A stretch of DNA of 64,000 nucleotides from Enorma phocaeensis (GCF_016901575.1 NZ_JACJKQ010000003.1:124001-188000); one strand, 5' to 3'; counted from the first letter of the stretch, positions 1-64,000 are shown. Numbers and translations are program-made. The notes: generated by a model from the letters alone, not told the origin.

Positions 1-1007
1 ACCAGCTTGTTCAGGCGACCGACATCATTATTGAGGACGTCAAAAAGCTTGGCGAGATCTGCAAGCGCCGTGCCTTCGAGGAGCGCGATACGCTCTGTGC
101 CGGCCGTACCCACGGCATCCATGCCGAGCCTATGACCTTCGGCATGAAGTTCGGCAGCTGGGCATGGGAGCTCAAGCGCGATCTCGACCGCCTCGTCGAC
201 GCCCGCAAGAACGTCGCCTTCGGTGCCATCTCTGGTGCGGTGGGCACCTATTCGAGCATCGATCCCTTTGTCGAAGAGTATGTCTGCGAGCATCTGGGCC
301 TGGTGCACGACCCGCTGTCCACGCAGGTTATCAGCCGTGACCATCATGCATATCTCGCAGGCGTCCTTGCCACCACGGCCGCCACGTGCGAGCGCATCGC
401 GACCGAGGTCCGCAACCTTCAGAAGACCGATACCCTTGAGGCCGAGGAGCCGTTCAAGAAGGGTCAGAAGGGCAGCTCCGCGATGCCTCACAAGCGCAAC
501 CCCATTACCATGGAGAAGGTCTGCGGCCTCTCCCGCGTGGTGAAGGCCAATGCGCAGGTCGCTTTTGACAACGTGGCGCTGTGGCACGAGCGCGACATTT
601 CGCACAGCTCCGCCGAGCGCGTCGCCCAGGCGGACAGCTTCATCGCGCTTGACCACATGTTCCAGTGCCTGATTCGCGTCATCGATGGCCTCATCCTCTA
701 TCCGGAGCAGATGAAGGCAAACCTCAACAAGACGCGCGGGCTGATCTTCTCCTCCAAGGTGCTGCTCGCTCTCGTCGAGACGGGCATCACCCGTGAAGAG
801 GCCTACGCCATCGTGCAGGAAAACGCCATGGCCACCTGGCGCGAGGTTCAGCAGTGCCAGCCCGGCACCACCTTCCGCGAGAAGCTTGAGGCGGATCCCC
901 GCTGCACGGTTTCGCCTAAAGAACTCGACGAGATCTTCGATCCGTGGGATTTCTTGACGCGCATCGACCGCGTCTTTGACCGCCTCGAGGAGCTGAACTT
1001 CGACTAG
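1..1007 (+). CDS. purB: Adenylosuccinate lyase (5' end outside window)
   Basis: Catalyses two fumarate-releasing steps of purine synthesis (SAICAR to AICAR, adenylosuccinate to AMP) in the cytosol. The frame is open from base 3, so only the C-terminal ~335 residues are visible. An early segment reads CAGRTHGIHAEPMTFGMK, matching the active-site His region of the fumarase/aspartase superfamily. The superfamily signature loop SSAMPHKRNPI lies near 475-510. The remainder (helical bundle, then a C-terminal domain ending EELNFD) has the usual length and order. A strong hairpin about 180 bases downstream probably ends its transcript. purC lies 12 kb away, so the purine genes here are not one operon. 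Confidence 0.95.
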   Translation, partial: QLVQATDIIIEDVKKLGEICKRRAFEERDTLCAGRTHGIHAEPMTFGMKFGSWAWELKRDLDRLVDARKNVAFGAISGAVGTYSSIDPFVEEYVCEHLGLVHDPLSTQVISRDHHAYLAGVLATTAATCERIATEVRNLQKTDTLEAEEPFKKGQKGSSAMPHKRNPITMEKVCGLSRVVKANAQVAFDNVALWHERDISHSSAERVAQADSFIALDHMFQCLIRVIDGLILYPEQMKANLNKTRGLIFSSKVLLALVETGITREEAYAIVQENAMATWREVQQCQPGTTFREKLEADPRCTVSPKELDEIFDPWDFLTRIDRVFDRLEELNFD

Positions 1008-1186
1008 TTCCGACTGAGCGATAGGGGGCGGTGGGGGTTTATTCCACACGCACGTGGAGCCGCGCGTGGGAGATGAGGTGGGCAGCTGCGCACCGTCATT
1101 AAGCTGGCTTCGAGTGTGGACGAGGAACGTTGCAGCTTCCAGCCGCTCCCATCCAACGGTCGATAGAAAACCGCCGCAAACCGAAC

Positions 1187-1232
1187 GCGGTCCCCAGCAT
1201 GTAAGCGCTGGGGACCGCTAATTCTTTCTTAT
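1187..1232 (+). terminator. Rho-independent terminator after purB
   Basis: A perfect 12-bp stem (GCGGTCCCCAGC at 1187-1198, GCTGGGGACCGC at 1207-1218) with an 8-base loop is followed by the T-rich run TAATTCTTTCTT. The position and orientation fit termination of purB. Confidence 0.8.
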
Positions 1233-1260
1233 GAGGAGGAGTTGCGCCTGTTGCGGCAGC

Positions 1261-1351
1261 CTTTCTGGGCGCCGGGTGACGACTCGTCCCGTGCTCAGAC
1301 AGCGCCTTGCGAACTGCGCGCGGGACGAATCCTCGCCCGGCGCCCAGAAAG
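1261..1351. repeat. Long imperfect hairpin, 16-bp perfect outer arms
   Basis: CTTTCTGGGCGCCGGG at 1261-1276 is repeated in perfect inversion at 1336-1351. Pairing continues inwards with 12 of the next 15 positions complementary (1277-1291 against 1321-1335), leaving a loop of about 29 bases. There is no T-tract on either side, so it is not a plain intrinsic terminator. It lies between the purB terminator and the 3' end of the minus-strand NifU-like gene. The remainder of 1008-1367 shows no convincing gene. Confidence 0.75.
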
Positions 1352-1367
1352 CCCTCAACGGCCCTGT

Positions 1368-1961
1368 CTACTCAATCTCGCCGGCTTCGCGAAGCTCCTG
1401 GTCCACGCGCTCGTCGCGCAGCGAGCAGTTCTCGGTGAGCAGGCAGTTCATGCACATCTTGTCGCAGGGGAGTGCCTCGTCAAGCTGGGCGAGAGAGTAG
1501 CCTTTTACACGCAGGTAGTAGTCGCCCACAAGCGCCTTGATGGCCTCCTCGGCAAAATACAGCGTGTAGAGGCGTCCCTTTGGAAGGCCTCCCGTTGCCT
1601 CCAGAACGTCGTCTTGCGTGATAGCGAGCGCCTCGTCGACCGTTTTGCCTGTGAGCATGTCGGCCACGACGGTGGCACAGGCAATGGCGGCGAGGCAGCC
1701 GTGGCTCCTGAAGCCCACCTCGACGAAGCGGTCGGTTTCGGGGTCCATGACGGCGAACAGCTGCATCTGCACGGTGCCGCGCTTCTCTTTGCCAACGCTG
1801 CAGAAGGCATTGGCGCCGTCGGGTACGCCTCCGTTGCGGGCGTCCGCGATCAGGTCGAGGGAACGCTCGGAATACTCGGTGATGGGTGCGTCGTTTTCAA
1901 TCTGATACATGTCGGGGGTGCGAAGAAAGGGCGTGTCTTCGGTAATGTGCTGCTTGGGCAT
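1368..1961 (-). CDS. NifU/SufU-like iron-sulfur scaffold protein, atypical
   Basis: 197 residues, with an AGGAG ribosome site before the ATG. The N-terminal ~150 residues follow the NifU N-domain plan: YSERSLDLIADARNGG, the first Cys at 54 in GANAFCSVG, and the second at 89 in SHGCLAAIACATVVAD. The third canonical Cys (usually xHCSxLAxxAI) is absent: the equivalent stretch reads RLYTLYFAEEAI. A C-terminal extension carries four cysteines (166, 170, 173, 179; CX3CX2CX5C) that could bind a metal or cluster. Known NifU-type proteins assemble Fe-S clusters on three cysteines, so this may be a redeployed member. An unknown gene precedes it on the same strand with an 88-base gap, possibly as one transcript. 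Confidence 0.7.
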   Translation of the reverse strand: MPKQHITEDTPFLRTPDMYQIENDAPITEYSERSLDLIADARNGGVPDGANAFCSVGKEKRGTVQMQLFAVMDPETDRFVEVGFRSHGCLAAIACATVVADMLTGKTVDEALAITQDDVLEATGGLPKGRLYTLYFAEEAIKALVGDYYLRVKGYSLAQLDEALPCDKMCMNCLLTENCSLRDERVDQELREAGEIE

Positions 1962-2049
1962 AGCTTCTCCTAACGGGGCGATGAATTTCGGGCGAAGGCT
2001 CCGCGAGGCCGCCTGTGCAGGCGTTCCTCATAGCGGCATTGATATCTCT

Positions 2050-2832
2050 TTAGGGGTTGAGGCCCTTTTCGACGCCATACCACTGGGCGAGCGCCTTGCC
2101 CTGTGCCTCGCTGAGATACCAGTCGGAATAGTAGTAGGCCTCTCCGGCGCTCGTATGCGTGACGTGGATGTCCTTGAAGGCGTCGTCTGCCACCACCTTT
2201 TCAAAGACCTTCTTGGTGCGGGCACGCGACCACAGGTACGGCGGGTTCATGAAGCTGTCTTGAGCGACGGGGCGAGGGTACAGGCGTGACTCGGTTCGAA
2301 CGACGTCGACAAAGGTTGCCACCTCGTCATCCTCAGCCGCGAGGAAGAGCGCGTGGGCGAAGCTGTGCGACATGAGCGCGGCAGAATAGAGATAGATTGC
2401 CTTCTTGCCCATGATGAGTGCGATATCGCACACCTCGGGCTCGGGCAGGGGCTCGTCGGGGTCGACCTCTTGGCCCTCGAGCTGCACGTCGAGCGGCTTG
2501 GGAGCGACGAGTTTGCCGCGCACCTCGGTGGGCTCGGCGTGGTCGCGCTGCTGTATATAGAGAAGGACCTGCTCTTCAAACGCCTTGGCGTCCGTGCCCT
2601 CAGGGGCAAACGAGCGCTTTTTCCACCGCGAAGACGTGGTGATCTTGCCTTCGTATGAGCGCTGGCGAATATCGGTCAGCACGGCATCGACCGCGCGAAG
2701 GAAGGCATTGCGCTCGTGCGTCGCCTCAACTTCTTCCGGCGACTGCTCGGTGTGCGCCGTCCGGATGCCCTCGGCAGCCCTATCGCTTTGTGCCGCGCCG
2801 CCCACAAGCGTCTCCTGCGTGGTGGTTTCCAT
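2050..2832 (-). CDS. Conserved-looking protein of unknown function
   Basis: 260 residues from the ATG at 2832, chosen because GAGGGAGGG lies just upstream; an in-frame ATG at 2883 lacks a site. I do not recognise the family. The first ~50 residues are polar and Thr/Glu-rich (METTTQETLVGG), then comes a basic patch (SSRWKKRSFAPEG) and a mixed alpha/beta region with a moderately hydrophobic stretch (DIALIMGKKAIYLYSAALMSHSFAHALF). No signal peptide or clear membrane helix is visible. It probably precedes the NifU-like gene on one transcript. Codon use looks native. Confidence 0.65.
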   Translation of the reverse strand: METTTQETLVGGAAQSDRAAEGIRTAHTEQSPEEVEATHERNAFLRAVDAVLTDIRQRSYEGKITTSSRWKKRSFAPEGTDAKAFEEQVLLYIQQRDHAEPTEVRGKLVAPKPLDVQLEGQEVDPDEPLPEPEVCDIALIMGKKAIYLYSAALMSHSFAHALFLAAEDDEVATFVDVVRTESRLYPRPVAQDSFMNPPYLWSRARTKKVFEKVVADDAFKDIHVTHTSAGEAYYYSDWYLSEAQGKALAQWYGVEKGLNP

Positions 2833-2862
2833 GGCCCTCCCTCGGTGCTCATAACCCTCAAT

Positions 2863-2891
2863 GTGAAAACAAGTGTAGTACAAGGTATACT
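2863..2891 (+). promoter_or_regulatory. Predicted promoter for the LuxR-type gene
   Basis: -35 GTGAAA at 2863-2868, 17-base spacer, -10 TATACT at 2886-2891. It sits about 95 bases before the chosen start. Confidence 0.4.
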
Positions 2892-2900
2892 GCTATTCAC
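2872..2900 (-). promoter_or_regulatory. Predicted promoter for the 2832 gene
   Basis: Reading the minus strand: -35 GTGAAT (2900-2895), 17-base spacer, -10 TACACT (2877-2872). It overlaps the plus-strand promoter at 2863-2891, so the two divergent transcripts would compete or share control. Confidence 0.35.
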
Positions 2901-2985
2901 CTGAAAGAGGTGACCCTCCTGGCTAGCTTGGCGTATGCCGAGGACCGACGAGGGGTTGAGTGGGCACGAGACGAGGAGTATGAAG

Positions 2986-4629
2986 ATGGCACGAGCGCGT
3001 CGAGCTGCGGCGGAGAAGCAAGCCGCCGCCCCCGATATCGCTGCTCCCTCCTCAGCCGGCAAGTCGGACGTCTCCACGACCGCCATGCCCCCCTTTAGCT
3101 TTGAGACCTATAAAGTACTGTTTCCGCCCATCGCGGGCATCGCGGCGGCGACGGCATCCATAAACGTCGTGGCCCAGGAGGCCCACCGAACGACGGGCGT
3201 ATCGGGCGCTGGGGGCCTGACCATGGTCGCCGCCTGCGCTCTGGTCGCGGTGCTGTTTGCCTCAACGCTTGCAGTGAAGCGCTACAACAAGCGGGCGATT
3301 TCGCTCATGACGTTTCTGGCCGTTCACGTATCGGGCATCTCGGCGCTCGTGCTTGCGTTTTTGGACGTGGCGGCGCCGGACTCCATCGCTGAGGTGCCCC
3401 TCGAGTGCCTCTTGACAGCGGCGAGTGCCCTGTTGAGCTTCTACTGGATGCGCAAGCTCCGCGGCACCTCGGCGCAAGCCGTCGTGGTGGTTGCCTTTAG
3501 CGCGCTCGCGGTCTCGGAGCTCATGACCTTCGTTGCAAGTTTCTGGGGACCTGTCCCGGCGCATGGGGCGGCGTTTGTTCTTGCGTTCGCCCAGTTTTTC
3601 TTCGTGAGGGTTTCACGAGCCCTGGATGTTCCGAGCGACCAGTTTCCTGCTGTCTCTGAATCCTATTTTGGTACCGATCGCGACCGATTCTCGAACAGGG
3701 GCTTTCTTGCCGTCGCGGCCCTCGGCATCTGGTTCATCTCGATCCCCATGGGAATGGGGAGGGGGTTTCCTGCTGGAGACGCCATATATATGAGCCCCGT
3801 TCCACGATTCCTCGCCCTGATCTTCGTGTGCGGGGTGAGCGCGGTGTGGGTGCGTCACGGCATGGCGTCGCGCATGCGTGCCATCACCACCAGCATCTGG
3901 GTGGTGATGGAGATCCTGCTGGCGTTGGGCGCCATCTTTTTTGCCATCTGGCCGCGGTCGATCGGCGTGGGCGCATCGTTTGTCATGGCGTCCGCGCTCG
4001 TGCTCCAGGCCTGCATCTGGTATCTCACCATCGCGTTCATCAGCTTTGGCTGGCGCGACGCCTACTACTACGCCTCAGCCGCCTGGGTCAGCATGAATCT
4101 GCTCACCGCTGCCGGCATAGAAATCGACCGCATGCTGTCTCGGGTGTTCTTTGACAACACCCCCGTCATCATCTCGATCATGAGCCTGTTCGTTCTCGTG
4201 AGCGCCCAGGTCGTATTCACCAAGCTCCTTTCGGCGCCCCTGCAGCAAAACGAGGAAGGCTCAGACGCGGCCCGCCCCGAAGCCGCCGAGCGCGGTCCCA
4301 TCACCCGCGACGATGTCCGACGCATCCCGCTCATGGGGGTCATGGCGTTGCGTCCCCAGGCCGAGCTTCCCCTGCCGAGCGTCACCCCTGACGCCCGCAT
4401 CGCGACGGCTGTGCTCGAGTTGGGACAGCGCTTCGGCCTTACCGGTCGAGAGGTCGAAGTGCTCACCCTATACGCCTTGGGCCACACCCAGGCCCGCGTG
4501 AGTGAGGAGCTCCAGCTGTCGCAGAATACGGTCCACACTCATATCAAGCGCATCTACGAGAAGACGGACCTCCATTCGCGCCAGGAGATTCTGGACTATA
4601 TCAATGAGTATGGTCGCGCCTCGCGTTAG
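2986..4629 (+). CDS. Membrane-bound LuxR-family transcriptional regulator
   Basis: About 547 residues. GAGGAG at 2973-2978 favours the ATG at 2986; in-frame starts at 2935 and 2980 have poorer spacing. A charged N-terminus is followed by about ten to twelve hydrophobic segments (first near residue 45, last near 425), then a cytoplasmic linker and a C-terminal LuxR/GerE helix-turn-helix (LTGREVEVLTLYALGHTQ to the end). Coriobacteriia have many such regulators, each typically next to the redox or transport operon it is thought to control. Here the next operon is the Tat ferredoxin/AOR/cytochrome set, same strand, 254 bases on, so it is the likely target. The ligand is unknown. Confidence 0.85.
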   Translation: MARARRAAAEKQAAAPDIAAPSSAGKSDVSTTAMPPFSFETYKVLFPPIAGIAAATASINVVAQEAHRTTGVSGAGGLTMVAACALVAVLFASTLAVKRYNKRAISLMTFLAVHVSGISALVLAFLDVAAPDSIAEVPLECLLTAASALLSFYWMRKLRGTSAQAVVVVAFSALAVSELMTFVASFWGPVPAHGAAFVLAFAQFFFVRVSRALDVPSDQFPAVSESYFGTDRDRFSNRGFLAVAALGIWFISIPMGMGRGFPAGDAIYMSPVPRFLALIFVCGVSAVWVRHGMASRMRAITTSIWVVMEILLALGAIFFAIWPRSIGVGASFVMASALVLQACIWYLTIAFISFGWRDAYYYASAAWVSMNLLTAAGIEIDRMLSRVFFDNTPVIISIMSLFVLVSAQVVFTKLLSAPLQQNEEGSDAARPEAAERGPITRDDVRRIPLMGVMALRPQAELPLPSVTPDARIATAVLELGQRFGLTGREVEVLTLYALGHTQARVSEELQLSQNTVHTHIKRIYEKTDLHSRQEILDYINEYGRASR

Positions 4630-4672
4630 GGGCTGGGCTCTCAGGTCTCATACCCTGCCATCTGCGGCGTTC

Positions 4673-4716
4673 ACCTGCCGTCCCCGTATGTACCCTTAAA
4701 GAGGGGACACGCAGGT
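4673..4716 (+). terminator. Hairpin after LuxR gene
   Basis: ACCTGCCGTCCCC (4673-4685) pairs with GGGGACACGCAGGT (4703-4716), giving two 6-bp helices separated by a small bulge, with a 17-base loop. It may end the LuxR transcript or serve as an operator for the redox operon. In the rest of the gap (4717-4883) I see only a -10-like GATAAT at 4785-4790 without a good -35. Confidence 0.4.
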
Positions 4717-4883
4717 AAACCCTCTTATCCCTCAGATTAATAAAATTACCCGGAAGCGGGGGAACGAATTGAGGAGAGGTCGTGGATAATCTACGCTGAC
4801 AAGTTGGGCGTGCTCGCCACACGCCCGGTCGTCTCTGTAATGCGGGCCAATCGCGCCCGCGAAGGAACAAAGGGGAGGGAACT

Positions 4884-5609
4884 ATGAACGAGAACACCGC
4901 TTTGGAGCAGGTTGGCTCCGGCGCGGACCGCCTCGATACCTTCTTCACCCGTAGGGGGTTCGTGAAGGTTTCTGGCGCGTTCGTGGCAAGCATGGTGGCG
5001 CTCGGCCTGCTGCCCGATGAGGCCGCCGCGGTCCCTACGAGCTCTGAGGGCAAGGTGGACTACTACGCCGCGCCGTCTCACGTGCTCAAGATCAACCGCG
5101 CCCGCTGCACCGGATGCCAGCGCTGCGAGATGAGCTGCACGCTCACCAACGACGGCGTGTCGCAGCCCGCTGCTGCCCGCATCCACGTGCATGACGGGTA
5201 CCAATACGGCAAGGAGCTGGGCTCGGGCGACGGCATCTTCTACTCCATGGAGTGGAACATCCGCCAGTGCCACATGTGCAAGGCAGCTATGTGCCAGACC
5301 GCCTGCCCGCACGGCGCCATCCTGACCGATGACAAGGGCGTTCGCTATGTGGACCAGGAGAAGTGCGTCGGCTGCGGCTCCTGCGTGGCTGCATGCCCCT
5401 ACCACATGCCTGTGGTGAACACCGTCACCGGCAAGTCTTCGAAGTGCATCGCTTGCGGCCGCTGCGCCGAGCAGTGCCCCAACGGAGCGCTCGAGCTCAT
5501 CGAGTGGGAGAACGTCAACCATTCGTCCGGTCCCACCAAGCAGGAGAACCCGCTGCCGCTCGTGAGCGAGCAGCAGGACTTCATCGCTGGCGGCAAGATC
5601 GCTGAGTAA
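4884..5609 (+). CDS. Tat-signal 4Fe-4S ferredoxin-like electron-transfer subunit
   Basis: 241 residues; GGGGAGGGAACT precedes the ATG. Residues 22-28 read TRRGFVK, a twin-arginine motif, followed by a hydrophobic stretch (GAFVASMVALGLL) and an Ala-rich cleavage region, so export by Tat is predicted. Four cysteine sets follow the 4-cluster DmsB/HybA/YdhY plan: 75/78/81/85, 129/132/137/141, 161/164/167/171 and 188/191/194/198. It probably wires the AOR-family enzyme encoded 15 bases downstream to the cytochrome. The E. coli ydh cluster also pairs an AOR-like protein (YdhV) with a ferredoxin-like protein (YdhY). Confidence 0.88.
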   Translation: MNENTALEQVGSGADRLDTFFTRRGFVKVSGAFVASMVALGLLPDEAAAVPTSSEGKVDYYAAPSHVLKINRARCTGCQRCEMSCTLTNDGVSQPAAARIHVHDGYQYGKELGSGDGIFYSMEWNIRQCHMCKAAMCQTACPHGAILTDDKGVRYVDQEKCVGCGSCVAACPYHMPVVNTVTGKSSKCIACGRCAEQCPNGALELIEWENVNHSSGPTKQENPLPLVSEQQDFIAGGKIAE

Positions 5610-5624
5610 GTAAGGAGATACGCA

Positions 5625-7874
5625 ATGGCTGATACTGCCACTTTCGGTTCTTACGGTTGGGCGGGCCAGATCGCTCGCGTCAACCTGACGGACGGAACCA
5701 TCTCCGTCGAGTCAGACGAGGCGATGCAGGACGATTACATCGGCGGCATGGGCTTCGCGAACAAGATCATGTATGACGAGGTGGCCCCCGGCACCGCGTG
5801 GGACGCCCCCGAGAACAAGGCCGTCCTCGCCGTCGGTCCCCTCACCGGCTCGGGCGTACCCCTGGGCGGCCGCTCCACGTGGGCGACGCTTTCCACCTTC
5901 ACCACGGACTACCAGGTCGTCGACTGCCACTGCGGCGGCCAGCTCGGCGCCATGCTCAAGTACTCCGGCCATGACGGCCTGATCATCGAGGGCGCCTCGG
6001 ACAAGCCCGTCTACATCCTCATCGACGACGACAAGATCTCGATCGAGGACGCCTCCTCCGTGTGGGGCAAGGGCACCCGTGAGACCAACGAGGCCCTGTG
6101 CAAGAAGCACGGCCTCGACGCCTGCGTCGCCGCCATCGGCCCTGCCGGCGAGAACCTGCTGCCCTACGCCTGCGTGATCAACTCGCGCAGCCACTCCGCC
6201 GGCGCCGGCCTGGGTGCCGTGCTCGGCTCGAAGAAGTGCAAGGCCGTCGTCGTCCGCGGCACCAAGGCCGTGAACGTCGCCGACCCGCAGATGGTCTCCG
6301 CCCTCTCCGACTACATGATCGCCCAGGTCCTGGGCTCCAACAACAACCACGTCGTTCCGTCCACCCAGCAGTCCTGGGCTGAGTACTACGACAAGGGTTC
6401 TCGTTGGACCGCCAAGAAGGGTCTGTACTGGGCGGCTGCCGAGGGCGGCGCCATCGAGACCGGCGAGCCCAAGCCCTTCGAGCCCAACACCATGGGCTAT
6501 CGCTGCATGAAGTCCACCAAGGACCTTGGTCCCGAGGCCGAGAAGTACACCGTCAAGATGGCCGGCTGCCACGGCTGCCCGGTGCGCTGCTATGCCCAGG
6601 TGAAGCACCCCACCGTGCTCGAGAAGACCGGCTACCAGTCCATGGGCAACACCTGCGTGCCGAACTTCCCGTTCTCGAGCTACATGCAGTCCATCATGAA
6701 GGTGCCCGGCACCACCACCGAGGAGGGCACCCTCACCGAGCAGTCCGTCGTCTACAACCTGCTCATCCAGGCAACCGTCGACGACCTCGGCCTGTGGTGC
6801 AACTACGCACAGCTCTACCGCGACCTTGCCCACACCTACGTCGAGGGCATCCTCGAGCGCGAGTGCCCCAACTACGCCGACTACGATTTCGACGCGATCA
6901 TGAACGGCGACGGCACCCCCTTCATCAAGATTCTCTCGGACATCGCGGCCAACGACACCGAGAACAAGCCCATCGCGTGGCTGGGCCATGGCCCCATGGT
7001 CTGGTGCGAGAAGTGGGACGACATGAAGTGGTTCGACACCACCGCTTCGTGCCTCATCAACTATCGCGGCTGGCCCGTGCACCACGCCATCGAGTGCTTC
7101 GGCCAGGTCGGCGGCGTGTACAACATGATGTTCAACCGCGACGACATGATTCACTCCGCCGTCAACTTCCAGGGCTGCGGCCTGCCCATCGACCTCAAGA
7201 AGGAGATGGCTGCCGAGATGTGGGGCGGCGAGGACGCGATCGACCCCGACAAGAACTACACGCCCATGAACGAGCACAAGGCGGAGTTCTGCTGGTGGAG
7301 CATCGTGACGGACGTCCTGCATGACTGCCTCACGGTGTGCAACTGGGTGTGGCCGATGGCCATGGCGCCCGCCAAGGAGCGCAGCTACCGCGGCGACCTG
7401 GACCTCGAGGCCCAGTTCTACACCGCCGTCACCGGCAAGGAGGTCACCATCGACGACCTCTACAAGGCTGCCGAGCGCGTCATGACGCTCCAGCGTGCCA
7501 ACACCGTCCGCGGCATGACCGACGCCGAGGGCAACATGGGCTGCAACGACTTCCGCAACGTCCACGACGTCATCACCGAGTGGCCCTTCACCAAGGACCC
7601 GGACATCGAGCCCTTCACCGCCGGCACCGACAAGATGGAGAAGGACGACTTCCAGACGGCGCTCACCATGGTGTACAAGCGCTTCGGCTGGGACGAGGAG
7701 CTGGGCTGCCCCACCAAGCAGTGCCTCGAGGACCTCGGCCTCGACGACGTTGCCTCCGACCTGGAGGAGCTTGGCCTGCTGCCCGACGGCGGCACGTCCT
7801 ATGACGAGCGTACCCGCAAGTACGACGGCATTCTGTCCCAGTACTGCGGCGACAACCCGGCGCTCAGCGCCTAA
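5625..7874 (+). CDS. Aldehyde ferredoxin oxidoreductase family protein (W/Mo bis-pterin, Fe-S)
   Basis: 749 residues, somewhat longer than classical AOR (~600). It starts with the family's typical beginning (YGWAGQIARVNLTDG) and keeps the first-domain GGRSTWATLSTF/GGQLGAMLK region that surrounds the pterin. The Fe-S ligands appear as C315-x2-C318-x3-C322 (AGCHGCPVRC) plus a distal Cys near 568-572 in DVLHDCLTVCNW. Family members oxidise aldehydes or reduce acids or other substrates with a tungsten or molybdenum bis-pterin; the substrate here is unknown. It has no signal of its own. If it functions outside, it would have to be carried by the Tat signal of its ferredoxin partner. The 15-base gap to that gene and the 21-base gap to the cytochrome gene indicate one operon. 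Confidence 0.9.
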   Translation: MADTATFGSYGWAGQIARVNLTDGTISVESDEAMQDDYIGGMGFANKIMYDEVAPGTAWDAPENKAVLAVGPLTGSGVPLGGRSTWATLSTFTTDYQVVDCHCGGQLGAMLKYSGHDGLIIEGASDKPVYILIDDDKISIEDASSVWGKGTRETNEALCKKHGLDACVAAIGPAGENLLPYACVINSRSHSAGAGLGAVLGSKKCKAVVVRGTKAVNVADPQMVSALSDYMIAQVLGSNNNHVVPSTQQSWAEYYDKGSRWTAKKGLYWAAAEGGAIETGEPKPFEPNTMGYRCMKSTKDLGPEAEKYTVKMAGCHGCPVRCYAQVKHPTVLEKTGYQSMGNTCVPNFPFSSYMQSIMKVPGTTTEEGTLTEQSVVYNLLIQATVDDLGLWCNYAQLYRDLAHTYVEGILERECPNYADYDFDAIMNGDGTPFIKILSDIAANDTENKPIAWLGHGPMVWCEKWDDMKWFDTTASCLINYRGWPVHHAIECFGQVGGVYNMMFNRDDMIHSAVNFQGCGLPIDLKKEMAAEMWGGEDAIDPDKNYTPMNEHKAEFCWWSIVTDVLHDCLTVCNWVWPMAMAPAKERSYRGDLDLEAQFYTAVTGKEVTIDDLYKAAERVMTLQRANTVRGMTDAEGNMGCNDFRNVHDVITEWPFTKDPDIEPFTAGTDKMEKDDFQTALTMVYKRFGWDEELGCPTKQCLEDLGLDDVASDLEELGLLPDGGTSYDERTRKYDGILSQYCGDNPALSA

Positions 7875-7895
7875 AGCGCCTCGAGAGGAGAGAAC

Positions 7896-8576
7896 ATGGC
7901 TGACGAGATCAAGGAGGGCACGGAGGCCAAGGCCACCGATGCCGCCCCGAAGAAGAAGCGCAACTGGAAGGCCAAGCGCCTGCCGATCGTGATCGCCGCC
8001 GTCGTGGTGGTCACGGTGCTCGGCGTCGCCGGCTGGGCATGGCGCGCCACCCCCGAGTACTGCGACACCCTGTGCCACAGCACGATGGGCCGCTACTACG
8101 ATTCGTTCGTGAACGACACCACCTCGCTCGCGTATGCCCACAAGGGCGTCGTGAACAACCAGTGCCTGGGCTGCCATGAGACCACGATTACGCAGTCCCT
8201 GCACGAGGTGCAGGTACAGCTCTCTGGTGACTACACCGACCCCATGGCCAAGGTCACCTATTCCAACGAGTTCTGCCTGCAGAGCGGCTGCCACACCGGA
8301 GCCGGCGTGATGCCGGGCGCCACGGAGTCCTCCACGGCCGACTACGGCTTCGACCCGCACAGCACCTATCACGGCGGCGTCGTGCAGCAGTGCAACTCCT
8401 GCCACCGCATGCATGATCAGAGCGTGCTCACCTGCACCGGCTGCCATCAGATCGGCGCCTATGCGGGCGAGGGCGACGTGCCCGAGGGTTGGACCGACAC
8501 CGCCGAGGTCGAGGGTAAGACGACGTATCTGCCCAAGGGATGGGCCGCGCAGACCACCCTTACCGACGCCGAGTAA
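7896..8576 (+). CDS. Membrane-anchored multihaem c-type cytochrome
   Basis: 226 residues. A basic N-terminus is followed by one membrane helix (about 28-48), as in NapC/NrfH-type anchors. The remainder lies outside the membrane and has five possible haem sites: C56-x3-C60-H, C90-x2-C93-H, C127-x4-C132-H, C166-x2-C169-H and C180-x2-C183-H. Sites 1 and 3 have non-standard spacing. Extra histidines (S-L-H-E, D-P-H-S-T-Y-H, R-M-H) could be distal ligands. As last gene of the AOR operon it likely exchanges electrons between the quinone pool and the ferredoxin/AOR pair. A terminator follows immediately. Confidence 0.85.
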   Translation: MADEIKEGTEAKATDAAPKKKRNWKAKRLPIVIAAVVVVTVLGVAGWAWRATPEYCDTLCHSTMGRYYDSFVNDTTSLAYAHKGVVNNQCLGCHETTITQSLHEVQVQLSGDYTDPMAKVTYSNEFCLQSGCHTGAGVMPGATESSTADYGFDPHSTYHGGVVQQCNSCHRMHDQSVLTCTGCHQIGAYAGEGDVPEGWTDTAEVEGKTTYLPKGWAAQTTLTDAE

Positions 8577-8604
8577 GGTCTAGAGCCCCTCGAGGGATCT
8601 GTCC

Positions 8605-8640
8605 GGGGACCCCGTGCGCGAGCGCGGGGTCCCTCTTTTG
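8605..8640 (+). terminator. Terminator of the AOR operon
   Basis: A 9-bp perfect stem, GGGACCCCG (8606-8614) with CGGGGTCCC (8625-8633), is followed by TCTTTTG. It lies 30 bases past the cytochrome stop codon. Confidence 0.8.
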
Positions 8641-8748
8641 TGCCCCGTGCCTATGTGGGATGGATGTTTGGGCGCCTGCGGCGCCCGTGCGCGGGTATAG
8701 TAGGTGCACGAGAATTCGCTTCGCACGTGCAAGCTGGAGGTAACGCAT

Positions 8749-9021
8749 ATGGTTTCGATCGACTACAAGCCCACGGGCGTCTGCTCGCGCAACATCCACG
8801 TCGAGCTGGACGACTCGGGAACCACCGTCACAGGTTGCGCCTTCACGGGAGGCTGCAACGGCAACCTGAAGGCGATCTCCAAGCTCATCAACGGCATGCC
8901 TGTCGATCAGGTCACCTCGATCCTGCGTGGCAACACGTGCGGCGCCCGCCCCACGTCGTGCGCCGACCAGCTGTGCTGCGCGCTCGACGCCGCCCAGGAT
9001 CTTGCCAAGGCGGAGGAGTAA
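8749..9021 (+). CDS. TSCPD-domain (TIGR03905-type four-Cys) protein
   Basis: 90 residues from the ATG at 8749, with GGAGGT 10 bases before it. Conserved family elements are visible: TGVCSRNIHVELDD, VTGCAFTGGCNGNLKAISKL, the GMPVDQV stretch and RGNTCGARPTSCADQLCCAL. The domain also occurs at the C-terminus of some B12-dependent ribonucleotide reductases. Its free-standing role is not established; metal or cofactor binding by the Cys set is plausible. GGAGGAG at its 3' end is the ribosome site for the next gene, so the two are translationally linked. A -10-like TATAGT lies at 8696-8701. Confidence 0.8.
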   Translation: MVSIDYKPTGVCSRNIHVELDDSGTTVTGCAFTGGCNGNLKAISKLINGMPVDQVTSILRGNTCGARPTSCADQLCCALDAAQDLAKAEE

Positions 9022-9025
9022 ACCT

Positions 9026-10279
9026 ATGGCAGCGCCCTGGAGGCGGATCATTCGCGGTTCTGCCGATGATTCCCGTGCCGTGAGGCAGGGCGGCATCACG
9101 CGCCGCCGCTTTACCTTGGGCAGCCTCGCGGCGGCAGGGGCGGGCATGGCGGCGATCAGCCTGGGCGGATGCTCCGACACCCAAAACACCGACGACGGCG
9201 AGCCCCAGGTGGTTACGGATGACTCCCAGATCGTCGACGTCGTGGACGACTATGAAAACGTCGACGGCGATCTCGCCGCATCGGCTACCTATACCCTACC
9301 GCTTGGTACGGTGCTTTTCCATACGGAGGGGTCGTGGGCGGCTGCCATGATGGCGCCGGAGTCATCGCTCAACGTGAATACGCTGGGCGTCATGAGCCTT
9401 TCGAGTGGAGACCTCATCACCCTGATTACCGAACCGAGCCAGGGACAGGGCTACGGGTTTTTCGACGTGCGCTGCTCGGACGGGGTGTTCGCGTGGGTCG
9501 AGGTCGACTACACAAACCGTTCTTGGGCGCTGATCGGCCAGGGCATATCCCAGGGAACGCTTACCGGCGATGCGGTAAAGCTCGACGAGGGTGATTCCGA
9601 TTGGGAGCCCCCGCGTTTCACGGTATGGGGAACGAGCGTCATCTGGTATCACATGCCCCAGGCTTCGGGAAACAGCTCGTCTGAGGACTCTCATTGCTAC
9701 CAATGGACGCTGGGCGACACCGAGGGGCAAGAGATCTGGACCTCGCACGGACGCTTTTCGGCATCTCCCCGTGTGGCGGACAACATCTTGACCATCGTGC
9801 CGCGTGTTCGCGACGAGGAGGGCGTGTATTACGGGCTGACTGCGATCGATTTGACTGCGGGCGACAACGCCCGCCGCGCCCAGCTTGTGCTGCCCAGAAG
9901 CGTCGCCCCCTTCGAGGCCACCTACTTTAACGAGAGCTTTGCGTTCTCGATTGAGGCGAGCTACAACGGCGTGGGCAGCCTGGGGAACATGGGAACCTAT
10001 GTGGGCGTCGAGGGCGGTCCCTATGTATACCTGCGCCGCGAACCCCAGAGCTGTGCCTTGATGCTTGGTTCGCGCTATGTCATGAAGTCCCAGGCCTCGC
10101 ATTTTGTGATCGACCCGTCGACACAGACCTATTCGGTGCTTTCGGCGCCCGATCGCTGCCTGGATTTTGGAGATTGGACGGCGAGTGAGGGCGTGACAGA
10201 TCGCCTGCTCACCTATGCGACCGTGCGAAACGAACAGGGGATTCCGGCAAGCGTGACCGCGCGGGTTTTCGCGGTGTAG
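9026..10279 (+). CDS. Tat-exported lipoprotein of unknown function
   Basis: 417 residues from the ATG at 9026, preceded by GGAGGAG at the end of the TSCPD gene. An in-frame ATG at 8927 lies inside that gene and is rejected. Residues 25-29 (TRRRF), a hydrophobic segment and SLGGC (Cys 49) form a twin-arginine signal with a lipobox. The mature part is rich in short beta-like segments with Trp/Gly spacing (GVFAWVEVDYTNRSWAL; TVWGTSVIWYHM; NILTIVPRV), which suggests a beta-propeller or beta-sandwich fold, but I recognise no named family. It would sit on the outer face of the membrane. Confidence 0.75.
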   Translation: MAAPWRRIIRGSADDSRAVRQGGITRRRFTLGSLAAAGAGMAAISLGGCSDTQNTDDGEPQVVTDDSQIVDVVDDYENVDGDLAASATYTLPLGTVLFHTEGSWAAAMMAPESSLNVNTLGVMSLSSGDLITLITEPSQGQGYGFFDVRCSDGVFAWVEVDYTNRSWALIGQGISQGTLTGDAVKLDEGDSDWEPPRFTVWGTSVIWYHMPQASGNSSSEDSHCYQWTLGDTEGQEIWTSHGRFSASPRVADNILTIVPRVRDEEGVYYGLTAIDLTAGDNARRAQLVLPRSVAPFEATYFNESFAFSIEASYNGVGSLGNMGTYVGVEGGPYVYLRREPQSCALMLGSRYVMKSQASHFVIDPSTQTYSVLSAPDRCLDFGDWTASEGVTDRLLTYATVRNEQGIPASVTARVFAV

Positions 10280-10296
10280 CCTGCCGAAGACGCTTC

Positions 10297-10890
10297 CTAA
10301 TGGCTGGCGAGGCGCTCGTTTGCAGCCGCAAGCGCCGCCTCGATCGCCTGGGGCGACGGAGCGTGGGGCGCCTCGGGATCGGTGTCGAGAGGCAGAAGCT
10401 GCTTTTCCATCCAGGTAATCGAAAGCCAGGTGCCAAGCTTGTAGCCGCAGGACGCCTGCTCTCCGCAAAGGCGGTATCCACACGAGCGATGGAAGGCGAT
10501 CGAGGCCGTGTTGCTCGATGTGATGCACGCCTCGCTCATGCGAATCCCCTGTGCACGCATGAGGTTTTCAAGCGCCTCGAGCAGGATGGCGCCGAGGCCG
10601 TTCCCCTGATAGGCCTCACTAATATATATAGATGTCTCGGAAGCCCAGCGATAGGCAGGCCGCGCGCGAAAGGTGCTGTTGTAGGCAAAGCCTGCCGCCC
10701 GCCCCGCATCGGCATCCTCAAGAACCAGGTGACAGGTATTCTCGAGGTGCTCCTCGATGCGCGCCCGAAACTCATCGACGGTAGGTACTTCGGTTTCAAA
10801 GCTGATGGTGGTGTCGCGCACATAGGGGGCGTACAGGCCGAGGAGCTCCTCGGCATCGTCAGGCGTGGCGATACGGATTCGAAATGACAC
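10297..10890 (-). CDS. GNAT-family N-acetyltransferase
   Basis: About 197 residues starting at the GTG 10890-10888, chosen because AGGAGGG lies five bases upstream. The GNAT acetyl-CoA site is visible as ISEAYQGNGLGAILLEAL (Q/R-x-x-G-x-G/A pattern). The layout (RIRIATPDDAEELLGLYAPYVRDTTISFE near the start, FHRSCGY later) resembles the phosphinothricin/methionine-sulfoximine acetyltransferase branch. The substrate cannot be told from sequence. The last ~30 residues are an Ala/Pro-rich tail. It converges with the Tat lipoprotein gene, 17 bases apart. Confidence 0.85.
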   Translation of the reverse strand: MSFRIRIATPDDAEELLGLYAPYVRDTTISFETEVPTVDEFRARIEEHLENTCHLVLEDADAGRAAGFAYNSTFRARPAYRWASETSIYISEAYQGNGLGAILLEALENLMRAQGIRMSEACITSSNTASIAFHRSCGYRLCGEQASCGYKLGTWLSITWMEKQLLPLDTDPEAPHAPSPQAIEAALAAANERLASH

Positions 10891-10986
10891 GAGCCCTCCT
10901 GGAAGAAACGGAGCGAGTCTGGGCATAATGGGTTAAGAGTCTGCTCAGTCGCTCCCGTTTAGCGACCGGACTGCCCTGCTGACAAG

Positions 10987-11010
10987 TGTAGCGTTTCTGT
11001 GCGCTACAAT
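10987..11010 (+). promoter_or_regulatory. Inverted repeat over the -10 of the response regulator gene
   Basis: TGTAGCG (10987-10993) and CGCTACA (11002-11008) form a perfect 7-bp inverted repeat with 8 bases between. The right arm overlaps a -10-like TACAAT at 11005-11010. This placement fits an operator; no good -35 at the usual distance is seen. Confidence 0.4.
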
Positions 11011-11047
11011 AGGTTTGTTCTTCCGGATGAGACAAGGGGGCCCAGAC

Positions 11048-11770
11048 ATGGCTTCGGACGCAAGAAAGATCCTGCTCGTTGAGGACGAGAAGGCCATTCG
11101 CGACGCTGTCGCGGCATATCTCGAGCGCGAGGGCTATTGGGTCGTGGGCGTTGGCGACGGACAGTCCGCCGTCGAGGAGTTCGAGAAGCATCAGTTCGAC
11201 CTCATCGTACTCGACCTCATGCTCCCCAAGCTTTCGGGCGAGCGCGTGTGCCGCGCCATTCGCGACACCTCGGATGTTCCCATCATCATGCTTACGGCAA
11301 AAGGCGAGGTTGAAGACCGCATCATCGGCCTCGAGCTCGGCGCCGACGATTACCTCATCAAGCCGTTCAGCCCGCGCGAGCTCGTCGCCCGCGTGCGTGC
11401 GCTGTTCCGCCGCGCCCATCAGAGCGATGAGCCGCAGGTCGAAGTGCTCGATTTCGGTGACCTCGTGATCGATATCTCGGGCCATAAGATTCTGGTCGAA
11501 GGCCGTGAGGTCGACCTCACCGCCTCTGAGTTCAAGCTGCTCACCACCCTCGCCCGTCATCCTGGGCGCGTCTACAACCGCATGGAGCTGGTTGAGAAGG
11601 TGCTCGGCTATGACTTCGAGGGCTACGAGCGCACCATCGACAGCCACGTGAAGAACCTGCGCGCCAAGCTGGGAGATGATCCCAAGAAGCCGAAGTGGCT
11701 CTATACCGTTCATGGTGTCGGCTATCGCTTTGAGGCCCCCCAGCAGCCTGCAAAGGAGAAGACGGAGTAG
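11048..11770 (+). CDS. OmpR/PhoB-family response regulator
   Basis: 240 residues from the ATG at 11048 (AAGGGGG upstream; an earlier in-frame ATG at 11015 lacks a site). Receiver domain 1-120: acidic pair in LLVEDE, phospho-acceptor Asp56 in IVLDLMLPKLSG, Thr in IIMLTAKG, Lys in DYLIKPFSP. The C-terminal winged helix (ELVEKVLGYDF, RTIDSHVKNLRAKLGDD, VHGVGYRFE) is the OmpR type. The kinase gene follows 7 bases after the stop. The pair resembles the PhoP/RegX3/MtrA group of general envelope or phosphate regulators, but the signal is not deducible here. Confidence 0.92.
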   Translation: MASDARKILLVEDEKAIRDAVAAYLEREGYWVVGVGDGQSAVEEFEKHQFDLIVLDLMLPKLSGERVCRAIRDTSDVPIIMLTAKGEVEDRIIGLELGADDYLIKPFSPRELVARVRALFRRAHQSDEPQVEVLDFGDLVIDISGHKILVEGREVDLTASEFKLLTTLARHPGRVYNRMELVEKVLGYDFEGYERTIDSHVKNLRAKLGDDPKKPKWLYTVHGVGYRFEAPQQPAKEKTE

Positions 11771-11777
11771 CTGGTCT

Positions 11778-13415
11778 ATGCTCTTCGCACGGTTTGAAAT
11801 TGGACAAAAACACAAGCAGTCTGACGAGGCGAGTTCCCGCGCAAGCTGGAACACGCCTCGTTCCGATTCGAGGCGCGGCCTGAGCTACGCCTCGCGCATG
11901 GCGCTTTCATTCGCCTTGACCTCGCTCATGACGGTACTCGTGCTCACCGTCGTGGTCACCGTGGTTTGGGGCGGGGTCTTCAGCGATTACACCCGCGCCA
12001 ATATCTCAGAGATAGCCCAGCTCACCGCCCAGCGCCTGGCGGATTCCTATGAGGAGGACGGCGAGTGGAGCACCGAGTTCCTGGCGTCTATCGCCGAGTC
12101 GAATCTCGTGTCGAGCGATATCGGGCTGCAGGTGATGGATGAGGACGGCACCATCCTCTACGATGACTCCTGGCCCGCGGCGCCGGCGGCGGCAGACGCC
12201 AGCCGCGGTCGAGAAGACGAGGACGCGGCGAGCGAAGATGAGGGGACGGGTGCCTCGTCAGCAGGGACAGGTTCGAGCGAGGTTTCCTCTGGATCTTCTG
12301 ACGCCGCGGCGAAAGCCTCGCACAGCCCCGTCTCGACCGCTCCGACCGATGCCGACAGCGCCGTGACCGAGCCGATCAAGCTTTCGGACGGCGAGACCGT
12401 GGGTCAGGTTCGTCTGTGGGTGCTCGGCTCAGACGCGCTGCTCACCAAGGCGGACACTGCCTTCCGCGAGAAGACCTTCAACGCGATGTCCCTCGCCGCA
12501 ATCATCGCCATCGCCATCGCCGTGCTCATGGGCTTCCTCATGTCGCACATGCTCACCAACCCCATCCGCCGTATCACCGCCACGGCAAAGCAGATTCGCG
12601 ACGGGGACCTCTCGGCGCGCACCGGCTTGCGCGGCGACGACGAGATCGACCAGCTCGGAGAGACCTTTGATGAAATGGCGACCTCGCTTGAAAAGGACCT
12701 CAAGCATGAGCGTCGCCTGACCTCGGACGTGGCACATGAGCTTCGCACCCCACTCATGGCGATGCTCGCTACGGTGGAGGCGATGCAAGACGGCGTCCTC
12801 CCAGCAGATGACGAGCATCTCGAGACGGTCGCCTCCGAGACCCGCCGCCTGTCGCGCCTTGTGCAGCAGATGCTCGACCTATCGCGCATGGAGAACCGTA
12901 CCGCCGACATCAATTTGGAGCCGGTGGACATGGTCGCCTTCGTGCAGCGCATCGTGGGCGGCCAGCAGCAGCTGTTTTCATCACACGACCTGCGTCTCAA
13001 GTTTGTCGACGACACCCAGGGTCGTTCGAGCACGGTCGACGCCGACCCCGACATGATCACGCAGGCCATCATCAACATCATGAGCAACGCCATGCGCTAC
13101 ACCCCCGAAGGCGGCTGGGTGGTCGTGTCGGTCAAGGGCGATCGCAAGTATGTCATGGTGAGCATCTCCGATACGGGCATCGGCATCGCGAAGGAAGATC
13201 TGTCAAGGATCTTTGGCCGCTTCTGGCGCGCCGATGCAAGCCGTGCGCGTGAAAAGGGTGGTCTGGGCGTCGGCCTCGCGGTCACCAAGCTCATCATCGA
13301 GCGCCACCATGGCTTCATCACGGTGGAATCCGAGCTGGAGAAGGGTACGACTTTTACGATTCATCTCCCGCGTGAGCACATGCCTGACTCGGCTTCTACT
13401 ACAATGGAGCATTAG
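11778..13415 (+). CDS. Sensor histidine kinase with HAMP domain
   Basis: 545 residues from the ATG at 11778, with GGAG-type sites shortly before; partner of the preceding response regulator. Membrane helices lie at about 41-66 and 237-256. Between them is an extracytoplasmic sensor of about 170 residues. Its middle part (about 131-200) is an Ala/Ser/Asp/Glu-rich low-complexity stretch unlike a folded domain. Then come HAMP (257-310), the HisKA box with His320 (SDVAHELRTPLMAM), and a HATPase domain with N box (NIMSNAMRYTP), G1 (SDTGIGIAKEDLSRIF), F and G2 (GGLGVGLAV). It autophosphorylates His320 and passes phosphate to Asp56 of the regulator. Confidence 0.93.
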   Translation: MLFARFEIGQKHKQSDEASSRASWNTPRSDSRRGLSYASRMALSFALTSLMTVLVLTVVVTVVWGGVFSDYTRANISEIAQLTAQRLADSYEEDGEWSTEFLASIAESNLVSSDIGLQVMDEDGTILYDDSWPAAPAAADASRGREDEDAASEDEGTGASSAGTGSSEVSSGSSDAAAKASHSPVSTAPTDADSAVTEPIKLSDGETVGQVRLWVLGSDALLTKADTAFREKTFNAMSLAAIIAIAIAVLMGFLMSHMLTNPIRRITATAKQIRDGDLSARTGLRGDDEIDQLGETFDEMATSLEKDLKHERRLTSDVAHELRTPLMAMLATVEAMQDGVLPADDEHLETVASETRRLSRLVQQMLDLSRMENRTADINLEPVDMVAFVQRIVGGQQQLFSSHDLRLKFVDDTQGRSSTVDADPDMITQAIINIMSNAMRYTPEGGWVVVSVKGDRKYVMVSISDTGIGIAKEDLSRIFGRFWRADASRAREKGGLGVGLAVTKLIIERHHGFITVESELEKGTTFTIHLPREHMPDSASTTMEH

Positions 13416-13433
13416 CTGTCTGTTTGGGCCGCC

Positions 13434-13456
13434 GCTGGCATGCTCGGTATGCCAGC
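13434..13456 (+). terminator. Hairpin between kinase gene and purC
   Basis: GCTGGCAT (13434-13441) pairs with ATGCCAGC (13449-13456) around a 7-base loop. It is followed by TCCCTATTCG rather than a clean T-run, so termination would be weak. Confidence 0.45.
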
Positions 13457-13491
13457 TCCCTATTCGTTCGTTCGATAGGAGTTGATCCTCA

Positions 13492-14379
13492 GTGACTTCC
13501 ATGGAGCGTCGCCCCGATTCTCGCGGTAAGGTTCGTGACATCTATGAGGCGGGCGACAACCTGCTGATGGTCGCCACCGATCGCATCTCGGCTTTCGACT
13601 ATATCCTTCCGGACGAGATTCCCTTCAAGGGCGAGGTGCTCAATCGCATCTCGGCGTTCTGGTTCAACAAGTTTGCCGACCTGGTTCCCAATCATCTGGT
13701 GAGCATCGACGTCGACGATTTCCCCGCCGAGTTCGCCGAGTATCGCGACTACCTGTCGGGCCGCGCCATGTTGGTGCGTCGTGCCGAGCCGATCATGATC
13801 GAGTGCATCGTGCGCGGCTATCTCACCGGTTCCGGCAAGAAGACCTACGATGCGGACGGCACCGTCTGCGGCATCAAGCTTCCCGCCGGTCTCACCGAGG
13901 CGTCGAAGCTCCCTGAGCCGCTGTTCACCCCTTCCACGAAGGCGGCGATCGGCGACCATGACGAGAACATCTCGTTTGACCGCACGGTCGAGCTCGTGGG
14001 CGCTGATATTGCGGAGCAGATTCGCGACCTGTCGCTTAAGATCTACACCGCTGCTGCCGAGTATGCTGCCACCCGCGGCATCATCATCGCAGACACGAAG
14101 TTCGAGTTCGGTGTCATCGACGGCAAGGTGACGCTCATCGACGAGTGCCTCACTCCCGATTCAAGCCGCTTCTGGCCTGCCGCCTCTTATGAGGAGGGCA
14201 AGGTCCAGCCCAGCTACGACAAGCAGTTCGTACGTGACTGGCTGCGCGCCAATTGGGATATGACCGGCGAGACCCCTCATCTGCCCGCCGAGGTGATCGA
14301 GGGAACGTCTGCGCGCTATCGCGAGGCGTACGAGATCATCACCGGCGAGCCGTTTGTAAGCATGAAGGAGAGCAAGTAA
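13492..14379 (+). CDS. purC: Phosphoribosylaminoimidazole-succinocarboxamide synthase
   Basis: 295 residues. GTG start at 13492 with AGGAG nine bases upstream; an ATG three codons later is the alternative. The enzyme joins CAIR and aspartate with ATP to give SAICAR, which PurB (start of the window) then cleaves. Recognisable elements: GKVRDIYEAGDNLLMVATDRISAFD at the N-terminus, CIVRGYLTGSGKKTY, and the SAICAR synthetase signatures IADTKFEFGVIDGKVTLIDE and TPDSSRFWPA. The length (~295) is that of the longer actinobacterial/yeast-like form. The next gene begins directly after its stop codon. Confidence 0.95.
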   Translation: MTSMERRPDSRGKVRDIYEAGDNLLMVATDRISAFDYILPDEIPFKGEVLNRISAFWFNKFADLVPNHLVSIDVDDFPAEFAEYRDYLSGRAMLVRRAEPIMIECIVRGYLTGSGKKTYDADGTVCGIKLPAGLTEASKLPEPLFTPSTKAAIGDHDENISFDRTVELVGADIAEQIRDLSLKIYTAAAEYAATRGIIIADTKFEFGVIDGKVTLIDECLTPDSSRFWPAASYEEGKVQPSYDKQFVRDWLRANWDMTGETPHLPAEVIEGTSARYREAYEIITGEPFVSMKESK

Positions 14380-15057
14380 GTGAGTACGCGCAGCGCCAAC
14401 AACAAGCGCACCCAGACCAAGGAGTATACGGGCATGGGCCGAAAGTCCGCTGCCTCCGCCAAGCCTGCCCGCGCCGCCGGAGGCTCGGTGCGCGTGGTGC
14501 CGGCCTCCTCGAAGGCTCGCCGCAAAGAGGCGGAGCGCGGAGAGTCGCTTGCCGGTCTGTCGCGCGAGGAGAAGCGCGCCCGCAAGCAGGAAGAGCGCCG
14601 TCGCGAAGACCGCGTCTACACGGCTTCGAACATCATGCTCAAGAAGGATCCCGAGTACAAGAAGAAGCGTCGCAACTTCTGGATCATGCTCGGCATCGGG
14701 CTGGTGTTCATCATCGCGGTGTGGATCATGCTGTTCGGCATGGACGAGGAGATGGTCCAGTCCACCTACGCCATCCAGATCGCCGGCGTGATCATCTCGT
14801 ATGCCTTCATCATCGGCACGTTTATCTATGACTTCGTCAAGATTCGTCCTCTGCGCAACTTCTATCGAGCGCAGGCGGAGGGCATGCCCGAGAAGAAGCT
14901 GACCCAGCTCATCGAGCAGGACGCAGCGACCTCGTCGCGTGATAAAAAGGATGCCGACGCGAAGGGATCCGAGCCGGTAAAGGTCGCCGACGCTGCTCCC
15001 GAGAACGCCCCGGTCAAGAAGTCCGGACGCAAGAAGGATCATCGCTCTCGCCGCTAA
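14380..15057 (+). CDS. Two-helix membrane protein, unknown function
   Basis: 225 residues starting at the GTG directly after the purC stop; AAGGAGAG sits nine bases upstream, so the two genes are co-translated. The first ~100 residues are strongly basic and Ala/Arg/Lys-rich. Two membrane helices follow (RNFWIMLGIGLVFIIAVWIML and QIAGVIISYAFIIGTFIY), and a charged cytoplasmic tail ends in KKSGRKKDHRSRR. The basic ends suggest both termini lie inside, possibly near nucleic acid or membrane phospholipid. I cannot name a family. A hairpin follows. Confidence 0.75.
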   Translation: MSTRSANNKRTQTKEYTGMGRKSAASAKPARAAGGSVRVVPASSKARRKEAERGESLAGLSREEKRARKQEERRREDRVYTASNIMLKKDPEYKKKRRNFWIMLGIGLVFIIAVWIMLFGMDEEMVQSTYAIQIAGVIISYAFIIGTFIYDFVKIRPLRNFYRAQAEGMPEKKLTQLIEQDAATSSRDKKDADAKGSEPVKVADAAPENAPVKKSGRKKDHRSRR

Positions 15058-15094
15058 TGTCGGCGCCGGGTGATGCAGACGACCAAAACAAGAG

Positions 15095-15133
15095 GGGCGG
15101 TCGTGGGACGATGTAAGTCTCGCGACCGCCCTT
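15095..15133 (+). terminator. Hairpin after the purC operon
   Basis: GGGCGGTCG (15095-15103) pairs with CGACCGCCC (15123-15131) with about 19 bases between; a short CTTAT follows. It is a probable partial terminator before the aminopeptidase gene. Confidence 0.5.
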
Positions 15134-15154
15134 ATGCATGAAAAGGAGGAAGAT

Positions 15155-16435
15155 ATGATTCGAGCCGCGCTGACGGTGAGTGACGCCCGCTCGGGAATGA
15201 AGGCCCTGGCGCCCAAGATCGAGCGCTATGCACGCCTGATCATGCGTCAGGGCGTCAACGTGCAGCAGGGGCAGGAGGTCGTGGTCAACGCACCGGTCGA
15301 GACCGCTTCCTTTGTGCGCGTGCTGGTGAAGTGCGCGTACGAGGCGGGTGCGGGCCACGTGACCGTCATCTGGAGCGATGACGTGGTGACGCGCCTCACC
15401 TATGAGCACGTCGAGCTTTCGTGGTTCGAGACGGTTCCCTCTTGGCAGCGCGAGCAGCTCGACTCGCTCGCCAAGGACGGCGCATGCTTCGTGTTTGTCG
15501 AGGGCGCCGACCCCGAGGCCCTGAAGGGCATCGACCCGGCAAAGCCCGCCGCAAGCTCGAAGGCGAAAAACACCCAGTGCCGCGTGTTTCGTCGCGGGCT
15601 CGACTTTAACATCAACCCCTGGTGCATCGCGGGCGCGCCGGTGGCGGCATGGGCGCGCACGGTATTCCCGGGCATGGAGGACGAGGTCGCCATCTATAAG
15701 CTGTGGTGTTCGATTCTCTCGGTCGCCCGCGCCGACGGCGAGGATCCCGAGAGCGATTGGGAGCTGCATGATGCGACCTTCGAGAAGAATCTGCGCTTCC
15801 TGAACGACCATCATTTCGATCGCCTCCACTACAAGGCCGACAACGGCACCGATCTTGTGGTCGGGCTCACCGATCGCCATGTGTGGGAGGGCGGCTGTTC
15901 TGCCACGCCCGACGGCCACCCCTTCTTCCCCAACATCCCCACCGAGGAGGTCTTCACGTCTCCCGATTGCGAGCGCGTCGACGGGGTGGTGCATTCCGCG
16001 CTGCCGCTCATTCACCAGGGGAACAAGGTCGACCGCTTCTGGCTGCGCTTCGAGGCCGGCCGGGTGGTGGATTTTGGTGCCGAGGTCGGTCTCGAAACCC
16101 TGCGCTCCATCATCGAGCGTGACGAGGGCTCAAACCGCTTGGGGGAGGTGGCGCTCATCTCCAAGAACACGCCGATTCGCGAAAGCGAGATCCTGTTCTA
16201 CGACACGCTCTACGACGAGAACGCGAGCTGCCACCTGGCGCTGGGAATCGGTTTTCCGGAATGCTACGAGGGCGGCTATGAGATGACGTCCGAGGAGCTG
16301 CGCGAGCATGGTGTCAACATGTCGACGACGCATGTCGACTTCATGATCGGCACCGACGACCTCGACATCACGGGCATCACCGCTGATGGACGCGAGGTGC
16401 CGGTATTTGTGAACGGCCAGTGGAGCTGGGAGTAA
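15155..16435 (+). CDS. Peptidase family M29 aminopeptidase (AmpS/PepS-like)
   Basis: 426 residues from the ATG at 15155, with AAAGGAGGAAGAT in front; an ATG at 15134 has no site. M29 enzymes are cytosolic two-metal aminopeptidases. The metal-site segments are visible: a Glu in LGEVALI, His/Tyr in FYDTLYDENASCHLALG, and MSTTHVDFMIGTDDLDI near the end carrying the His-x-Asp ligands. The N-terminal segment (YARLIMRQGVNVQQGQEVVVNAPVE) is typical of the family. It stands alone between a hairpin and tRNA-Lys and probably takes part in general peptide turnover. Confidence 0.92.
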   Translation: MIRAALTVSDARSGMKALAPKIERYARLIMRQGVNVQQGQEVVVNAPVETASFVRVLVKCAYEAGAGHVTVIWSDDVVTRLTYEHVELSWFETVPSWQREQLDSLAKDGACFVFVEGADPEALKGIDPAKPAASSKAKNTQCRVFRRGLDFNINPWCIAGAPVAAWARTVFPGMEDEVAIYKLWCSILSVARADGEDPESDWELHDATFEKNLRFLNDHHFDRLHYKADNGTDLVVGLTDRHVWEGGCSATPDGHPFFPNIPTEEVFTSPDCERVDGVVHSALPLIHQGNKVDRFWLRFEAGRVVDFGAEVGLETLRSIIERDEGSNRLGEVALISKNTPIRESEILFYDTLYDENASCHLALGIGFPECYEGGYEMTSEELREHGVNMSTTHVDFMIGTDDLDITGITADGREVPVFVNGQWSWE

Positions 16436-16484
16436 ACGTCGAGACATGGCGGTAGAGAATGGTCCGTGTTACAATCACCCATGC

Positions 16485-16560
16485 GGGCCGTTAGCTCAGC
16501 TGGCAGAGCAGGGGACTTTTAATCCCAAGGCCCAGGGTTCGAACCCCTGACGGCCCACCA
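16485..16560 (+). tRNA. tRNA-Lys(TTT)
   Basis: 76 bases including an encoded CCA. Acceptor stem GGGCCGT/ACGGCCC, D-stem GCTC/GAGC, anticodon loop CTTTTAA (anticodon TTT), and T-arm CAGGG-TTCGAAC-CCCTG. The outermost anticodon-stem pair is G-A; the other four pair. A -10-like TACAAT lies ten bases upstream (16470-16475). Confidence 0.96.
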
Positions 16561-16593
16561 TAGGAACGGATTCCGAGCTGTGCTCGGATGGAG

Positions 16594-16625
16594 AGAGGCG
16601 AGGCGGCCATGGTCACCTCGCCTCT
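16594..16625 (+). terminator. Hairpin after tRNA-Lys
   Basis: AGAGGCGAGG (16594-16603) pairs perfectly with CCTCGCCTCT (16616-16625) around 12 bases. It lies 33 bases downstream of the tRNA, without a strong T-run. Confidence 0.5.
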
Positions 16626-16715
16626 TACCATACATGCTGCTGACCAAGCGCAGGCGGTCTTGTGCGACACGGTGAAGCACGGAGACGATGCTGCGGCGTG
16701 ACGGGAGGTGTCCCC

Positions 16716-17309
16716 ATGACGCGCGAGGAAGCGCTGAGGGTGCTGGGGCTCAAAAGCGACGCCACGCCGAGTGAGGTGCAGGTAGCCTATCGCGAGCTTG
16801 CCCAGATGCTTCATCCGGATAAATTCGGCGACAACAAGCGCCTGCGCGAGCGCGCCGAGCAGCAGATGCGCACCATCAACGAGGCGCGCGACGTGCTGAT
16901 GAAGGGGTCGCGCGCATCATCTGGCGCCACCCGCCCCGGCAGGGGTTCAAAGACGTCGCGGCGAAGGGACATGACGCCCTCGGAGATCGTCTTTGAGGCC
17001 GAGGCTCGAGCCCATGCGGCGGAGACCGCGCGCCTCACCGTCGTCGCCCAGCTGCGCACGATGCGTGAGCGCCGCCGGTCCATGGCGGTGATGGCGGCCG
17101 TCGCCGCCGTGGTGGCCATCGTGTTTTCTCGCATGCGAGGGGGAATCGGCGGCATCGTGGCATCGATCGCCACCATGCTCGTCGTATGGGGCGTGGTCGA
17201 CGTCGTATCCATGGGAACCCAGGTGTCAGCGCTTGAATCGCGCTCGCGCGACCTGCTCCAGGCCCGTGACGCCGCTCGGAAGATCGCAGAAGAGGCAAGG
17301 AAGCTCTAG
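16716..17309 (+). CDS. J-domain membrane protein
   Basis: 197 residues from the ATG at 16716 (GGGAGGTG upstream). Residues 1-65 form a J domain: REEALRVLGLKSDATPSEVQVAYRELAQMLHPDKF, with the HPD tripeptide that stimulates DnaK ATPase. A basic linker follows, then two close hydrophobic segments (MAVMAAVAAVVAIVF; GIGGIVASIATMLVVWGVVDVVSM) and a short coiled-coil-like end. There is no G/F or Zn region, so it is not DnaJ itself. It would recruit DnaK to the membrane; the client is unknown. Confidence 0.85.
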   Translation: MTREEALRVLGLKSDATPSEVQVAYRELAQMLHPDKFGDNKRLRERAEQQMRTINEARDVLMKGSRASSGATRPGRGSKTSRRRDMTPSEIVFEAEARAHAAETARLTVVAQLRTMRERRRSMAVMAAVAAVVAIVFSRMRGGIGGIVASIATMLVVWGVVDVVSMGTQVSALESRSRDLLQARDAARKIAEEARKL

Positions 17310-17493
17310 AAGGCACATGCTAGAATGACGTTGCTCAACGCAAAAAGCAGAAGGGTCGTAAGCCAAAACGGCTCCGAGCATGATGCGAAGCTGCCTGGGC
17401 TCTCGCGCATAGGCCGCTATCGAGCGCAGCATAGCCGGTTGCCAATCCTTAGCCTCTTTGCCGTGTTACGAAATTCTTGAAAGGATCTGCGAC

Positions 17494-17946
17494 ATGAGCC
17501 ATGACGCAAGCAACACCAATGCCGTGTCGCCCCAGCTGGACGAAATGGTCTGCGACCTTATCGGCGCCATGCTGGACTCCCTTGCCGCAGGCGAAGACCC
17601 CGGTGTCGTGGCGTGCCTGGAGGATGCGTCGTCCACGCGGGTAGAGGTGGCCTTTACCGATGATGGCGAAGAGGCCTGCCTGGAGGCCGCTCGCACATAT
17701 ATCAAACGCTCGAAAAAGGGGATTCCCGCCGAGAATGTGGGGCCGGCGGCTCGTTATGCCGTCGCCTATGCCGGCTGCGTGCAGGACGAAGACGGGGCCT
17801 ACGCGGATGCCCTTCTGGTGAGCTTCTATGAGCGAGGCCTTTCCACCGGCTACTCGGCCTATGTTCTGTATGACGGCTTCGGGGACGAAGACCAATTTGT
17901 ATGGAGTGATCCGCAACCTGCCGGAGAAGAGCCACCACTCCTCTAA
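17494..17946 (+). CDS. Small acidic protein of unknown function
   Basis: 150 residues; AAAGGA lies before the ATG at 17494. The protein is acidic (many Asp/Glu, ending AGEEPPLL), with no signal peptide or membrane helix. I recognise no family. A -10-like TAGAAT at 17320-17325 may give it its own transcript; otherwise the 184-base gap in front shows nothing clear. Codon use is native. Confidence 0.6.
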   Translation: MSHDASNTNAVSPQLDEMVCDLIGAMLDSLAAGEDPGVVACLEDASSTRVEVAFTDDGEEACLEAARTYIKRSKKGIPAENVGPAARYAVAYAGCVQDEDGAYADALLVSFYERGLSTGYSAYVLYDGFGDEDQFVWSDPQPAGEEPPLL

Positions 17947-18070
17947 TTTTCGTTTACTATTATGAGCGTTTGCGCTAGGTGTCCTTTCTTGCATGTCACC
18001 TGTAGGTTCTTGATATGCCACGAAGGATTCTCGCGCAGTTTGTGTGCATATGTCGCCTTTGCTGACGCGG

Positions 18071-18144
18071 GCCGCGGAGGGTTCTTGCCGTTCGCGACTT
18101 CTGAGCGTAGCGAGGCTGAGCGAGCAGCAAGAACCCTCCGCGGC
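18071..18144. repeat. 18-bp perfect long hairpin in the typA leader
   Basis: GCCGCGGAGGGTTCTTGC at 18071-18088 is repeated in exact inversion at 18127-18144 around a 38-base loop. The loop contains a near-repeat, CTGAGCGTAGCGAGG then CTGAGCGAG. No T-tract follows, and the right arm ends 32 bases before the typA ATG, so it lies in the predicted leader. The stretch 17947-18070 holds nothing else I can support. Confidence 0.8.
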
Positions 18145-18176
18145 ACCGCGGGGCAGATAGGTACAAGGAGCACCAC

Positions 18177-20015
<1,839 letters not shown>

Positions 20016-20070
20016 CGTCCGTTTGTCCTGGACTGGGTGAGTCGAGGACTTGCCAAGATGGCTTCTGTGA

Positions 20071-20098
20071 ACGCCGGCCCTTATGGGCCGGCGTTTCT
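20071..20098 (+). terminator. Terminator of typA
   Basis: A 10-bp stem, ACGCCGGCCC (20071-20080) with GGGCCGGCGT (20085-20094), TTAT loop, then TTCTGT. Confidence 0.75.
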
Positions 20099-20233
20099 GT
20101 GTTCCGGGTCGCTTTGCGTCGTGCCGCCTGGTTTTTTTTGAGAGGGGTTCCCGCCGGTGCCGGCACCTGTCTGATAAGCGGATGGGCTTCGATGCCGATG
20201 CGAGGCACGAGAAATCAATCAATCAGTGTTTCC

Positions 20234-21163
20234 CTAGATGTCGAGCTTTCGCTGGCGGCGTTTGCGGCGCATGCGCTTGATGCGCGCGACGGCCTCCTCG
20301 CGGCGCTCCTCCTCGCGGCGACGATCGATGTCTGCAAGCGTGCGGCGCCGGCGATTGGCAAGCTCTGAGCTGGAGCGGTCGGGGCGATCCAGGCGTGGCT
20401 TGGCGGCCGGCTCCCGCTGGTCGGTATCCTCAGCATCGCTTCCACGGCGCCTTCTCCGGCCATGGGGGACCATCTTGGCAAGATCGACCTCGGTGGGACT
20501 CATGATGTTGTAGTGCAGCGAGATCCAACGGAGTCCCATGGTCACCGCTACGCAGGCGACCACACCCGTCACGTGCGACATTCCGGCGGCGTCAAACGCG
20601 ACGTACACGGCGGCCCCGGCGATGGCGGCAACGGCATAGAAGTTGCTGCGCTGGAAGATATACGGGGTCTGACCCAGGAAGACGTCGCGCAACATGCCTC
20701 CGCCCACGCCGGTGAAAAAGCCCATGGTGATGCCGATAAGGGGGTTGAATCCGTAGGCGAGGGCTTTGTCGGCGCCGGTAGCGGCATACAGGCCCACCGA
20801 GAAGATGTCGAGTATGGCGATGAGCCTGTCTTGTCGCTCCACGACCGAGGGGATGATAAATACCACCGTGGCGGTCAGAATTGCCGCGGGCAGTGCAAGC
20901 GGTTGGTTCAAGATGTAGACGTTTCCCACCTGCAGGGTCATATCGCGCAGAAGACCGCCGCCCAAGCTGCATGTGACCGCGAGGCACACGGCGCCCACCA
21001 GGTCGAGCTTCTTTTCGCGAGCCGTAAGAACGCCGGATACCGACGCCACCACCACCGCGACCATCTCGATCCACAGCGGGATAGAGACCTGCGGCGCGGG
21101 GGCATCGCCGTTCGTGGTAACCATCGCGACGGCGGCGATGCCGGCGACGAGGGGAGCGGTCAT
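20234..21163 (-). CDS. TRIC/UPF0126-family membrane channel with Arg-rich tail
   Basis: 309 residues; AAAGGA precedes the ATG. The first ~215 residues carry the duplicated TRIC plan with seven hydrophobic segments and the paired motifs GGGLLRDM and GGGMLRDVF, one per repeat. Bacterial TRIC proteins are trimeric cation channels related to the YadS/YicG family. The last ~90 residues form an Arg/Lys/Glu-rich cytoplasmic tail (HGRRRRRGSD; RRREEERREEAVARIKRMRRKRRQRK) not found in short family members. This extension may form a charged helix or bind RNA or lipid; that is inference. It lies behind the AraC gene in the same direction with a 129-base gap. Confidence 0.85.
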   Translation of the reverse strand: MTAPLVAGIAAVAMVTTNGDAPAPQVSIPLWIEMVAVVVASVSGVLTAREKKLDLVGAVCLAVTCSLGGGLLRDMTLQVGNVYILNQPLALPAAILTATVVFIIPSVVERQDRLIAILDIFSVGLYAATGADKALAYGFNPLIGITMGFFTGVGGGMLRDVFLGQTPYIFQRSNFYAVAAIAGAAVYVAFDAAGMSHVTGVVACVAVTMGLRWISLHYNIMSPTEVDLAKMVPHGRRRRRGSDAEDTDQREPAAKPRLDRPDRSSSELANRRRRTLADIDRRREEERREEAVARIKRMRRKRRQRKLDI

Positions 21164-21292
21164 GAAGGCGTCCTTTCATGGAAGTTGGCTCAACCGAAGA
21201 GCGGTGGCGGGATGATGCGGCGGCGGCTCGGGCGAGGAGCTCCGCCCGCGCCGCTCCTATGATACCTGTCAGATGGCGAGTGCGTGCAGAAG

Positions 21293-22162
21293 CTAGCGCA
21301 CCGGCGGCTCTTGCTGCGTGTTCTCTTTGCGCCACTCGCGGGGAGACATGCCGAAGACCGATTTGAACGCTCGAGAGAAATGGAGCTGGTTGGGATATCC
21401 CACGGCCTTGCCGACCTCACCGATCGATAAGGCGGTGAGCTTGAGGAGTTCGGTCGCCTTGCCCATGCGGAAGTTGATGAGATACTGTTGCGGCGATTTG
21501 TTGACCACGCTTTTGAATACCTTGCCGAAGTAGCTTCGGTTGAGCCCGGTCTGCTGAGCGATGTCTTCAACCGAGATGTCATTCTGGTAGTTCTGCTCGA
21601 TAAACAAGATCGCTTCGCGGATGTAGAAGTCTTGCAGCTTGCTCGTCGCGGGAAGCTGGCGCGGGACGATGGAGCGTCTCAGATAGTCCAGAAAGAGATA
21701 CGTGTGTGCGACGAGATGGAACGGCGACTCGTCACGGTGGTTGACGAGGTGTCGCATCTCTTGCTCCATGGCGTCGCGCAGGTCGTTGTCGGCAGAGCGA
21801 TAGACGGGGGACGAGCTGGTTAGGCCGGTTGCGCGAATGGTCTCCTTTACCACGGCGCCGTCAAACTCGACCCAGGTATATTCCCAGGGATCCTCCATAT
21901 CGGCGAGGTATGTGTTGACCTGTCCGGGTAAGATGAGGAAGCCCTCGCCCGCTGAAAGCTCAAAGCGCCTTTGCTCGCCGTTGTCGTCAGTAGCGATGAG
22001 CGTCCCGCGACCCGAGATGATGTAATGGAAGAGGTAGTGCCGCCTCTGAGCGGGACCGAAGGCATGTCCGGGCTCGCAGATCTCGCGGCCATATTGATAT
22101 GGCATGAGGTCGATGAAGTTGCTGCCGGAGAACGTAGCGAACTGCAGGTCATGAACAGGCAT
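21293..22162 (-). CDS. AraC-family regulator, probable galactoside-operon activator
   Basis: 289 residues; TAGGAG precedes the ATG. N-terminal cupin-type sugar-sensing region (HYLFHYIISGRGTLI, ELSAGEGFLILPGQVNTY). The C-terminal double helix-turn-helix includes YQNDISVEDIAQQTGLNRSYFGKVFK and IGEVGKAVGYPNQLHFSRAFK, ending in GMSPREWRK. This is the MsmR/RafR-like arrangement. The gene is divergent from the sugar ABC/alpha-galactosidase operon across a 457-base AT-rich gap, which makes that operon its likely target. Confidence 0.9.
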   Translation of the reverse strand: MPVHDLQFATFSGSNFIDLMPYQYGREICEPGHAFGPAQRRHYLFHYIISGRGTLIATDDNGEQRRFELSAGEGFLILPGQVNTYLADMEDPWEYTWVEFDGAVVKETIRATGLTSSSPVYRSADNDLRDAMEQEMRHLVNHRDESPFHLVAHTYLFLDYLRRSIVPRQLPATSKLQDFYIREAILFIEQNYQNDISVEDIAQQTGLNRSYFGKVFKSVVNKSPQQYLINFRMGKATELLKLTALSIGEVGKAVGYPNQLHFSRAFKSVFGMSPREWRKENTQQEPPVR

Positions 22163-22619
22163 GGGACAACTCCTATTTGTTCATACAATATGCCAAGACA
22201 ATACCCCTACTGCGTTGTCAGGCCAAACCCGTTACCAACTATATATACCAGAAAGCACTATTTAACTCCAAATACAATAAATTATTATGGAATACAACTA
22301 GTATAATGATATATAACCCATTATGCGAGAAATGCTCAACTGATGACTTGATAGTGCTAAAGATAAAAAACTACGAGGTAATAGGCCTAGATAGCATATC
22401 GGAAGTAGTCCGTTGGCAGCGTAAAAGATACCGTTTGGCGAAAGATGTGAGAAAGAGTATTAGGAAATATATACCTATATACCTGCAATAACACTAATTT
22501 ATGAATAAAATATATCAAACTTATAATAAAAGAAAGAATAATGACAACATAGAATGAAGACACGGTAAAGATATGCCGCCGGTCCGGAGGAGGCCGAGCG
22601 CGCAGGAAGGGGCTGTGTC
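22163..22619. other. AT-rich island between AraC gene and sugar operon
   Basis: Three 60-base lines I counted here contain about 18-27% G+C (22261-22320, 22441-22500, 22501-22560), against clearly G+C-rich coding DNA on both sides. A consensus TATAAT sits at 22302-22307 without a matching -35. The region must hold the divergent promoters of the AraC gene and of the operon starting at 22620. It also contains an open frame described separately (22306-22491). Confidence 0.7.
22306..22491 (+). CDS. Possible small AT-rich gene or gene fragment
   Basis: 61 codons from the ATG at 22306; the frame stays open back to a TTG at 22177. No ribosome site is visible. The product is basic and looks protein-like: MIYNPLCEKCSTDDLIV (a CX2C pair), then a region with many Arg/Lys (RWQRKRYRLAKDVRKSIRKY). 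It uses AGA/AGG/ATA/CTA codons that the neighbours avoid. An open frame of this length in such AT-rich DNA is unexpected, but it may be chance or the remains of a transferred gene. Confidence 0.25.
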   Translation: MIYNPLCEKCSTDDLIVLKIKNYEVIGLDSISEVVRWQRKRYRLAKDVRKSIRKYIPIYLQ

Positions 22620-23735
22620 ATGGCAGGACTTTCACTCGAACACATTGGAAAGAAGTACCCAAACGGCTATGAGGGCGTCAAGGACTTCAACCTGGAGATT
22701 GCCGACAAGGAGTTCATCATCTTCGTCGGCCCTTCTGGTTGCGGCAAGTCGACCACGCTGCGCATGATCGCCGGTCTTGAGGACATCACCTCGGGCACCC
22801 TCAAGATCGATGGCCGCGTCGTAAACGATGTCGAGCCCAAGGATCGCGACATCGCGATGGTATTCCAGAACTATGCGCTGTATCCCCACATGACGGTGTA
22901 CGACAACATGGCTTTCCCCATGAAGCTGCGCAAGGCTCCGCAGGCCGAGATCGACAAGGCCGTGCGCGAGGCCGCCCGCATTCTCGACCTTGAGAAGCTT
23001 CTCGACCGCAAGCCTTCGGCGCTCTCCGGCGGTCAGCGCCAGCGCGTCGCCATGGGCCGCGCCATCGTGCGCAACCCCAAGGTCTACCTCATGGACGAGC
23101 CGCTCTCCAACCTCGACGCCAAGCTTCGCGTCCAGATGCGCGCCGAGATCTCCAAGCTCCATGACCGTCTGGGCGCAACGATCATCTATGTCACGCACGA
23201 CCAGACCGAGGCCATGACGCTCGGCACCCGCATCGTCGTCATGAAAGACGGCGTCATGCAGCAGGTAGACACTCCGTCTAAGCTGTATGGCGAGCCGTGC
23301 AACCTGTTCGTGGCCGGCTTCATCGGCTCTCCGCAGATGAACTTCATCGACGCCGCGGTGGGCGAGGCCGCCGGCAAGGTGACCCTCACCTTTGGCAAAA
23401 ACGTCATCACGCTTCCTGACGCCAAGGGCAAGGTCCTTAAGGACAAGGGGTATGTGGGCAAGGTCGTCGTCGCCGGCATCCGGCCCGAGGACGTCGTGGA
23501 CTCCAACGAATACTCTGAGCACAAGAACCTCTCCGAAACGATCGACGCCGTGGTCACCGTCTACGAGCTGCTGGGATCTGAGGCCATGATCTACGCCGAC
23601 GTCGATGGCGGCGCCATTTCCAGCCATGTCTCCGCCACCAATCCGGCGCGCGTGGGCAGCCGAATCAAGGTCGCCTTCGACGTCGACAAGCTGCACGTCT
23701 TCGACAAGCAGTCCGAGCTGGCCATCGTTCACTAA
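22620..23735 (+). CDS. msmK: Sugar ABC importer ATPase (MsmK/UgpC/MalK type)
   Basis: 371 residues; AGGAAGGGG precedes the ATG. Walker [11 protein letters not shown]-loop [17 protein letters not shown], signature [14 protein letters not shown], Walker [13 protein letters not shown], and H-loop [10 protein letters not shown]. The C-terminal ~130 residues form the OB-fold regulatory domain typical of carbohydrate importers. First gene of an operon with the binding protein (18-base gap) and two permeases. Many Gram-positives share one MsmK among several importers, so this dedicated position may serve other sugars too. Confidence 0.93.
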
Positions 23736-23753
23736 GCGGAAGGAGCGTAAAGC

Positions 23754-25037
23754 ATGCTGCATAAGCCAATCACACGACGCTCGCTTCTGGGCCTCGGCGC
23801 TGCCGGGGCGGCTTCGCTTCTGTTCAGCGGCTGCACAACCGAGCGCTCGGACGGCAAGGTCGAAGTGGAGATCGTCTCCTATAAGCAGGAGGCCGTGAGC
23901 ATCTTCGAGCAGCTCATGAATGAGTTCAACTCGACCCACGACGACATCTATCTCAATATCCAAAGTCCCGCCGACGCCGTGACCGTCATGAAGACCCGCT
24001 TTGTGCGCGAGAACTATCCTGACGTCATCGGCATCGGTGGCGACGCCGACTACGCGAGCTTTACCGACTCAAACATCCTTGCCGACGTGTCGGACTGCCC
24101 CACCATGGAGGAAGTCAACCCTGCCTATCGCGACATCTTGGAGAGCGTCACCTACGTGCCCATGGACGGCGTCTTTGGCGTGCCGTATGTGGCCAATGCC
24201 GCAGGCATGCTCTACAACGTGGACATGTTTGAGGAAAAGGGCTGGGAGATTCCCACCACCTGGGACGAGCTCATCGCCCTGTGCGACGAGATCAAGGCAG
24301 AGGGAGAGGTGCTGCCGTTCTACCTCGGCTACCTCGACACGTGGACGATCCTGTCGCCGTGGAACTCCATCACCACCAACCTCGTGCCCTCCGATCTGGC
24401 GCGACAGGTGAATGCCGGAACCGCGAAGTTCTCGGATTACTATCGCGAGCCCGCCGAGATGATGCTGCAGATGCTCGACTACGCCGAGGAAGGCCCCTTT
24501 GCCTACAGCTACAACGACGCCTGCACCGCCTTCGCACGTGGGCAGGCGGCGATGTATCCATGCGGCAGCTTCGCCGTGCCGCAGATTCTCTCGGTGAATC
24601 CCGAGATGAATATCGGCATGTTCCCCATGCCCTCTGCAAAGAATCCCGACGACCGCATCGTGGTTTCCGGCGTCGACCTGCAGTGGTGCGTGGCCGAGAG
24701 CTGCCAGCACAAGGATGCCGTCTATGAGATGATCTCCTTCCTGGCTCAGCCGGAGAACATCCAGACCTATATCGACGACCAGCGCGCCATCCCGTGCCTG
24801 GAGGGTGACTTCACGCTCGATCCGCTGTTCGACGGCGTTGCCGAGTGGATTGAAGAGGGCAAGGTGCTCGACTACCTCGACCACTCCTATCCCTCAGCCA
24901 TGGCGTGCGATGCACAGCTCCAGACCATGCTGCTCAGCAAGGACATCGACGCGTTCTTGGAGAAGTGGGATACCGACTGGCAGCGCTATAACCGCAGCGT
25001 CATCCGTAAGGTCCAAGCTGCCGAGAGCCAAGAGTAA
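23754..25037 (+). CDS. Extracellular sugar-binding lipoprotein of ABC importer
   Basis: 427 residues; GGAAGGAG precedes the ATG. The signal region reads ITRRSLLGL followed by a hydrophobic stretch and LFSGC (Cys 27), a twin-arginine-like signal with lipobox. The mature protein has the family-1 solute-binding plan (SIFEQLMNEFNSTHDDI near the start; GVPYVANAAGMLYNVDMFEEKGWEIPTTWDEL; FARGQAAMYPCGSFAVPQI). It would bind an alpha-galactoside such as raffinose or melibiose, judged by the downstream GH36 enzyme. The Tat-like signal on a sugar-binding protein is unusual outside Actinomycetota. Confidence 0.9.
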   Translation: MLHKPITRRSLLGLGAAGAASLLFSGCTTERSDGKVEVEIVSYKQEAVSIFEQLMNEFNSTHDDIYLNIQSPADAVTVMKTRFVRENYPDVIGIGGDADYASFTDSNILADVSDCPTMEEVNPAYRDILESVTYVPMDGVFGVPYVANAAGMLYNVDMFEEKGWEIPTTWDELIALCDEIKAEGEVLPFYLGYLDTWTILSPWNSITTNLVPSDLARQVNAGTAKFSDYYREPAEMMLQMLDYAEEGPFAYSYNDACTAFARGQAAMYPCGSFAVPQILSVNPEMNIGMFPMPSAKNPDDRIVVSGVDLQWCVAESCQHKDAVYEMISFLAQPENIQTYIDDQRAIPCLEGDFTLDPLFDGVAEWIEEGKVLDYLDHSYPSAMACDAQLQTMLLSKDIDAFLEKWDTDWQRYNRSVIRKVQAAESQE

Positions 25038-25049
25038 GGAGGAGAGGAC

Positions 25050-25919
25050 ATGGCAAATCTCGCAATGGCCAAGAACGGGTCGGATCGCAATCGCACCTTC
25101 ATGCTGATCCTCATCCCGGTGCTTGTGCTCTTTGTAGCATTCAACACATTCCCGCTGCTCACGGGCTTCTTCTATAGCTTTACCGACTCCAAGGGGTACG
25201 GCGCGTTCAACATCGTGGGCGTGCAGAACTACCTGGACCTGTTCAGTGACGCCCGCGTGCTCAACTCGTATCTGTTCACGTTTAAGGTTGCCGTGGTGGC
25301 AACGCTCGGCACAAACATCATCTCGCTCATTCTGGCTATCGGGCTGTCGAGCAAGATCAAGTTCAAGAGTGCCCTGCGCGGCCTGTATTTCGTCCCCCGC
25401 ATTCTGGGCGGCCTGGTCGTCGGCTACGTGTTCAGCTACTTCTTCACCTATATCGTCCCGGCTATCACCGGCACCGAATCGATTCTCGCGAGTACCGAGT
25501 GGGCATGGGTCGCCATCGTGATCGTGGTGGTGTGGCAGGCATGCGCCCAGACCACCATCATCTATCTGACCGGCCTCTCATCGGTTCCCGAGGATGTCTA
25601 CGAGGCAGGAGCGCTCGACGGCGCGACCGGCTGGGACAAGTTCCGCTACATCACGTTCCCGCTCATCATGCCAAGCGTCACCACCAACATGGTTCTTGTC
25701 ATGAAGGACATGCTCATGGTCTTCGACCAGATCGTCTCCATGACGTCGGGCGGCCCGGCCCAGTCGACGGAGTCCATCTCCTACCTCATCTACAACAACG
25801 GCCTTGCCGGCGGCCAGTTTGGCTACCAGTGCGCCAACGCGGTGATCTTCTTCATCCTCATCGCCGTGGTCTCCATCCTGCAGACCAAGTTCTTGAACAG
25901 TAAGGAGGAGCAGCTCTAA
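25050..25919 (+). CDS. Sugar ABC permease, MalF/MsmF type
   Basis: 289 residues; AAGGAGGAGAGG before the ATG. Six membrane segments, with the EAA loop that docks the ATPase as VYEAGALDGATGWDKFRYITFPLIMPS. The shortness and six-helix plan match MsmF-type proteins. The last bases overlap the next start (TAATG). Confidence 0.92.
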   Translation: MANLAMAKNGSDRNRTFMLILIPVLVLFVAFNTFPLLTGFFYSFTDSKGYGAFNIVGVQNYLDLFSDARVLNSYLFTFKVAVVATLGTNIISLILAIGLSSKIKFKSALRGLYFVPRILGGLVVGYVFSYFFTYIVPAITGTESILASTEWAWVAIVIVVVWQACAQTTIIYLTGLSSVPEDVYEAGALDGATGWDKFRYITFPLIMPSVTTNMVLVMKDMLMVFDQIVSMTSGGPAQSTESISYLIYNNGLAGGQFGYQCANAVIFFILIAVVSILQTKFLNSKEEQL

Positions 25920-26767
25920 TGGCTAACACCGAAAAGGTCAAAGAGCGGGTTAACTGGCCAATCACCATCCTGCTCATCATCGGTCTCATCACCATCATCT
26001 TCCCGCTGTATATGGCGGTGGTCATCGCCTTCAAGGACCCGTCCGAGATGACCAACGACATCGCCGGCATCCTCTCGCTGCCGAGCTCTTGGAGCCTTGA
26101 CAACTTCATTGAGGCGATTCAGGTTACGGACTTCTTCAATTCCTTCCTGAACTCGCTCATCATCACGGTGGTCGCCGTGGTCGTGTCCATCTTGATCCAT
26201 AGCCTCGCCGCCTACGCCATCGGGCGCAACATGGACAAGAAGCGCATCTTCAAGTGGTCGTATTACTTCATCATCGCCGGCATGTATGTGCCCTTCGCGA
26301 TCCTCATGATGCCGCTCGTCAAGCAGACCGCCATCATGCACCTGGACAACATGGTGGGCGTCATGATCTTGTATGTGGTCTTCTACATGCCCATGAACAT
26401 GATGCTCTACACCGGCTACCTGAAGAACATCCCCATCGCGCTGGAGGAGGCCGCCCGCGTCGACGGCGCCAGCACCTGGACCACCTATTGGAAGGTCATC
26501 TTCCCGCTCATGAAGCCCATGCATGCCACCGTGGCCGTCATCACCGGTCTCGCCGTGTGGAACGACGTCATGACGCCGCTCGTCATCATGGGAGGCTCGG
26601 GTGTGAACACGCTGCCGCTCGCGCAGATGAATTTCCAGACCGCCTTCTCCACCAATTACAACTTGGCATTTGCCAGCTACCTGCTTGCCATGCTGCCCAT
26701 GATTATCTTCTACATCGTGGCGCAGAAGCAGATCATCGGCGGTGTCACCAACGGTGCCGTGAAGTAG
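25919..26767 (+). CDS. Sugar ABC permease, MalG/MsmG type
   Basis: 282 residues, starting within the stop codon of the previous gene (TAATG), with AAGGAGGAG upstream. Six membrane segments. EAA loop: LEEAARVDGASTWTTYWKVIFPLMKPMHA. It pairs with the MalF-type permease to form the channel. The hairpin 82 bases after its stop may lower readthrough into the alpha-galactosidase gene. Confidence 0.92.
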   Translation: MANTEKVKERVNWPITILLIIGLITIIFPLYMAVVIAFKDPSEMTNDIAGILSLPSSWSLDNFIEAIQVTDFFNSFLNSLIITVVAVVVSILIHSLAAYAIGRNMDKKRIFKWSYYFIIAGMYVPFAILMMPLVKQTAIMHLDNMVGVMILYVVFYMPMNMMLYTGYLKNIPIALEEAARVDGASTWTTYWKVIFPLMKPMHATVAVITGLAVWNDVMTPLVIMGGSGVNTLPLAQMNFQTAFSTNYNLAFASYLLAMLPMIIFYIVAQKQIIGGVTNGAVK

Positions 26768-26848
26768 CGGTGAGCCTTGGCATCGGGGCATAAATCCGCT
26801 GGATATTCTAGGTGCCGCAGCTATACTGATGCAGATTCTCACCCCCCT

Positions 26849-26874
26849 GTCGGGCCCTGGCAACAGGGCCCGAC
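26849..26874 (+). terminator. 11-bp hairpin between importer genes and alpha-galactosidase
   Basis: GTCGGGCCCTG (26849-26859) pairs perfectly with CAGGGCCCGAC (26864-26874) around GCAA. No T-run follows. It may be an mRNA-stabilising or attenuating hairpin inside the operon. Confidence 0.5.
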
Positions 26875-26932
26875 GGTGTGGGGCGATAGAAACTTCAAAC
26901 ACCCTGTAACGATACAGAAAGCCTGAGGAACC

Positions 26933-29119
26933 ATGCCGCTTGTCTATGACTCCGAGACGAAGACCTTTACTATCCATACGGATCGATCGACCTATCAGAT
27001 GCAGGTCGACCGGTTTGGATACCTGCTTCATCTCTACTATGGCTCTCGTACCGAGGGCACCATGGACTACCTCATCACCTATGCCGACCGCAGCGGCATG
27101 TGCGGATCTCCGCATGATGTGGCCGACAGGACCTATTCGCTCGACGTGCTCCCTCAGGAGTACCCCTTCCAAGGCACGGGAGATATGCGCTGCCCGCTGT
27201 TCGAGGTGCGCGACGCCGAGGGCGCGTGGGGCTGCGACTTGCGCTACGTGCGTCACGAGCTGCGCGAGGGCAAGTACGGCCTGCCGGGGCTGCCGGCGGC
27301 CTATGCTGGTGAGGGGGACGACGCGAAGACGCTCTCCATCACACTCGGTGACCCGCGCCTGGGGCTTGAGGTGGAGCTTCTGTACGGCGTCCTGCCACAT
27401 ATGGATGTCATCACCCGTGCCGCGGTCATCAGAAACGTTGGGCAAAAAGCGGTCACGGTCACGCGCGCGCAGACGGCCTGCCTGGATTTTGTCCATGGTG
27501 ATTATGATGTGATCACGCTGAACGGTCGCCATGCCATGGAGCGCCGCCCAGACCGCCATCCGGTGGGTAACGGCGCTTTCCGCGTGGGGAGCCGCCGGGG
27601 CATGTCCTCAAACCAGTACAACCCTGCCATGATCTTGACCGAGCGCCACACCACCGAGACCGCGGGTCGCTGCTGGTCTATGAACTTCGTGTACAGCGGC
27701 GGCTTTGAGGCACAGGTGGAGCGCGACCAGTACGAGCAGACCCGCATGCAGATGGGACTTTCTGACAACCAGTTCTCCTATCCGCTCCAGCCGGGCGATG
27801 AGCTCGTCGCCCCCGAGGTCATGCTCACCTACTCCAACGCCGGCCTCGGTCGCCTCTCGCAGAATCTGCACCGCTGCATTCGCGAGCACATCGTGCGCGG
27901 CCCTTGGCGTGACCGCCCGCGCCCGGTGCTCATCAACAGCTGGGAGGCCGCCTACTTTGACTTTACCGGCGACTCACTTTTGCGGCTTGCCGAGAAGGCC
28001 GCCGAGCTCGGTTTGGACATGCTCGTCATGGATGACGGCTGGTTTGGCAACCGAATCGACGATTTCCGCGCGCTTGGTGACTGGACGGTGAACGAGGGGA
28101 AGCTCGGCGGCTCGTTGCACGATCTGGTGGAACGCGTGAACGCGCTCGGGCTCAAATTCGGCATCTGGGTGGAGCCCGAGATGGTAAGCGAGGACAGCGA
28201 CCTGTTCCGCGCTCATCCCGACTGGGTGCTCGCCCTGCCAGGAAAAGAGCCGGTGCTCGGCCGCGACCAGCTCGTGCTCGACCTCTCGCGCCCCGAGGTG
28301 CGCGACAATCTTTACGAGCAGCTCTGCGCCGTCTTCGACTCGGCGAACATCGAGTATGTAAAGTGGGACTACAACCGCAGCATCGTGGATGTGTATTCGC
28401 ATGGCACCCGCAACCAGGGCACGGTGCTCTACGACTACATGCTCGGCCTGTACGATCTACTCGAGCGGCTGCACGAGCGCTATCCCAACATGCTCTTCGA
28501 GGGCTGCTCGGCTGGCGGCGGCCGTTTTGATGCGGGCATGATGTACTACACGCCTCAGATTTGGACGAGCGACAACACCGACGCGGACAACCGCATGACC
28601 ATACAGTACGGCACGTCGCTCATCTATCCGGCGAGCACCATGGGCGCGCACGTCTCCGCCTGTCCCAATGAGGTCAACGGGCGCGACGTTCCGCTGGGGG
28701 CGCGCGGCCTTGTGGCAATGGCTGGCGGCGGCTTTGGATACGAGCTCGACCTGCTCGAACTTCCCGAGCGCGCTTGCGAGATCATCCGCGGCCAGGTATC
28801 GACCTATCGCGAGATCGAGCCGCTCGTGCGCGAGGGCCTGCTATACCGTCTCACCACGCCAAAAGACGACGTCTTTGCCTGGGAATATGCGACCGAAGAC
28901 GGATCTTGCGCCGTGGTGTTTGCCGTCGTGATGAAGGTCGAGGGCTACGGCGAGGCCGAATATGTCACGCCGCGCGGCCTGACTCCTGGAGCCGCCTACC
29001 GTGAGGCGGTCTCGGGGCGCATCTTCATGGCGGATGCCCTCATGGATGCGGGTTTGCCGCTGCCGGTGTCGTGTGCACCGTATGCGAGTCGCATGTACCG
29101 ATTCGAGCGAATCGACTAA
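26933..29119 (+). CDS. Alpha-galactosidase, glycoside hydrolase family 36
   Basis: 728 residues, the normal length for tetrameric GH36 enzymes. No signal peptide, so it acts in the cytosol on imported raffinose, melibiose or stachyose and releases galactose. N-terminal beta-supersandwich up to ~320, then the barrel: INSWEAAYFDFTGD, LVMDDGWFGNR (substrate Asp pair), GIWVEPEMVSEDSDL, nucleophile Asp479 in EYVKWDYNRS, CSAGGGRFDAGMMYYTPQIW, and the acid/base Asp547 in WTSDNTDADNR. galT and galK follow with gaps of 42 and 12 bases, completing a galactose-use operon. Confidence 0.95.
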   Translation: MPLVYDSETKTFTIHTDRSTYQMQVDRFGYLLHLYYGSRTEGTMDYLITYADRSGMCGSPHDVADRTYSLDVLPQEYPFQGTGDMRCPLFEVRDAEGAWGCDLRYVRHELREGKYGLPGLPAAYAGEGDDAKTLSITLGDPRLGLEVELLYGVLPHMDVITRAAVIRNVGQKAVTVTRAQTACLDFVHGDYDVITLNGRHAMERRPDRHPVGNGAFRVGSRRGMSSNQYNPAMILTERHTTETAGRCWSMNFVYSGGFEAQVERDQYEQTRMQMGLSDNQFSYPLQPGDELVAPEVMLTYSNAGLGRLSQNLHRCIREHIVRGPWRDRPRPVLINSWEAAYFDFTGDSLLRLAEKAAELGLDMLVMDDGWFGNRIDDFRALGDWTVNEGKLGGSLHDLVERVNALGLKFGIWVEPEMVSEDSDLFRAHPDWVLALPGKEPVLGRDQLVLDLSRPEVRDNLYEQLCAVFDSANIEYVKWDYNRSIVDVYSHGTRNQGTVLYDYMLGLYDLLERLHERYPNMLFEGCSAGGGRFDAGMMYYTPQIWTSDNTDADNRMTIQYGTSLIYPASTMGAHVSACPNEVNGRDVPLGARGLVAMAGGGFGYELDLLELPERACEIIRGQVSTYREIEPLVREGLLYRLTTPKDDVFAWEYATEDGSCAVVFAVVMKVEGYGEAEYVTPRGLTPGAAYREAVSGRIFMADALMDAGLPLPVSCAPYASRMYRFERID

Positions 29120-29161
29120 GGTTTCCGCCGGTTTGAGAGCCGGCGGGGAAGGGAAGCCAAC

Positions 29162-30751
29162 ATGGACCGTACGTGGTTTTCGGGTCCCGAGGACGGCGTG
29201 GCGGCGCTCGTCGCCTACGCATTGGAGCGGGGCCTGATCGGCAAGAGCGATGTCACCTATGCGTCAAACGGCATGTTTGACATTCTGCGCTATGAGCCAG
29301 CCGGAACCTTTGTGCCCAAGCGGGCGTGCGCCCGCTTTACGGCGGCAGCGGCCTGTCCCTCGCTCGAGGAGATCCTCGCGGCCTTGCTGGACGATGCCGT
29401 CTCGCGCGGCGTCATCGATGGCGGCATCGCAAGTCGCGACCTGCTCGACACGCGCCTCATGGGCGTGGTCACGCCGCGTCCGAGCGACGTGGTGCGCGAG
29501 TTCCGCGAGCGGCTGCGCGTCTCGCCCGAGAAGGCCACCGACTATCTGTACAAGCTCTCGCTCGACTCCGACTACATCCGCACCTACCGTATCGCGCGCG
29601 ACCGCAAGTGGGTCACCTCTACGCGCTACGGCGACCTGGACATCACCATCAACCTGTCCAAGCCCGAGAAGGACCCCAAGGCCATCGCCGCTGCGCTCGA
29701 GAAGCAGAAGGAGGGTGGCCCCGAGCCGTATCCGCGCTGCCAGCTCTGCCGCGAGAACGAGGGCTACGCGGGGCGCCTCGACCACCCCGCGCGCGAGACC
29801 ATCCGCCTCATGCCGCTGCGCCTGGCAGGCGGCGAGCGCTGGTACATGCAGTACAGCCCGTATGTGTACTACAACGAGCACTGCATCGTGCTCTCCGAGC
29901 AGCACGTGCCCATGAAGATCGACCGCACCACCTTTGTGCGCCTGCTGGACTTCGTGGACCAGTTCCCTCACTACACGCTGGGCTCCAACGCCGACCTGCC
30001 CATCGTGGGCGGCTCCATCCTCACGCATGAGCACTACCAGGGAGGCCGCTACACCTTCGCCATGGCCAAGGCGCAGCTGCGCGAGCGGCTCACCTTTCCG
30101 GGCTTCGAGGAGGTCGAGGCGGGTATCGTCGAGTGGCCTATGTCGGTCATCCGTCTGGATGCCGAGAAGCCCACGCCGCTCGTGAGGCTCGCCGAGAAGA
30201 TCCTCGCCGCCTGGCGCGGCTACTCCGACGAGTCGGTGGGGGTGCTCTCGCACACGGGCGGCACCCCGCACAACACCATCACGCCCATCGCGCGCCGCCG
30301 CGGCAAGCTCTTTGAGCTCGACTTGGTGCTGCGCAACAACCGCACCACCGACGAGTATCCGCTCGGCATCTTCCACCCGCACGCGGAGCTGCACCACATC
30401 AAGAAAGAGAACATCGGCCTCATCGAGGTCATGGGGCTTGCGGTCCTGCCCTCCCGCCTGCTGGGCGAGATGCAGCGCTTGCGCAAGGTGATTCTTGCCG
30501 GCGAGGACCCCGCCCAGGTGCCCGAGGTCGCCGCGCACGCCGCCTGGGCGGCCGAGATCTTGGAGAAGTATCCGCAGTACCGGCCCGAGAACCTGTCGGG
30601 CATCAAGCAGGCCGACGCGGACGCGCTCGATGACGTGCTCCAGGAAGAAATCGGCCAGGTGTTCTCGAAGGTGCTCGAGCAGTGTGCGGTCTTTGCCGAC
30701 ACGCATGAGGGACGCAAGGCGTTCGCTCGCTTTATCGAAAGCGTCAAATAA
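29162..30751 (+). CDS. galT: Galactose-1-phosphate uridylyltransferase, class II
   Basis: 529 residues, the long class II form of bacterial GalT. It exchanges UDP between UDP-glucose and galactose-1-phosphate (Leloir pathway). Visible elements: RLRVSPEKATDYLYKLSLDSDYIRT, CQLCRENEGYAGR, YVYYNEHCIVLSEQHVPM, and GGSILTHEHYQGGRYTFAMAK, the class II nucleotide-binding stretch with the His residues. GGGAAGGG-type bases precede the ATG. Cytosolic. It lies between alpha-galactosidase and galK, so it uses the product of the next gene. No galE is present in the window. Confidence 0.95.
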   Translation: MDRTWFSGPEDGVAALVAYALERGLIGKSDVTYASNGMFDILRYEPAGTFVPKRACARFTAAAACPSLEEILAALLDDAVSRGVIDGGIASRDLLDTRLMGVVTPRPSDVVREFRERLRVSPEKATDYLYKLSLDSDYIRTYRIARDRKWVTSTRYGDLDITINLSKPEKDPKAIAAALEKQKEGGPEPYPRCQLCRENEGYAGRLDHPARETIRLMPLRLAGGERWYMQYSPYVYYNEHCIVLSEQHVPMKIDRTTFVRLLDFVDQFPHYTLGSNADLPIVGGSILTHEHYQGGRYTFAMAKAQLRERLTFPGFEEVEAGIVEWPMSVIRLDAEKPTPLVRLAEKILAAWRGYSDESVGVLSHTGGTPHNTITPIARRRGKLFELDLVLRNNRTTDEYPLGIFHPHAELHHIKKENIGLIEVMGLAVLPSRLLGEMQRLRKVILAGEDPAQVPEVAAHAAWAAEILEKYPQYRPENLSGIKQADADALDDVLQEEIGQVFSKVLEQCAVFADTHEGRKAFARFIESVK

Positions 30752-30763
30752 GAGACGGAGGAC

Positions 30764-32017
30764 ATGATGGGTAACGAGGACAGCGTTATGCTGCCGCTGG
30801 TGTACGGCAAGGCGGCCGAGGTGGCCCGCAAACGCCTCGAGCACCTGGAGACGTGGTATCACGAGCTCTATGGCGAGGCAGAGCTCGAGTTCTACTCCGC
30901 TCCGGGCCGCACCGAGATCATCGGCAACCACACCGACCACAACGGCGGCAAGATTCTCGCGGCGAGCATCACCATGGACACGGTCGCAGCGGCTGCCAAG
31001 CGTGCCGACGGCGAGGTGCACATCACGAGCGAGGGCTACGACAAGGAGGTCGTCATCGACGTCGCCACCGCCGCCGAGACCCCGCACTGCGAGGGCACCG
31101 TGTCGCTCGTGGCGGGCATGATCGTCGCGGCCCGCGATATGGGCTACGAGGTGGGCGGCTTCAACGCTACCGTCTCCTCTGAGGTCATCCCGTCCGCCGG
31201 CGTGAGCTCCTCGGCCTCGTTCGAGATGCTCGTGTGCACCATCATCGACCACCTGTTCAACGGCGATTCCATCCCGAGCGCGGACTATGCCCGCATCGGC
31301 CAGTACGCCGAGAACCATTTCTGGGACAAGGCTTCGGGCCTCATGGACCAGATGGCCTGCGCGGTGGGCGGTACCATCCTGCTGGATTTCTCAGACGGCG
31401 TGAGGTATCGCAAGGTCGATTTCTCCTACGACGCCTTGGGCCTTGACCTGGTGATCGTGAACACGGGCAAGGGCCATGCGGACCTCTCGGCCGAGTACTC
31501 CTCGGTGCCGGGCGAGATGCGTGAGGTCGCCGCCGCCCTGGGCGTGAAGAACCTCTGCGAGACCAACGAGGACGTGCTGCTTGAGAACCTGGAGGCCGTG
31601 CGCGAGGGCGTGGGCAACGACCGTGCCATTCTGCGCGCCCTGCATTACTTCGAGGAGTGCGGCCGGGTGGACACCGCCGTGGCGGCGCTCGAGGCCGGCG
31701 ACAAGGCCAAGGTGCTCGAGATGATCGAGGCTTCGGGCAACTCCTCGTGGAAGTGGCTGCAGAATGCCTATGTCGCGAGCGACCCCTCTGAACAGTCGAT
31801 TCCGCTCGCGCTCGCGCTTACTGAAATCTTCCTGCGTCGCGCCGGCGCGGGCGTGTGCCGCCTGCACGGCGGCGGGTTCGCCGGTGTGATCATGTGTGCG
31901 GTGCCCAAGGACAAGACCGATGCCTATGTGGACTTCATGGCCGGTTACTTTGGCGCACAGAACGTTTACCGTACCGGCATCCGCCAGACTGGTGCCGTGT
32001 GCTTGGGAAGCATGTAG
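30764..32017 (+). CDS. galK: Galactokinase
   Basis: 417 residues; CGGAGGAC precedes the ATG. GHMP-kinase fold: substrate motif SAPGRTEIIGNHTDHNGGKIL, ATP-binding motif PSAGVSSSASFEMLV, catalytic Asp in MDQMACAVGGTILLDF, and C-terminal RRAGAGVCRLHGGGFAGVIMC. It phosphorylates galactose to galactose-1-phosphate, which galT (12 bases upstream) uses. End of the galactoside operon; paired hairpins follow. Confidence 0.95.
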   Translation: MMGNEDSVMLPLVYGKAAEVARKRLEHLETWYHELYGEAELEFYSAPGRTEIIGNHTDHNGGKILAASITMDTVAAAAKRADGEVHITSEGYDKEVVIDVATAAETPHCEGTVSLVAGMIVAARDMGYEVGGFNATVSSEVIPSAGVSSSASFEMLVCTIIDHLFNGDSIPSADYARIGQYAENHFWDKASGLMDQMACAVGGTILLDFSDGVRYRKVDFSYDALGLDLVIVNTGKGHADLSAEYSSVPGEMREVAAALGVKNLCETNEDVLLENLEAVREGVGNDRAILRALHYFEECGRVDTAVAALEAGDKAKVLEMIEASGNSSWKWLQNAYVASDPSEQSIPLALALTEIFLRRAGAGVCRLHGGGFAGVIMCAVPKDKTDAYVDFMAGYFGAQNVYRTGIRQTGAVCLGSM

Positions 32018-32041
32018 GCAAGCGCCTGCCTCATGCGATGG

Positions 32042-32102
32042 GTCGGGCTCGTCTTGCCCGACAAGGCGGCGCGCCGGGATGTGGACCTCTCGGCGCGCCG
32101 CC
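32042..32102. terminator. Two hairpins between convergent galK and phosphoesterase genes
   Basis: A 7-bp hairpin (GTCGGGC at 32042-32048, GCCCGAC at 32056-32062) is followed by a perfect 12-bp stem, GGCGGCGCGCCG (32065-32076) with CGGCGCGCCGCC (32091-32102). Their place between convergent stop codons suggests bidirectional termination, though neither has a long T-run. Confidence 0.55.
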
Positions 32103-32107
32103 GCATT

Positions 32108-32758
32108 CTAGACTTCGTCCACCTTGAGCAGCCCGCGTCTCTCTCCTGCGGCAGGCAGCTCGTCGTCGGGGATGTCGATGATATGGGCGCCGCAGACATT
32201 GATAACCGTGGTTCCTACAGGATGGGTGCGCGTGCGCGCCACGCGGCCATATGCCATGTGAATGTGCCCGTGCAGCATGAGGCGCGGGCGCAGACGCTCC
32301 ACGAGCGTATCGAAGGCCTCGAATCCGCGGTGGGGGAGGTCGTCGAGATCTCCGAATCCGCGAATCGGGGCATGGGTGACCAGGATATCGACCCCTCCCG
32401 TCGACTGCGCGAGCAGCGACATCTTTGCCGCGCGCCAGCGCATCTCCTGTTCGGAAAAGCCATAGACCGTCCCGTTGTATTTCAGCGAGCCGCCGAGGCC
32501 CATGATGTGGAGCCCCCGGAAAGACCGAATGCCGCCCTCGATGGATATGCATCCCTCGGGCTGATGGCGAGCATAGTCGGTATCGTGGTTGCCGGGCACG
32601 TAGAGCAAGGGAACGTTGGCGAGCGTCACGATGTGCTCCAGGTAGCGCGCGGGCAGATCCCCGCATGAGATGATGAGGTCGACGTCGCGCATACGCTCGT
32701 GGTCGTAATAGGTGGTGAGCCAGTCCTCCTCGACATCCGAGATGCCCAAGATCCTCAT
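32108..32758 (-). CDS. Calcineurin-like metallophosphoesterase
   Basis: 216 residues. Two-metal phosphoesterase motifs in order: an N-terminal DVEED, DLIISCGDLP, VPGNHDTD, VTHAP, and LHGHIHMAYG. Together these would bind the Mn/Fe pair. The first motif reads SDVEEDW where family members commonly have a D-x-H, so the first metal site may differ. Cytosolic, substrate unknown. Its ATG overlaps the stop codon of the ParB-like/BMP fusion (ATGA), so the two are co-translated and probably work together on one metabolite or signal. Confidence 0.85.
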   Translation of the reverse strand: MRILGISDVEEDWLTTYYDHERMRDVDLIISCGDLPARYLEHIVTLANVPLLYVPGNHDTDYARHQPEGCISIEGGIRSFRGLHIMGLGGSLKYNGTVYGFSEQEMRWRAAKMSLLAQSTGGVDILVTHAPIRGFGDLDDLPHRGFEAFDTLVERLRPRLMLHGHIHMAYGRVARTRTHPVGTTVINVCGAHIIDIPDDELPAAGERRGLLKVDEV

Positions 32759-34713
32759 TGCGCGGTTCCCGACTGTACAAGGGCGCTGGGGTCGAGCGGT
32801 ATCACTCCGGCGACCTCGACCTTCTCCAGGCCGTCCTCAGAGAGTTCTCGCTGTTCGGGAAGGCGCCCTACGACATTCTCGTTCAGCCAGCGCATGCGAA
32901 CGATCTCCTCGCTCGAGAGGCGTCCGTCGCCTTCCTGCTGGATGACGCCGCTTTGGCTAACGAGTTCGCCGGCGAACGGGTTGATGCGCCCGCTCAAGAC
33001 GGATTGTCGAATCACCTCGTTAAGTACGCGCTGCCCTCGGGGAAGGCTTCCCGATAGCTTGACGTCCAGGACGCCCGTCCGCATGCCCCACCAGTAGTTC
33101 AGGGCCTTGTCTGGCCGCACGCTGCTTTCACGATTCCAGGCATCGTTGCGGATGGATTGCACGATGAGCTCGTAATACCGACCCCATTGCCATACGGGCT
33201 CTGCGAGATGCGTGGCCGTCTCATCGTCTTCGACGCGGTACAGGCCCCAGGGCTCGTCGGGTTTTGCGGGGACGGGATAGTCGCGCCCCGAGACGATGCG
33301 CACCCCCTCTTCATGGAGCTCGCGTTTCCAGTCATAGTCCTTTGCCGAGAACCACTTCAGGTACACCGTGACCTTGGGGTCGATCATGGCGGCGCCGATG
33401 GCGAAGGCGTTGATTTCCGACACGGTGCTGAACACCGGGGTCTCGGCGACATAGCCCACCTTGTGGTTTTCCGCCATAGAGGCGGCGAGCGCTCCCAGCA
33501 GAAACTTCGCTTCGTACATGCGGCCGTAAAAGGTGCGGACCGCGCTATGTGAAAGGCTTACCGAGCAGTTGATGACGTCGACGTCGGGGTGTGCCACCGC
33601 AGCGCGCAGCGCCTGGGTCATCTGGGTCGGATGGACGGTCACGATGAGGTCGCATCCAGCGTCGAGCGCTTCGTCGACTGCCCAGTCGAACTCGTCGTCT
33701 GCCTTGCAGTCGGGATAGGCCGCCGTCTTCACCGTAGCCCCCAAACGCGCCTCGAGCGTGCGTCGACCTTGATCGTGGAGGGCCTCCCATCCATCGAGCA
33801 CGGGGTTTCCCTCGTATATGAATCCCACGCGGAAAGGCTTGGCAAGCACTGCCCCCTTGTAGATGGTCTTGAGTTCGGGCAGGAGCTTAGGCTTTGAAGG
33901 GGTGGGGTTTTCCAGATAGTCTATGGCGTCCGGTTTCGACGACACCACGAACTCGCTCCACATGCGTTCGACCATGTCATCGACTTCACGCTCGCTTTTT
34001 CCCGCCGCTTCGCCCAGGCCGTAGACTTTCAGGTAGATGAGGAACGCCTCGCCCACCGCCATGTCCAAATAGGTGCCGCCCTTGCGCCTCCAGGCAGAAG
34101 AGAAGGTATAGAAGGCCGTGCTGAGAGATTTGACTTTCTCGTCCGGCCAGGCGCGGTCGAGCGTCTCGCCCAGGGCTGCCGCTAGGCGAACATAGGACCC
34201 CTCCTCATCGAAAAGAATGCCGTAGACGGGAGCGACCGCATAGAAGCGCGTAAATTCCTGATAGACACGAAACGCCTTGGAGTCGGAAGGCATGGGGACG
34301 ACACGCGTTATGCTGGCGAGGATCGTCGGCATGTTGAGATAGCGCATGACCGAGACGCGCTTATTGCCTTCCTGCACATAGAAGCGCTGCATGAACTCAT
34401 AGACGATGATGGGGTCTCGAAGGCCCTCTTCGCGCTGGGAATCGATGAGGCTGCTCCATTTTCCCGCAAACTCCGAAGATGCTTCGGGAAGGGGCATGAA
34501 GTCGCTTGAAAACATATTCTGCCGGCCACGCGTCTTGGTGCCGGCGATGAGTGCCGTATCGATTTCGGTAAGGCCTATGGGGATTTCGCCTTGTGAGCCC
34601 TGGCCTTTCAGAATATCGTCGAGTGCCGGAGGATAAGGATAGCGGCCTGCTGCGACGTCGCGTTGGATCTGCTTGATGCCAGCTTTGCGCGCCTTGCGAT
34701 AATCCTCCAGCAT
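32755..34713 (-). CDS. ParB-like domain fused to BMP-family binding domain, no signal peptide
   Basis: 652 residues from the ATG at 34713 (GGAGGG six bases upstream; a GTG four codons earlier is unlikely). No signal peptide or membrane helix is visible, so it is predicted cytosolic. Residues ~45-140 contain a ParB/Srx-like segment: GTKTRGRQNMFSSDFMPL, then DPIIVYEFMQRFYVQEGNKR with a Gly-Asn-Lys-Arg in place of the usual G-x-x-R. From ~300 a BMP/Med-type periplasmic-binding fold follows (FRVGFIYEGNPVLDGWEALHDQ; DLIVTVHPTQ; FLLGALAASMAENHKVGYV), the family that binds purine nucleosides in PnrA/Med. A C-terminal region (~500-652) is unassigned. It may be an intracellular nucleoside or nucleotide sensor; that is inference. 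Confidence 0.8.
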   Translation of the reverse strand: MLEDYRKARKAGIKQIQRDVAAGRYPYPPALDDILKGQGSQGEIPIGLTEIDTALIAGTKTRGRQNMFSSDFMPLPEASSEFAGKWSSLIDSQREEGLRDPIIVYEFMQRFYVQEGNKRVSVMRYLNMPTILASITRVVPMPSDSKAFRVYQEFTRFYAVAPVYGILFDEEGSYVRLAAALGETLDRAWPDEKVKSLSTAFYTFSSAWRRKGGTYLDMAVGEAFLIYLKVYGLGEAAGKSEREVDDMVERMWSEFVVSSKPDAIDYLENPTPSKPKLLPELKTIYKGAVLAKPFRVGFIYEGNPVLDGWEALHDQGRRTLEARLGATVKTAAYPDCKADDEFDWAVDEALDAGCDLIVTVHPTQMTQALRAAVAHPDVDVINCSVSLSHSAVRTFYGRMYEAKFLLGALAASMAENHKVGYVAETPVFSTVSEINAFAIGAAMIDPKVTVYLKWFSAKDYDWKRELHEEGVRIVSGRDYPVPAKPDEPWGLYRVEDDETATHLAEPVWQWGRYYELIVQSIRNDAWNRESSVRPDKALNYWWGMRTGVLDVKLSGSLPRGQRVLNEVIRQSVLSGRINPFAGELVSQSGVIQQEGDGRLSSEEIVRMRWLNENVVGRLPEQRELSEDGLEKVEVAGVIPLDPSALVQSGTAQ

Positions 34714-34845
34714 GATGCCCTCCACTTCTTCGTCTGGTGTGCGCCCGCTCAGGGGTGTCGGTGAGCGCGGCCGATGGGACCATCGTACAGAAGCTGGCGT
34801 CGGGATTGGGCGGGTTTGAATATCATTTCGGCAAATGGTGGTAGA

Positions 34846-34872
34846 TTCTTTTTCGGTATATATGAAAAAGAA
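34846..34872. promoter_or_regulatory. 9-bp perfect inverted repeat in an AT-rich patch
   Basis: TTCTTTTTC (34846-34854) and GAAAAAGAA (34864-34872) flank GGTATATAT. It lies 133 bases upstream of the minus-strand ParB-like/BMP gene, in sequence that drops to about 22% G+C at 34861-34920. Candidate operator for that gene; no clear -35/-10 pair is seen. Confidence 0.35.
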
Positions 34873-34996
34873 CGTATATTATATAGAAATATATCAATAT
34901 ACAGTTATTCGTCTTGATGACATGGGTCGAGCCGGAGTCGTGCGGTTCCAGCGGAGGGCTGCCATGTGAAATCGACATCATGGCGAGAGCGCCATA

Positions 34997-35085
34997 GTTC
35001 GAATCCCTCCTGCAACCAGTTGCAAGGAGCTATAGGTCTCAAATGATTTGGTTGTAGAAAGGGAAACTGGCGGAGGAGGAGGGAT
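34997..35085. repeat. 89-bp direct repeat, copy 1
   Basis: Identical to 35192-35280 over 89 bases; the period is 195. Its right end (from 35068) contains the CCA, acceptor strand and part of the T-arm of the tRNA-Ser(CGA) gene in minus orientation, so this copy carries a ~18-base tRNA 3' fragment. Its left end begins GTTCGAATCCCTCCT, the same T-arm sequence in the opposite direction, followed by the hairpin CTCCTGCAACCAGTTGCAAGG. It looks like an attachment-site scar or a local duplication. Confidence 0.9.
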
Positions 35086-35191
35086 GTCCGGGTCTTGCTG
35101 CGCAAGCCCCGGGTCGCTGCGGAGGCCTGTGGCCTCCTTGCGCGCTGCGCGGCAAACGTTTATCACGTTTGCTCCGCTCCGCGCCCTACGG
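35086..35191. other. Palindrome-dense spacer between the two repeats
   Basis: Contains GGAGGCC-TGT-GGCCTCC (35121-35137) nested inside GCGCAAG...CTTGCGC, and GCAAACG-TTTATCA-CGTTTGC (35152-35172). No gene is seen. It could encode a folded RNA or be residue of a mobile element. Confidence 0.5.
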
Positions 35192-35280
35192 GTTCGAATC
35201 CCTCCTGCAACCAGTTGCAAGGAGCTATAGGTCTCAAATGATTTGGTTGTAGAAAGGGAAACTGGCGGAGGAGGAGGGAT
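35192..35280. repeat. 89-bp direct repeat, copy 2 (enters tRNA-Ser)
   Basis: Second exact copy. Its right end is the 3' part of the intact tRNA-Ser(CGA). With the following bases it forms GTTCGAATCCCTCCT (35192-35206) facing AGGAGGGATTCGAAC (35272-35286), a perfect 15-bp inverted pair. Confidence 0.9.
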
Positions 35281-35355
35281 TCGAACCCTCGTACCCGGGA
35301 ACACCGGATAAACGGTTTTCGAGACCGCCGCATTCAACCACTCTGCCACCCCTCC
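35263..35355 (-). tRNA. tRNA-Ser(CGA)
   Basis: 93 bases including the encoded CCA (complement TGG at 35263-35265). Acceptor GGAGGGG pairs with CTCCTCC, one G-U pair; G73. Anticodon loop CTCGAAA gives anticodon CGA. A long variable arm is present, and the T-arm is GAGGG-TTCGAAT-CCCTC. Its 3' end is duplicated upstream in the window (34997-35085 repeat). Confidence 0.95.
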
Positions 35356-35399
35356 GCATGGGGTGAACACGGCGCACCGTGGTGCGCCGTGGGATGATC

Positions 35400-35490
35400 T
35401 GGCGGAGAGTCAGGGATTTGAACCCTGGAGACGCTTTTGACGCCTACACGATTTCCAATCGTGCTCCTTCGGCCACTCGGACAACTCTCC
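35400..35490 (-). tRNA. tRNA-Ser(GGA)
   Basis: 88 bases plus encoded CCA (35400-35402). Acceptor GGAGAGT/ACTCTCC, G73, anticodon loop TTGGAAA (anticodon GGA), long variable arm, T-arm CAGGG-TTCAAAT-CCCTG. The 44 bases to the next tRNA contain a GGCGCACC/GGTGCGCC hairpin that may guide processing of a joint transcript. Confidence 0.95.
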
Positions 35491-35504
35491 GTAAAGCACA
35501 GGAA

Positions 35505-35533
35505 ATTGTACCGTATATCGCCCGCAATGCAAA
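35505..35533 (-). promoter_or_regulatory. Promoter of the tRNA-Ser genes
   Basis: On the minus strand: -35 TTTGCA (35533-35528), 17-base spacer, -10 TACAAT (35510-35505), 15 bases before the first base of tRNA-Ser(GGA). Confidence 0.7.
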
Positions 35534-35750
35534 TGCGATTTTTCATACGGTCCGCATTTGATGCAGTTTGCGGGCGTTTTGTGGACGTCGCAGCTAGAGG
35601 TGGTGCTCACGCTTCTGGGTAGGATGCAGGTCGCTCAAATTACTTAAGGCGCCCTTATATCGCGCGGAAGCTGTTCTTAATACCACGGAATCGGACGTTC
35701 TGACGTCAGGATGGCATCTACACTCACAGATAACGTGAGGAGATGTACGA

Positions 35751-36290
35751 ATGACACAGGATATGCGACATACGCTGACATGGCAGGCTTCGGTAAGAGA
35801 GGTGCCGAAGGCATCGGCGATATCGGTCTCGGACCGGGCGCTGGAAGACGCCGGCGCCCTCGAGATGGCTGTTCGCCATGCATTCTGGGAGGCATGCGAG
35901 CTCTTGCGTCGCGATGGGGCGCTCATGCCGTTCACCGTCGTGTGCACCCCAAGCGGCATGGAGATGGCCGATCATCCAGCCGCCAGCAGCGACGAGGTGT
36001 ACGAGGGGGTCAAGACGCTTCTTGCGCGCGTCGCCCCCGAAGCGTATGTGCTGTGCTACGACGGCTCGATCGATGTGGATGGCCGACATACCGATGCGGT
36101 GGTGTGCGAGGCCGCGCGGCGCGGCGATTCGGAGGCGACCCTTCTCGCGCTGCCTTATACAATCGGAGAAAATGGATACGTATTTGACGATGCGTACGCC
36201 TGCGTCGGCGTGACAAGTCAGCTGCAGCGAAGAACCATGTCGCCGAATGCTCGGCTGGGGGCGTTTTCGGGGACGCTGCTGTTCGTTTAG
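35751..36290 (+). CDS. Hypothetical protein
   Basis: 179 residues; GAGGAG lies 11-16 bases before the ATG. I recognise no family. It has an alpha/beta character without signal peptide or membrane helix: ALEMAVRHAFWEACELLRRDGALMPF near the start, EAYVLCYDGSIDVDGRHTDAVVCEAARRG in the middle and ARLGAFSGTLLFV at the end. The 260 bases in front hold the tRNA promoter and otherwise nothing clear. The membrane protein gene follows 44 bases on. Confidence 0.6.
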   Translation: MTQDMRHTLTWQASVREVPKASAISVSDRALEDAGALEMAVRHAFWEACELLRRDGALMPFTVVCTPSGMEMADHPAASSDEVYEGVKTLLARVAPEAYVLCYDGSIDVDGRHTDAVVCEAARRGDSEATLLALPYTIGENGYVFDDAYACVGVTSQLQRRTMSPNARLGAFSGTLLFV

Positions 36291-36334
36291 CGTTGAATTA
36301 CGGGTCGAGGTACGAGGGCGAGCAAGGAGTGACG

Positions 36335-37624
36335 ATGCTTTCTCAACAAGTTGGTTTCACGTCGTCGTGGCACATGCTCACGCGCGACAAGGGGTGGATC
36401 AAGCCGGTGCTGATCTTGGCGCTCGTGGGATGGGTTCCCATCGTGGGACCCATGGCGATTCTGGGCTTTGGCTTTGAATGGGCGCGCCTGACCGCATGGG
36501 GAATCGACGCGGCGCCCAAGCAGCGCGGCGTCGATGTGGGCAAGGTTCTCGGTACCGGCGCCCGCGCCTTTGCGGTGTATCTCACGCTGGGGATCGCGGC
36601 GTCTCTTGTGTGCGGGGTGCTTACTGCGGGCGCGGTGAGCTTTACGTTCACGCCCCTTTCGGTCGGCCTTCGGACGTGGTTTTTGGACTTCGACATGAAC
36701 CTGCGCGGGATCGGCCTTTTGGGCGCGGCCGTCGGAATGATGCTCGGGACCTTTATCCATATGGCGATGATGCGCGCGACGCTGTATGACAGCTTTGGCG
36801 CCGGTTGGCGCCTCGATCGCCTGTGCCAGATGGTCGGTCGAGATTTCGGCGGCTTTCTGCGGGTGTGCGTAGTCTCCCTTGCGTCGACTGCCATCGTGGT
36901 TGCGTGCGGCGCGGTGCTCGCCATCATCGGGGGCATCTTCATCGCAGGGGGCGCCTTGGGCATCGTCTTCTCTGGAGGCTACAGCTACGACTCGTGGGGC
37001 CACGATGGCATGGGCTACCTGCTGCATCAGCTGTTCTCGCTTGGCCCGTCGTTCATGCTCGTGGCGGTGCTGCTGATGATCCTTGCCGTGTTTGCCTGTG
37101 CCGTGGTGACGGTGTCTATGGAGCTCGTCAACATCAATGCGTGCGGACAGTGGTTCAGCCGCTTCTCGGTCGATCGTTGGGGGCTGTCTTCGGATCCGCT
37201 GCCTGACGGCGCGCCCACGGTGACGGGCTTTAGCCCGCAGGGCGAGCCGACCCACGCCGCCGCAAGCGGTGGTCCCGCGGCGCCCTCTGACATCCCGGTA
37301 CAGCCGGGCGCGACTGCCGCCGATGCCCCATCCGTTGCCGGAGCCGCGCCTAGCGACTGGTCGCCTGCGGCATACGCCGCGTCCGCTTCGGCCTCCGAAT
37401 ACTCTTCAGGGGGATCGCTGGCAACGCCGAGGACGCCCGACAAGCCGAGCGATGCCGCGGCGGGTTTCGCCTCGCCGTCATCTTCGGAAAGCGGCGTTGC
37501 TCCGACTACCGTGTTGCCCCAGCAGTCCTCAGTTGATGGCTCTGAGAAGGGCGAGGACGATGAAGCGTTCGGCCCGATCGCTTCGACAGATCGCGAGGGT
37601 GGCGGCCCGATTTCGGAGGGCTAG
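36335..37624 (+). CDS. DUF4013-like membrane protein with long Pro/Ser/Ala tail
   Basis: 429 residues from the ATG at 36335 (AAGGAG upstream; an ATG at 36293 lacks a site). About six hydrophobic segments fill residues 20-275, starting DKGWIKPVLILALVGWVPIVGPMAILGFGFEWAR, which fits the DUF4013 pattern. The remaining ~140 residues are a disordered, acidic, Ala/Pro/Ser-rich tail ending TDREGGGPISEG. Function unknown. A terminator follows. Confidence 0.65.
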   Translation: MLSQQVGFTSSWHMLTRDKGWIKPVLILALVGWVPIVGPMAILGFGFEWARLTAWGIDAAPKQRGVDVGKVLGTGARAFAVYLTLGIAASLVCGVLTAGAVSFTFTPLSVGLRTWFLDFDMNLRGIGLLGAAVGMMLGTFIHMAMMRATLYDSFGAGWRLDRLCQMVGRDFGGFLRVCVVSLASTAIVVACGAVLAIIGGIFIAGGALGIVFSGGYSYDSWGHDGMGYLLHQLFSLGPSFMLVAVLLMILAVFACAVVTVSMELVNINACGQWFSRFSVDRWGLSSDPLPDGAPTVTGFSPQGEPTHAAASGGPAAPSDIPVQPGATAADAPSVAGAAPSDWSPAAYAASASASEYSSGGSLATPRTPDKPSDAAAGFASPSSSESGVAPTTVLPQQSSVDGSEKGEDDEAFGPIASTDREGGGPISEG

Positions 37625-37652
37625 CGGACGCGCTTGAACATAGCTGATGGCG

Positions 37653-37685
37653 GACCCTGTGGGCAGATGCCTGCAGGGTCTTTTC
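37653..37685 (+). terminator. Terminator after the DUF4013-like gene
   Basis: GACCCTG (37653-37659) pairs with CAGGGTC (37674-37680), followed by TTTTC. The stretch 37686-37940 that follows shows no gene I can support. Confidence 0.65.
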
Positions 37686-37945
37686 ATGGAGAGTCTCTGG
37701 AGCTGCCGCAGGCGGTGCACGTTGCCCGATTGGGAATTTGCATCAGTCGGCGCGCGCAAGCAGGCGAGCGATGCCTTTGTTGGATATTGGCAAGGCCTGA
37801 GCGATGGTTTCGACAAGAGATGTGAAAGATTGTGGCAAGAGGGGTGTAGCAAGATGTGGTTCCAGGCGCGCCCTCTTCGAGCGCGTGGCCAGGAAAGCCA
37901 GGTGGAGGCCAAATTGTGGAGGTCATGATGGGGCTCAACGACTTC

Positions 37946-37974
37946 TTGAGAATTCCGGTCCAAGAAGGTATAGT
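37946..37974 (+). promoter_or_regulatory. Promoter of the rpsF operon
   Basis: -35 TTGAGA at 37946-37951, 17-base spacer, -10 TATAGT at 37969-37974, about 70 bases before rpsF. The 5' leader (37982-38043) is short; I see no clear S6:S18 autoregulatory fold but did not exclude one. Confidence 0.65.
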
Positions 37975-38043
37975 TTCTGAGTCCTTTCCTGCTTCAGGCG
38001 CACCTTCACGACCTGAAGCCTTATGCCCAGAGGAGGTGACCAC

Positions 38044-38337
38044 ATGAAGGCCTATGAACTGCTGTTCTTCGTCAACCCCGCTCTCGACCCCGAGACCCGT
38101 CTCGCCGTCATGAAGCGTATCGACACCACGATCGCTGAGGGCAACGGCAAGGTTGACAACGTTGACGAGTGGGGCAAGCGCAAGCTCGCCTACGAGATCA
38201 ACGGTCTCACCGAAGGTGACTACACCCTCATCAACTTCCACGCAGATCCCACCCAGATCGCCGAGCTCGATCGCGTTCTTCGCATCACCGATGCGGTGGA
38301 GCGTCACATGATCGTTCGTCGCGACGACAAGGAGTAA
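38044..38337 (+). CDS. rpsF: 30S ribosomal protein S6
   Basis: 97 residues; AGAGGAGGTGACCAC precedes the ATG at 38044. Typical S6: YELLFFVNPALD, WGKRKLAYEINGLTEGDYTLINF, and LRITDAVERHMIVR. Binds S18 and 16S rRNA in the platform of the small subunit. First gene of the conserved rpsF-ssb-rpsR-(DUF2232)-rplI order. Confidence 0.97.
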   Translation: MKAYELLFFVNPALDPETRLAVMKRIDTTIAEGNGKVDNVDEWGKRKLAYEINGLTEGDYTLINFHADPTQIAELDRVLRITDAVERHMIVRRDDKE

Positions 38338-38412
38338 GCGACAGCGTCGGATGGGGGCGCCTGCGCCCCGGCACGCGAATGCGTGCAGTAGGTTTGAGAG
38401 GTAGTGAGTCAC

Positions 38413-38874
38413 ATGAGCATCAACCGAGTGAATATTTCGGGCAATCTCACGCGTGATCCCGAGCTGCGTATGACCAGCGGCGGCACCCAGGTGCTTTCGT
38501 TTGGCGTGGCGGTCAACGACCGTCGCCGCAATCCGCAGACGGGTGACTGGGAGGACTATCCCAACTTCGTGGACTGCACCATGTTCGGGACCCGCGCCGA
38601 GGCCGTGAACCGCTTTTTGAGCAAGGGTTCCAAGGTCGCGATCGAGGGAAAGCTCCGCTACAGCTCCTGGGAACGCGACGGCCAGCGCCGCAGCAAGCTC
38701 GAGGTCATCGTCGATGAAATCGAGTTCATGAGCCGCGGCCAGCAGTCGCCTGACGGCGGTTACGGGCAGCCTGCTGCCCCGGCGCCGCGTCAGTATGCGT
38801 CTCAGCCCCAACCTGCGGCGCCCGTCCAGGCTCCGCCTGCGGTGGACGTCTACGATGAGGACATCCCGTTCTAG
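38413..38874 (+). CDS. ssb: Single-stranded DNA-binding protein
   Basis: 153 residues from the ATG at 38413 (GAGAGGT upstream; a GTG at 38404 is too close to it). OB fold in 1-110: [62 protein letters not shown] Pro/Gln/Ala-rich linker follows, with the acidic tip VYDEDIPF that docks partner proteins. Located between S6 and S18 as in many bacteria. Confidence 0.96.
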
Positions 38875-38941
38875 GGATCGTCAGACTTCAGTGAGGGCGC
38901 GCGCAGCATCTGCTCCCGCGCCGCAAGAAAGGTATTTTGAC

Positions 38942-39208
38942 ATGGCTAATGATTATTCAGCACGTCAGCCGCGTCGTAAGTACTGCCAGTTCTGCAAGGA
39001 GGGCACTGAGTACATCGACTACAAGGATACTCAGCTCCTCCGTAAGTACATGACCGACCGCGGCAAGATCAAGCCCCGTCGCGTCACTGGCGCTTGCACG
39101 CAGCATCAGCACGACATCGCGAACGCCATCAAGCGCGCCCGCGAGATGGCCCTGCTGCCGTACACCGTCCCCGTGGTTTCTTCCCGCGGCGGCCGTGATC
39201 GCGGCTAA
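38942..39208 (+). CDS. rpsR: 30S ribosomal protein S18
   Basis: 88 residues from the ATG at 38942 (GAAAGG upstream). Core [11 protein letters not shown]...[49 protein letters not shown] is S18. The CX2C in YCQFCK plus a later Cys/His suggests the zinc-binding (C+) form, which some actinobacteria replace by a zinc-free paralogue when zinc is scarce. Confidence 0.97.
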
Positions 39209-39226
39209 CAGGCTGTAGCGTAGCAG

Positions 39227-40207
39227 ATGGTTCAGGGTAGCCAGAACATCCCGGGAAACGAGCTGGTTCCAGCGCCCAAGCAGGGCGGCGCGCTGTCGCC
39301 GCTGTGGTATGTGGGCGTTGCGCTCTCGGTTGCGATGGTGAGCTGGTACCCGTTGTTTGGCGTCATGCTGCTTGCTGGCGTGGCGCGTACTATCGTCGAT
39401 CGTGGCGGTCACCGCGCTCTTGTGGGCGTGGTGCTCGCAGCAGTGGTGCCCATCGTCGCATTTGCGGCGATGCTCGGTCTGTCCCAAGGCCTGGTCCTGG
39501 TGCCCGCTGCATTCACCTCGCTCGCGCTTGCGACGCTCATGTGTCGCGGACGCGCGAGCGTCACGGCCGTGTCTTCCGTCGTGGTTGCGGGAACTCTCGC
39601 AAGCTTGGCGGTCGACGCGATCATTCTCGCGGGACAAGGCCTCGGCGTTGCCGAGACCACCTGCGGGGCCTTGCTTGAGACCGTGCGCCTGGCGGCAGGA
39701 GACGGCGTCGCCTCCGACGCAATCGTCAGCGCCGCTGAGCCTCTCGTGCGGGCCTTATGGCCTCTCGTGTACTCTTTGACGGTCATGGTGAATGCTGTTG
39801 GCGCTGGCATCGGCGCTTTTGTCGCCGCACCTCGCGGGACAGCTCCCTGCCGGGCTCCCCAGCTCGCGAACTTCGACGCCCCCCTTTGGTCGGTTGCAGC
39901 GCTCGCGCTCTCCATCCTGGGGATGGGCGCCTCGTTTGCGGACATTCCGTACGCAGACGTGGTTCGCACGGTGTCGGCGACGGTATTCATGAACGTCCGT
40001 ATCATCTTCGCTGCCCAGGGGTTGGGCGTGCTCTCCAGCATGCTCATGCGCCTGCGCACGGGTTGCATGCTTCGGCCGCTTATCATCTGCTTTGCAGTCT
40101 GGATTGAGGCGATGTCTTTTATCCTGAGCATCGTCGGCCTCATCGACGTCTGGGCCAACTTCCGCAAGCTTGCTCGCGGTGGTTCTGACGCAGAGGCACT
40201 TACGTAA
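39227..40207 (+). CDS. DUF2232-family membrane protein
   Basis: 326 residues with about eight hydrophobic segments and a polar N-terminus. DUF2232 (YybS-type) proteins are often encoded between rpsR and rplI, exactly the position here; that position is the main support. Function unknown. The ATG at 39227 lacks a perfect ribosome site, but the frame begins 18 bases after rpsR and ends 39 bases before rplI. Confidence 0.75.
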   Translation: MVQGSQNIPGNELVPAPKQGGALSPLWYVGVALSVAMVSWYPLFGVMLLAGVARTIVDRGGHRALVGVVLAAVVPIVAFAAMLGLSQGLVLVPAAFTSLALATLMCRGRASVTAVSSVVVAGTLASLAVDAIILAGQGLGVAETTCGALLETVRLAAGDGVASDAIVSAAEPLVRALWPLVYSLTVMVNAVGAGIGAFVAAPRGTAPCRAPQLANFDAPLWSVAALALSILGMGASFADIPYADVVRTVSATVFMNVRIIFAAQGLGVLSSMLMRLRTGCMLRPLIICFAVWIEAMSFILSIVGLIDVWANFRKLARGGSDAEALT

Positions 40208-40246
40208 TCAAAGCGCCGCACACGCGGTGCGTTCGAAGGAGATCTC

Positions 40247-40768
40247 ATGAAAGTCGTTCTTCTTGGTGAGATCAAGGGCAAGGGTGGCGAGGGCGATATC
40301 GTCGATGTCGCTCAGGGTTACGCCGAGAACTACCTCTTCCCGAAGAAGCTCGCCGTTGCGGCTACCAAGGGCAACCTGAAGCAGCTTGAGGAGCGCCGCA
40401 ACAACATCGAGAAGCGCGAGGCCGTCCGTCTGGCCGACGCCACCGCGCTCAAGGAGACCCTCGATGGCAAGCAGGTCACCGTTGACGTCAAGGTTGGCGA
40501 CGAGGGCGTCCTGTTTGGTTCGGTCACCGCTGCCATGATCGCCGACGCGATCAAGGAGCAGCTGGGTACCGAGATCGATCGCAAGCGCGTCGAGCTCGGC
40601 AAGCCCATCAAGGTTGCCGGTGCCCACGAGGTTACGATTTCGCTCTATCGTGACATCCGCACCACCGTCGTGGTGCTCGTCGGCGTCAAGCCCGAGGAGC
40701 TCGTCTCCGAGGATGCCGAGGCCGAGGTCGCCGAAGAGGAGGCCGCAGCCGAGGAGACCGCCGAGTAG
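40247..40768 (+). CDS. rplI: 50S ribosomal protein L9
   Basis: 173 residues; GAAGGAG precedes the ATG. N-domain MKVVLLGEIKGKGGEGDIVDVAQGYAENYLFPK, then the long connecting helix (LKQLEERRNNIEKREA) and the C-domain (GVLFGSVTAAMIADAIKEQLG). It carries an extra acidic tail, rich in Glu/Ala (EDAEAEVAEEEAAAEETAE), beyond the usual ~150 residues. Last gene of the operon. Confidence 0.97.
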   Translation: MKVVLLGEIKGKGGEGDIVDVAQGYAENYLFPKKLAVAATKGNLKQLEERRNNIEKREAVRLADATALKETLDGKQVTVDVKVGDEGVLFGSVTAAMIADAIKEQLGTEIDRKRVELGKPIKVAGAHEVTISLYRDIRTTVVVLVGVKPEELVSEDAEAEVAEEEAAAEETAE

Positions 40769-40803
40769 CCTCGCGCCTCTTGGCACATATGCTTTTGAGC
40801 GAT

Positions 40804-40836
40804 AAGGCCCTGCGCAACGGCGCGGGGCCTTTTTCG
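40804..40836 (+). terminator. Terminator of the rpsF-rplI operon
   Basis: AAGGCCCTGCGC (40804-40815) pairs with GCGCGGGGCCTT (40820-40831) around AACG, then TTTCG; one T-G pair. Confidence 0.85.
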
Positions 40837-40977
40837 TACCGTGCGCCTCATTCGTCTCTGCGCCGATCCGCTCATTTGCCGAGCCGCCAGTGCCGCCTGC
40901 GCCTTTGGCGTCCCAACATCGAATAACACCCCTTACGATAGCAGCAGGCGCGAACGCTCTGTGGGAAGGGGTTTCAT

Positions 40978-42606
40978 ATGGGTGTGTTGCGAAACGTGAC
41001 GGCGGCGACGCCATGTGCCCAGCGAGGGATGCATGGAGAGCGGGCAGGATCGAGCCGTGCCCTCGTGGTTGCTCTGGCGACGATGCTTGCGCTTGCTCTG
41101 ACCGCCGCGCTGCCCACCCCTCTCTTTGCCCAAGAGGATCCCGGTCCCTCCCCGTGGTTGGACCTGGTCGAGGAAAACGGTGTGGTCGAGGTTCCGTACA
41201 CATGTGTTCAGGTGCAAAACCCCGATGGCTCCTATGGCCTTGAGCCGCAAGCCGTCGTTGAGCCGCTCGAAGTCTCGACGGATGCGATCGTCTATGTCGG
41301 CCAGGCGATTCAGCGCCTCGAGACCATGATCGATATCAGCCGGTTCAACCTGACGGGCGATGAGGCGATGGCGCTGTACGACCTGGTGAAGAACTCGTTT
41401 CCGGACCTCTTCTATGTGAGCGGCGGCGGATATGCCGGCTACCGGCCAGGCATGGCGGACTACATCATCCCCATGTACGACTTTCCCATGGAACAGATTC
41501 CCGCAATGAAGGCGACATATGAGGCGAAGATCGCAGAAGCGCTCGACTGGGTAGACGCCGGCATGGGGCAGGCGGAGAAAGCGAAGGCGTTGCACGACTA
41601 CATCGTCATCCACTGCTCCTATGCACAGTCATGGTCATCTGACACCTTCCAGTACATCCACAGCGCTTACGGCGCCTTGGTCAATGGAAGCGCGGTGTGC
41701 GAGGGATACGCCAACCTATACCGCGACCTGTGCGCCCGCGCCGGTCTTGGTGCCTGCGGCGTCGAGTCTCCCAACATGAATCATGCTTGGAACCAGATCA
41801 TGGTCGGCGACCAGTGGTATCACGTCGACGTTACGTGGGACGACCCGATCGGTGGCTCGCCGGCCGTGGTGCGCCAGACATACTTCCTGAAGTCCGAAGA
41901 CTACTTCTCCTTCGATCACTATGATTGGTATCAGTATTTCTCGAGCCCGGACACGCGCTATGACAGCGTAACCTGGCAGACGTATTGGGAGCCTGCGGTG
42001 GTGCATCCATACGGGTTCCGCGACGTTCATGAGAACGATTGGTACGTGACTTCGGGAGTCCTGGAATTTATGGTTGAAAACAACCTGATGTCCGGGGTGA
42101 GCGATACGGCATTCGACCCCAACGGCAATATGACGCGTGCTCAGTTCGCAACGATTCTGTGGCGCTACTTCGAGCCGGAGGCAGATGCGAGCTACAACGC
42201 GGCAACCGCCGTTAACGAGACGGACCTGCCCGACATTGGAGGCGGCCAATGGTATACGGGTGCAGCCAACTGGGCCGTGCAGGCCGGCGTCATCAGCGGT
42301 GTAGAGGCCGCTGGCGGGCAGTGGTTCCGTCCGGACGATCCCGTTACGCGCGAACAGGTCGTCACCATGCTGCTGAGGGCATCGGGCAGACAGTTCCCGG
42401 TGAGCGACGAGACGCTGGCGGCGTTCGCCGGCTATCGTGATGCGCCGGCGACTTCGGCGTGGGCGAGAGACAACGTTCTGCAGGCCTTGGAGATTGGTCT
42501 CCTAAAGGGGAACAACGGCGAGCTCCGCACCGCCTCCAGTTGCACCAGGGCCGAAGGGGCTACCTTTATCATGCGCGCGATTCAGCAGGGGTTGCTGGGC
42601 GAATGA
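40978..42606 (+). CDS. Secreted transglutaminase-like protein with SLH repeats
   Basis: 542 residues; GGAAGGGG precedes the ATG. A Sec signal is expected in the first ~51 residues (basic N-terminus, ALVVALATMLALALTAALP, LFA-Q). The transglutaminase-like fold spans ~190-300, with the triad Cys241 (SAVCEGYANLYRDLC), His269 (NHAWNQIMVG) and Asp284 (YHVDVTWDDP). Three S-layer-homology repeats fill ~345-542 (FRDVHENDWYVTSGVLEFMVE; DIGGGQWYTGAANWAVQAGV; GYRDAPATSAWARDNVLQAL). It is therefore predicted to be anchored to the wall by SLH while acting as a peptidase or cross-linking enzyme. It stands alone between terminators. Confidence 0.88.
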   Translation: MGVLRNVTAATPCAQRGMHGERAGSSRALVVALATMLALALTAALPTPLFAQEDPGPSPWLDLVEENGVVEVPYTCVQVQNPDGSYGLEPQAVVEPLEVSTDAIVYVGQAIQRLETMIDISRFNLTGDEAMALYDLVKNSFPDLFYVSGGGYAGYRPGMADYIIPMYDFPMEQIPAMKATYEAKIAEALDWVDAGMGQAEKAKALHDYIVIHCSYAQSWSSDTFQYIHSAYGALVNGSAVCEGYANLYRDLCARAGLGACGVESPNMNHAWNQIMVGDQWYHVDVTWDDPIGGSPAVVRQTYFLKSEDYFSFDHYDWYQYFSSPDTRYDSVTWQTYWEPAVVHPYGFRDVHENDWYVTSGVLEFMVENNLMSGVSDTAFDPNGNMTRAQFATILWRYFEPEADASYNAATAVNETDLPDIGGGQWYTGAANWAVQAGVISGVEAAGGQWFRPDDPVTREQVVTMLLRASGRQFPVSDETLAAFAGYRDAPATSAWARDNVLQALEIGLLKGNNGELRTASSCTRAEGATFIMRAIQQGLLGE

Positions 42607-42738
42607 CCACGTTGGGACCTGCCGTTGTCCACGCAGGCCGACCAGCTCTGGAGCCGTCGCCATTTCTGGGGCGGGGAGTCGTGTGTTCAGGGGGCGGAGA
42701 GCTCCCATGTCCATCGATCTTGGGCACTTGCGGCGAGA

Positions 42739-42771
42739 CGGGCCCTGCGCAGCGGCGCGGGGGCCTTTCTC
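42739..42771 (+). terminator. Terminator between SLH protein gene and EF-G paralogue
   Basis: GGCCCTGCGC (42741-42750) pairs with GCGCGGGGGCC around AGCG, then TTTCTCG. It resembles the rplI terminator. The rest of 42607-42982 contains no gene that I can support. Confidence 0.7.
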
Positions 42772-42982
42772 GTTTGACGCGGCGCCTGCAATCGAGCGCC
42801 GCTCCCCCTTTACCGCAAACGAGTGCGCGCTGGGCGAAAGGTGGGCATGCCGCCTGGGAACAACGGGTAGTCTCGTCAGTAATGTATGAGTTTGTGCGCG
42901 CACGGTGCCAGCCCAAGCTCTCCCGCGTCGCCTTGTGCCTGCGGGGCTTTGCAGCCGTGCGCCCCAACCAAAGGAGGTTGCC

Positions 42983-45052
42983 ATGGGTGCACCCGAGACT
43001 GCCAAAGTGAGGAACGTCGTCTTGGTTGGCCAGGGAGGAGTAGGAAAGACCTCTCTGGCAGAAGCGATGTTGCACCTTTCAGGCAAAACTGCCCGCCTGG
43101 GTGGTCATGCGGGCACGAAGCCTACGCTTGACTATGATGCCGAGGAGGTCAAGCGCGGCGTTTCCATCTCCACATCGATCGCTCCGATCGACTGGAAAGA
43201 CCACCGCATCAACGTGTTGGATGCGCCTTGCTATCCCGATTTCATCGGTGACGCCTATGCGGCTATGAGCGTGTGCGAGACCGCGCTCTTTGTGGTTGAC
43301 GCTGCCGAGGGGCCGCAGCCCACAACCGTCAAGCTCTGGTATGCCGCCGAGGACCTGCGCCTCGCCCGCGCCGTCTTCATCAATCGTATCGATAAGGAGA
43401 ACGCCGACTACGATTCGACCATGGCGTTGCTGCGCGAGCGTTTTGGCATGCGTTTGGGCGCCGTGACCTTGCCGTGGGGCACGGGAGACGACTTTGAGGG
43501 CGTCATCGATATCGTGCGCATGAAGGCGCGCCACTGCGAGGGCGTGAAGCAGACCGAATACGACATTCCCGAGGAGTACCGCGCCCAGGCCGAGGCCGCG
43601 CGCGAGACGCTTTGCGAGCTCGTTGCCGAGGCGGACGATGACCTCATGGAGAAGTATCTCGAGGGCGAGCCGCTCACGCAGGACGAGGTCGAGAACCTTC
43701 TTGGCAAGGCGATCGCCCAGCGCCTCTTCGTCCCCGTGTTCGTCGGTTCCTGCACGCGCGAGCTCGGCGTCCACTCCGTCATGGATGACATCGTCACCTA
43801 CTTCCCGAGCCCTACGGATTACGGCGAGATGCCGCTTGTCGACGGCGACACCCTGAAGATCTCCTCGACCGACGACCGTCCGGTTGCCTTCGTCTTCAAG
43901 ACCCTGAACGACCCGCAGCAGGGACGCATCTCCTTCATCAAGGTCCTTACCGGTACCCTCACGCCGGGCATCGAGCTGGTGAACGCGCGCACCCGCAAGG
44001 GCGAGCGCCTGGCACACCTGTATGTCATGTGCGGCCGCGAGATGACCGAGGTCGGCAAGGCCGAGGCGGGCGATATTATCGTGACCACCAAGATCGCTGC
44101 CGACACCGGCGACACCCTGTCGGTCTCCGGCAAGGTAGAGGCCGCTGCCTTCCAGTTCCCCAACTCGCAGTACCGCATCGCCATCGAGGCCGAGAATCGT
44201 GGCGACGAGGAGAAGCTCTTCACCTTTGTCGAGCGCGCCTGCGACGCCGATCCCACCATGCATATCGATCGTGACGAGGAGACCGCCCAAACGATCATCT
44301 CTGCGGTGGGTGAGGCGCAGGTCTCCGTGCTGCTCAACAGGCTTGAGGAGCGTACGAAGGTCAAGGCTCATAGCGTGCCGATCAAGATTCCGTATCGCGA
44401 GACCATCCGCCGCGTCGCAAGCGCCCAGGGTCGCCATAAGAAGCAGACCGGCGGTGCCGGACAGTTTGGCGACTGCTGGCTGCGCGTCGAGCCGCTCACC
44501 GACGGCACGGACTACGAGTTTGTGGACGAGGTCGTCGGCGGCCACATTCCTCGCGCCCTCATCCCCGCGGTCGACAAGGGCGTCCAGGAGACCATGAAGG
44601 GCGGCGTGATCGCCGGCTTCCCGCTTACGGGCATCCGTGTTGCCGTCTACGACGGTTCGTATCACCCGGTCGACTCCAACGAGATGGCGTTCCGCACCGC
44701 CGCCCGTATCGGCCTGCAGAAGGCGTGTGCCGACGCGAGCCCCGTCGTGCTTGAGCCCATGGAGAACATCACCGTGACCATTCCTGAGAGCTATGCGGGC
44801 GCGGTCATGGGCGATGTGTCTGCGAGCCGCGGCCGCGTGACAGGCATGGACACCAACGATCGCGGCGACACCGTGGTCACGGCGACCGTGCCCTATGCCG
44901 AGCTCACGGACTATGCAACCCGCCTGCGCTCGCTGTCCCGCGGCACCGGTGACTTCACCACGGAGCCCGCCGGCTACGAGCAGGTTCCGCACGACGTGCA
45001 GGAGCGCCTGGTGAAGGAGTACCAGGACGCCCGCGCCGCTGGCAACAAGTAG
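42983..45052 (+). CDS. Elongation factor G paralogue (FusA2-like), altered GTPase motifs
   Basis: 689 residues from the ATG at 42983 (AAAGGAGGTTGCC in front). All five EF-G domains can be followed, e.g. FVFKTLNDPQQGRISFIKVLTGTL (II), EEKLFTFVERACDADPTMHIDRDEE (III) and GGHIPRALIPAVDKGVQETMKGG (IV). The GTPase centre deviates: the P-loop is GQGGVGKTS (canonical AHIDAGKTT), switch 2 is DAPCYPDF (canonical DTPGHVDF), so the catalytic His is Tyr, and NKxD is NRID. Such paralogues coexist with true EF-G in Actinomycetota and Bacteroides, and some are reported not to need GTP hydrolysis. It could work in translocation under starvation or in ribosome release. Not near the str operon. Confidence 0.88.
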   Translation: MGAPETAKVRNVVLVGQGGVGKTSLAEAMLHLSGKTARLGGHAGTKPTLDYDAEEVKRGVSISTSIAPIDWKDHRINVLDAPCYPDFIGDAYAAMSVCETALFVVDAAEGPQPTTVKLWYAAEDLRLARAVFINRIDKENADYDSTMALLRERFGMRLGAVTLPWGTGDDFEGVIDIVRMKARHCEGVKQTEYDIPEEYRAQAEAARETLCELVAEADDDLMEKYLEGEPLTQDEVENLLGKAIAQRLFVPVFVGSCTRELGVHSVMDDIVTYFPSPTDYGEMPLVDGDTLKISSTDDRPVAFVFKTLNDPQQGRISFIKVLTGTLTPGIELVNARTRKGERLAHLYVMCGREMTEVGKAEAGDIIVTTKIAADTGDTLSVSGKVEAAAFQFPNSQYRIAIEAENRGDEEKLFTFVERACDADPTMHIDRDEETAQTIISAVGEAQVSVLLNRLEERTKVKAHSVPIKIPYRETIRRVASAQGRHKKQTGGAGQFGDCWLRVEPLTDGTDYEFVDEVVGGHIPRALIPAVDKGVQETMKGGVIAGFPLTGIRVAVYDGSYHPVDSNEMAFRTAARIGLQKACADASPVVLEPMENITVTIPESYAGAVMGDVSASRGRVTGMDTNDRGDTVVTATVPYAELTDYATRLRSLSRGTGDFTTEPAGYEQVPHDVQERLVKEYQDARAAGNK

Positions 45053-45096
45053 GTTGTGCGGAGCGCTTTGCGCGAAGTGCAAGGTTTGAAAACGTA

Positions 45097-45130
45097 GCAG
45101 AGGGGCGCTCTCGGGCGCCCCTCTGCTTGC
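45097..45130 (+). terminator. Terminator of the EF-G paralogue gene
   Basis: A 12-bp stem GCAGAGGGGCGC (45097-45108) with GCGCCCCTCTGC (45115-45126), 6-base loop, then TTGC. Confidence 0.8.
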
Positions 45131-45179
45131 TTGCGCGGACGTTTCCGGGAGTGAGACAGACCTGCCGCTCACCCTGTTC

Positions 45180-45392
45180 TTACTTGTCGCCCTTCCTTTT
45201 GCGAGTGAGGCGGAGCGCCGCAGCTGAAAGGACTATGCCGGCAACGCCGGCAAGCGCGACGACGGCGGTGAGCGCGTCGTTGGTGAGAAGTTCTGGAAAG
45301 AAGAAAAGTGCAAGGAGTATGAGCAGGAGAATACCGGCTAGAACAGCTCGCATGGTGTTCAGTTCTTTTGGAGTCTGGTCGTTCTTGCTCAT
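45180..45392 (-). CDS. Small two-helix membrane protein
   Basis: 70 residues. Short polar N-terminus (MSKNDQTPKEL), helix 1 (MRAVLAGILLLILLALFFF), a brief loop (PELLTND), helix 2 (ALTAVVALAGVAGIVLSAAAL) and a basic end (RLTRKRKGDK). Both ends probably lie inside. No family recognised. It converges with the EF-G paralogue and follows larE on the minus strand with a 43-base gap. Confidence 0.6.
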   Translation of the reverse strand: MSKNDQTPKELNTMRAVLAGILLLILLALFFFPELLTNDALTAVVALAGVAGIVLSAAALRLTRKRKGDK

Positions 45393-45435
45393 GTGCCGTC
45401 GGCCCCCTTAAGTTGAACGAGCCGGCCGACGCTCT

Positions 45436-46329
45436 CTATCCAGAATGATATACCTCGGCGCGTGCGGCGACCCTGCGATTGCTGAGGCGCCGGAGCTCGT
45501 GGAGGATGGCGGGGGAAAGCCCGATTCCGCGATCGTTCCCCGAGGATTCGCTCGAGCGCCGTTCTGGCGCGGCCCCGACGTCTTCGGCCCCGCCTGCGGC
45601 GAGCGCCTCGAGGCAGGACAGGTCCTCATAGGCGGCTTCGATGCGAACCGAGCCGTCCTCGATGCGGGCGCGGACCTGTCTGAGGCCAAGGCCGTGCAGG
45701 TAGTCCTCGCACGCGCGGGCCACGTTGAGCTTCTCGGAGGTCAGGGGCTCCCCTGTCTTCACGCGCGTGGCGAGGCATGCGCCGGCAGGCAGGTTCCAGA
45801 CGGGGACGTCCCAGCTCCTCAGCAACGCGCGCTCCTCGCTTTTGTGCCAGCCCGTCTCTTGAAGGGGCGAGCGTACTCCAAGCTCACGCAAGGCCCGCAT
45901 GCCGGGTCGATCGTCATCGACGTCGTCGGCGTTGCTGCCGTCGATTACGCTTTGGATGCCGCGCGCCCGGGCTTCTGCAACCACGAGCGAGAAGCCTGCG
46001 AGCTTACATTGATAGCAGCGGTCGGGTGCGTTGCATGCAACCTTGGGCATGGAGAGGGTGTCGAGGGGAATCTCGATGAGGGGAAGGCCCATCGCGCTTT
46101 TGGTGCCGTCGGCTTCGACGTGCGCGAGCTGTCGTACCGAGTTCTGCTCGGGCGTTGCGGCAAAGGGATTGATGAGGTGCACGAGGGTTGTCGACCGCGG
46201 CATGAAACGCGCGCCCACCGCGGCGAGAAAGGTGCTATCGACGCCGCCGGAGAACCCGAGTGCCACGCCGCCGTAGCTTTTGAGCAGCGCGACAAGCTCT
46301 TCAAGCTTGTGGGTGAGATCGCTGGTCAT
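45436..46329 (-). CDS. larE: LarE-type sacrificial sulfur transferase (PP-loop ATPase)
   Basis: 297 residues from the ATG at 46329 (AAGGAG upstream). PP-loop ALGFSGGVDSTFLAAVG, the CX2C-bearing stretch APDRCYQCKLAGF, DGSNADD, and PLQETGWHKSEERALLRSW are LarE features. LarE adenylates a pyridinium dicarboxylate and gives sulfur from its own Cys to build the nickel-pincer cofactor of lactate racemase-type enzymes. No larA, larB or larC is seen in this window, so either they lie elsewhere or this homologue does another thiolation. It is divergent from the HAD gene. Confidence 0.85.
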   Translation of the reverse strand: MTSDLTHKLEELVALLKSYGGVALGFSGGVDSTFLAAVGARFMPRSTTLVHLINPFAATPEQNSVRQLAHVEADGTKSAMGLPLIEIPLDTLSMPKVACNAPDRCYQCKLAGFSLVVAEARARGIQSVIDGSNADDVDDDRPGMRALRELGVRSPLQETGWHKSEERALLRSWDVPVWNLPAGACLATRVKTGEPLTSEKLNVARACEDYLHGLGLRQVRARIEDGSVRIEAAYEDLSCLEALAAGGAEDVGAAPERRSSESSGNDRGIGLSPAILHELRRLSNRRVAARAEVYHSG

Positions 46330-46454
46330 GGTGCTCCTTGGGATAAATCGGCGCTGTGTGCCGGCTATGGCCATCAACGTCCCGTATTCTGGCACAATAG
46401 GCGGCGGAATCGAACGGGATTGGCATGGCGCCAACGTCACGGAGGGAAAGCGAT

Positions 46455-47105
46455 ATGATCAAGGCGGTCATCTTCGATATGGACGGCACCTTGGTAGATT
46501 CAGAGCGGCTGAGCGTCGAGTCGTGGAGGATCATGAGCGAGCAGACGGGCATCCGTCTCAGCTCCGATACGGTGGAGAGCTTCATCGGCCGTACGCGTGA
46601 GGGCGTCATCGACATCATCGCTGACCAGGTTGGCGATCACGGCCGTGCCGAAGAGCTGTACGGCCTGCATCGCAAGATCGAGAACGACCTTGCCGACAAA
46701 GGTCTTGAGCTCAAGCCGGGTGCTCGCGAGGTGCTCGATGCCTTGCGCGACGCCGGAACCCATGTCGGCCTGGCAACCTCTTCCCGTCTGCCGACCGTCC
46801 AAAGAAACTTCGCCCGCTTCGGCCTTATGGACCGCTTCGAGACGGTGACCTGCGGCGACGAGGTCGTCCACGGCAAGCCCGATCCCGAGATGTATGAGCT
46901 TGCGGCACGACGCGCAGGCGTGGGCAAGAGCGAGTGCGTGGCGGTAGAGGATTCCCCCAACGGGGTCCGCTCTGCACACGCAGCCGGCCTGCACGTCTTC
47001 ATGGTGCCCGATCGAATTGCTCCCACGCCCGAGATCGCAGGGATGTGCGACGGGGTGCTGGAAAGTCTCTTTGACCTTCTGCCTGCCATCGAGCGGCTGG
47101 GGTAG
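46455..47105 (+). CDS. HAD-superfamily sugar-phosphate phosphatase/phosphoglucomutase-like
   Basis: 216 residues from the ATG at 46455 (GGAGGGAAAG upstream). Motif I FDMDGTLVDSE (nucleophile and acid/base Asp), a helical cap, motif II ATSSR, motif III Lys in HGKPDPEMY, and motif IV VEDSPNGVRSAHAAG. The pattern is subfamily IA with a beta-phosphoglucomutase-like cap, so phosphosugar dephosphorylation or isomerisation is likely; the substrate is not evident. It converges with the LacI regulator gene 12 bases away. Confidence 0.88.
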   Translation: MIKAVIFDMDGTLVDSERLSVESWRIMSEQTGIRLSSDTVESFIGRTREGVIDIIADQVGDHGRAEELYGLHRKIENDLADKGLELKPGAREVLDALRDAGTHVGLATSSRLPTVQRNFARFGLMDRFETVTCGDEVVHGKPDPEMYELAARRAGVGKSECVAVEDSPNGVRSAHAAGLHVFMVPDRIAPTPEIAGMCDGVLESLFDLLPAIERLG

Positions 47106-47117
47106 CGCGGGGAGAGG

Positions 47118-48245
47118 CTATAGGTAGGCGCCCAGATTGGTCTCAGGAACCTGGGGGGAACGATGGGCGGAGCTGGTCGTGGCTGCTGCGCCGCGGGTGC
47201 TCGCTCGCTCAAGCAGGAAGGGGCGCACGGTCTCGATTCGCCGCGCGGGATGGTCCTCCGTACGAGGGCTCTGCACTCTGTTTCCAAGGCGTACATGGCT
47301 TGCCTGCGGCTCCTGCTCGGCCTCAATCATCTCGACGAGGAGCTGCACCCCTTTTCGACCCATCTCATAGCCTGCGGGCGCGCAGGTGGTAAGCGAGACG
47401 GCTCCGCTCCAGGCGAGGGGGTTGCCGTCGCAGCCTGCCACACGGATGTCTTCGGGGACCGAGAGTCCGGCGGCGCGAATTCCGGCAATGGCGCCCGTTG
47501 CCAACACGTCGCTGAGGGCGATGATGAAGTCGGGTCGCTCGGCACCGTCGCGTCGTGAGAGCTGCTGCCCCAACCCAAATCCGTCTCCCGACACGTCCCA
47601 TTCGCCTGCGTCGAGAACTTCGAGTTCGATGTCGGGGCGCGTCGAGAGCGACTCGCGGATTCCGGTGACGCGTCGTGAAAGCACGCCTTCATGCGCGCAT
47701 CCGATCACGGCGACGCGGCGCGCGCCGCATGATGCCGCATGCTCGGCGATGAGGCGACCCTGGGCCTCGTTGTCCGCCGTCACGAACGCGCCTTCGTCGG
47801 GGCCTTCGGCATCGAGGTATACGATGGGCACGGTCGGGTTGGGACGTGGTGTCCATGTGGGACGGGGGATGGGCTGGAAGAGCATGCCGGCAAGCTGGGT
47901 GCCCATGAAGTGGCGCAGCAGCTGCTCCTCAAGATCTTCGTCGCGTCCCGACACGGCGAAGATCAAGGAGTATCCATGCTTCTGCGCCTCGTTCTGCGCC
48001 CCGCTGATGATCTGGAGGCAAAAGCCGTGGTTGAGCTGGGGCAGTACCAGCCCGATCATGTTGTTGTGGCCTCCGGCGAGCATGCGGGCGCTCTGGTTGG
48101 GCGTATATCCTAGCTCCCGGATGGTCTCCTCGATAAGACGACGTGTCTCGGGCCGAACTTTTTCTGGATGGTTGAGCGCGTTGGAAACGGTGCCAAGGCT
48201 CACGCCCGCGGCGCGTGCGACGTCGATGATTTTCACCTTTGCCAT
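47118..48245 (-). CDS. LacI-family transcriptional repressor
   Basis: 375 residues from the ATG at 48245 (GGGGGG upstream). N-terminal LacI helix-turn-helix KIIDVARAAGVSLGTVSNALNHPEKV and hinge YTPNQSARMLAGG; then a periplasmic-binding-protein-like ligand domain (NMIGLVLPQLNHGFCLQIISGAQ; PEDIRVAGCDGNPLAWSGAVSLTTCAP). A ~45-residue Arg/Ser/Thr-rich C-terminal tail goes beyond usual LacI length. The palindrome at 48300-48317 upstream is a likely operator for autoregulation. The adjacent HAD gene suggests a sugar regulon. Confidence 0.9.
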   Translation of the reverse strand: MAKVKIIDVARAAGVSLGTVSNALNHPEKVRPETRRLIEETIRELGYTPNQSARMLAGGHNNMIGLVLPQLNHGFCLQIISGAQNEAQKHGYSLIFAVSGRDEDLEEQLLRHFMGTQLAGMLFQPIPRPTWTPRPNPTVPIVYLDAEGPDEGAFVTADNEAQGRLIAEHAASCGARRVAVIGCAHEGVLSRRVTGIRESLSTRPDIELEVLDAGEWDVSGDGFGLGQQLSRRDGAERPDFIIALSDVLATGAIAGIRAAGLSVPEDIRVAGCDGNPLAWSGAVSLTTCAPAGYEMGRKGVQLLVEMIEAEQEPQASHVRLGNRVQSPRTEDHPARRIETVRPFLLERASTRGAAATTSSAHRSPQVPETNLGAYL

Positions 48246-48299
48246 GGTGCCCCCCATGAATGGTGTCCCTGCAGCGTAGATACAGGTCATGATAGCAAA

Positions 48300-48317
48300 G
48301 ATTGAAGCGCTTTAATC
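48300..48317. promoter_or_regulatory. LacI-type operator
   Basis: GATTGAAGC|GCTTTAATC is an 18-base palindrome with one mismatch and the central CG of LacI-family operators. It sits 55 bases upstream of the LacI gene start. Confidence 0.65.
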
Positions 48318-48640
48318 CTGTGTATGGCGGTCCTTGCCGGCTTGAGTGCGGCGCAGGGGCATATCTTGGGAGGGCTGTGATCGAGCCACCCCGAGAAGGC
48401 GGGTGCCGAAAGGCCGATGGGTCACGCGCAGGGGCGTGCGGGGCGGCTCTTTCAGGTGCTCTGGCGCAAAACGATTCGGGTGGCCGACCGTCATGCTCTG
48501 GTCGCTCGCGACACCAAAGTGAATGAGGGGTCATGCTGGTATCGTGATTTACATACCAGATATCGCCACCGGGGCGACACTCCGCTAGAATTGCCTCATG
48601 CGAAGCCGCCGATGGCAGCAGAAACGAAGGAGCGTGCGGT
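48318..48640. other. Leader of glmS
   Basis: Holds a -10-like TAGAAT at 48586-48591 and a 7-bp inverted repeat CTGGTAT (48536-48542) / ATACCAG (48553-48559). Nothing resembling the glmS ribozyme core is apparent by eye. No gene is seen. Confidence 0.4.
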
Positions 48641-50506
48641 ATGTGTGGAATCGTGGGCTATACCGGCTTGGACGTGGCGAAAAACATCCTCGTCGACGGT
48701 TTGAAGCGTCTCGAGTATCGCGGATATGACTCGGCGGGCGTGGCCCTGGAGCGCGTCGCCCCAAACGGCTCGACGTCGATCGATGTCATTCGACGCGTCG
48801 GCAAGGTGGCGGGCCTCGAGTCAGAACTCGCTGCCGTCGATGCAGACGCGACCTGCGGCATCGGCCACACGCGCTGGGCGACGCACGGCCGCCCAAGTGT
48901 GGCAAACGCACATCCGCACACAAGCTGTGACGGCAGGATCGCCATCGTGCACAACGGCATCATCGAGAATTTCGCCGAACTCCGCGAGGCGCTGCAGGCA
49001 CGCGGCCATCATTTTGCGAGCGAGACCGACACCGAGGTGCTCGCCCATCTTATCGAAGAGGCCTACGACGGCCATGGTGGGCGCGAGGGGGCGCACGACC
49101 TTTTGACTGCGGTGCGCGAGGCGTGCACGCAGGTGGTCGGCGCCTACGGTCTTGCCGCCATGTGCGCCGATGAGCCCGGCGTGATCGTGGTGGCGCGCAA
49201 AGACTCGCCCATCGTCATCGGCCGCGGCGAGCGCGGCAGCTACGTCGCGTCCGATGTCATCGCGCTCATCGAGGCGACGCGAGACGTCGTGGTGCTTGAA
49301 GACGGCCAGTTTGCCCGCCTCACGCCCGAGGGCATCTCCTATACCGACGCCGAAGGCGCCGCCATCGAGCCCGTGGTCACGCATATCGACTGGGATATCG
49401 ATATGGCCGAGAAGGGCGGCTACCCCGACTTCATGATGAAGGAGATCTTTGAGCAGCCGCGCGTCGTTCGAGACACCCTTGTGGGCCGCATGGTGGGCGG
49501 GGAACTTTCTATTGACGAGCTGGGCCTCACGATGGAGGAGCTCAACCTCATCGATCGAGTATACGTAATCGCCTGCGGCACCAGCTATCATGCGGGCCTC
49601 ATCGCCAAGAACCTCATCGAGGCATGGGCCCGCATTCCTTGCGAGGTCGAGGCTGCAAGCGAGTTTCGCTACCGCAACCCCATCATCACCCCGTCCACGC
49701 TCGTGGTCGCGGTGTCTCAGTCGGGCGAGACGGCCGACACCCTCGCTGCCATTCGAGATGCGCGCATCAAGGGCGCGAAGGTCTTTGGCATCACCAACGT
49801 GGTGGGCAGCCCGGTGGCACGCGAGAGCGACGGCGTGATCTACACAAAGGCCAACAAAGAGATCGCGGTCGCCTCAACCAAGAGCTTTATCGGGCAGGTG
49901 GTAAGCCTGACGCTTCTTGCCCTGCTGCTTGCGCAGGTCAAGGGAAAGCTCACGACGGGACAGGTTCGCATGCTGTTTCGCGAGCTCGGCGATACGGCGG
50001 AACAGATCCAGCATATCCTCGATACCCAGGAGCAGGCAATTCATGAGGCGGCGTGCGCCTGCGTGGACGCGCAGTCGGCACTCTTTGTGGGGCGTGGCAT
50101 GGGCGCCGCCATCGCACACGAGGGGGCCCTCAAGCTCAAGGAAATCAGCTATCTGCACGCCGAGGCCTACGCTGCCGGCGAGATGAAGCATGGTCCCATC
50201 GCGCTTATCGACCCGGGATTCCCGGTAATCGCGGTGGCGACGCGCAGCCCGGTATATGACAAGACGGTCTCGAATCTCAAGGAGTGCGAGGCGCGCGGCG
50301 CGAAGATCATCGTGGTGGCGACCGAAGGGGATGCGGATATCACCGAGATCGCCGACCATGTCATCTATATTCCTGTGGTCCGCGACGCCTTTAGCCCGAT
50401 TACGGCGACGGTACCGCTGCAACTTCTGGCGCGCGAGGTTGCTATCATGCGTGGCTGCGACGTCGACCAGCCGCGAAATCTTGCGAAAAGCGTCACCGTC
50501 GAGTAG
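48641..50506 (+). CDS. glmS: Glutamine--fructose-6-phosphate aminotransferase
   Basis: 621 residues; GAAGGAG precedes the ATG. Cys2 is the glutaminase nucleophile (MCGIVGYTG), with RLEYRGYDSAG and GIGHTRWATHG in the amidotransferase half (to ~240). Two SIS domains follow (ACGTSYHAGLIAKNLIE, VSQSGETADTLAAIR; FVGRGMGAAIAHEGALKLKEISYLHAEAY), with the C-terminal DQPRNLAKSVTVE typical of GlmS. It makes glucosamine-6-phosphate for cell-wall synthesis. A hairpin at 50610-50635 follows. Confidence 0.97.
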   Translation: MCGIVGYTGLDVAKNILVDGLKRLEYRGYDSAGVALERVAPNGSTSIDVIRRVGKVAGLESELAAVDADATCGIGHTRWATHGRPSVANAHPHTSCDGRIAIVHNGIIENFAELREALQARGHHFASETDTEVLAHLIEEAYDGHGGREGAHDLLTAVREACTQVVGAYGLAAMCADEPGVIVVARKDSPIVIGRGERGSYVASDVIALIEATRDVVVLEDGQFARLTPEGISYTDAEGAAIEPVVTHIDWDIDMAEKGGYPDFMMKEIFEQPRVVRDTLVGRMVGGELSIDELGLTMEELNLIDRVYVIACGTSYHAGLIAKNLIEAWARIPCEVEAASEFRYRNPIITPSTLVVAVSQSGETADTLAAIRDARIKGAKVFGITNVVGSPVARESDGVIYTKANKEIAVASTKSFIGQVVSLTLLALLLAQVKGKLTTGQVRMLFRELGDTAEQIQHILDTQEQAIHEAACACVDAQSALFVGRGMGAAIAHEGALKLKEISYLHAEAYAAGEMKHGPIALIDPGFPVIAVATRSPVYDKTVSNLKECEARGAKIIVVATEGDADITEIADHVIYIPVVRDAFSPITATVPLQLLAREVAIMRGCDVDQPRNLAKSVTVE

Positions 50507-50609
50507 GCTGAGCCGCTCCCAGACAGTTCGCTTCGGTTGGTCGCAATCAGGTTGTGTAGCCGGCTGCATGTGGCAAGAGGCTGCAGGATTCACGTGTGGA
50601 GTCAAGGGC

Positions 50610-50635
50610 GCGGGACCGGCTGCGGCTGGTCCCGC
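50610..50635 (+). terminator. Hairpin after glmS
   Basis: GCGGGACC (50610-50617) pairs with GGTCCCGC (50628-50635); no T-run. Confidence 0.45.
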
Positions 50636-50658
50636 TCCGTCAGGTCGATGGGGCTTCG

Positions 50659-50881
50659 CTATCCCTCAAGGCCGAAGTGCCTCGCCGCCTCATCATCCGG
50701 CACGTACTCCAAGAGGTCGCCTGGCTGGCATGCAAGCGCTTCGCACATTGCTTCAAGCGTGGAGAAGCGAATGGCGCTGATCTTTCCCGTCTTGATGCGC
50801 GACAGGTTTACTGGCGAGATGCCGATGCTCTCGGCAAGCTCCTTGCTGCTGACCTTTCGTTATGTAATATCTGATAGCCAA
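50659..50881 (-). pseudogene. Remnant of a small XRE/Cro-CI family regulator (YozG-like)
   Basis: On the minus strand the frame ending at 50659 reads SSKELAESIGISPVNLSRIKTG, then a conserved stretch with STLEAMCEALACQPGDLLEYVPD, matching the last two-thirds of ~70-residue YozG-type HTH proteins. The N-terminal AIRYYI is still recognisable at 50878-50861 but in another frame. The ~7 residues between are missing and a TAA stands in the later frame. It therefore looks deleted and frameshifted. Its 5' part is now overlapped by the end of the lysR-type gene (ending ATT ACA TAA at 50860), so no intact start remains. Confidence 0.75.
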
Positions 50882-51750
50882 GAGCGCCAGGTATCGGCGA
50901 GGGCGCGAAAGCGTCCGGCATAGATGCTTCCTCGCTGCCAGATGAGCGTGAAGTCATGCGAGATGGTTAGGTCTGGCGGCGTGACGTCGGAAAGCGACCC
51001 TCTCTCCAGCTCATCGTTGGCGGCGACGCGATAGAGAAACGATATGCCGCCTCCGGCCTCGACACATGCCTTGATGGCGGCGATGCTGCCGATCTCAATG
51101 GCGCCTGCGAAATCTGCGAGCGAAAGGTCGCGGGCGGCGAGGTTGCGTTCGAGAATCTCGCGCGTCCCCGACCCGCTTTCACGCACGATGATGCGTCTTT
51201 CCAAGAGCGCGGCAAGCTCGGTTGCTCGTTCGCCGCGTGATCCAATAGCGATATAGGGCTCGGTCGACAAGGCCGTCCCTTCGAAGTCCGAGCAGTCGAA
51301 AGGGCCTTCGACGAGGGCGACGTCGATATCCCCTCGATCGAGCCGCGTTACCAACTCGTTGGTGTTTCCCACCACCATGGTGAGCCGCACGTCCGGGTCC
51401 GCGTCGAGTTGACGCGGAAGAATGCGGGGCATGACGTAGTCGGCGATGGTGCGCGTCGCTCCAAAGCGAAGGGTCATCTCTGCAGCCTCATCGGCTGCTG
51501 CGCGGACCTCGGCCGCGATGCGTGCGTCATCGTTCTCAAGACAGGAAAGGCGGAGGTACAAGATGTCTGCCGCCCGGGTGGGCGTGACGGCGCGTCCCTG
51601 TTTGACGAAGAGGCGCGCATCGAGCCGCTCCTCGAGCCAGCGAATATGCTGCGACACCGCCGGCTGTGACAGATGGAGTTCCTCGGCCGTGCGGGTAAAG
51701 CTGCGGCGACGATAGACTTCAAGAAACGTGTGCGTGCGCGGGTCGAGCAT
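50860..51750 (-). CDS. LysR-family transcriptional regulator
   Basis: 296 residues from the ATG at 51750 (TAGGAAC upstream; longer in-frame starts lack sites). N-terminal winged HTH: FLEVYRRRSFTRTAEELHLSQPAVSQHIRWLEERL. Effector domain follows (LRFGATRTIADYVMPRIL; IVRESGSGTREILE). The last codons come from the remnant XRE gene region. It is divergent from the YeiH-type gene, the common pairing for this LysR subgroup (YeiE/CysB-like), so it probably controls that gene. Confidence 0.9.
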   Translation of the reverse strand: MLDPRTHTFLEVYRRRSFTRTAEELHLSQPAVSQHIRWLEERLDARLFVKQGRAVTPTRAADILYLRLSCLENDDARIAAEVRAAADEAAEMTLRFGATRTIADYVMPRILPRQLDADPDVRLTMVVGNTNELVTRLDRGDIDVALVEGPFDCSDFEGTALSTEPYIAIGSRGERATELAALLERRIIVRESGSGTREILERNLAARDLSLADFAGAIEIGSIAAIKACVEAGGGISFLYRVAANDELERGSLSDVTPPDLTISHDFTLIWQRGSIYAGRFRALADTWRSWLSDIT

Positions 51751-51882
51751 GCAGTTCCTAACATAAGAAATCATTATGGGTAAATCAAAATATATCATTT
51801 TACATTATCTAATATGTCGCATACCATGGGCGCGCCCATCAACCGGACCAGACGCATAGATTCATCGAATGAGGGGTTGCCC
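51751..51882. promoter_or_regulatory. Divergent lysR/YeiH-type intergenic region
   Basis: AT-rich core at 51765-51815 (AAGAAATCATTATGGG; AAATATATCATTTTACATT) with repeated T-N11-A-type spacing, as expected for LysR binding. No precise site can be assigned by eye. Confidence 0.4.
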
Positions 51883-52929
51883 ATGACAAAAGTAGCTACC
51901 ATAGGGAAGGGCGTGCTGTTCGCCCTGGTCGTCGCCGTTCCTGCCTGGCTGCTCGGCAGGCAGTTCGAGGTCATCGGCGGCCCCGTCTTCGCCATTCTAT
52001 TTGGCATGGTGCTCGCACTCGTGATTCCTGAGAAAGCCTCCGCGCCGCTTATGCCTGGCGTTACCTTTACGTCGAAGAAGGTCCTGCAATGGGCGGTCGT
52101 GCTCTTGGGCTTCGGACTGAACCTCGCGCAGATCGCTCAAGTTGGCGCAACCTCGCTTCCCATCATCGTCTCCACCATCGCGACCTCTCTGGTCATCGCG
52201 TTTGTGCTGAGCAGGGCGCTCGGCATTCCTGGGAAGATCTCGACGCTTGTGGGCGTGGGATCGTCCATCTGCGGCGGCTCTGCCATTGCGGCCACGGCCC
52301 CGGTCATCGATGCCGATGACGAGGAGATCGCGCAGGCCATCAGCGTGATCTTTCTGTTCAATGTCGTCGCGGCATTGGTGTTTCCCACGCTCGGCGGTTT
52401 GCTGGGGCTTTCCAACGAGGGGTTCGGGCTCTTTGCGGGTACGGCGGTGAACGACACGTCGTCGGTAACTGCTGCGGCTGCTGCCTGGGACGGCATGCAT
52501 GCCGGTGCAAACACGCTTGACGCCGCGACCATCGTCAAGCTTACGCGCACCCTCGCCATCATCCCCATCACGCTCGCGCTCGCCCTCTGGCAAGTTCGAA
52601 AGGCCAGGCGCGCATCGTCCTCCCAGGACGGCGGCGCCGTCCAGGTGGATGGCACCTTTGACCTGAAGCGAATCTTCCCCTTCTTCATCGTGTTCTTCGT
52701 GCTGGCAAGTGTCATCACGACGGTATTCGCCTTGCCGGCAGGGATCACCGCTCCCATCAAAGAGCTTTCGAAGTTCTTCATCGTCATGGCGATGGCAGCG
52801 ATCGGGTTCAATACCAATATCGTGAAGCTCGTTCGCACGGGCGGCAAGCCCATCGCGCTCGGTTTTGCCTGCTGGGTCGGCATCGCCTGCATGAGCCTCG
52901 CCGCGCAGCATCTGCTCGGCATCTGGTAA
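51883..52929 (+). CDS. YeiH-type UPF0324 membrane protein
   Basis: 348 residues from the ATG at 51883 (GAGGGG upstream). About ten membrane segments; the family signatures [32 protein letters not shown] and [13 protein letters not shown] are clear. UPF0324 proteins are putative anion exporters or transporters, sometimes linked to sulfonate or sulfite handling; the substrate here is unknown. Its divergent LysR partner is the likely regulator. Confidence 0.9.
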
Positions 52930-53289
52930 GCCCTTGCGTCTGGGGCCATATGGTCCGGCGGCGCTTTGCTGCACTCGCGTTTGGAGTCGGGCACCTCTGC
53001 TTCCAAACGGTCCACCCCAGCGCACCCAATACTAAGAAATAGGCCTTTACCTGCGGAAGGCAACCGCTAGGCGCCTCGCGGTTGCCTCACCTGAGCCAAA
53101 ATGCAGCCTTCTGGTTGGTAGAATGAGGGGTATGGCGCCCGCATACTCATTGGTGCCGGCAAACGTTCTTTCGCTTGCGCGATACGGCGGCGTGCCCACT
53201 CATGAACGAGATGGGACAAAGGCGAGACGCACCGCAACGGTCCTGCCATCCACCGCCCATCCGTGCGAGCCCGACCGAAAGGCCCTCCC
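52930..53289. other. Intergenic region with a 10-bp hairpin
   Basis: AGGCAACCGC (53058-53067) pairs perfectly with GCGGTTGCCT (53078-53087) around a 10-base loop; probable terminator of the YeiH-type gene. A -10-like TAGAAT at 53119-53124 may start the next operon. No gene is seen. Confidence 0.5.
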
Positions 53290-54324
53290 ATGAGCTTTCG
53301 TGACAACCTTCAGTATCTGCGCGCCACACGCAATATGACTCAAGAGCAGCTTGCCATGTTGCTGGGCGTTTCCCGCCAATCTGTGACCAAGTGGGAGGCG
53401 GAGAAAAGCTATCCCGAGATGGACAAGCTTCTTAAGCTCTGCCAGATTTTTGAATGCAGCCTGGACGACCTTGTGCAGGGCGACCTTACCGGACGCGATC
53501 CGGGAATCCAGACGGCCGTTCCAGCAGGTCCTCCTTCTGACGTCTGCGGCTACGATGAGCACCAGCGCCGTCTTGCCCGCCAAGTTCCTGCAGGCATCGT
53601 CTCGATACTTGTGGGCTGTGGCCTGGGATTTTTGGCAGAGGGCCGCTTCACCCTGTTCGGAGCAGATGCCGACATTCTTACGATCGCCCTCATATTGCTG
53701 GGCGTGTTGGTTGGCCTGGCGTTCTTCATCCCAGCGGGAATGGAGCATGCGGCCTTTATGAAGGCGCACCCGTATATCGAGGACTTTTACACAGAAGGCG
53801 ACCGCGCCTCCGCGCGTAAAGCGTTCACACGTGCCATGATCGCCGGCATCGCGTTCATCTTTGCGGGAGCCCTTAGCATCATGGTGCTGGGGGAGAGCAG
53901 GGCAACAGAGCGAGAGGGACTTTGTCTGCTGCTGTGCCTTATTGCGGCGGGCGTGTGGCTCATCGTTCGCTATGGCATGCTGCTTGGCCGTACCAACGTC
54001 GCCGAGTACAACAAAAGCGTGGCGGAGGAGCTCGAGGTTGAAGACATCGTCAATGCGAAGGTGGATGAAGAGGTCCGCTCCGCGTTGCTTGAAAAGAAGC
54101 GCTCGGACGACAAGGTGGGTGCCGTCTGCGGCGTCATCATGATCCTTTCGACCATCGTGGGCCTCGTGCTCCTGTTTATCCCGGTGTTTTCTGCCCCAGA
54201 CATGGATGCGTTCAACCCTGAGGGCACGTCTGCCATGTGGTTCTGGATGGCATGGGTTGTGGGCGGCATGCTCTGCGGCATCGTTGCCATCCTCATGAAC
54301 GCATTTGGCAAAAAGGACGAGTAG
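53290..54324 (+). CDS. XRE-family HTH protein with membrane domain
   Basis: 344 residues from the ATG at 53290 (GAAAGG upstream). Residues 1-65 form an XRE HTH: LRATRNMTQEQLAMLLGVSRQSVTKWEAEKSYPEMDKLLKLCQIF. A linker and about six hydrophobic segments follow, grouped as two pairs before and one pair after a charged helix (VAEELEVEDIVNAKVDEEVRSALLEKKR). Such HTH-membrane proteins often regulate neighbouring ABC transport genes. Here a gap of 101 bases leads to the unusual ABC-2-type cluster, all on the same strand. Confidence 0.85.
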   Translation: MSFRDNLQYLRATRNMTQEQLAMLLGVSRQSVTKWEAEKSYPEMDKLLKLCQIFECSLDDLVQGDLTGRDPGIQTAVPAGPPSDVCGYDEHQRRLARQVPAGIVSILVGCGLGFLAEGRFTLFGADADILTIALILLGVLVGLAFFIPAGMEHAAFMKAHPYIEDFYTEGDRASARKAFTRAMIAGIAFIFAGALSIMVLGESRATEREGLCLLLCLIAAGVWLIVRYGMLLGRTNVAEYNKSVAEELEVEDIVNAKVDEEVRSALLEKKRSDDKVGAVCGVIMILSTIVGLVLLFIPVFSAPDMDAFNPEGTSAMWFWMAWVVGGMLCGIVAILMNAFGKKDE

Positions 54325-54425
54325 GGTTGCGTTGAGCCCTCGCCCATCCTGTTATCCGTCTCGCCAAGGCGTTACAGGGTACAAGCGGGATAGATGTCTT
54401 GGCGGTCGGGACGGGGAGGTGCGGG

Positions 54426-56000
54426 ATGGCGCGGCGCATGCGATACGTGTTGCGCATGGTATTCTCCCACCCTGCCGTTTTGGCCTGCGTTCTTGTTGCG
54501 GCTGCGCTTGCAGCATGGCCCGCCATGGGTGTGCGGCCTTCCTTGCAGGATGAGGCGCTGTCGGTCGAAGAACAGCTTCCGTACGGCATGTATCGTTCGC
54601 TTGAAGAGGCGCGCGATAGCCTTGCGGGAAACCTCCGCCTTATGCGCGGCTTCGCCGAACGTGGCGAGCTGGCGCTGTCTCAGATGAGACTCATGGCAGC
54701 AGAAGAGAAGCGCCTGGAGGCACTCGACGAGGCGCTTTCGGCGTCCGATGTCAAAGGCTTCCTGGAGGCTGCGGCACAGTACTACGAACTGCAGCCGTCC
54801 GGAGCGGCTGGGGCTCAGGCACTGCAGTTCCATGCACTCTCCAAGCTTGAGGACCCTGCGTTCTACACGCTGCCCCAGACGATGCCGGCGGCCATATATC
54901 TTGCATCGCGGCAGTTTATCCTGTCGCCTCTGGTGTTTGCCGCGGGCGGTCTTATGGGACATGAGGGGCTTCTGTCGCGTGGCTACGACGGGTCGCTCGA
55001 CTTTCTTGTTTGGGCGATCCCTATCGTTGCCGCGGCCCTTGTGGGTGCGGGATTCGGGTGGCGAGCATTTCATGTTCGGGGCGTCTGCGGTTTGAGGCGG
55101 ATGGGACGTTCGGTGGTGTCGGGCGCGGTGAGCGGGGCATCTGCAGCGCTTGCCGTCACGGTTCCCGCTTGCTTGCTTGCGTGCGCGCACAATGGAATCG
55201 GCGACTTGGCCTACCCTGTGATTGTTCAAGCGGCCGACGCCACCTATGGCGTTACGACGGTGGGCATGGTTCTCATCGAGCGCGCCGCCCTGCTTTGCGG
55301 GATGTCGTTGGTGGCGGCCTGCCTGGGGGCGGCGTCATGCAGGGTAGCGGGCGGGACTGCTCCTGCGGCCTGTGTGTGCTCAGCAGGGCTCGTGCTTGCT
55401 GCTCAGCCGTGGTATTTCACGATATTTAGTCCGTTGCGAGACGTTGCGCACCTGCTTCCTGCGACTTACGCCGACCCCGGGCGTGTTACCGGGTCTGCCG
55501 ACGCTTTTGCAACGGCTGCCACCCCGCCGCAGCTCTCCGGTGCCGGCGTTGCCTCGGGTATCTTGACGTTTGCCGCTGCTGCTGCGGGCATCATCGCGAT
55601 GACGCTGGCAGTTCGAGGTCTTGCCGAGGGGGCCGAACGCTGGCGACTGGCGCTTTGCCAAGGTCGCTCGTACCGCATCGGCCTTATCGCGCCCACATGG
55701 TCTCGCCTTGCCGAGCCAGGTTCGCCTTCGCCTGCCTCCATGCTTCCGGGAGACCCGCTCGCACACGGCCCGCCTGCGCGGATTCTCGTGGCAACGTCAC
55801 CCATCGGATTTCTCAGCGCACGTTGGCGCAAGCTGCACGCGAGCATGTGCGCCATGACACATGTGCCCGAGGCCTCTTCCCTGGCATCGAGGCTTCGCTT
55901 ACTCGCCTCTCTCAACGCAATAGGTATTCCCCCTCCTGCCGGCGTATGTCGCTGGAATGGATGGCGCTGTTGCGACACGTTGCCCGCTCGCGGCAGCTGA
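54426..56000 (+). CDS. ABC-2-like membrane protein, one module
   Basis: 524 residues from the ATG at 54426 (GGGGAGGTG upstream). Layout: one N-terminal helix (VFSHPAVLACVLVAAALAAW), a ~130-residue extracytoplasmic helical domain ending in ALSKLEDPAFYTLPQTMPAA, then five or so helices. The conserved inner signature NGIGDLAYPVIV precedes two more helices. The same order and two signatures recur twice in the next protein, so the two are homologous modules. The last ~110 residues are a polar cytoplasmic part. With a single ATPase encoded nearby, it is probably one permease half. Confidence 0.7.
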   Translation: MARRMRYVLRMVFSHPAVLACVLVAAALAAWPAMGVRPSLQDEALSVEEQLPYGMYRSLEEARDSLAGNLRLMRGFAERGELALSQMRLMAAEEKRLEALDEALSASDVKGFLEAAAQYYELQPSGAAGAQALQFHALSKLEDPAFYTLPQTMPAAIYLASRQFILSPLVFAAGGLMGHEGLLSRGYDGSLDFLVWAIPIVAAALVGAGFGWRAFHVRGVCGLRRMGRSVVSGAVSGASAALAVTVPACLLACAHNGIGDLAYPVIVQAADATYGVTTVGMVLIERAALLCGMSLVAACLGAASCRVAGGTAPAACVCSAGLVLAAQPWYFTIFSPLRDVAHLLPATYADPGRVTGSADAFATAATPPQLSGAGVASGILTFAAAAAGIIAMTLAVRGLAEGAERWRLALCQGRSYRIGLIAPTWSRLAEPGSPSPASMLPGDPLAHGPPARILVATSPIGFLSARWRKLHASMCAMTHVPEASSLASRLRLLASLNAIGIPPPAGVCRWNGWRCCDTLPARGS

Positions 56001-56019
56001 AGACGAGGGAGATGGATGC

Positions 56020-58503
56020 ATGACTACTCATATGAGATGGAAAAGGAATGGGGCAAAGCCAGGCGGAGGGCGTGCGCGCCGTCCCCGCCAGGCACGTGCC
56101 TTGGCACGATATGCGGCGACGCTGTTTTGTCTTGCGGTCCGAAGCCCCTTGTTGTGGGTGTCGGTGCTCGTCGCCTCTGCGCTGCTGTGGGTCGGTGTGG
56201 CGAACATGCCCGCCCTTGCGGTTAGCGGCCCCTATGACAGGCAGTCCATGCAGACGAACTTCGACCTGTATGAGCAGCAAGAGGCGAGCGCCTCTCAGAG
56301 GGAATGGCTGGCGCGGGAGCCGTCCTCGCTTCTCGAGGAGCGGGCGCAGGAGGAGTTCGTCGATCGCGGTCGCGTGTACGACCTCATGCGCGCAGCCACC
56401 GATGACCGCTCCTATATCAAGGCGATCCTGGAACTGTTGCGCCATGACGAGCAGTATCCCTATGCCGGTTTCTCCCATGCCGAGAACGAGGCTTCGCAGG
56501 AATTCTATCAGCAGCTGTTGAGGCTCGAGGACCCTCAGCTATACGAAAGCATCCAAGAGATGCCGGCCATCGCGTTTTTTACCTATCGATGGCAGGAATG
56601 GTTCTCGCTTCCCATCGTGAGCCAGCTGCTGGCGTCGCTTGCGGCGGGCTCCGCCGAGCCCTCATCTTCTGCGGCGTCGTTTTCGCCCGAGGCACACCTT
56701 GTCATGATGGTGCCCGCGGTGGTGGCATCCGCCTGCGTCTTTCGCTGGAAGACGCGCCGACGCCTACTTGACGCAGTTCCACTTGTTCGCGGCGCGGCGT
56801 CCACGGTCGAGGTCTTGACCGCTGCCGCGTGCTCGTTGCTTGCCATGGCTGCGGTTGTGCTGCCGGGGCTGGTGTGGCTTGCTGCGAAAAACGGGCTGGG
56901 CAACCTTTCGTATCCTGTGGTGTATTTCCAGGCAGGCGAGGTTGTTGCGACAACGGCGGGCGAGGTGATCTTCCAGGGGGCGAGCCTCTGCGTTCTCGCA
57001 ACGCTCGTGATTGCCTTGGTGCTCGAATTGTCGTGCTGCGCGACCCATCGTATGACGCCCGGGGTGATAGTTGCGTCTGCGACCGTGCTCGCCCCTTTGA
57101 TTCCCGATTATTTCGACCGGCTGTCTCCTCTGGCAAGCGCGGCACCCTGGCTGCCGTCGACGTATCTCGGTGTCGATAAGGTCGTCGGCGGCTGGAGCTA
57201 TTTCATCAACACCGAAAACGATGTTCTGCCCATCGCGGGTTGCGACTATGCGCATGGGCTGCTTGTCTTGGGCGGCACGGCCCTCGTGCTTGTGACCCTC
57301 GTGACCGCGGTGCATCTGTTTTGTCATGCGCTCCGCTTGCACCGGATGGGGAGCGTCGGCGGCCCTTCGGGCGGCTCGGCATCTCGCGGAGGCGCACATG
57401 CCCTCGAGCACAGCGGCGCGGCGTCGAGTTCGCGCGATGGGGGAGCGATGCGTGCCAAAGGGGCCCGCTTCTCCCCTCGGCTGTCTGCGCGAGGGACGCC
57501 GGATGTGCGGCGTGCCTTCCGCGATGGCGCGCGAGACCTGCCCGCGCCGGCCGCGACGGTGCGCTCGACTACGGCCGCATATCTTACCGTCTTGCTGAGA
57601 GGGGCTGCGATTCCTGCTGCAGTCGTTTGTGAGGCTGCTGTGCTGGTGCTTCCGGCAGTCGTGCCCTTCCGTACGGGCATGGAGGCGTATACCCAGGATG
57701 CGTATGTGTCCCGATATCAGGAGCACAGTCGGGCTCAGGGAGGGGACCTTGCCGCGTTTTCCGACCCGGCTTTCGCCCGGCGCGATATCGAGCTGCTGGC
57801 AGATGCGGCGTGGGCGCCCGACGCGCGTTCGTTTGCCGTTGCTGCCGCGGCGTATGAAGGGTGGTGGGCGGCACGTCTTGAAGAAGGGGCCGTTTTGGCT
57901 GCCGCCGCAGAAAACCCCGGGATCGCACGCAGCCGCGAGGAGTTCTATCGCCGACTGTCTGAGCTGGACGACCCATCCATCGCGCTTGTCGGCTCCCAGC
58001 TTTCGCCCGTTCGGCTCGTTGCCTTTGATGCGCGCCTGTATCCAGCCCTTCTGGGGGCTCTGCCCTACTTCGCTGCGGGGGCAATGGCGATCTCTGCGAC
58101 GCGGCGCGGCCTGCTGAGACAGGTTCCCGTTCGTGGATGGAGGCGCGCCCTTTCGGTGGCCTCCGCAACAATCGTCGTGGGGCTTGTGGGCGCGGCTCTT
58201 GCGTGGCTGCCTGTGCTTGCCGTGGCGCTCATACGCTGTGGGTGGGGAGAGGTGGCATATCCCGTCATCGTCTGGGATGCCGCCAGCCCTGGGTTGTTGC
58301 CTTGGCTTTCCGCGTTGGTCGGCGAGGCGGGGGCTTCACTGCCGGCTGTGGCCACGGCGGGCGAGCTTGCCCACCTCTACGTTGGAAGGCTGGCCGTCAC
58401 GGGCCTCATCGCGTCGGTCGCGTCCTCTGCCATCTCTGTCGTCGTCGGCCGAACCGTACGGGTTGCTGGCGCCGAGCAGGAAATCTCTCGAAAGGAGCTG
58501 TAG
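56020..58503 (+). CDS. ABC-2-like membrane protein, two tandem modules
   Basis: 827 residues from the ATG at 56020 (GAGGGAG upstream). Module 1 (~30-450): helix, outside domain ending QQLLRLEDPQLYESIQEMPA, helices, NGLGNLSYPVVYF. Module 2 (~525-827): helix, outside domain ending RRLSELDDPSIALVGSQLSP, helices, CGWGEVAYPVIVW. The two halves are joined by a ~70-residue basic, Ser/Arg/Gly-rich linker. The halves resemble each other and the preceding protein, which indicates duplication and fusion. The gene starts 19 bases after the previous gene and ends 2 bases before the ATPase gene. I know no described system with this arrangement. Confidence 0.7.
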   Translation: MTTHMRWKRNGAKPGGGRARRPRQARALARYAATLFCLAVRSPLLWVSVLVASALLWVGVANMPALAVSGPYDRQSMQTNFDLYEQQEASASQREWLAREPSSLLEERAQEEFVDRGRVYDLMRAATDDRSYIKAILELLRHDEQYPYAGFSHAENEASQEFYQQLLRLEDPQLYESIQEMPAIAFFTYRWQEWFSLPIVSQLLASLAAGSAEPSSSAASFSPEAHLVMMVPAVVASACVFRWKTRRRLLDAVPLVRGAASTVEVLTAAACSLLAMAAVVLPGLVWLAAKNGLGNLSYPVVYFQAGEVVATTAGEVIFQGASLCVLATLVIALVLELSCCATHRMTPGVIVASATVLAPLIPDYFDRLSPLASAAPWLPSTYLGVDKVVGGWSYFINTENDVLPIAGCDYAHGLLVLGGTALVLVTLVTAVHLFCHALRLHRMGSVGGPSGGSASRGGAHALEHSGAASSSRDGGAMRAKGARFSPRLSARGTPDVRRAFRDGARDLPAPAATVRSTTAAYLTVLLRGAAIPAAVVCEAAVLVLPAVVPFRTGMEAYTQDAYVSRYQEHSRAQGGDLAAFSDPAFARRDIELLADAAWAPDARSFAVAAAAYEGWWAARLEEGAVLAAAAENPGIARSREEFYRRLSELDDPSIALVGSQLSPVRLVAFDARLYPALLGALPYFAAGAMAISATRRGLLRQVPVRGWRRALSVASATIVVGLVGAALAWLPVLAVALIRCGWGEVAYPVIVWDAASPGLLPWLSALVGEAGASLPAVATAGELAHLYVGRLAVTGLIASVASSAISVVVGRTVRVAGAEQEISRKEL

Positions 58504-58505
58504 CC

Positions 58506-59201
58506 ATGTTGTCATTTTGCCATCTCACATTGGGTCACGGCTCGGTGACGCTGCTTGAGGATGCGTCGTTGACGCTTGAGCGCGGCGAGGTTGTTGGCCT
58601 CGTGGCGCCAAACGGCTTTGGCAAAACAACCCTCCTTACCACCCTTGCAGGGATGGGCGGCGCGCGAGCCCGTGGAAAGATCAGCGTTCAGGGCGTTCCC
58701 GCCCACGATGGCGCTCGCCTGCGCGCTACGGTGTTCTATGCGCCGGGCGACGCGTCGCTGTTGTATCCCTCATGTACGGTGCTCGACCATGTTCGCATGG
58801 CGCGAAGCCTGTGGGCGTCTCCCTGTTCTGTGGAGGCTGTCGCGCGAACCTGCGGCATCGACGGATTCATGAGAAAGCGGGTAAGGACGCTGTCGCAAGG
58901 TATGAAGCAGCAGCTTACGCTTGCTGTGGCCTATGCCACCAATGCGCCGTGCTTGTTGCTCGACGAGCCGATGAACGCGCTCGATCCAACGAACGTGCAG
59001 CGCAACACGGCCATTCTGCGCGCCCTCGCCCGCCGCGGAAAGACGATCGTCATGAGTTCCCACATCCTGGAAAACGTCGATGAGGTGAGTGACCGCATCG
59101 TATTCATAAGCGATAAGAGCCTGATTGTCGCCGACGCCCGCTCTTCGGGTGGCGAGCGGGCGCGCGACATATATCGTCGGCTCTATCGCAACGCCTCCTG
59201 A
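58506..59201 (+). CDS. ABC transporter ATPase of the three-module system
   Basis: 231 residues from the ATG at 58506 (AAAGGAG upstream). Walker A is APNGFGKTT (first Gly replaced by Ala), Q-loop region FYAPGDASLLYPSCTVLDH, signature LSQGMKQQLTLA, Walker B CLLLDEPMNALD, and H-loop SSH. This is the exporter/bacitracin-type (CcmA/drug) ATPase size. It is the only ATPase encoded in the cluster, so it should energise the three membrane modules upstream. Confidence 0.88.
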   Translation: MLSFCHLTLGHGSVTLLEDASLTLERGEVVGLVAPNGFGKTTLLTTLAGMGGARARGKISVQGVPAHDGARLRATVFYAPGDASLLYPSCTVLDHVRMARSLWASPCSVEAVARTCGIDGFMRKRVRTLSQGMKQQLTLAVAYATNAPCLLLDEPMNALDPTNVQRNTAILRALARRGKTIVMSSHILENVDEVSDRIVFISDKSLIVADARSSGGERARDIYRRLYRNAS

Positions 59202-59242
59202 GGATGTCTCGCGGGCAAGGGAAGAATATTCCATAAAACTTC

Positions 59243-59265
59243 CGGGGTGGTTCCCGCCCACCCCG
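59243..59265 (+). terminator. Hairpin after the ABC cluster
   Basis: CGGGGTGG (59243-59250) pairs with CCACCCCG (59258-59265) around a 7-base loop; no T-run. Confidence 0.5.
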
Positions 59266-59383
59266 CCAGCCGTGCCGTCTACCTAAATGGCGGTATGCCA
59301 GCAACGCTGGACGGGTTTACTAAGACTATCTGGTACATATAGGCCGGCGCCTGGCATGGGGCGCCCAAAGCGAGGAGGTAATC

Positions 59384-59689
59384 ATGGGACTCAAAGCCGA
59401 GGGGGCACTTGATTTCGATTTCGAGGGGTTCCTGGGGTACCTGCGCTCCAAGACTCGTGTGTTCATGGACGTTGACGGCGGTGAGTACTACATTACGCAC
59501 ACCGACGGGTACTGGCGCGTTCAGGACTGCTCCAAACTTAACGACAAGGGTCGTTTTACCGATTGCTCCGAGCTTGTAACCACCATGCCTGAGCTTATCG
59601 AGCTGCCGTTCCTTGACGGCAAGAGCATCCATGACCTCTTCCATGACGCGACCTTCTACGAGTCGGTCCAGGAGGGCTGGTCGCTCTAG
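59384..59689 (+). CDS. Small hypothetical protein
   Basis: 101 residues; GCGAGGAGG precedes the ATG. Acidic, no signal or membrane helix. Sequence features: GGEYYITHTDGYWRVQDCSKL, two short Asp/Glu/Phe-rich segments and a C-terminal DATFYESVQEGWSL. I recognise no family. A strong terminator follows, so it is monocistronic. Confidence 0.65.
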   Translation: MGLKAEGALDFDFEGFLGYLRSKTRVFMDVDGGEYYITHTDGYWRVQDCSKLNDKGRFTDCSELVTTMPELIELPFLDGKSIHDLFHDATFYESVQEGWSL

Positions 59690-59735
59690 CCTGAGGACAT
59701 CTGCGCAGTCGTGAAAATCTGACTGCTCTCCTTTC

Positions 59736-59776
59736 AAAACCGCTGGCATCTCCCCCCAGATGTCGGCGGTTTTCTT
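59736..59776 (+). terminator. Terminator after the small hypothetical gene
   Basis: AAAACCGC-TGGCATCT pairs with AGATGTCGGCGGTTTT (one mismatch) around a C-rich loop, followed by CTT. Confidence 0.8.
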
Positions 59777-59872
59777 ATGCGATGCCGTCGTGTGGAAATG
59801 CGGCTGCATGGCAGGAGCCTTGCGCTTGAGTGACTGCCCAGAGGCCCCTTCTTCGATTCTCCATGAGGCTTG

Positions 59873-59901
59873 TTGACCGTAATCCGAAATCGGACTACCA
59901 T
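59873..59901 (+). promoter_or_regulatory. Promoter and operator of the MarR gene
   Basis: -35 TTGACC (59873-59878), 17-base spacer, -10 TACCAT (59896-59901). The spacer contains TCCGA-AA-TCGGA (59883-59894), a palindrome placed to let a bound repressor block RNA polymerase. Confidence 0.65.
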
Positions 59902-59947
59902 CGGGCCCGAGGCATTTTTATTCAAGCATGGTGAGAGGGGGATGCAT

Positions 59948-60559
59948 ATGGACGATGCCGATCCGCGGACGGCGTGCGGCGGGGAGCAAACCCATGTCGA
60001 TGACGCGCCGTGGGATCCGGATAGGTTCCAGGCGGATTCTGGTCCGCGGCAGCTGGACTATCTCTACAACGAGATCGATCAGCTCTATCACGTATTTGCC
60101 TATGGCTGCGGGATCTCCGACTGCGCGTATTGGATGCTCTACGACCTCCAGATCGCCGGCGGCTCCCTGCCGGTTTCGACGTTGACCGCGTCGTGGTCCT
60201 ATAGCAAGCAGACGATCAACTCTGCGCTCAAGTCACTTGAGGCACGCGGTTTGATAGAGCTCGATTTTGTCGAAGGAAGCCGGAAAAGCAAGGTGGCGAG
60301 CTTCACCAAGGCTGGCCGCGTGTTTTCCCGCGAGCGTATCATCCCCGCCATCGAAGCGGAGGAGCGGGCCTTTTCAACCTTGGCCTCGCGCGAGCGCGAA
60401 CAGTTGGTGGTCCTCGTCAAACGCTATGTGGATGCGCTCGATGCAGAGATCGGACGTGCCCACGAGTGCGTGGAGCGCGTCGAGGGCAAGCAGGAAGATG
60501 CCGTGCGCGCCTCCTGCGACCTGTGGGGCGAAAGCGAGCCCTGTCCGGGCGAGCATTGA
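59948..60559 (+). CDS. MarR-family transcriptional regulator
   Basis: 203 residues from the ATG at 59948 (GAGAGGGGG six bases before; an ATG at 59942 is too close). Winged helix: ISDCAYWMLYDLQIAGGSLPVSTL, SKQTINSALKSLEARGLIELDF, and an antiparallel-wing segment SRKSKVASFTKAG. Both ends extend beyond a minimal MarR, with a Cys/Glu-rich tail. It precedes a two-gene ABC exporter by 95 bases and likely represses it and itself through the palindrome in its promoter. Confidence 0.88.
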   Translation: MDDADPRTACGGEQTHVDDAPWDPDRFQADSGPRQLDYLYNEIDQLYHVFAYGCGISDCAYWMLYDLQIAGGSLPVSTLTASWSYSKQTINSALKSLEARGLIELDFVEGSRKSKVASFTKAGRVFSRERIIPAIEAEERAFSTLASREREQLVVLVKRYVDALDAEIGRAHECVERVEGKQEDAVRASCDLWGESEPCPGEH

Positions 60560-60654
60560 CCGGGCTGCGTCCCGTCCGTCCCCTGTTCGGGGTTCTCCGG
60601 CTTTTTGTCGATAGCCATCTACCCATTCAGACCTAGCGAAGGAGTATTCGTCGT

Positions 60655-62565
60655 ATGAGAACGCTGCTGCGCTTCCTCAAGCCATATCGATTGCAGACCG
60701 CCATCGTGCTCGCGGCCCTTGCCGTGAACCTTGCGGGCGTGCTGCTGGTGCCTACGATTCTCGCCAACATGATCAACATCGGCATCTCCACGGGAGATTT
60801 CGACTACATCGTGACGCAGGGCATGTACATGCTCGTCGCCGCCTTTGTGTCGGGTGCGGGCGCATTCGCATGCAATTATTTCTGCGCCGATCTGTCTACG
60901 AAAGTTGGACGCGACATCCGAAACGCGGTCTACGATGCCTCGCTCGCCTTCTCGGGCGGTGACTTCGAGCAGTTTGGAACGGGCTCCATGATCACGCGCA
61001 CGCTCGGCGACGTGAACGTGATCCAGCAGGCAATCACCATGACCATCCAGATGATGTTGCCCGTACCTTTTGCGGCGGTGATCGGCGTGGCGCTGGCCTG
61101 CTCGATCGATATGCAGATGGGGCTCATGCTGGCGTGCTTCGTGGCGGTGGTCGCCGTGATCGCCGTGGCCAGCGTGAGCAAGGCGGCGACGATTTTCCAG
61201 AAGCTGCAGCAGTTTATCGACCGCATGAACGTGCGTCTGCGCGAGAGCATCACCGGCGTGCGCGTCATTCGCGCGTTTGGAAAAGAAGAGGTCGAGCGCA
61301 AGAGCCTCGACGAGGCGTTCAGCTCGTTTGCGACCAACGCGATCCGCGTGAACTGGATCTTTGCCACGTTCGACTGCTCGAGCTTCTTCATCATGAACAT
61401 CGCGGAGGTCGCAACCATCTGGCTCGGCGGCAATCGGGTTGGCGCGCATGCGATGGAGATCGCATCGATTTCGGCGTGCGTCGAATACGCCATGCTCATC
61501 TTGTTCTTCATCATGATGGCCCAGATCAGCGCGCTCATGCTGCCCCGCGCGCTCGTATGTCTCGAGCGCTGCCGCCAGGTGATCGACCACGAGCCGTCGA
61601 TTGCCGACGGCGCGTGTGGGGCCTTGCCGGCGAGGGATGCGGCGGGTGACAGCGAGGGCGCCGCCGAGAAGGCCTGCCTGAAAGCGGCTTCGCCAGGCGT
61701 GCCTCCCATGTCCGCTTTGACGTCTCGGGCGACCGATGGCGCCCAAGGCGACGTCGTCGCTCACTTCAGCAACGCCTCCTTCCGGTTTGCCGACGCTGAT
61801 GAGGACACGCTGCACCACATCAACTTCATGTGCCGCCGCGGCACCACGACGGCCATTATCGGACCCACCGGTTCGGGCAAGTCGACCATCGCCAAGATGC
61901 TCCTTCGCTTCCACGACGTCACTGACGGCCGTGTGGAGTTGTGCGGCCTCGACGTGCGTGACCTTACGCAGGAGGCGCTGCGCGAGCATATCTCGTATGT
62001 TCCGCAGAAGGCGTGGCTCTTTAGCGGAACCATCGCAGACAATCTGCGGTACGGCGCGGCGCACGCCACCGACGACGAGCTGTGGCACGCGCTCGACGTC
62101 GCGCAGTCGGGCTTTGTGCGCGAGCTGCCCTGTGGCCTTGCAAGCCGTGTGGCGCAGGGAGGAACCAACTTCTCGGGCGGCCAGCGGCAGCGCCTCTCTA
62201 TCGCCCGCGCGTTGGTGAAGAGGGCCGACCTCTACATCTTTGACGACAGCTTCTCGGCGCTCGACTTTAAAACCGACGCCGCGCTGCGCCATGCGCTTGC
62301 CGAAGAGGTCGCCGACGCCGCCGTTCTCATCATCGCCCAGCGCATCAACACCATCCTCACGGCGGATCAGATCGTCGTGCTGAAAGACGGCTGCATTCAG
62401 GGGCTGGGTACGCACGAGGAGCTCATGCGTACCTGCGAGGCCTACCGCGAGATCGCGCGGTCGCAGCTGCGTTCCGACGAGCTCGAGGCGCTGACGGGTG
62501 CGGCAGGGGATGCAAAGGACGATGAGATCGACGGGCGAGACGCGGCTATGAAGGGAGGCGAGTAG
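60655..62565 (+). CDS. ABC exporter half-transporter, degenerate ATP site
   Basis: 636 residues; GAAGGAG precedes the ATG. Six-helix exporter domain in 1-300 (YRLQTAIVLAALAVNLAGVLLVPTILANMINIGIS), then an unusually Ala/Gly/Ser-rich ~60-residue linker (about 325-365) and the ATPase: Walker A GPTGSGKST, signature FSGGQRQRLSIARAL, Walker B YIFDDSFSALD, H-loop AQRI. The catalytic Glu is Asp and the H-loop lacks His, as in the degenerate half of heterodimeric exporters such as TM287/288. Its partner follows two bases after the stop codon. Probable multidrug or lipid export. Confidence 0.92.
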   Translation: MRTLLRFLKPYRLQTAIVLAALAVNLAGVLLVPTILANMINIGISTGDFDYIVTQGMYMLVAAFVSGAGAFACNYFCADLSTKVGRDIRNAVYDASLAFSGGDFEQFGTGSMITRTLGDVNVIQQAITMTIQMMLPVPFAAVIGVALACSIDMQMGLMLACFVAVVAVIAVASVSKAATIFQKLQQFIDRMNVRLRESITGVRVIRAFGKEEVERKSLDEAFSSFATNAIRVNWIFATFDCSSFFIMNIAEVATIWLGGNRVGAHAMEIASISACVEYAMLILFFIMMAQISALMLPRALVCLERCRQVIDHEPSIADGACGALPARDAAGDSEGAAEKACLKAASPGVPPMSALTSRATDGAQGDVVAHFSNASFRFADADEDTLHHINFMCRRGTTTAIIGPTGSGKSTIAKMLLRFHDVTDGRVELCGLDVRDLTQEALREHISYVPQKAWLFSGTIADNLRYGAAHATDDELWHALDVAQSGFVRELPCGLASRVAQGGTNFSGGQRQRLSIARALVKRADLYIFDDSFSALDFKTDAALRHALAEEVADAAVLIIAQRINTILTADQIVVLKDGCIQGLGTHEELMRTCEAYREIARSQLRSDELEALTGAAGDAKDDEIDGRDAAMKGGE

Positions 62566-62567
62566 CC

Positions 62568-64000
62568 ATGACGATTGAGAAGACCAAGCAGACGGCTGCC
62601 GAGTTGCAGGACATGCAAGACGATGCCATCAAACAGCTTGATCCCACCGAGCCCGATCCGTCGGGCGCTCCAGACCCCGAGCCTGAGCAAGAGCTCGAGG
62701 TGCCACGCGACCCGGCGGCAACGCTCGTGCGCCTGTGGTCGGTTTCTGTCGGCGAGCATTGGCGCTTTGCCGTGGTGCTGGCATGCATCGTGTGCTACAC
62801 CTTCGCGCATATCGCCGCCCCTGCCTACAGCGCACACGTGATCGACCTTCTGTGGGGCAACATCCAGGAGGCCTTTGCTCGCGGCGAGGCCTTCACGATC
62901 GGTTGGGATACCGGTGGGCGTGAGCTCTTGATCTTTGTCGGCATCTGGACGGTCGCCTGGGTGTTCTACACCATCCAGAACTTCACCATGGCGAGTTTTG
63001 CCGAACGGCTCAATCTCAAGCTCAGGCGCCTGATCGCCGAAAAGCTCAACAGGCTGCCCCTCAAATACTATGACGCCCACAAGCCCGGCGACATCATGAG
63101 CCGCGCGACCAACGACCTCGATAAGGTTTCCGAGGTGCTTCAGCGCGGTCTGCTTTCCATGCTCATCGCGATCGGCTCGGTCATCGGTGCCTCCATCATG
63201 ATGGTGCGGCTGAACGTGGTGCTTGCCCTTGTGTTCTTCGCGTTCGCGGCGGCATCGGTTGTCATGACGCGTTTCGTGGCTAAAAAGACCCTCGTCCTGG
63301 CGGCAGAGCAGCAGCGCGCGGTAGGCGTGCTTACCGGTCATGTCGAGGAAGCGTACTCCGGGCGCATCGTCATCAAGGCGTTCAACCAGGAGCATGAGAG
63401 CTCAAAGCGCATTCACGAGGCCACGCAGCGCCTTGCGGACACGATGCGCAAGACCGACTTCGTCACCAACGTCGTCGCGCCCATGGTGCGCTGCCTCGTG
63501 CGCTTTGCCCAGGTGGTCCTTGCACTTCTCGGCACGGGCTTCCTCATGCGGGGGCAGCTTACCGTCGGCACCTTGCAGGCGTTTTTCCAGTACGTGAACA
63601 CGGCTGCCGAGCCGCTCACGCAGTTCTCGCTCACCATGAACCAGCTGCAGAGCGCGCTTGCGGCGGTGGAGCGCGTCTTTGGCATCTTGGACGAGCCCGA
63701 GATCGAGCCGGATCCCGCCGAGCCGGCAGAGGTCGCCCGCCCGGTGCGCGGCCGCATTGCTTTCGAGCACGTGCGCTTCGGGTATGATCCCGAGCGCCCC
63801 CTCATGAAGGATGTGAGCTTTGTCGCCGAACCGGGCCAGAAGGTCGCCATCGTTGGCGCGACCGGCGCCGGCAAGACCACGCTCATCAACCTGCTTATGC
63901 GCTTCTACGAAATCGACGGCGGGCGCATCACGCTCGACGGGGTGGATACCCATGCGATGACCCGGGCAGACCTACGTCGAAACTTCGGCATGGTGCTGCA
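62568..64000 (+). CDS. ABC exporter half-transporter (3' end outside window)
   Basis: 478 codons visible from the ATG at 62568 (GGGAGGCG upstream); the frame is still open at the window edge. A ~50-residue acidic N-terminal extension (DPTEPDPSGAPDPEPEQELE) precedes six membrane helices. The exporter signature LPLKYYDAHKPGDIMSRATNDLDKV and the ATPase Walker A GATGAGKTT with Q-loop region NFGMVLQ are visible. It should be the consensus-site partner of the preceding half, though its Walker B and signature are not in view. Confidence 0.93.
   Translation, partial: MTIEKTKQTAAELQDMQDDAIKQLDPTEPDPSGAPDPEPEQELEVPRDPAATLVRLWSVSVGEHWRFAVVLACIVCYTFAHIAAPAYSAHVIDLLWGNIQEAFARGEAFTIGWDTGGRELLIFVGIWTVAWVFYTIQNFTMASFAERLNLKLRRLIAEKLNRLPLKYYDAHKPGDIMSRATNDLDKVSEVLQRGLLSMLIAIGSVIGASIMMVRLNVVLALVFFAFAAASVVMTRFVAKKTLVLAAEQQRAVGVLTGHVEEAYSGRIVIKAFNQEHESSKRIHEATQRLADTMRKTDFVTNVVAPMVRCLVRFAQVVLALLGTGFLMRGQLTVGTLQAFFQYVNTAAEPLTQFSLTMNQLQSALAAVERVFGILDEPEIEPDPAEPAEVARPVRGRIAFEHVRFGYDPERPLMKDVSFVAEPGQKVAIVGATGAGKTTLINLLMRFYEIDGGRITLDGVDTHAMTRADLRRNFGMVL

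Follow-up and report, generated by a model that had tools for sequence, protein, structure and literature searches.

A candidate ABC-2/type V exporter cassette of gut Coriobacteria with one ATPase and three related permease modules, one of them truncated

Lantibiotic immunity transporters such as LanFEG and CprABC combine one ATPase gene with two different ABC-2-type permeases of six transmembrane (TM) helices each, and the complex is likely 2:1:1 (PMC5786555). NsrFE1E2G of S. mutans has one ATPase with three permease polypeptides, of which NsrG, E1 and E2 contribute 6+2+4 = 12 TM helices and are in effect a split pair (PMC5786555). Type V exporters are described as 6+6, with re-entrant helices between TM5 and TM6 (PMC8386196). 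The locus analyzed here lies in a 64,000-nucleotide stretch (the window) of the 2.36 Mb genome of Enorma phocaeensis, where three tightly packed ORFs on the plus strand (54426-59201) were identified by translation: a permease with a single module (M1), a permease with two fused modules (M2-M3) and an ATPase, which starts two bases after the M2-M3 stop. The features of the cassette and its upstream neighbor are as follows:

53290-54324, plus strand: XRE-type gene with a membrane domain, 5' of M1, a flanking backbone gene
54426-56000, plus strand: gene for the M1 permease (524 aa), a complete ABC-2-like module of 6 TM with a cytoplasmic tail
54426-55640, plus strand: module part of M1, from the module HMM
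55191-55220, plus strand: M1 signature NGIGDLAYPV between TM3 and TM4, from translation and the 29-module alignment
55746-55775, plus strand: PGDPLAHGPP motif in the M1 tail, from comparison of M1 lineages
56020-58503, plus strand: gene for the M2-M3 permease (827 aa), a complete module of 6 TM joined to one cut short at 4 TM
56101-57342, plus strand: M2 module, full, 6 TM, from HMM domains, alignment and AF2
56890-56919, plus strand: M2 signature NGLGNLSYPV, from the alignment
57559-58482, plus strand: M3 module, truncated after TM4, where the HMM match ends early in every ortholog
58237-58266, plus strand: M3 signature CGWGEVAYPV, from the alignment
58506-59201, plus strand: ATPase (ABC_tran), 231 aa, PF00005 E 2.6e-23

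The cassette resembles LanFEG and CprABC in its gene content, and the best-scoring NCBIfam model for its ATPase is that for lantibiotic protection (TIGR03740), at 108.6 bits, which is far below the cut-off of 309.75. It differs from these systems in the large helical extracytoplasmic domain of its modules, in the third, truncated module fused to one permease, and in that neither a two-component system nor a lantibiotic gene adjoins it. An initial annotation of this DNA had considered two permeases sharing one ATPase to be odd in itself; the layout of LanFEG (PMC5786555) and the other one-ATPase forms found in the present family speak against that judgment, and its observation that only one small ATPase is encoded holds, with a single ABC_tran ORF at 58506-59201. 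NsrFE1E2G likewise has one ATPase, whereas the 16 TM helices of the cassette belong to three homologous modules on two polypeptides. Its unusual parts are the conserved truncated third module and the PGDPLAHGPP tail on M1.

Sequence comparison indicates that M1, M2 and M3 are homologous. Module profiles were built from other genomes only, with no window sequence, and the profile matching M3 held no M3-type sequence. They recovered M2 of the window at 1.6e-100, M1 at 7.9e-79 and M3 at 1.3e-24, whereas 50 shuffles of each module reached at most 3.7 bits, and no shuffle rose above about 5 bits; M1 and M2 are 28% identical over 409 columns (blastp E=6e-18). The initial annotation had proposed three copies of one module, one single and two as a fused pair. 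The kinship of the three regions was borne out (E 1e-100 to 1e-24), as was the arrangement of a lone M1 beside a fused M2-M3, but the third copy is not full and amounts to about three quarters of a module. The strings quoted for its two signatures, L-x-x-L-E/D-D-P and (N/C)G...YPV, are all present in the translations: the first reads LSKLEDP (M1), LLRLEDP (M2) and LSELDDP (M3), and in the NG-x-G...YP signature neither of the two glycines nor the proline varies across the 29-module alignment, while the tyrosine is almost invariant. In both M1 and M2 a connecting helix at the N terminus precedes TM1, and an extracytoplasmic helical domain lies between TM1 and TM2-6. Their AF2 models show the N-terminal helix and all six TM helices, with short helices between the fifth and the sixth (pLDDT 76 and pTM 0.71 for M1, with a low-confidence tail; 73.7 and 0.69 for M2-M3). 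The type V hallmark, an N-terminal amphipathic elbow helix together with re-entrant helices between TM5 and TM6, is thus seen in the M1 and M2 models and is lacking in M3. The modules diverge fast, with about 28-37% identity between genera and 29-37% for the M1 orthologs in nine genomes. Values of dN/dS from 0.22 to 0.44 across all modules show purifying selection; M1 and M2 lie at 0.22-0.30, and the ATPase, in informative pairs, at 0.12-0.17.

The same order of M1, M2-M3 and ATPase occurs in nine other genomes of Collinsella-type Coriobacteriaceae and Olsenella (Collinsella An2 and An7, C. tanakaei An368, Candidatus Coprousia avicola, two uncultured Collinsella and three Olsenella), so that the 1+2 layout is indeed kept in other Coriobacteriia, a point which the initial annotation had singled out for checking. 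The survey covered 60 relatives by regional retrieval and HMM scan, with a second search by ATPase alignment; P0003 as the sole query returned no relative in genome contigs, and the M2-M3 alignment offered no segment sufficiently conserved to serve as a query, so the ATPase alignment took its place. Because the layout is kept across several relatives, we regard the cassette as a real and conserved variant of a known exporter class, uncatalogued and apparently undescribed: Pfam and NCBIfam hold no family for M1 or M2-M3, in agreement with its earlier listing as an undescribed candidate, and a limited search of open-licence literature returned no description of such a cassette. Two genomes carry ATPase remnants. 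One of the same genus (G001) has 37 ATPase codons in the gap between the XRE gene and a small ORF, 70-78% identical (E 1e-14), and Collinsella An268 has an ATPase fragment that lacks Walker A and has no permeases beside it. The cassette was therefore once present in these genomes and has been lost at least twice, which makes it accessory. No match to it was found in a search of phages and plasmids, and a promoter scan gave a result no better than shuffles. PADLOC returned only generic HTH and ATPase matches, and so there is no sign of a defence system.

The module family extends beyond the cassette to 61 of the 249 genomes of the order (23 of 99 genera), where it also takes the form of a single module with an ATPase, two full modules with an ATPase, or a module and ATPase fused in one chain. 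These other Coriobacteriales members share the module HMM and the ATPase subfamily with the cassette but lack the truncated third module. In several Collinsella loci (L070-L073, L076, L078, L080) a module-ATPase half-transporter of ~602-614 aa lies directly downstream of a two-module permease and its ATPase. At another locus (L047 7217-12075, genome G027), a single-module permease and its ATPase precede a second ATPase and several proteins of 227-261 aa without a match, which may together form a larger exporter cluster. Outside the order, a 296-genome phylum sample gave only two marginal matches. A search of 12 genomes reached by ATPase similarity was empty. Among 398 genomes from the phylum to which a Lachnospiraceae record belongs, three matched (E about 1e-9 to 1e-10), and two of these three Bacillota genomes encode two-module permeases of ~850 aa, some of which have an ATPase gene immediately next to them. 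These fused pairs (L219, L220, L222) share with the cassette the module by profile, the two-module fusion, the GDW-YPI and SPFTYL motifs and, for some copies, the single adjoining ATPase; they differ in having no free third module and in an ATPase that retains the Q-loop glutamine (SYMQD). Tandem arrays of such permeases occur in two Bacillota genomes (L220, G589, 2-18500; L219, G628, 4631-10859), and the C-terminal ends of the array copies are near-identical, a pattern that gene conversion could produce.

We place the modules in the ABC-2/type V class of exporters, as the initial annotation's term ABC-2-like had implied. This placement is based on Foldseek matches and on the Bacillota link: the fused-pair permeases pass the cut-off of Pfam ABC2_membrane_2 (PF12679), and hhalign aligned the module profile to them at 97.3% (P 1.6e-11). 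No window protein matches a Pfam ABC-2 family directly, and one of the 29 family members matches ABC2_membrane_3 at 3.4e-4. Foldseek gave probabilities of 0.99 for PmtCD, 0.96-0.98 for KpsM, 0.96 for NosFY and 0.94 for ABCG5/G8, with weak E-values (0.17-0.7) and a consistent class. The top rows for the two-module model were pyrophosphatases, at a probability below 0.2, and a profile search of the module alignment against solved structures returned coiled-coil-type chance matches only. PmtCD, KpsMT, NosFY and the ABCG/ABCA transporters, the closest fold matches in the PDB, share the 6-TM module, elbow helix and TM5-TM6 re-entrant helices, but are canonical 6+6 transporters without a third module.

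Our main reading, to which we assign a probability of about 0.5, is that the genes at 54426-59201 encode one ABC-2/type V exporter in which an ATPase homodimer would power transport through a pathway formed by M1 and M2, after the likely 2:1:1 complex of LanFEG, with M3 as an accessory unit and protective efflux as the exporter's job. We infer that M1 is the partner of M2, in preference to an M2:M3 or an M1:M1 pair. M3, fused to M2, would form no half-channel of its own but would sit next to the pair with its helices and extracytoplasmic domain retained. The Walker A of the ATPase is VAPNGFGKTT, with the first glycine changed to alanine (the slight alteration previously noted), and its other motifs include Walker B LLLDEP, signature LSQGM and H-loop SSH; the Lys-Thr of Walker A, the signature, the glutamate of Walker B and the histidine of the H-loop, as expected of an active ATPase, are all present in the window and in the family alignment. 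The Q-loop glutamine is replaced (FYAPGD, 58734-58751, where PG aligns against PQ in CPQ of ABCA3); this position is not glutamine in any aligned ATPase of the family and its residues vary, which could mean altered coupling. The best guess for the job, a weak one, is a protective but non-essential role in which amphipathic or peptide antimicrobials would be expelled from the membrane. We favor it because TIGR03740 is the closest model, if well below its cut-off, because the cassette is accessory, and because the permeases evolve fast.

KpsMT, TarGH, ABCA and ABCG transporters export lipids, glycolipids or polymers. The top fold matches include KpsM, ABCG5/G8, ABCH, TarGH and ABCA7, the nearest solved ATPases are ABCA3, ABCA4 and NosF, and the topology of TM1, domain and TM2 is ABCA-like. 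A serious rival, if an unlikely one, is therefore an exporter of an envelope lipid, glycolipid or polymer whose extracytoplasmic domains hand over or gate the lipid. The patchy distribution and repeated loss of the cassette and the fast evolution of its modules argue against this, as does the fact that neither a glycosyltransferase nor a lipid gene adjoins it. PmtCD, a phenol-soluble-modulin exporter, is also among the best fold matches. We nevertheless consider it distinctly improbable that the cassette exports a peptide or protein that the cell itself secretes, encoded by a cargo gene elsewhere in the genome. A fused-pair permease with one ATPase is also found in AlbCD and SkfEF of B. subtilis (PMC11466899), but here no gene for a small secreted peptide adjoins, and the sole nearby small ORF (59384-59689) belongs to the backbone and is present without the cassette. 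The initial annotation had seen no adjacent peptide, lantibiotic or enzyme gene; the neighbors are the XRE gene, the small ORF, a MarR gene and two ABC half-transporters, and no substrate, peptide, immunity or biosynthesis gene adjoins the locus.

The truncation of M3 is a fixed property of the cassette. M3 lacks the end of the module with TM5, the re-entrant helices and TM6 in 10 of 10 loci, the window included; its HMM match ends at position 290-302 of 382 in every ortholog, and hydropathy and the AF2 model concur. In the cassette loci the stop of M3 adjoins the start of the ATPase gene or overlaps it, so that the absent part is not concealed in another frame. Judged by substitution rates, M3 is somewhat relaxed, yet selected: dN/dS is 0.32 in pairs that are better separated and 0.28-0.44 in the most closely related Olsenella pair, in which changes are few. 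Each cassette thus encodes 6+6+4 = 16 TM helices, and its gene layout holds three modules in place of the two described for type V exporters (PMC8386196), with which this conserved set contrasts. In the two uncultured Collinsella (L063 and L064, M2-M3 gene 7665-9983), M1 and M2 are near-identical, but the M3 proteins are 10% different and dS is raised there (0.16), the mark of a local exchange limited to this module.

In the module tree, M1, M2 and M3 form separate clades at 100/99, 100/98 and 100/99. M3 groups with the second halves of two-module relatives at 84/72 and M2 with the first halves at 82/51 (weak support), while M1 joins M2 plus the first halves at 93/91. The two placements with halves are suggestive, not firm. 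In the likeliest origin, M2-M3 would have begun as a fused pair, still two full modules in some relatives, and gained a free M1, after which M1 would have assumed the partner role and M3 lost TM5-6. These groupings, together with the complete two-module fused permease and ATPase in relatives such as G020, C. phocaeensis and C. aerofaciens, would also suit a cassette in which M2-M3 and the ATPase are the functional exporter, with M1 either added on as a subunit or acting as a second, homodimeric transporter that uses the same ATPase. We hold such an arrangement to be improbable, as M3 is without TM5, re-entrant helices and TM6 in every genome, and the re-entrant helices are a type V feature (PMC8386196). 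The free, fused and truncated versions of one module in related genomes offer a natural series for the gain of an extra half-transporter and its subsequent paring down under selection. With them, an uncatalogued family of permeases is named in Collinsella, Olsenella and other common gut Coriobacteria.

The other unusual part, the cytoplasmic tail of M1, is hardly alignable among lineages except for P/A-GDPLAHGPP, which is kept in all M1 lineages examined apart from C. tanakaei An368 (GDH in O. uli) and was not found in the scanned loci of other Coriobacteriales family members. Its conservation spans two bacterial families, and the DNA shows synonymous changes at nearly every codon, so the constraint acts on the protein. 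A frameshift in the tail, where another frame reaches the M2 start, was ruled out because PGDPLAHGPP and a PPP end are kept in the annotated frame in other genomes. The exporter might be obligatorily 6+6+4 over one ATPase homodimer, in which M3 with its extracytoplasmic domain serves as an asymmetric functional element (a gate, a lid or a sensor) and the M1 tail docks to a partner; we offer this as a tentative model that falls somewhat short of even odds.

The initial annotation had counted the XRE-membrane gene (53290-54324) as the regulator of the system. That this gene senses the substrate and controls the cassette is very improbable: it lies next to the cassette and points the same way in the window, in An2 and in C. 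tanakaei An368, but its orthologs (62-73%) occur in cassette-free genomes (G001, G003, G007, G008, G010) and lie on another contig in cassette-bearing ones (G005, G024, G026, G028). Because of this, and because the flanking order of glmS, LysR, YeiH, XRE, small ORF, MarR and two ABC genes is whole or nearly so without the cassette (G001, G006, G003, G008, G014), the comparison identifies it as a conserved backbone gene and not a part of the system. The MarR gene and two ABC half-transporters (ABC_membrane plus ABC_tran) that flank the cassette at 59870-64000 were likewise considered as partners and rejected as backbone genes also present without it. The 101-aa ORF at 59384-59689, without a Pfam match, lies between XRE and MarR in most genomes with the backbone set, cassette or not. 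The ABC pair is near the cassette in most loci, and in another genus the cassette sits on the opposite side of this pair, in convergent orientation.
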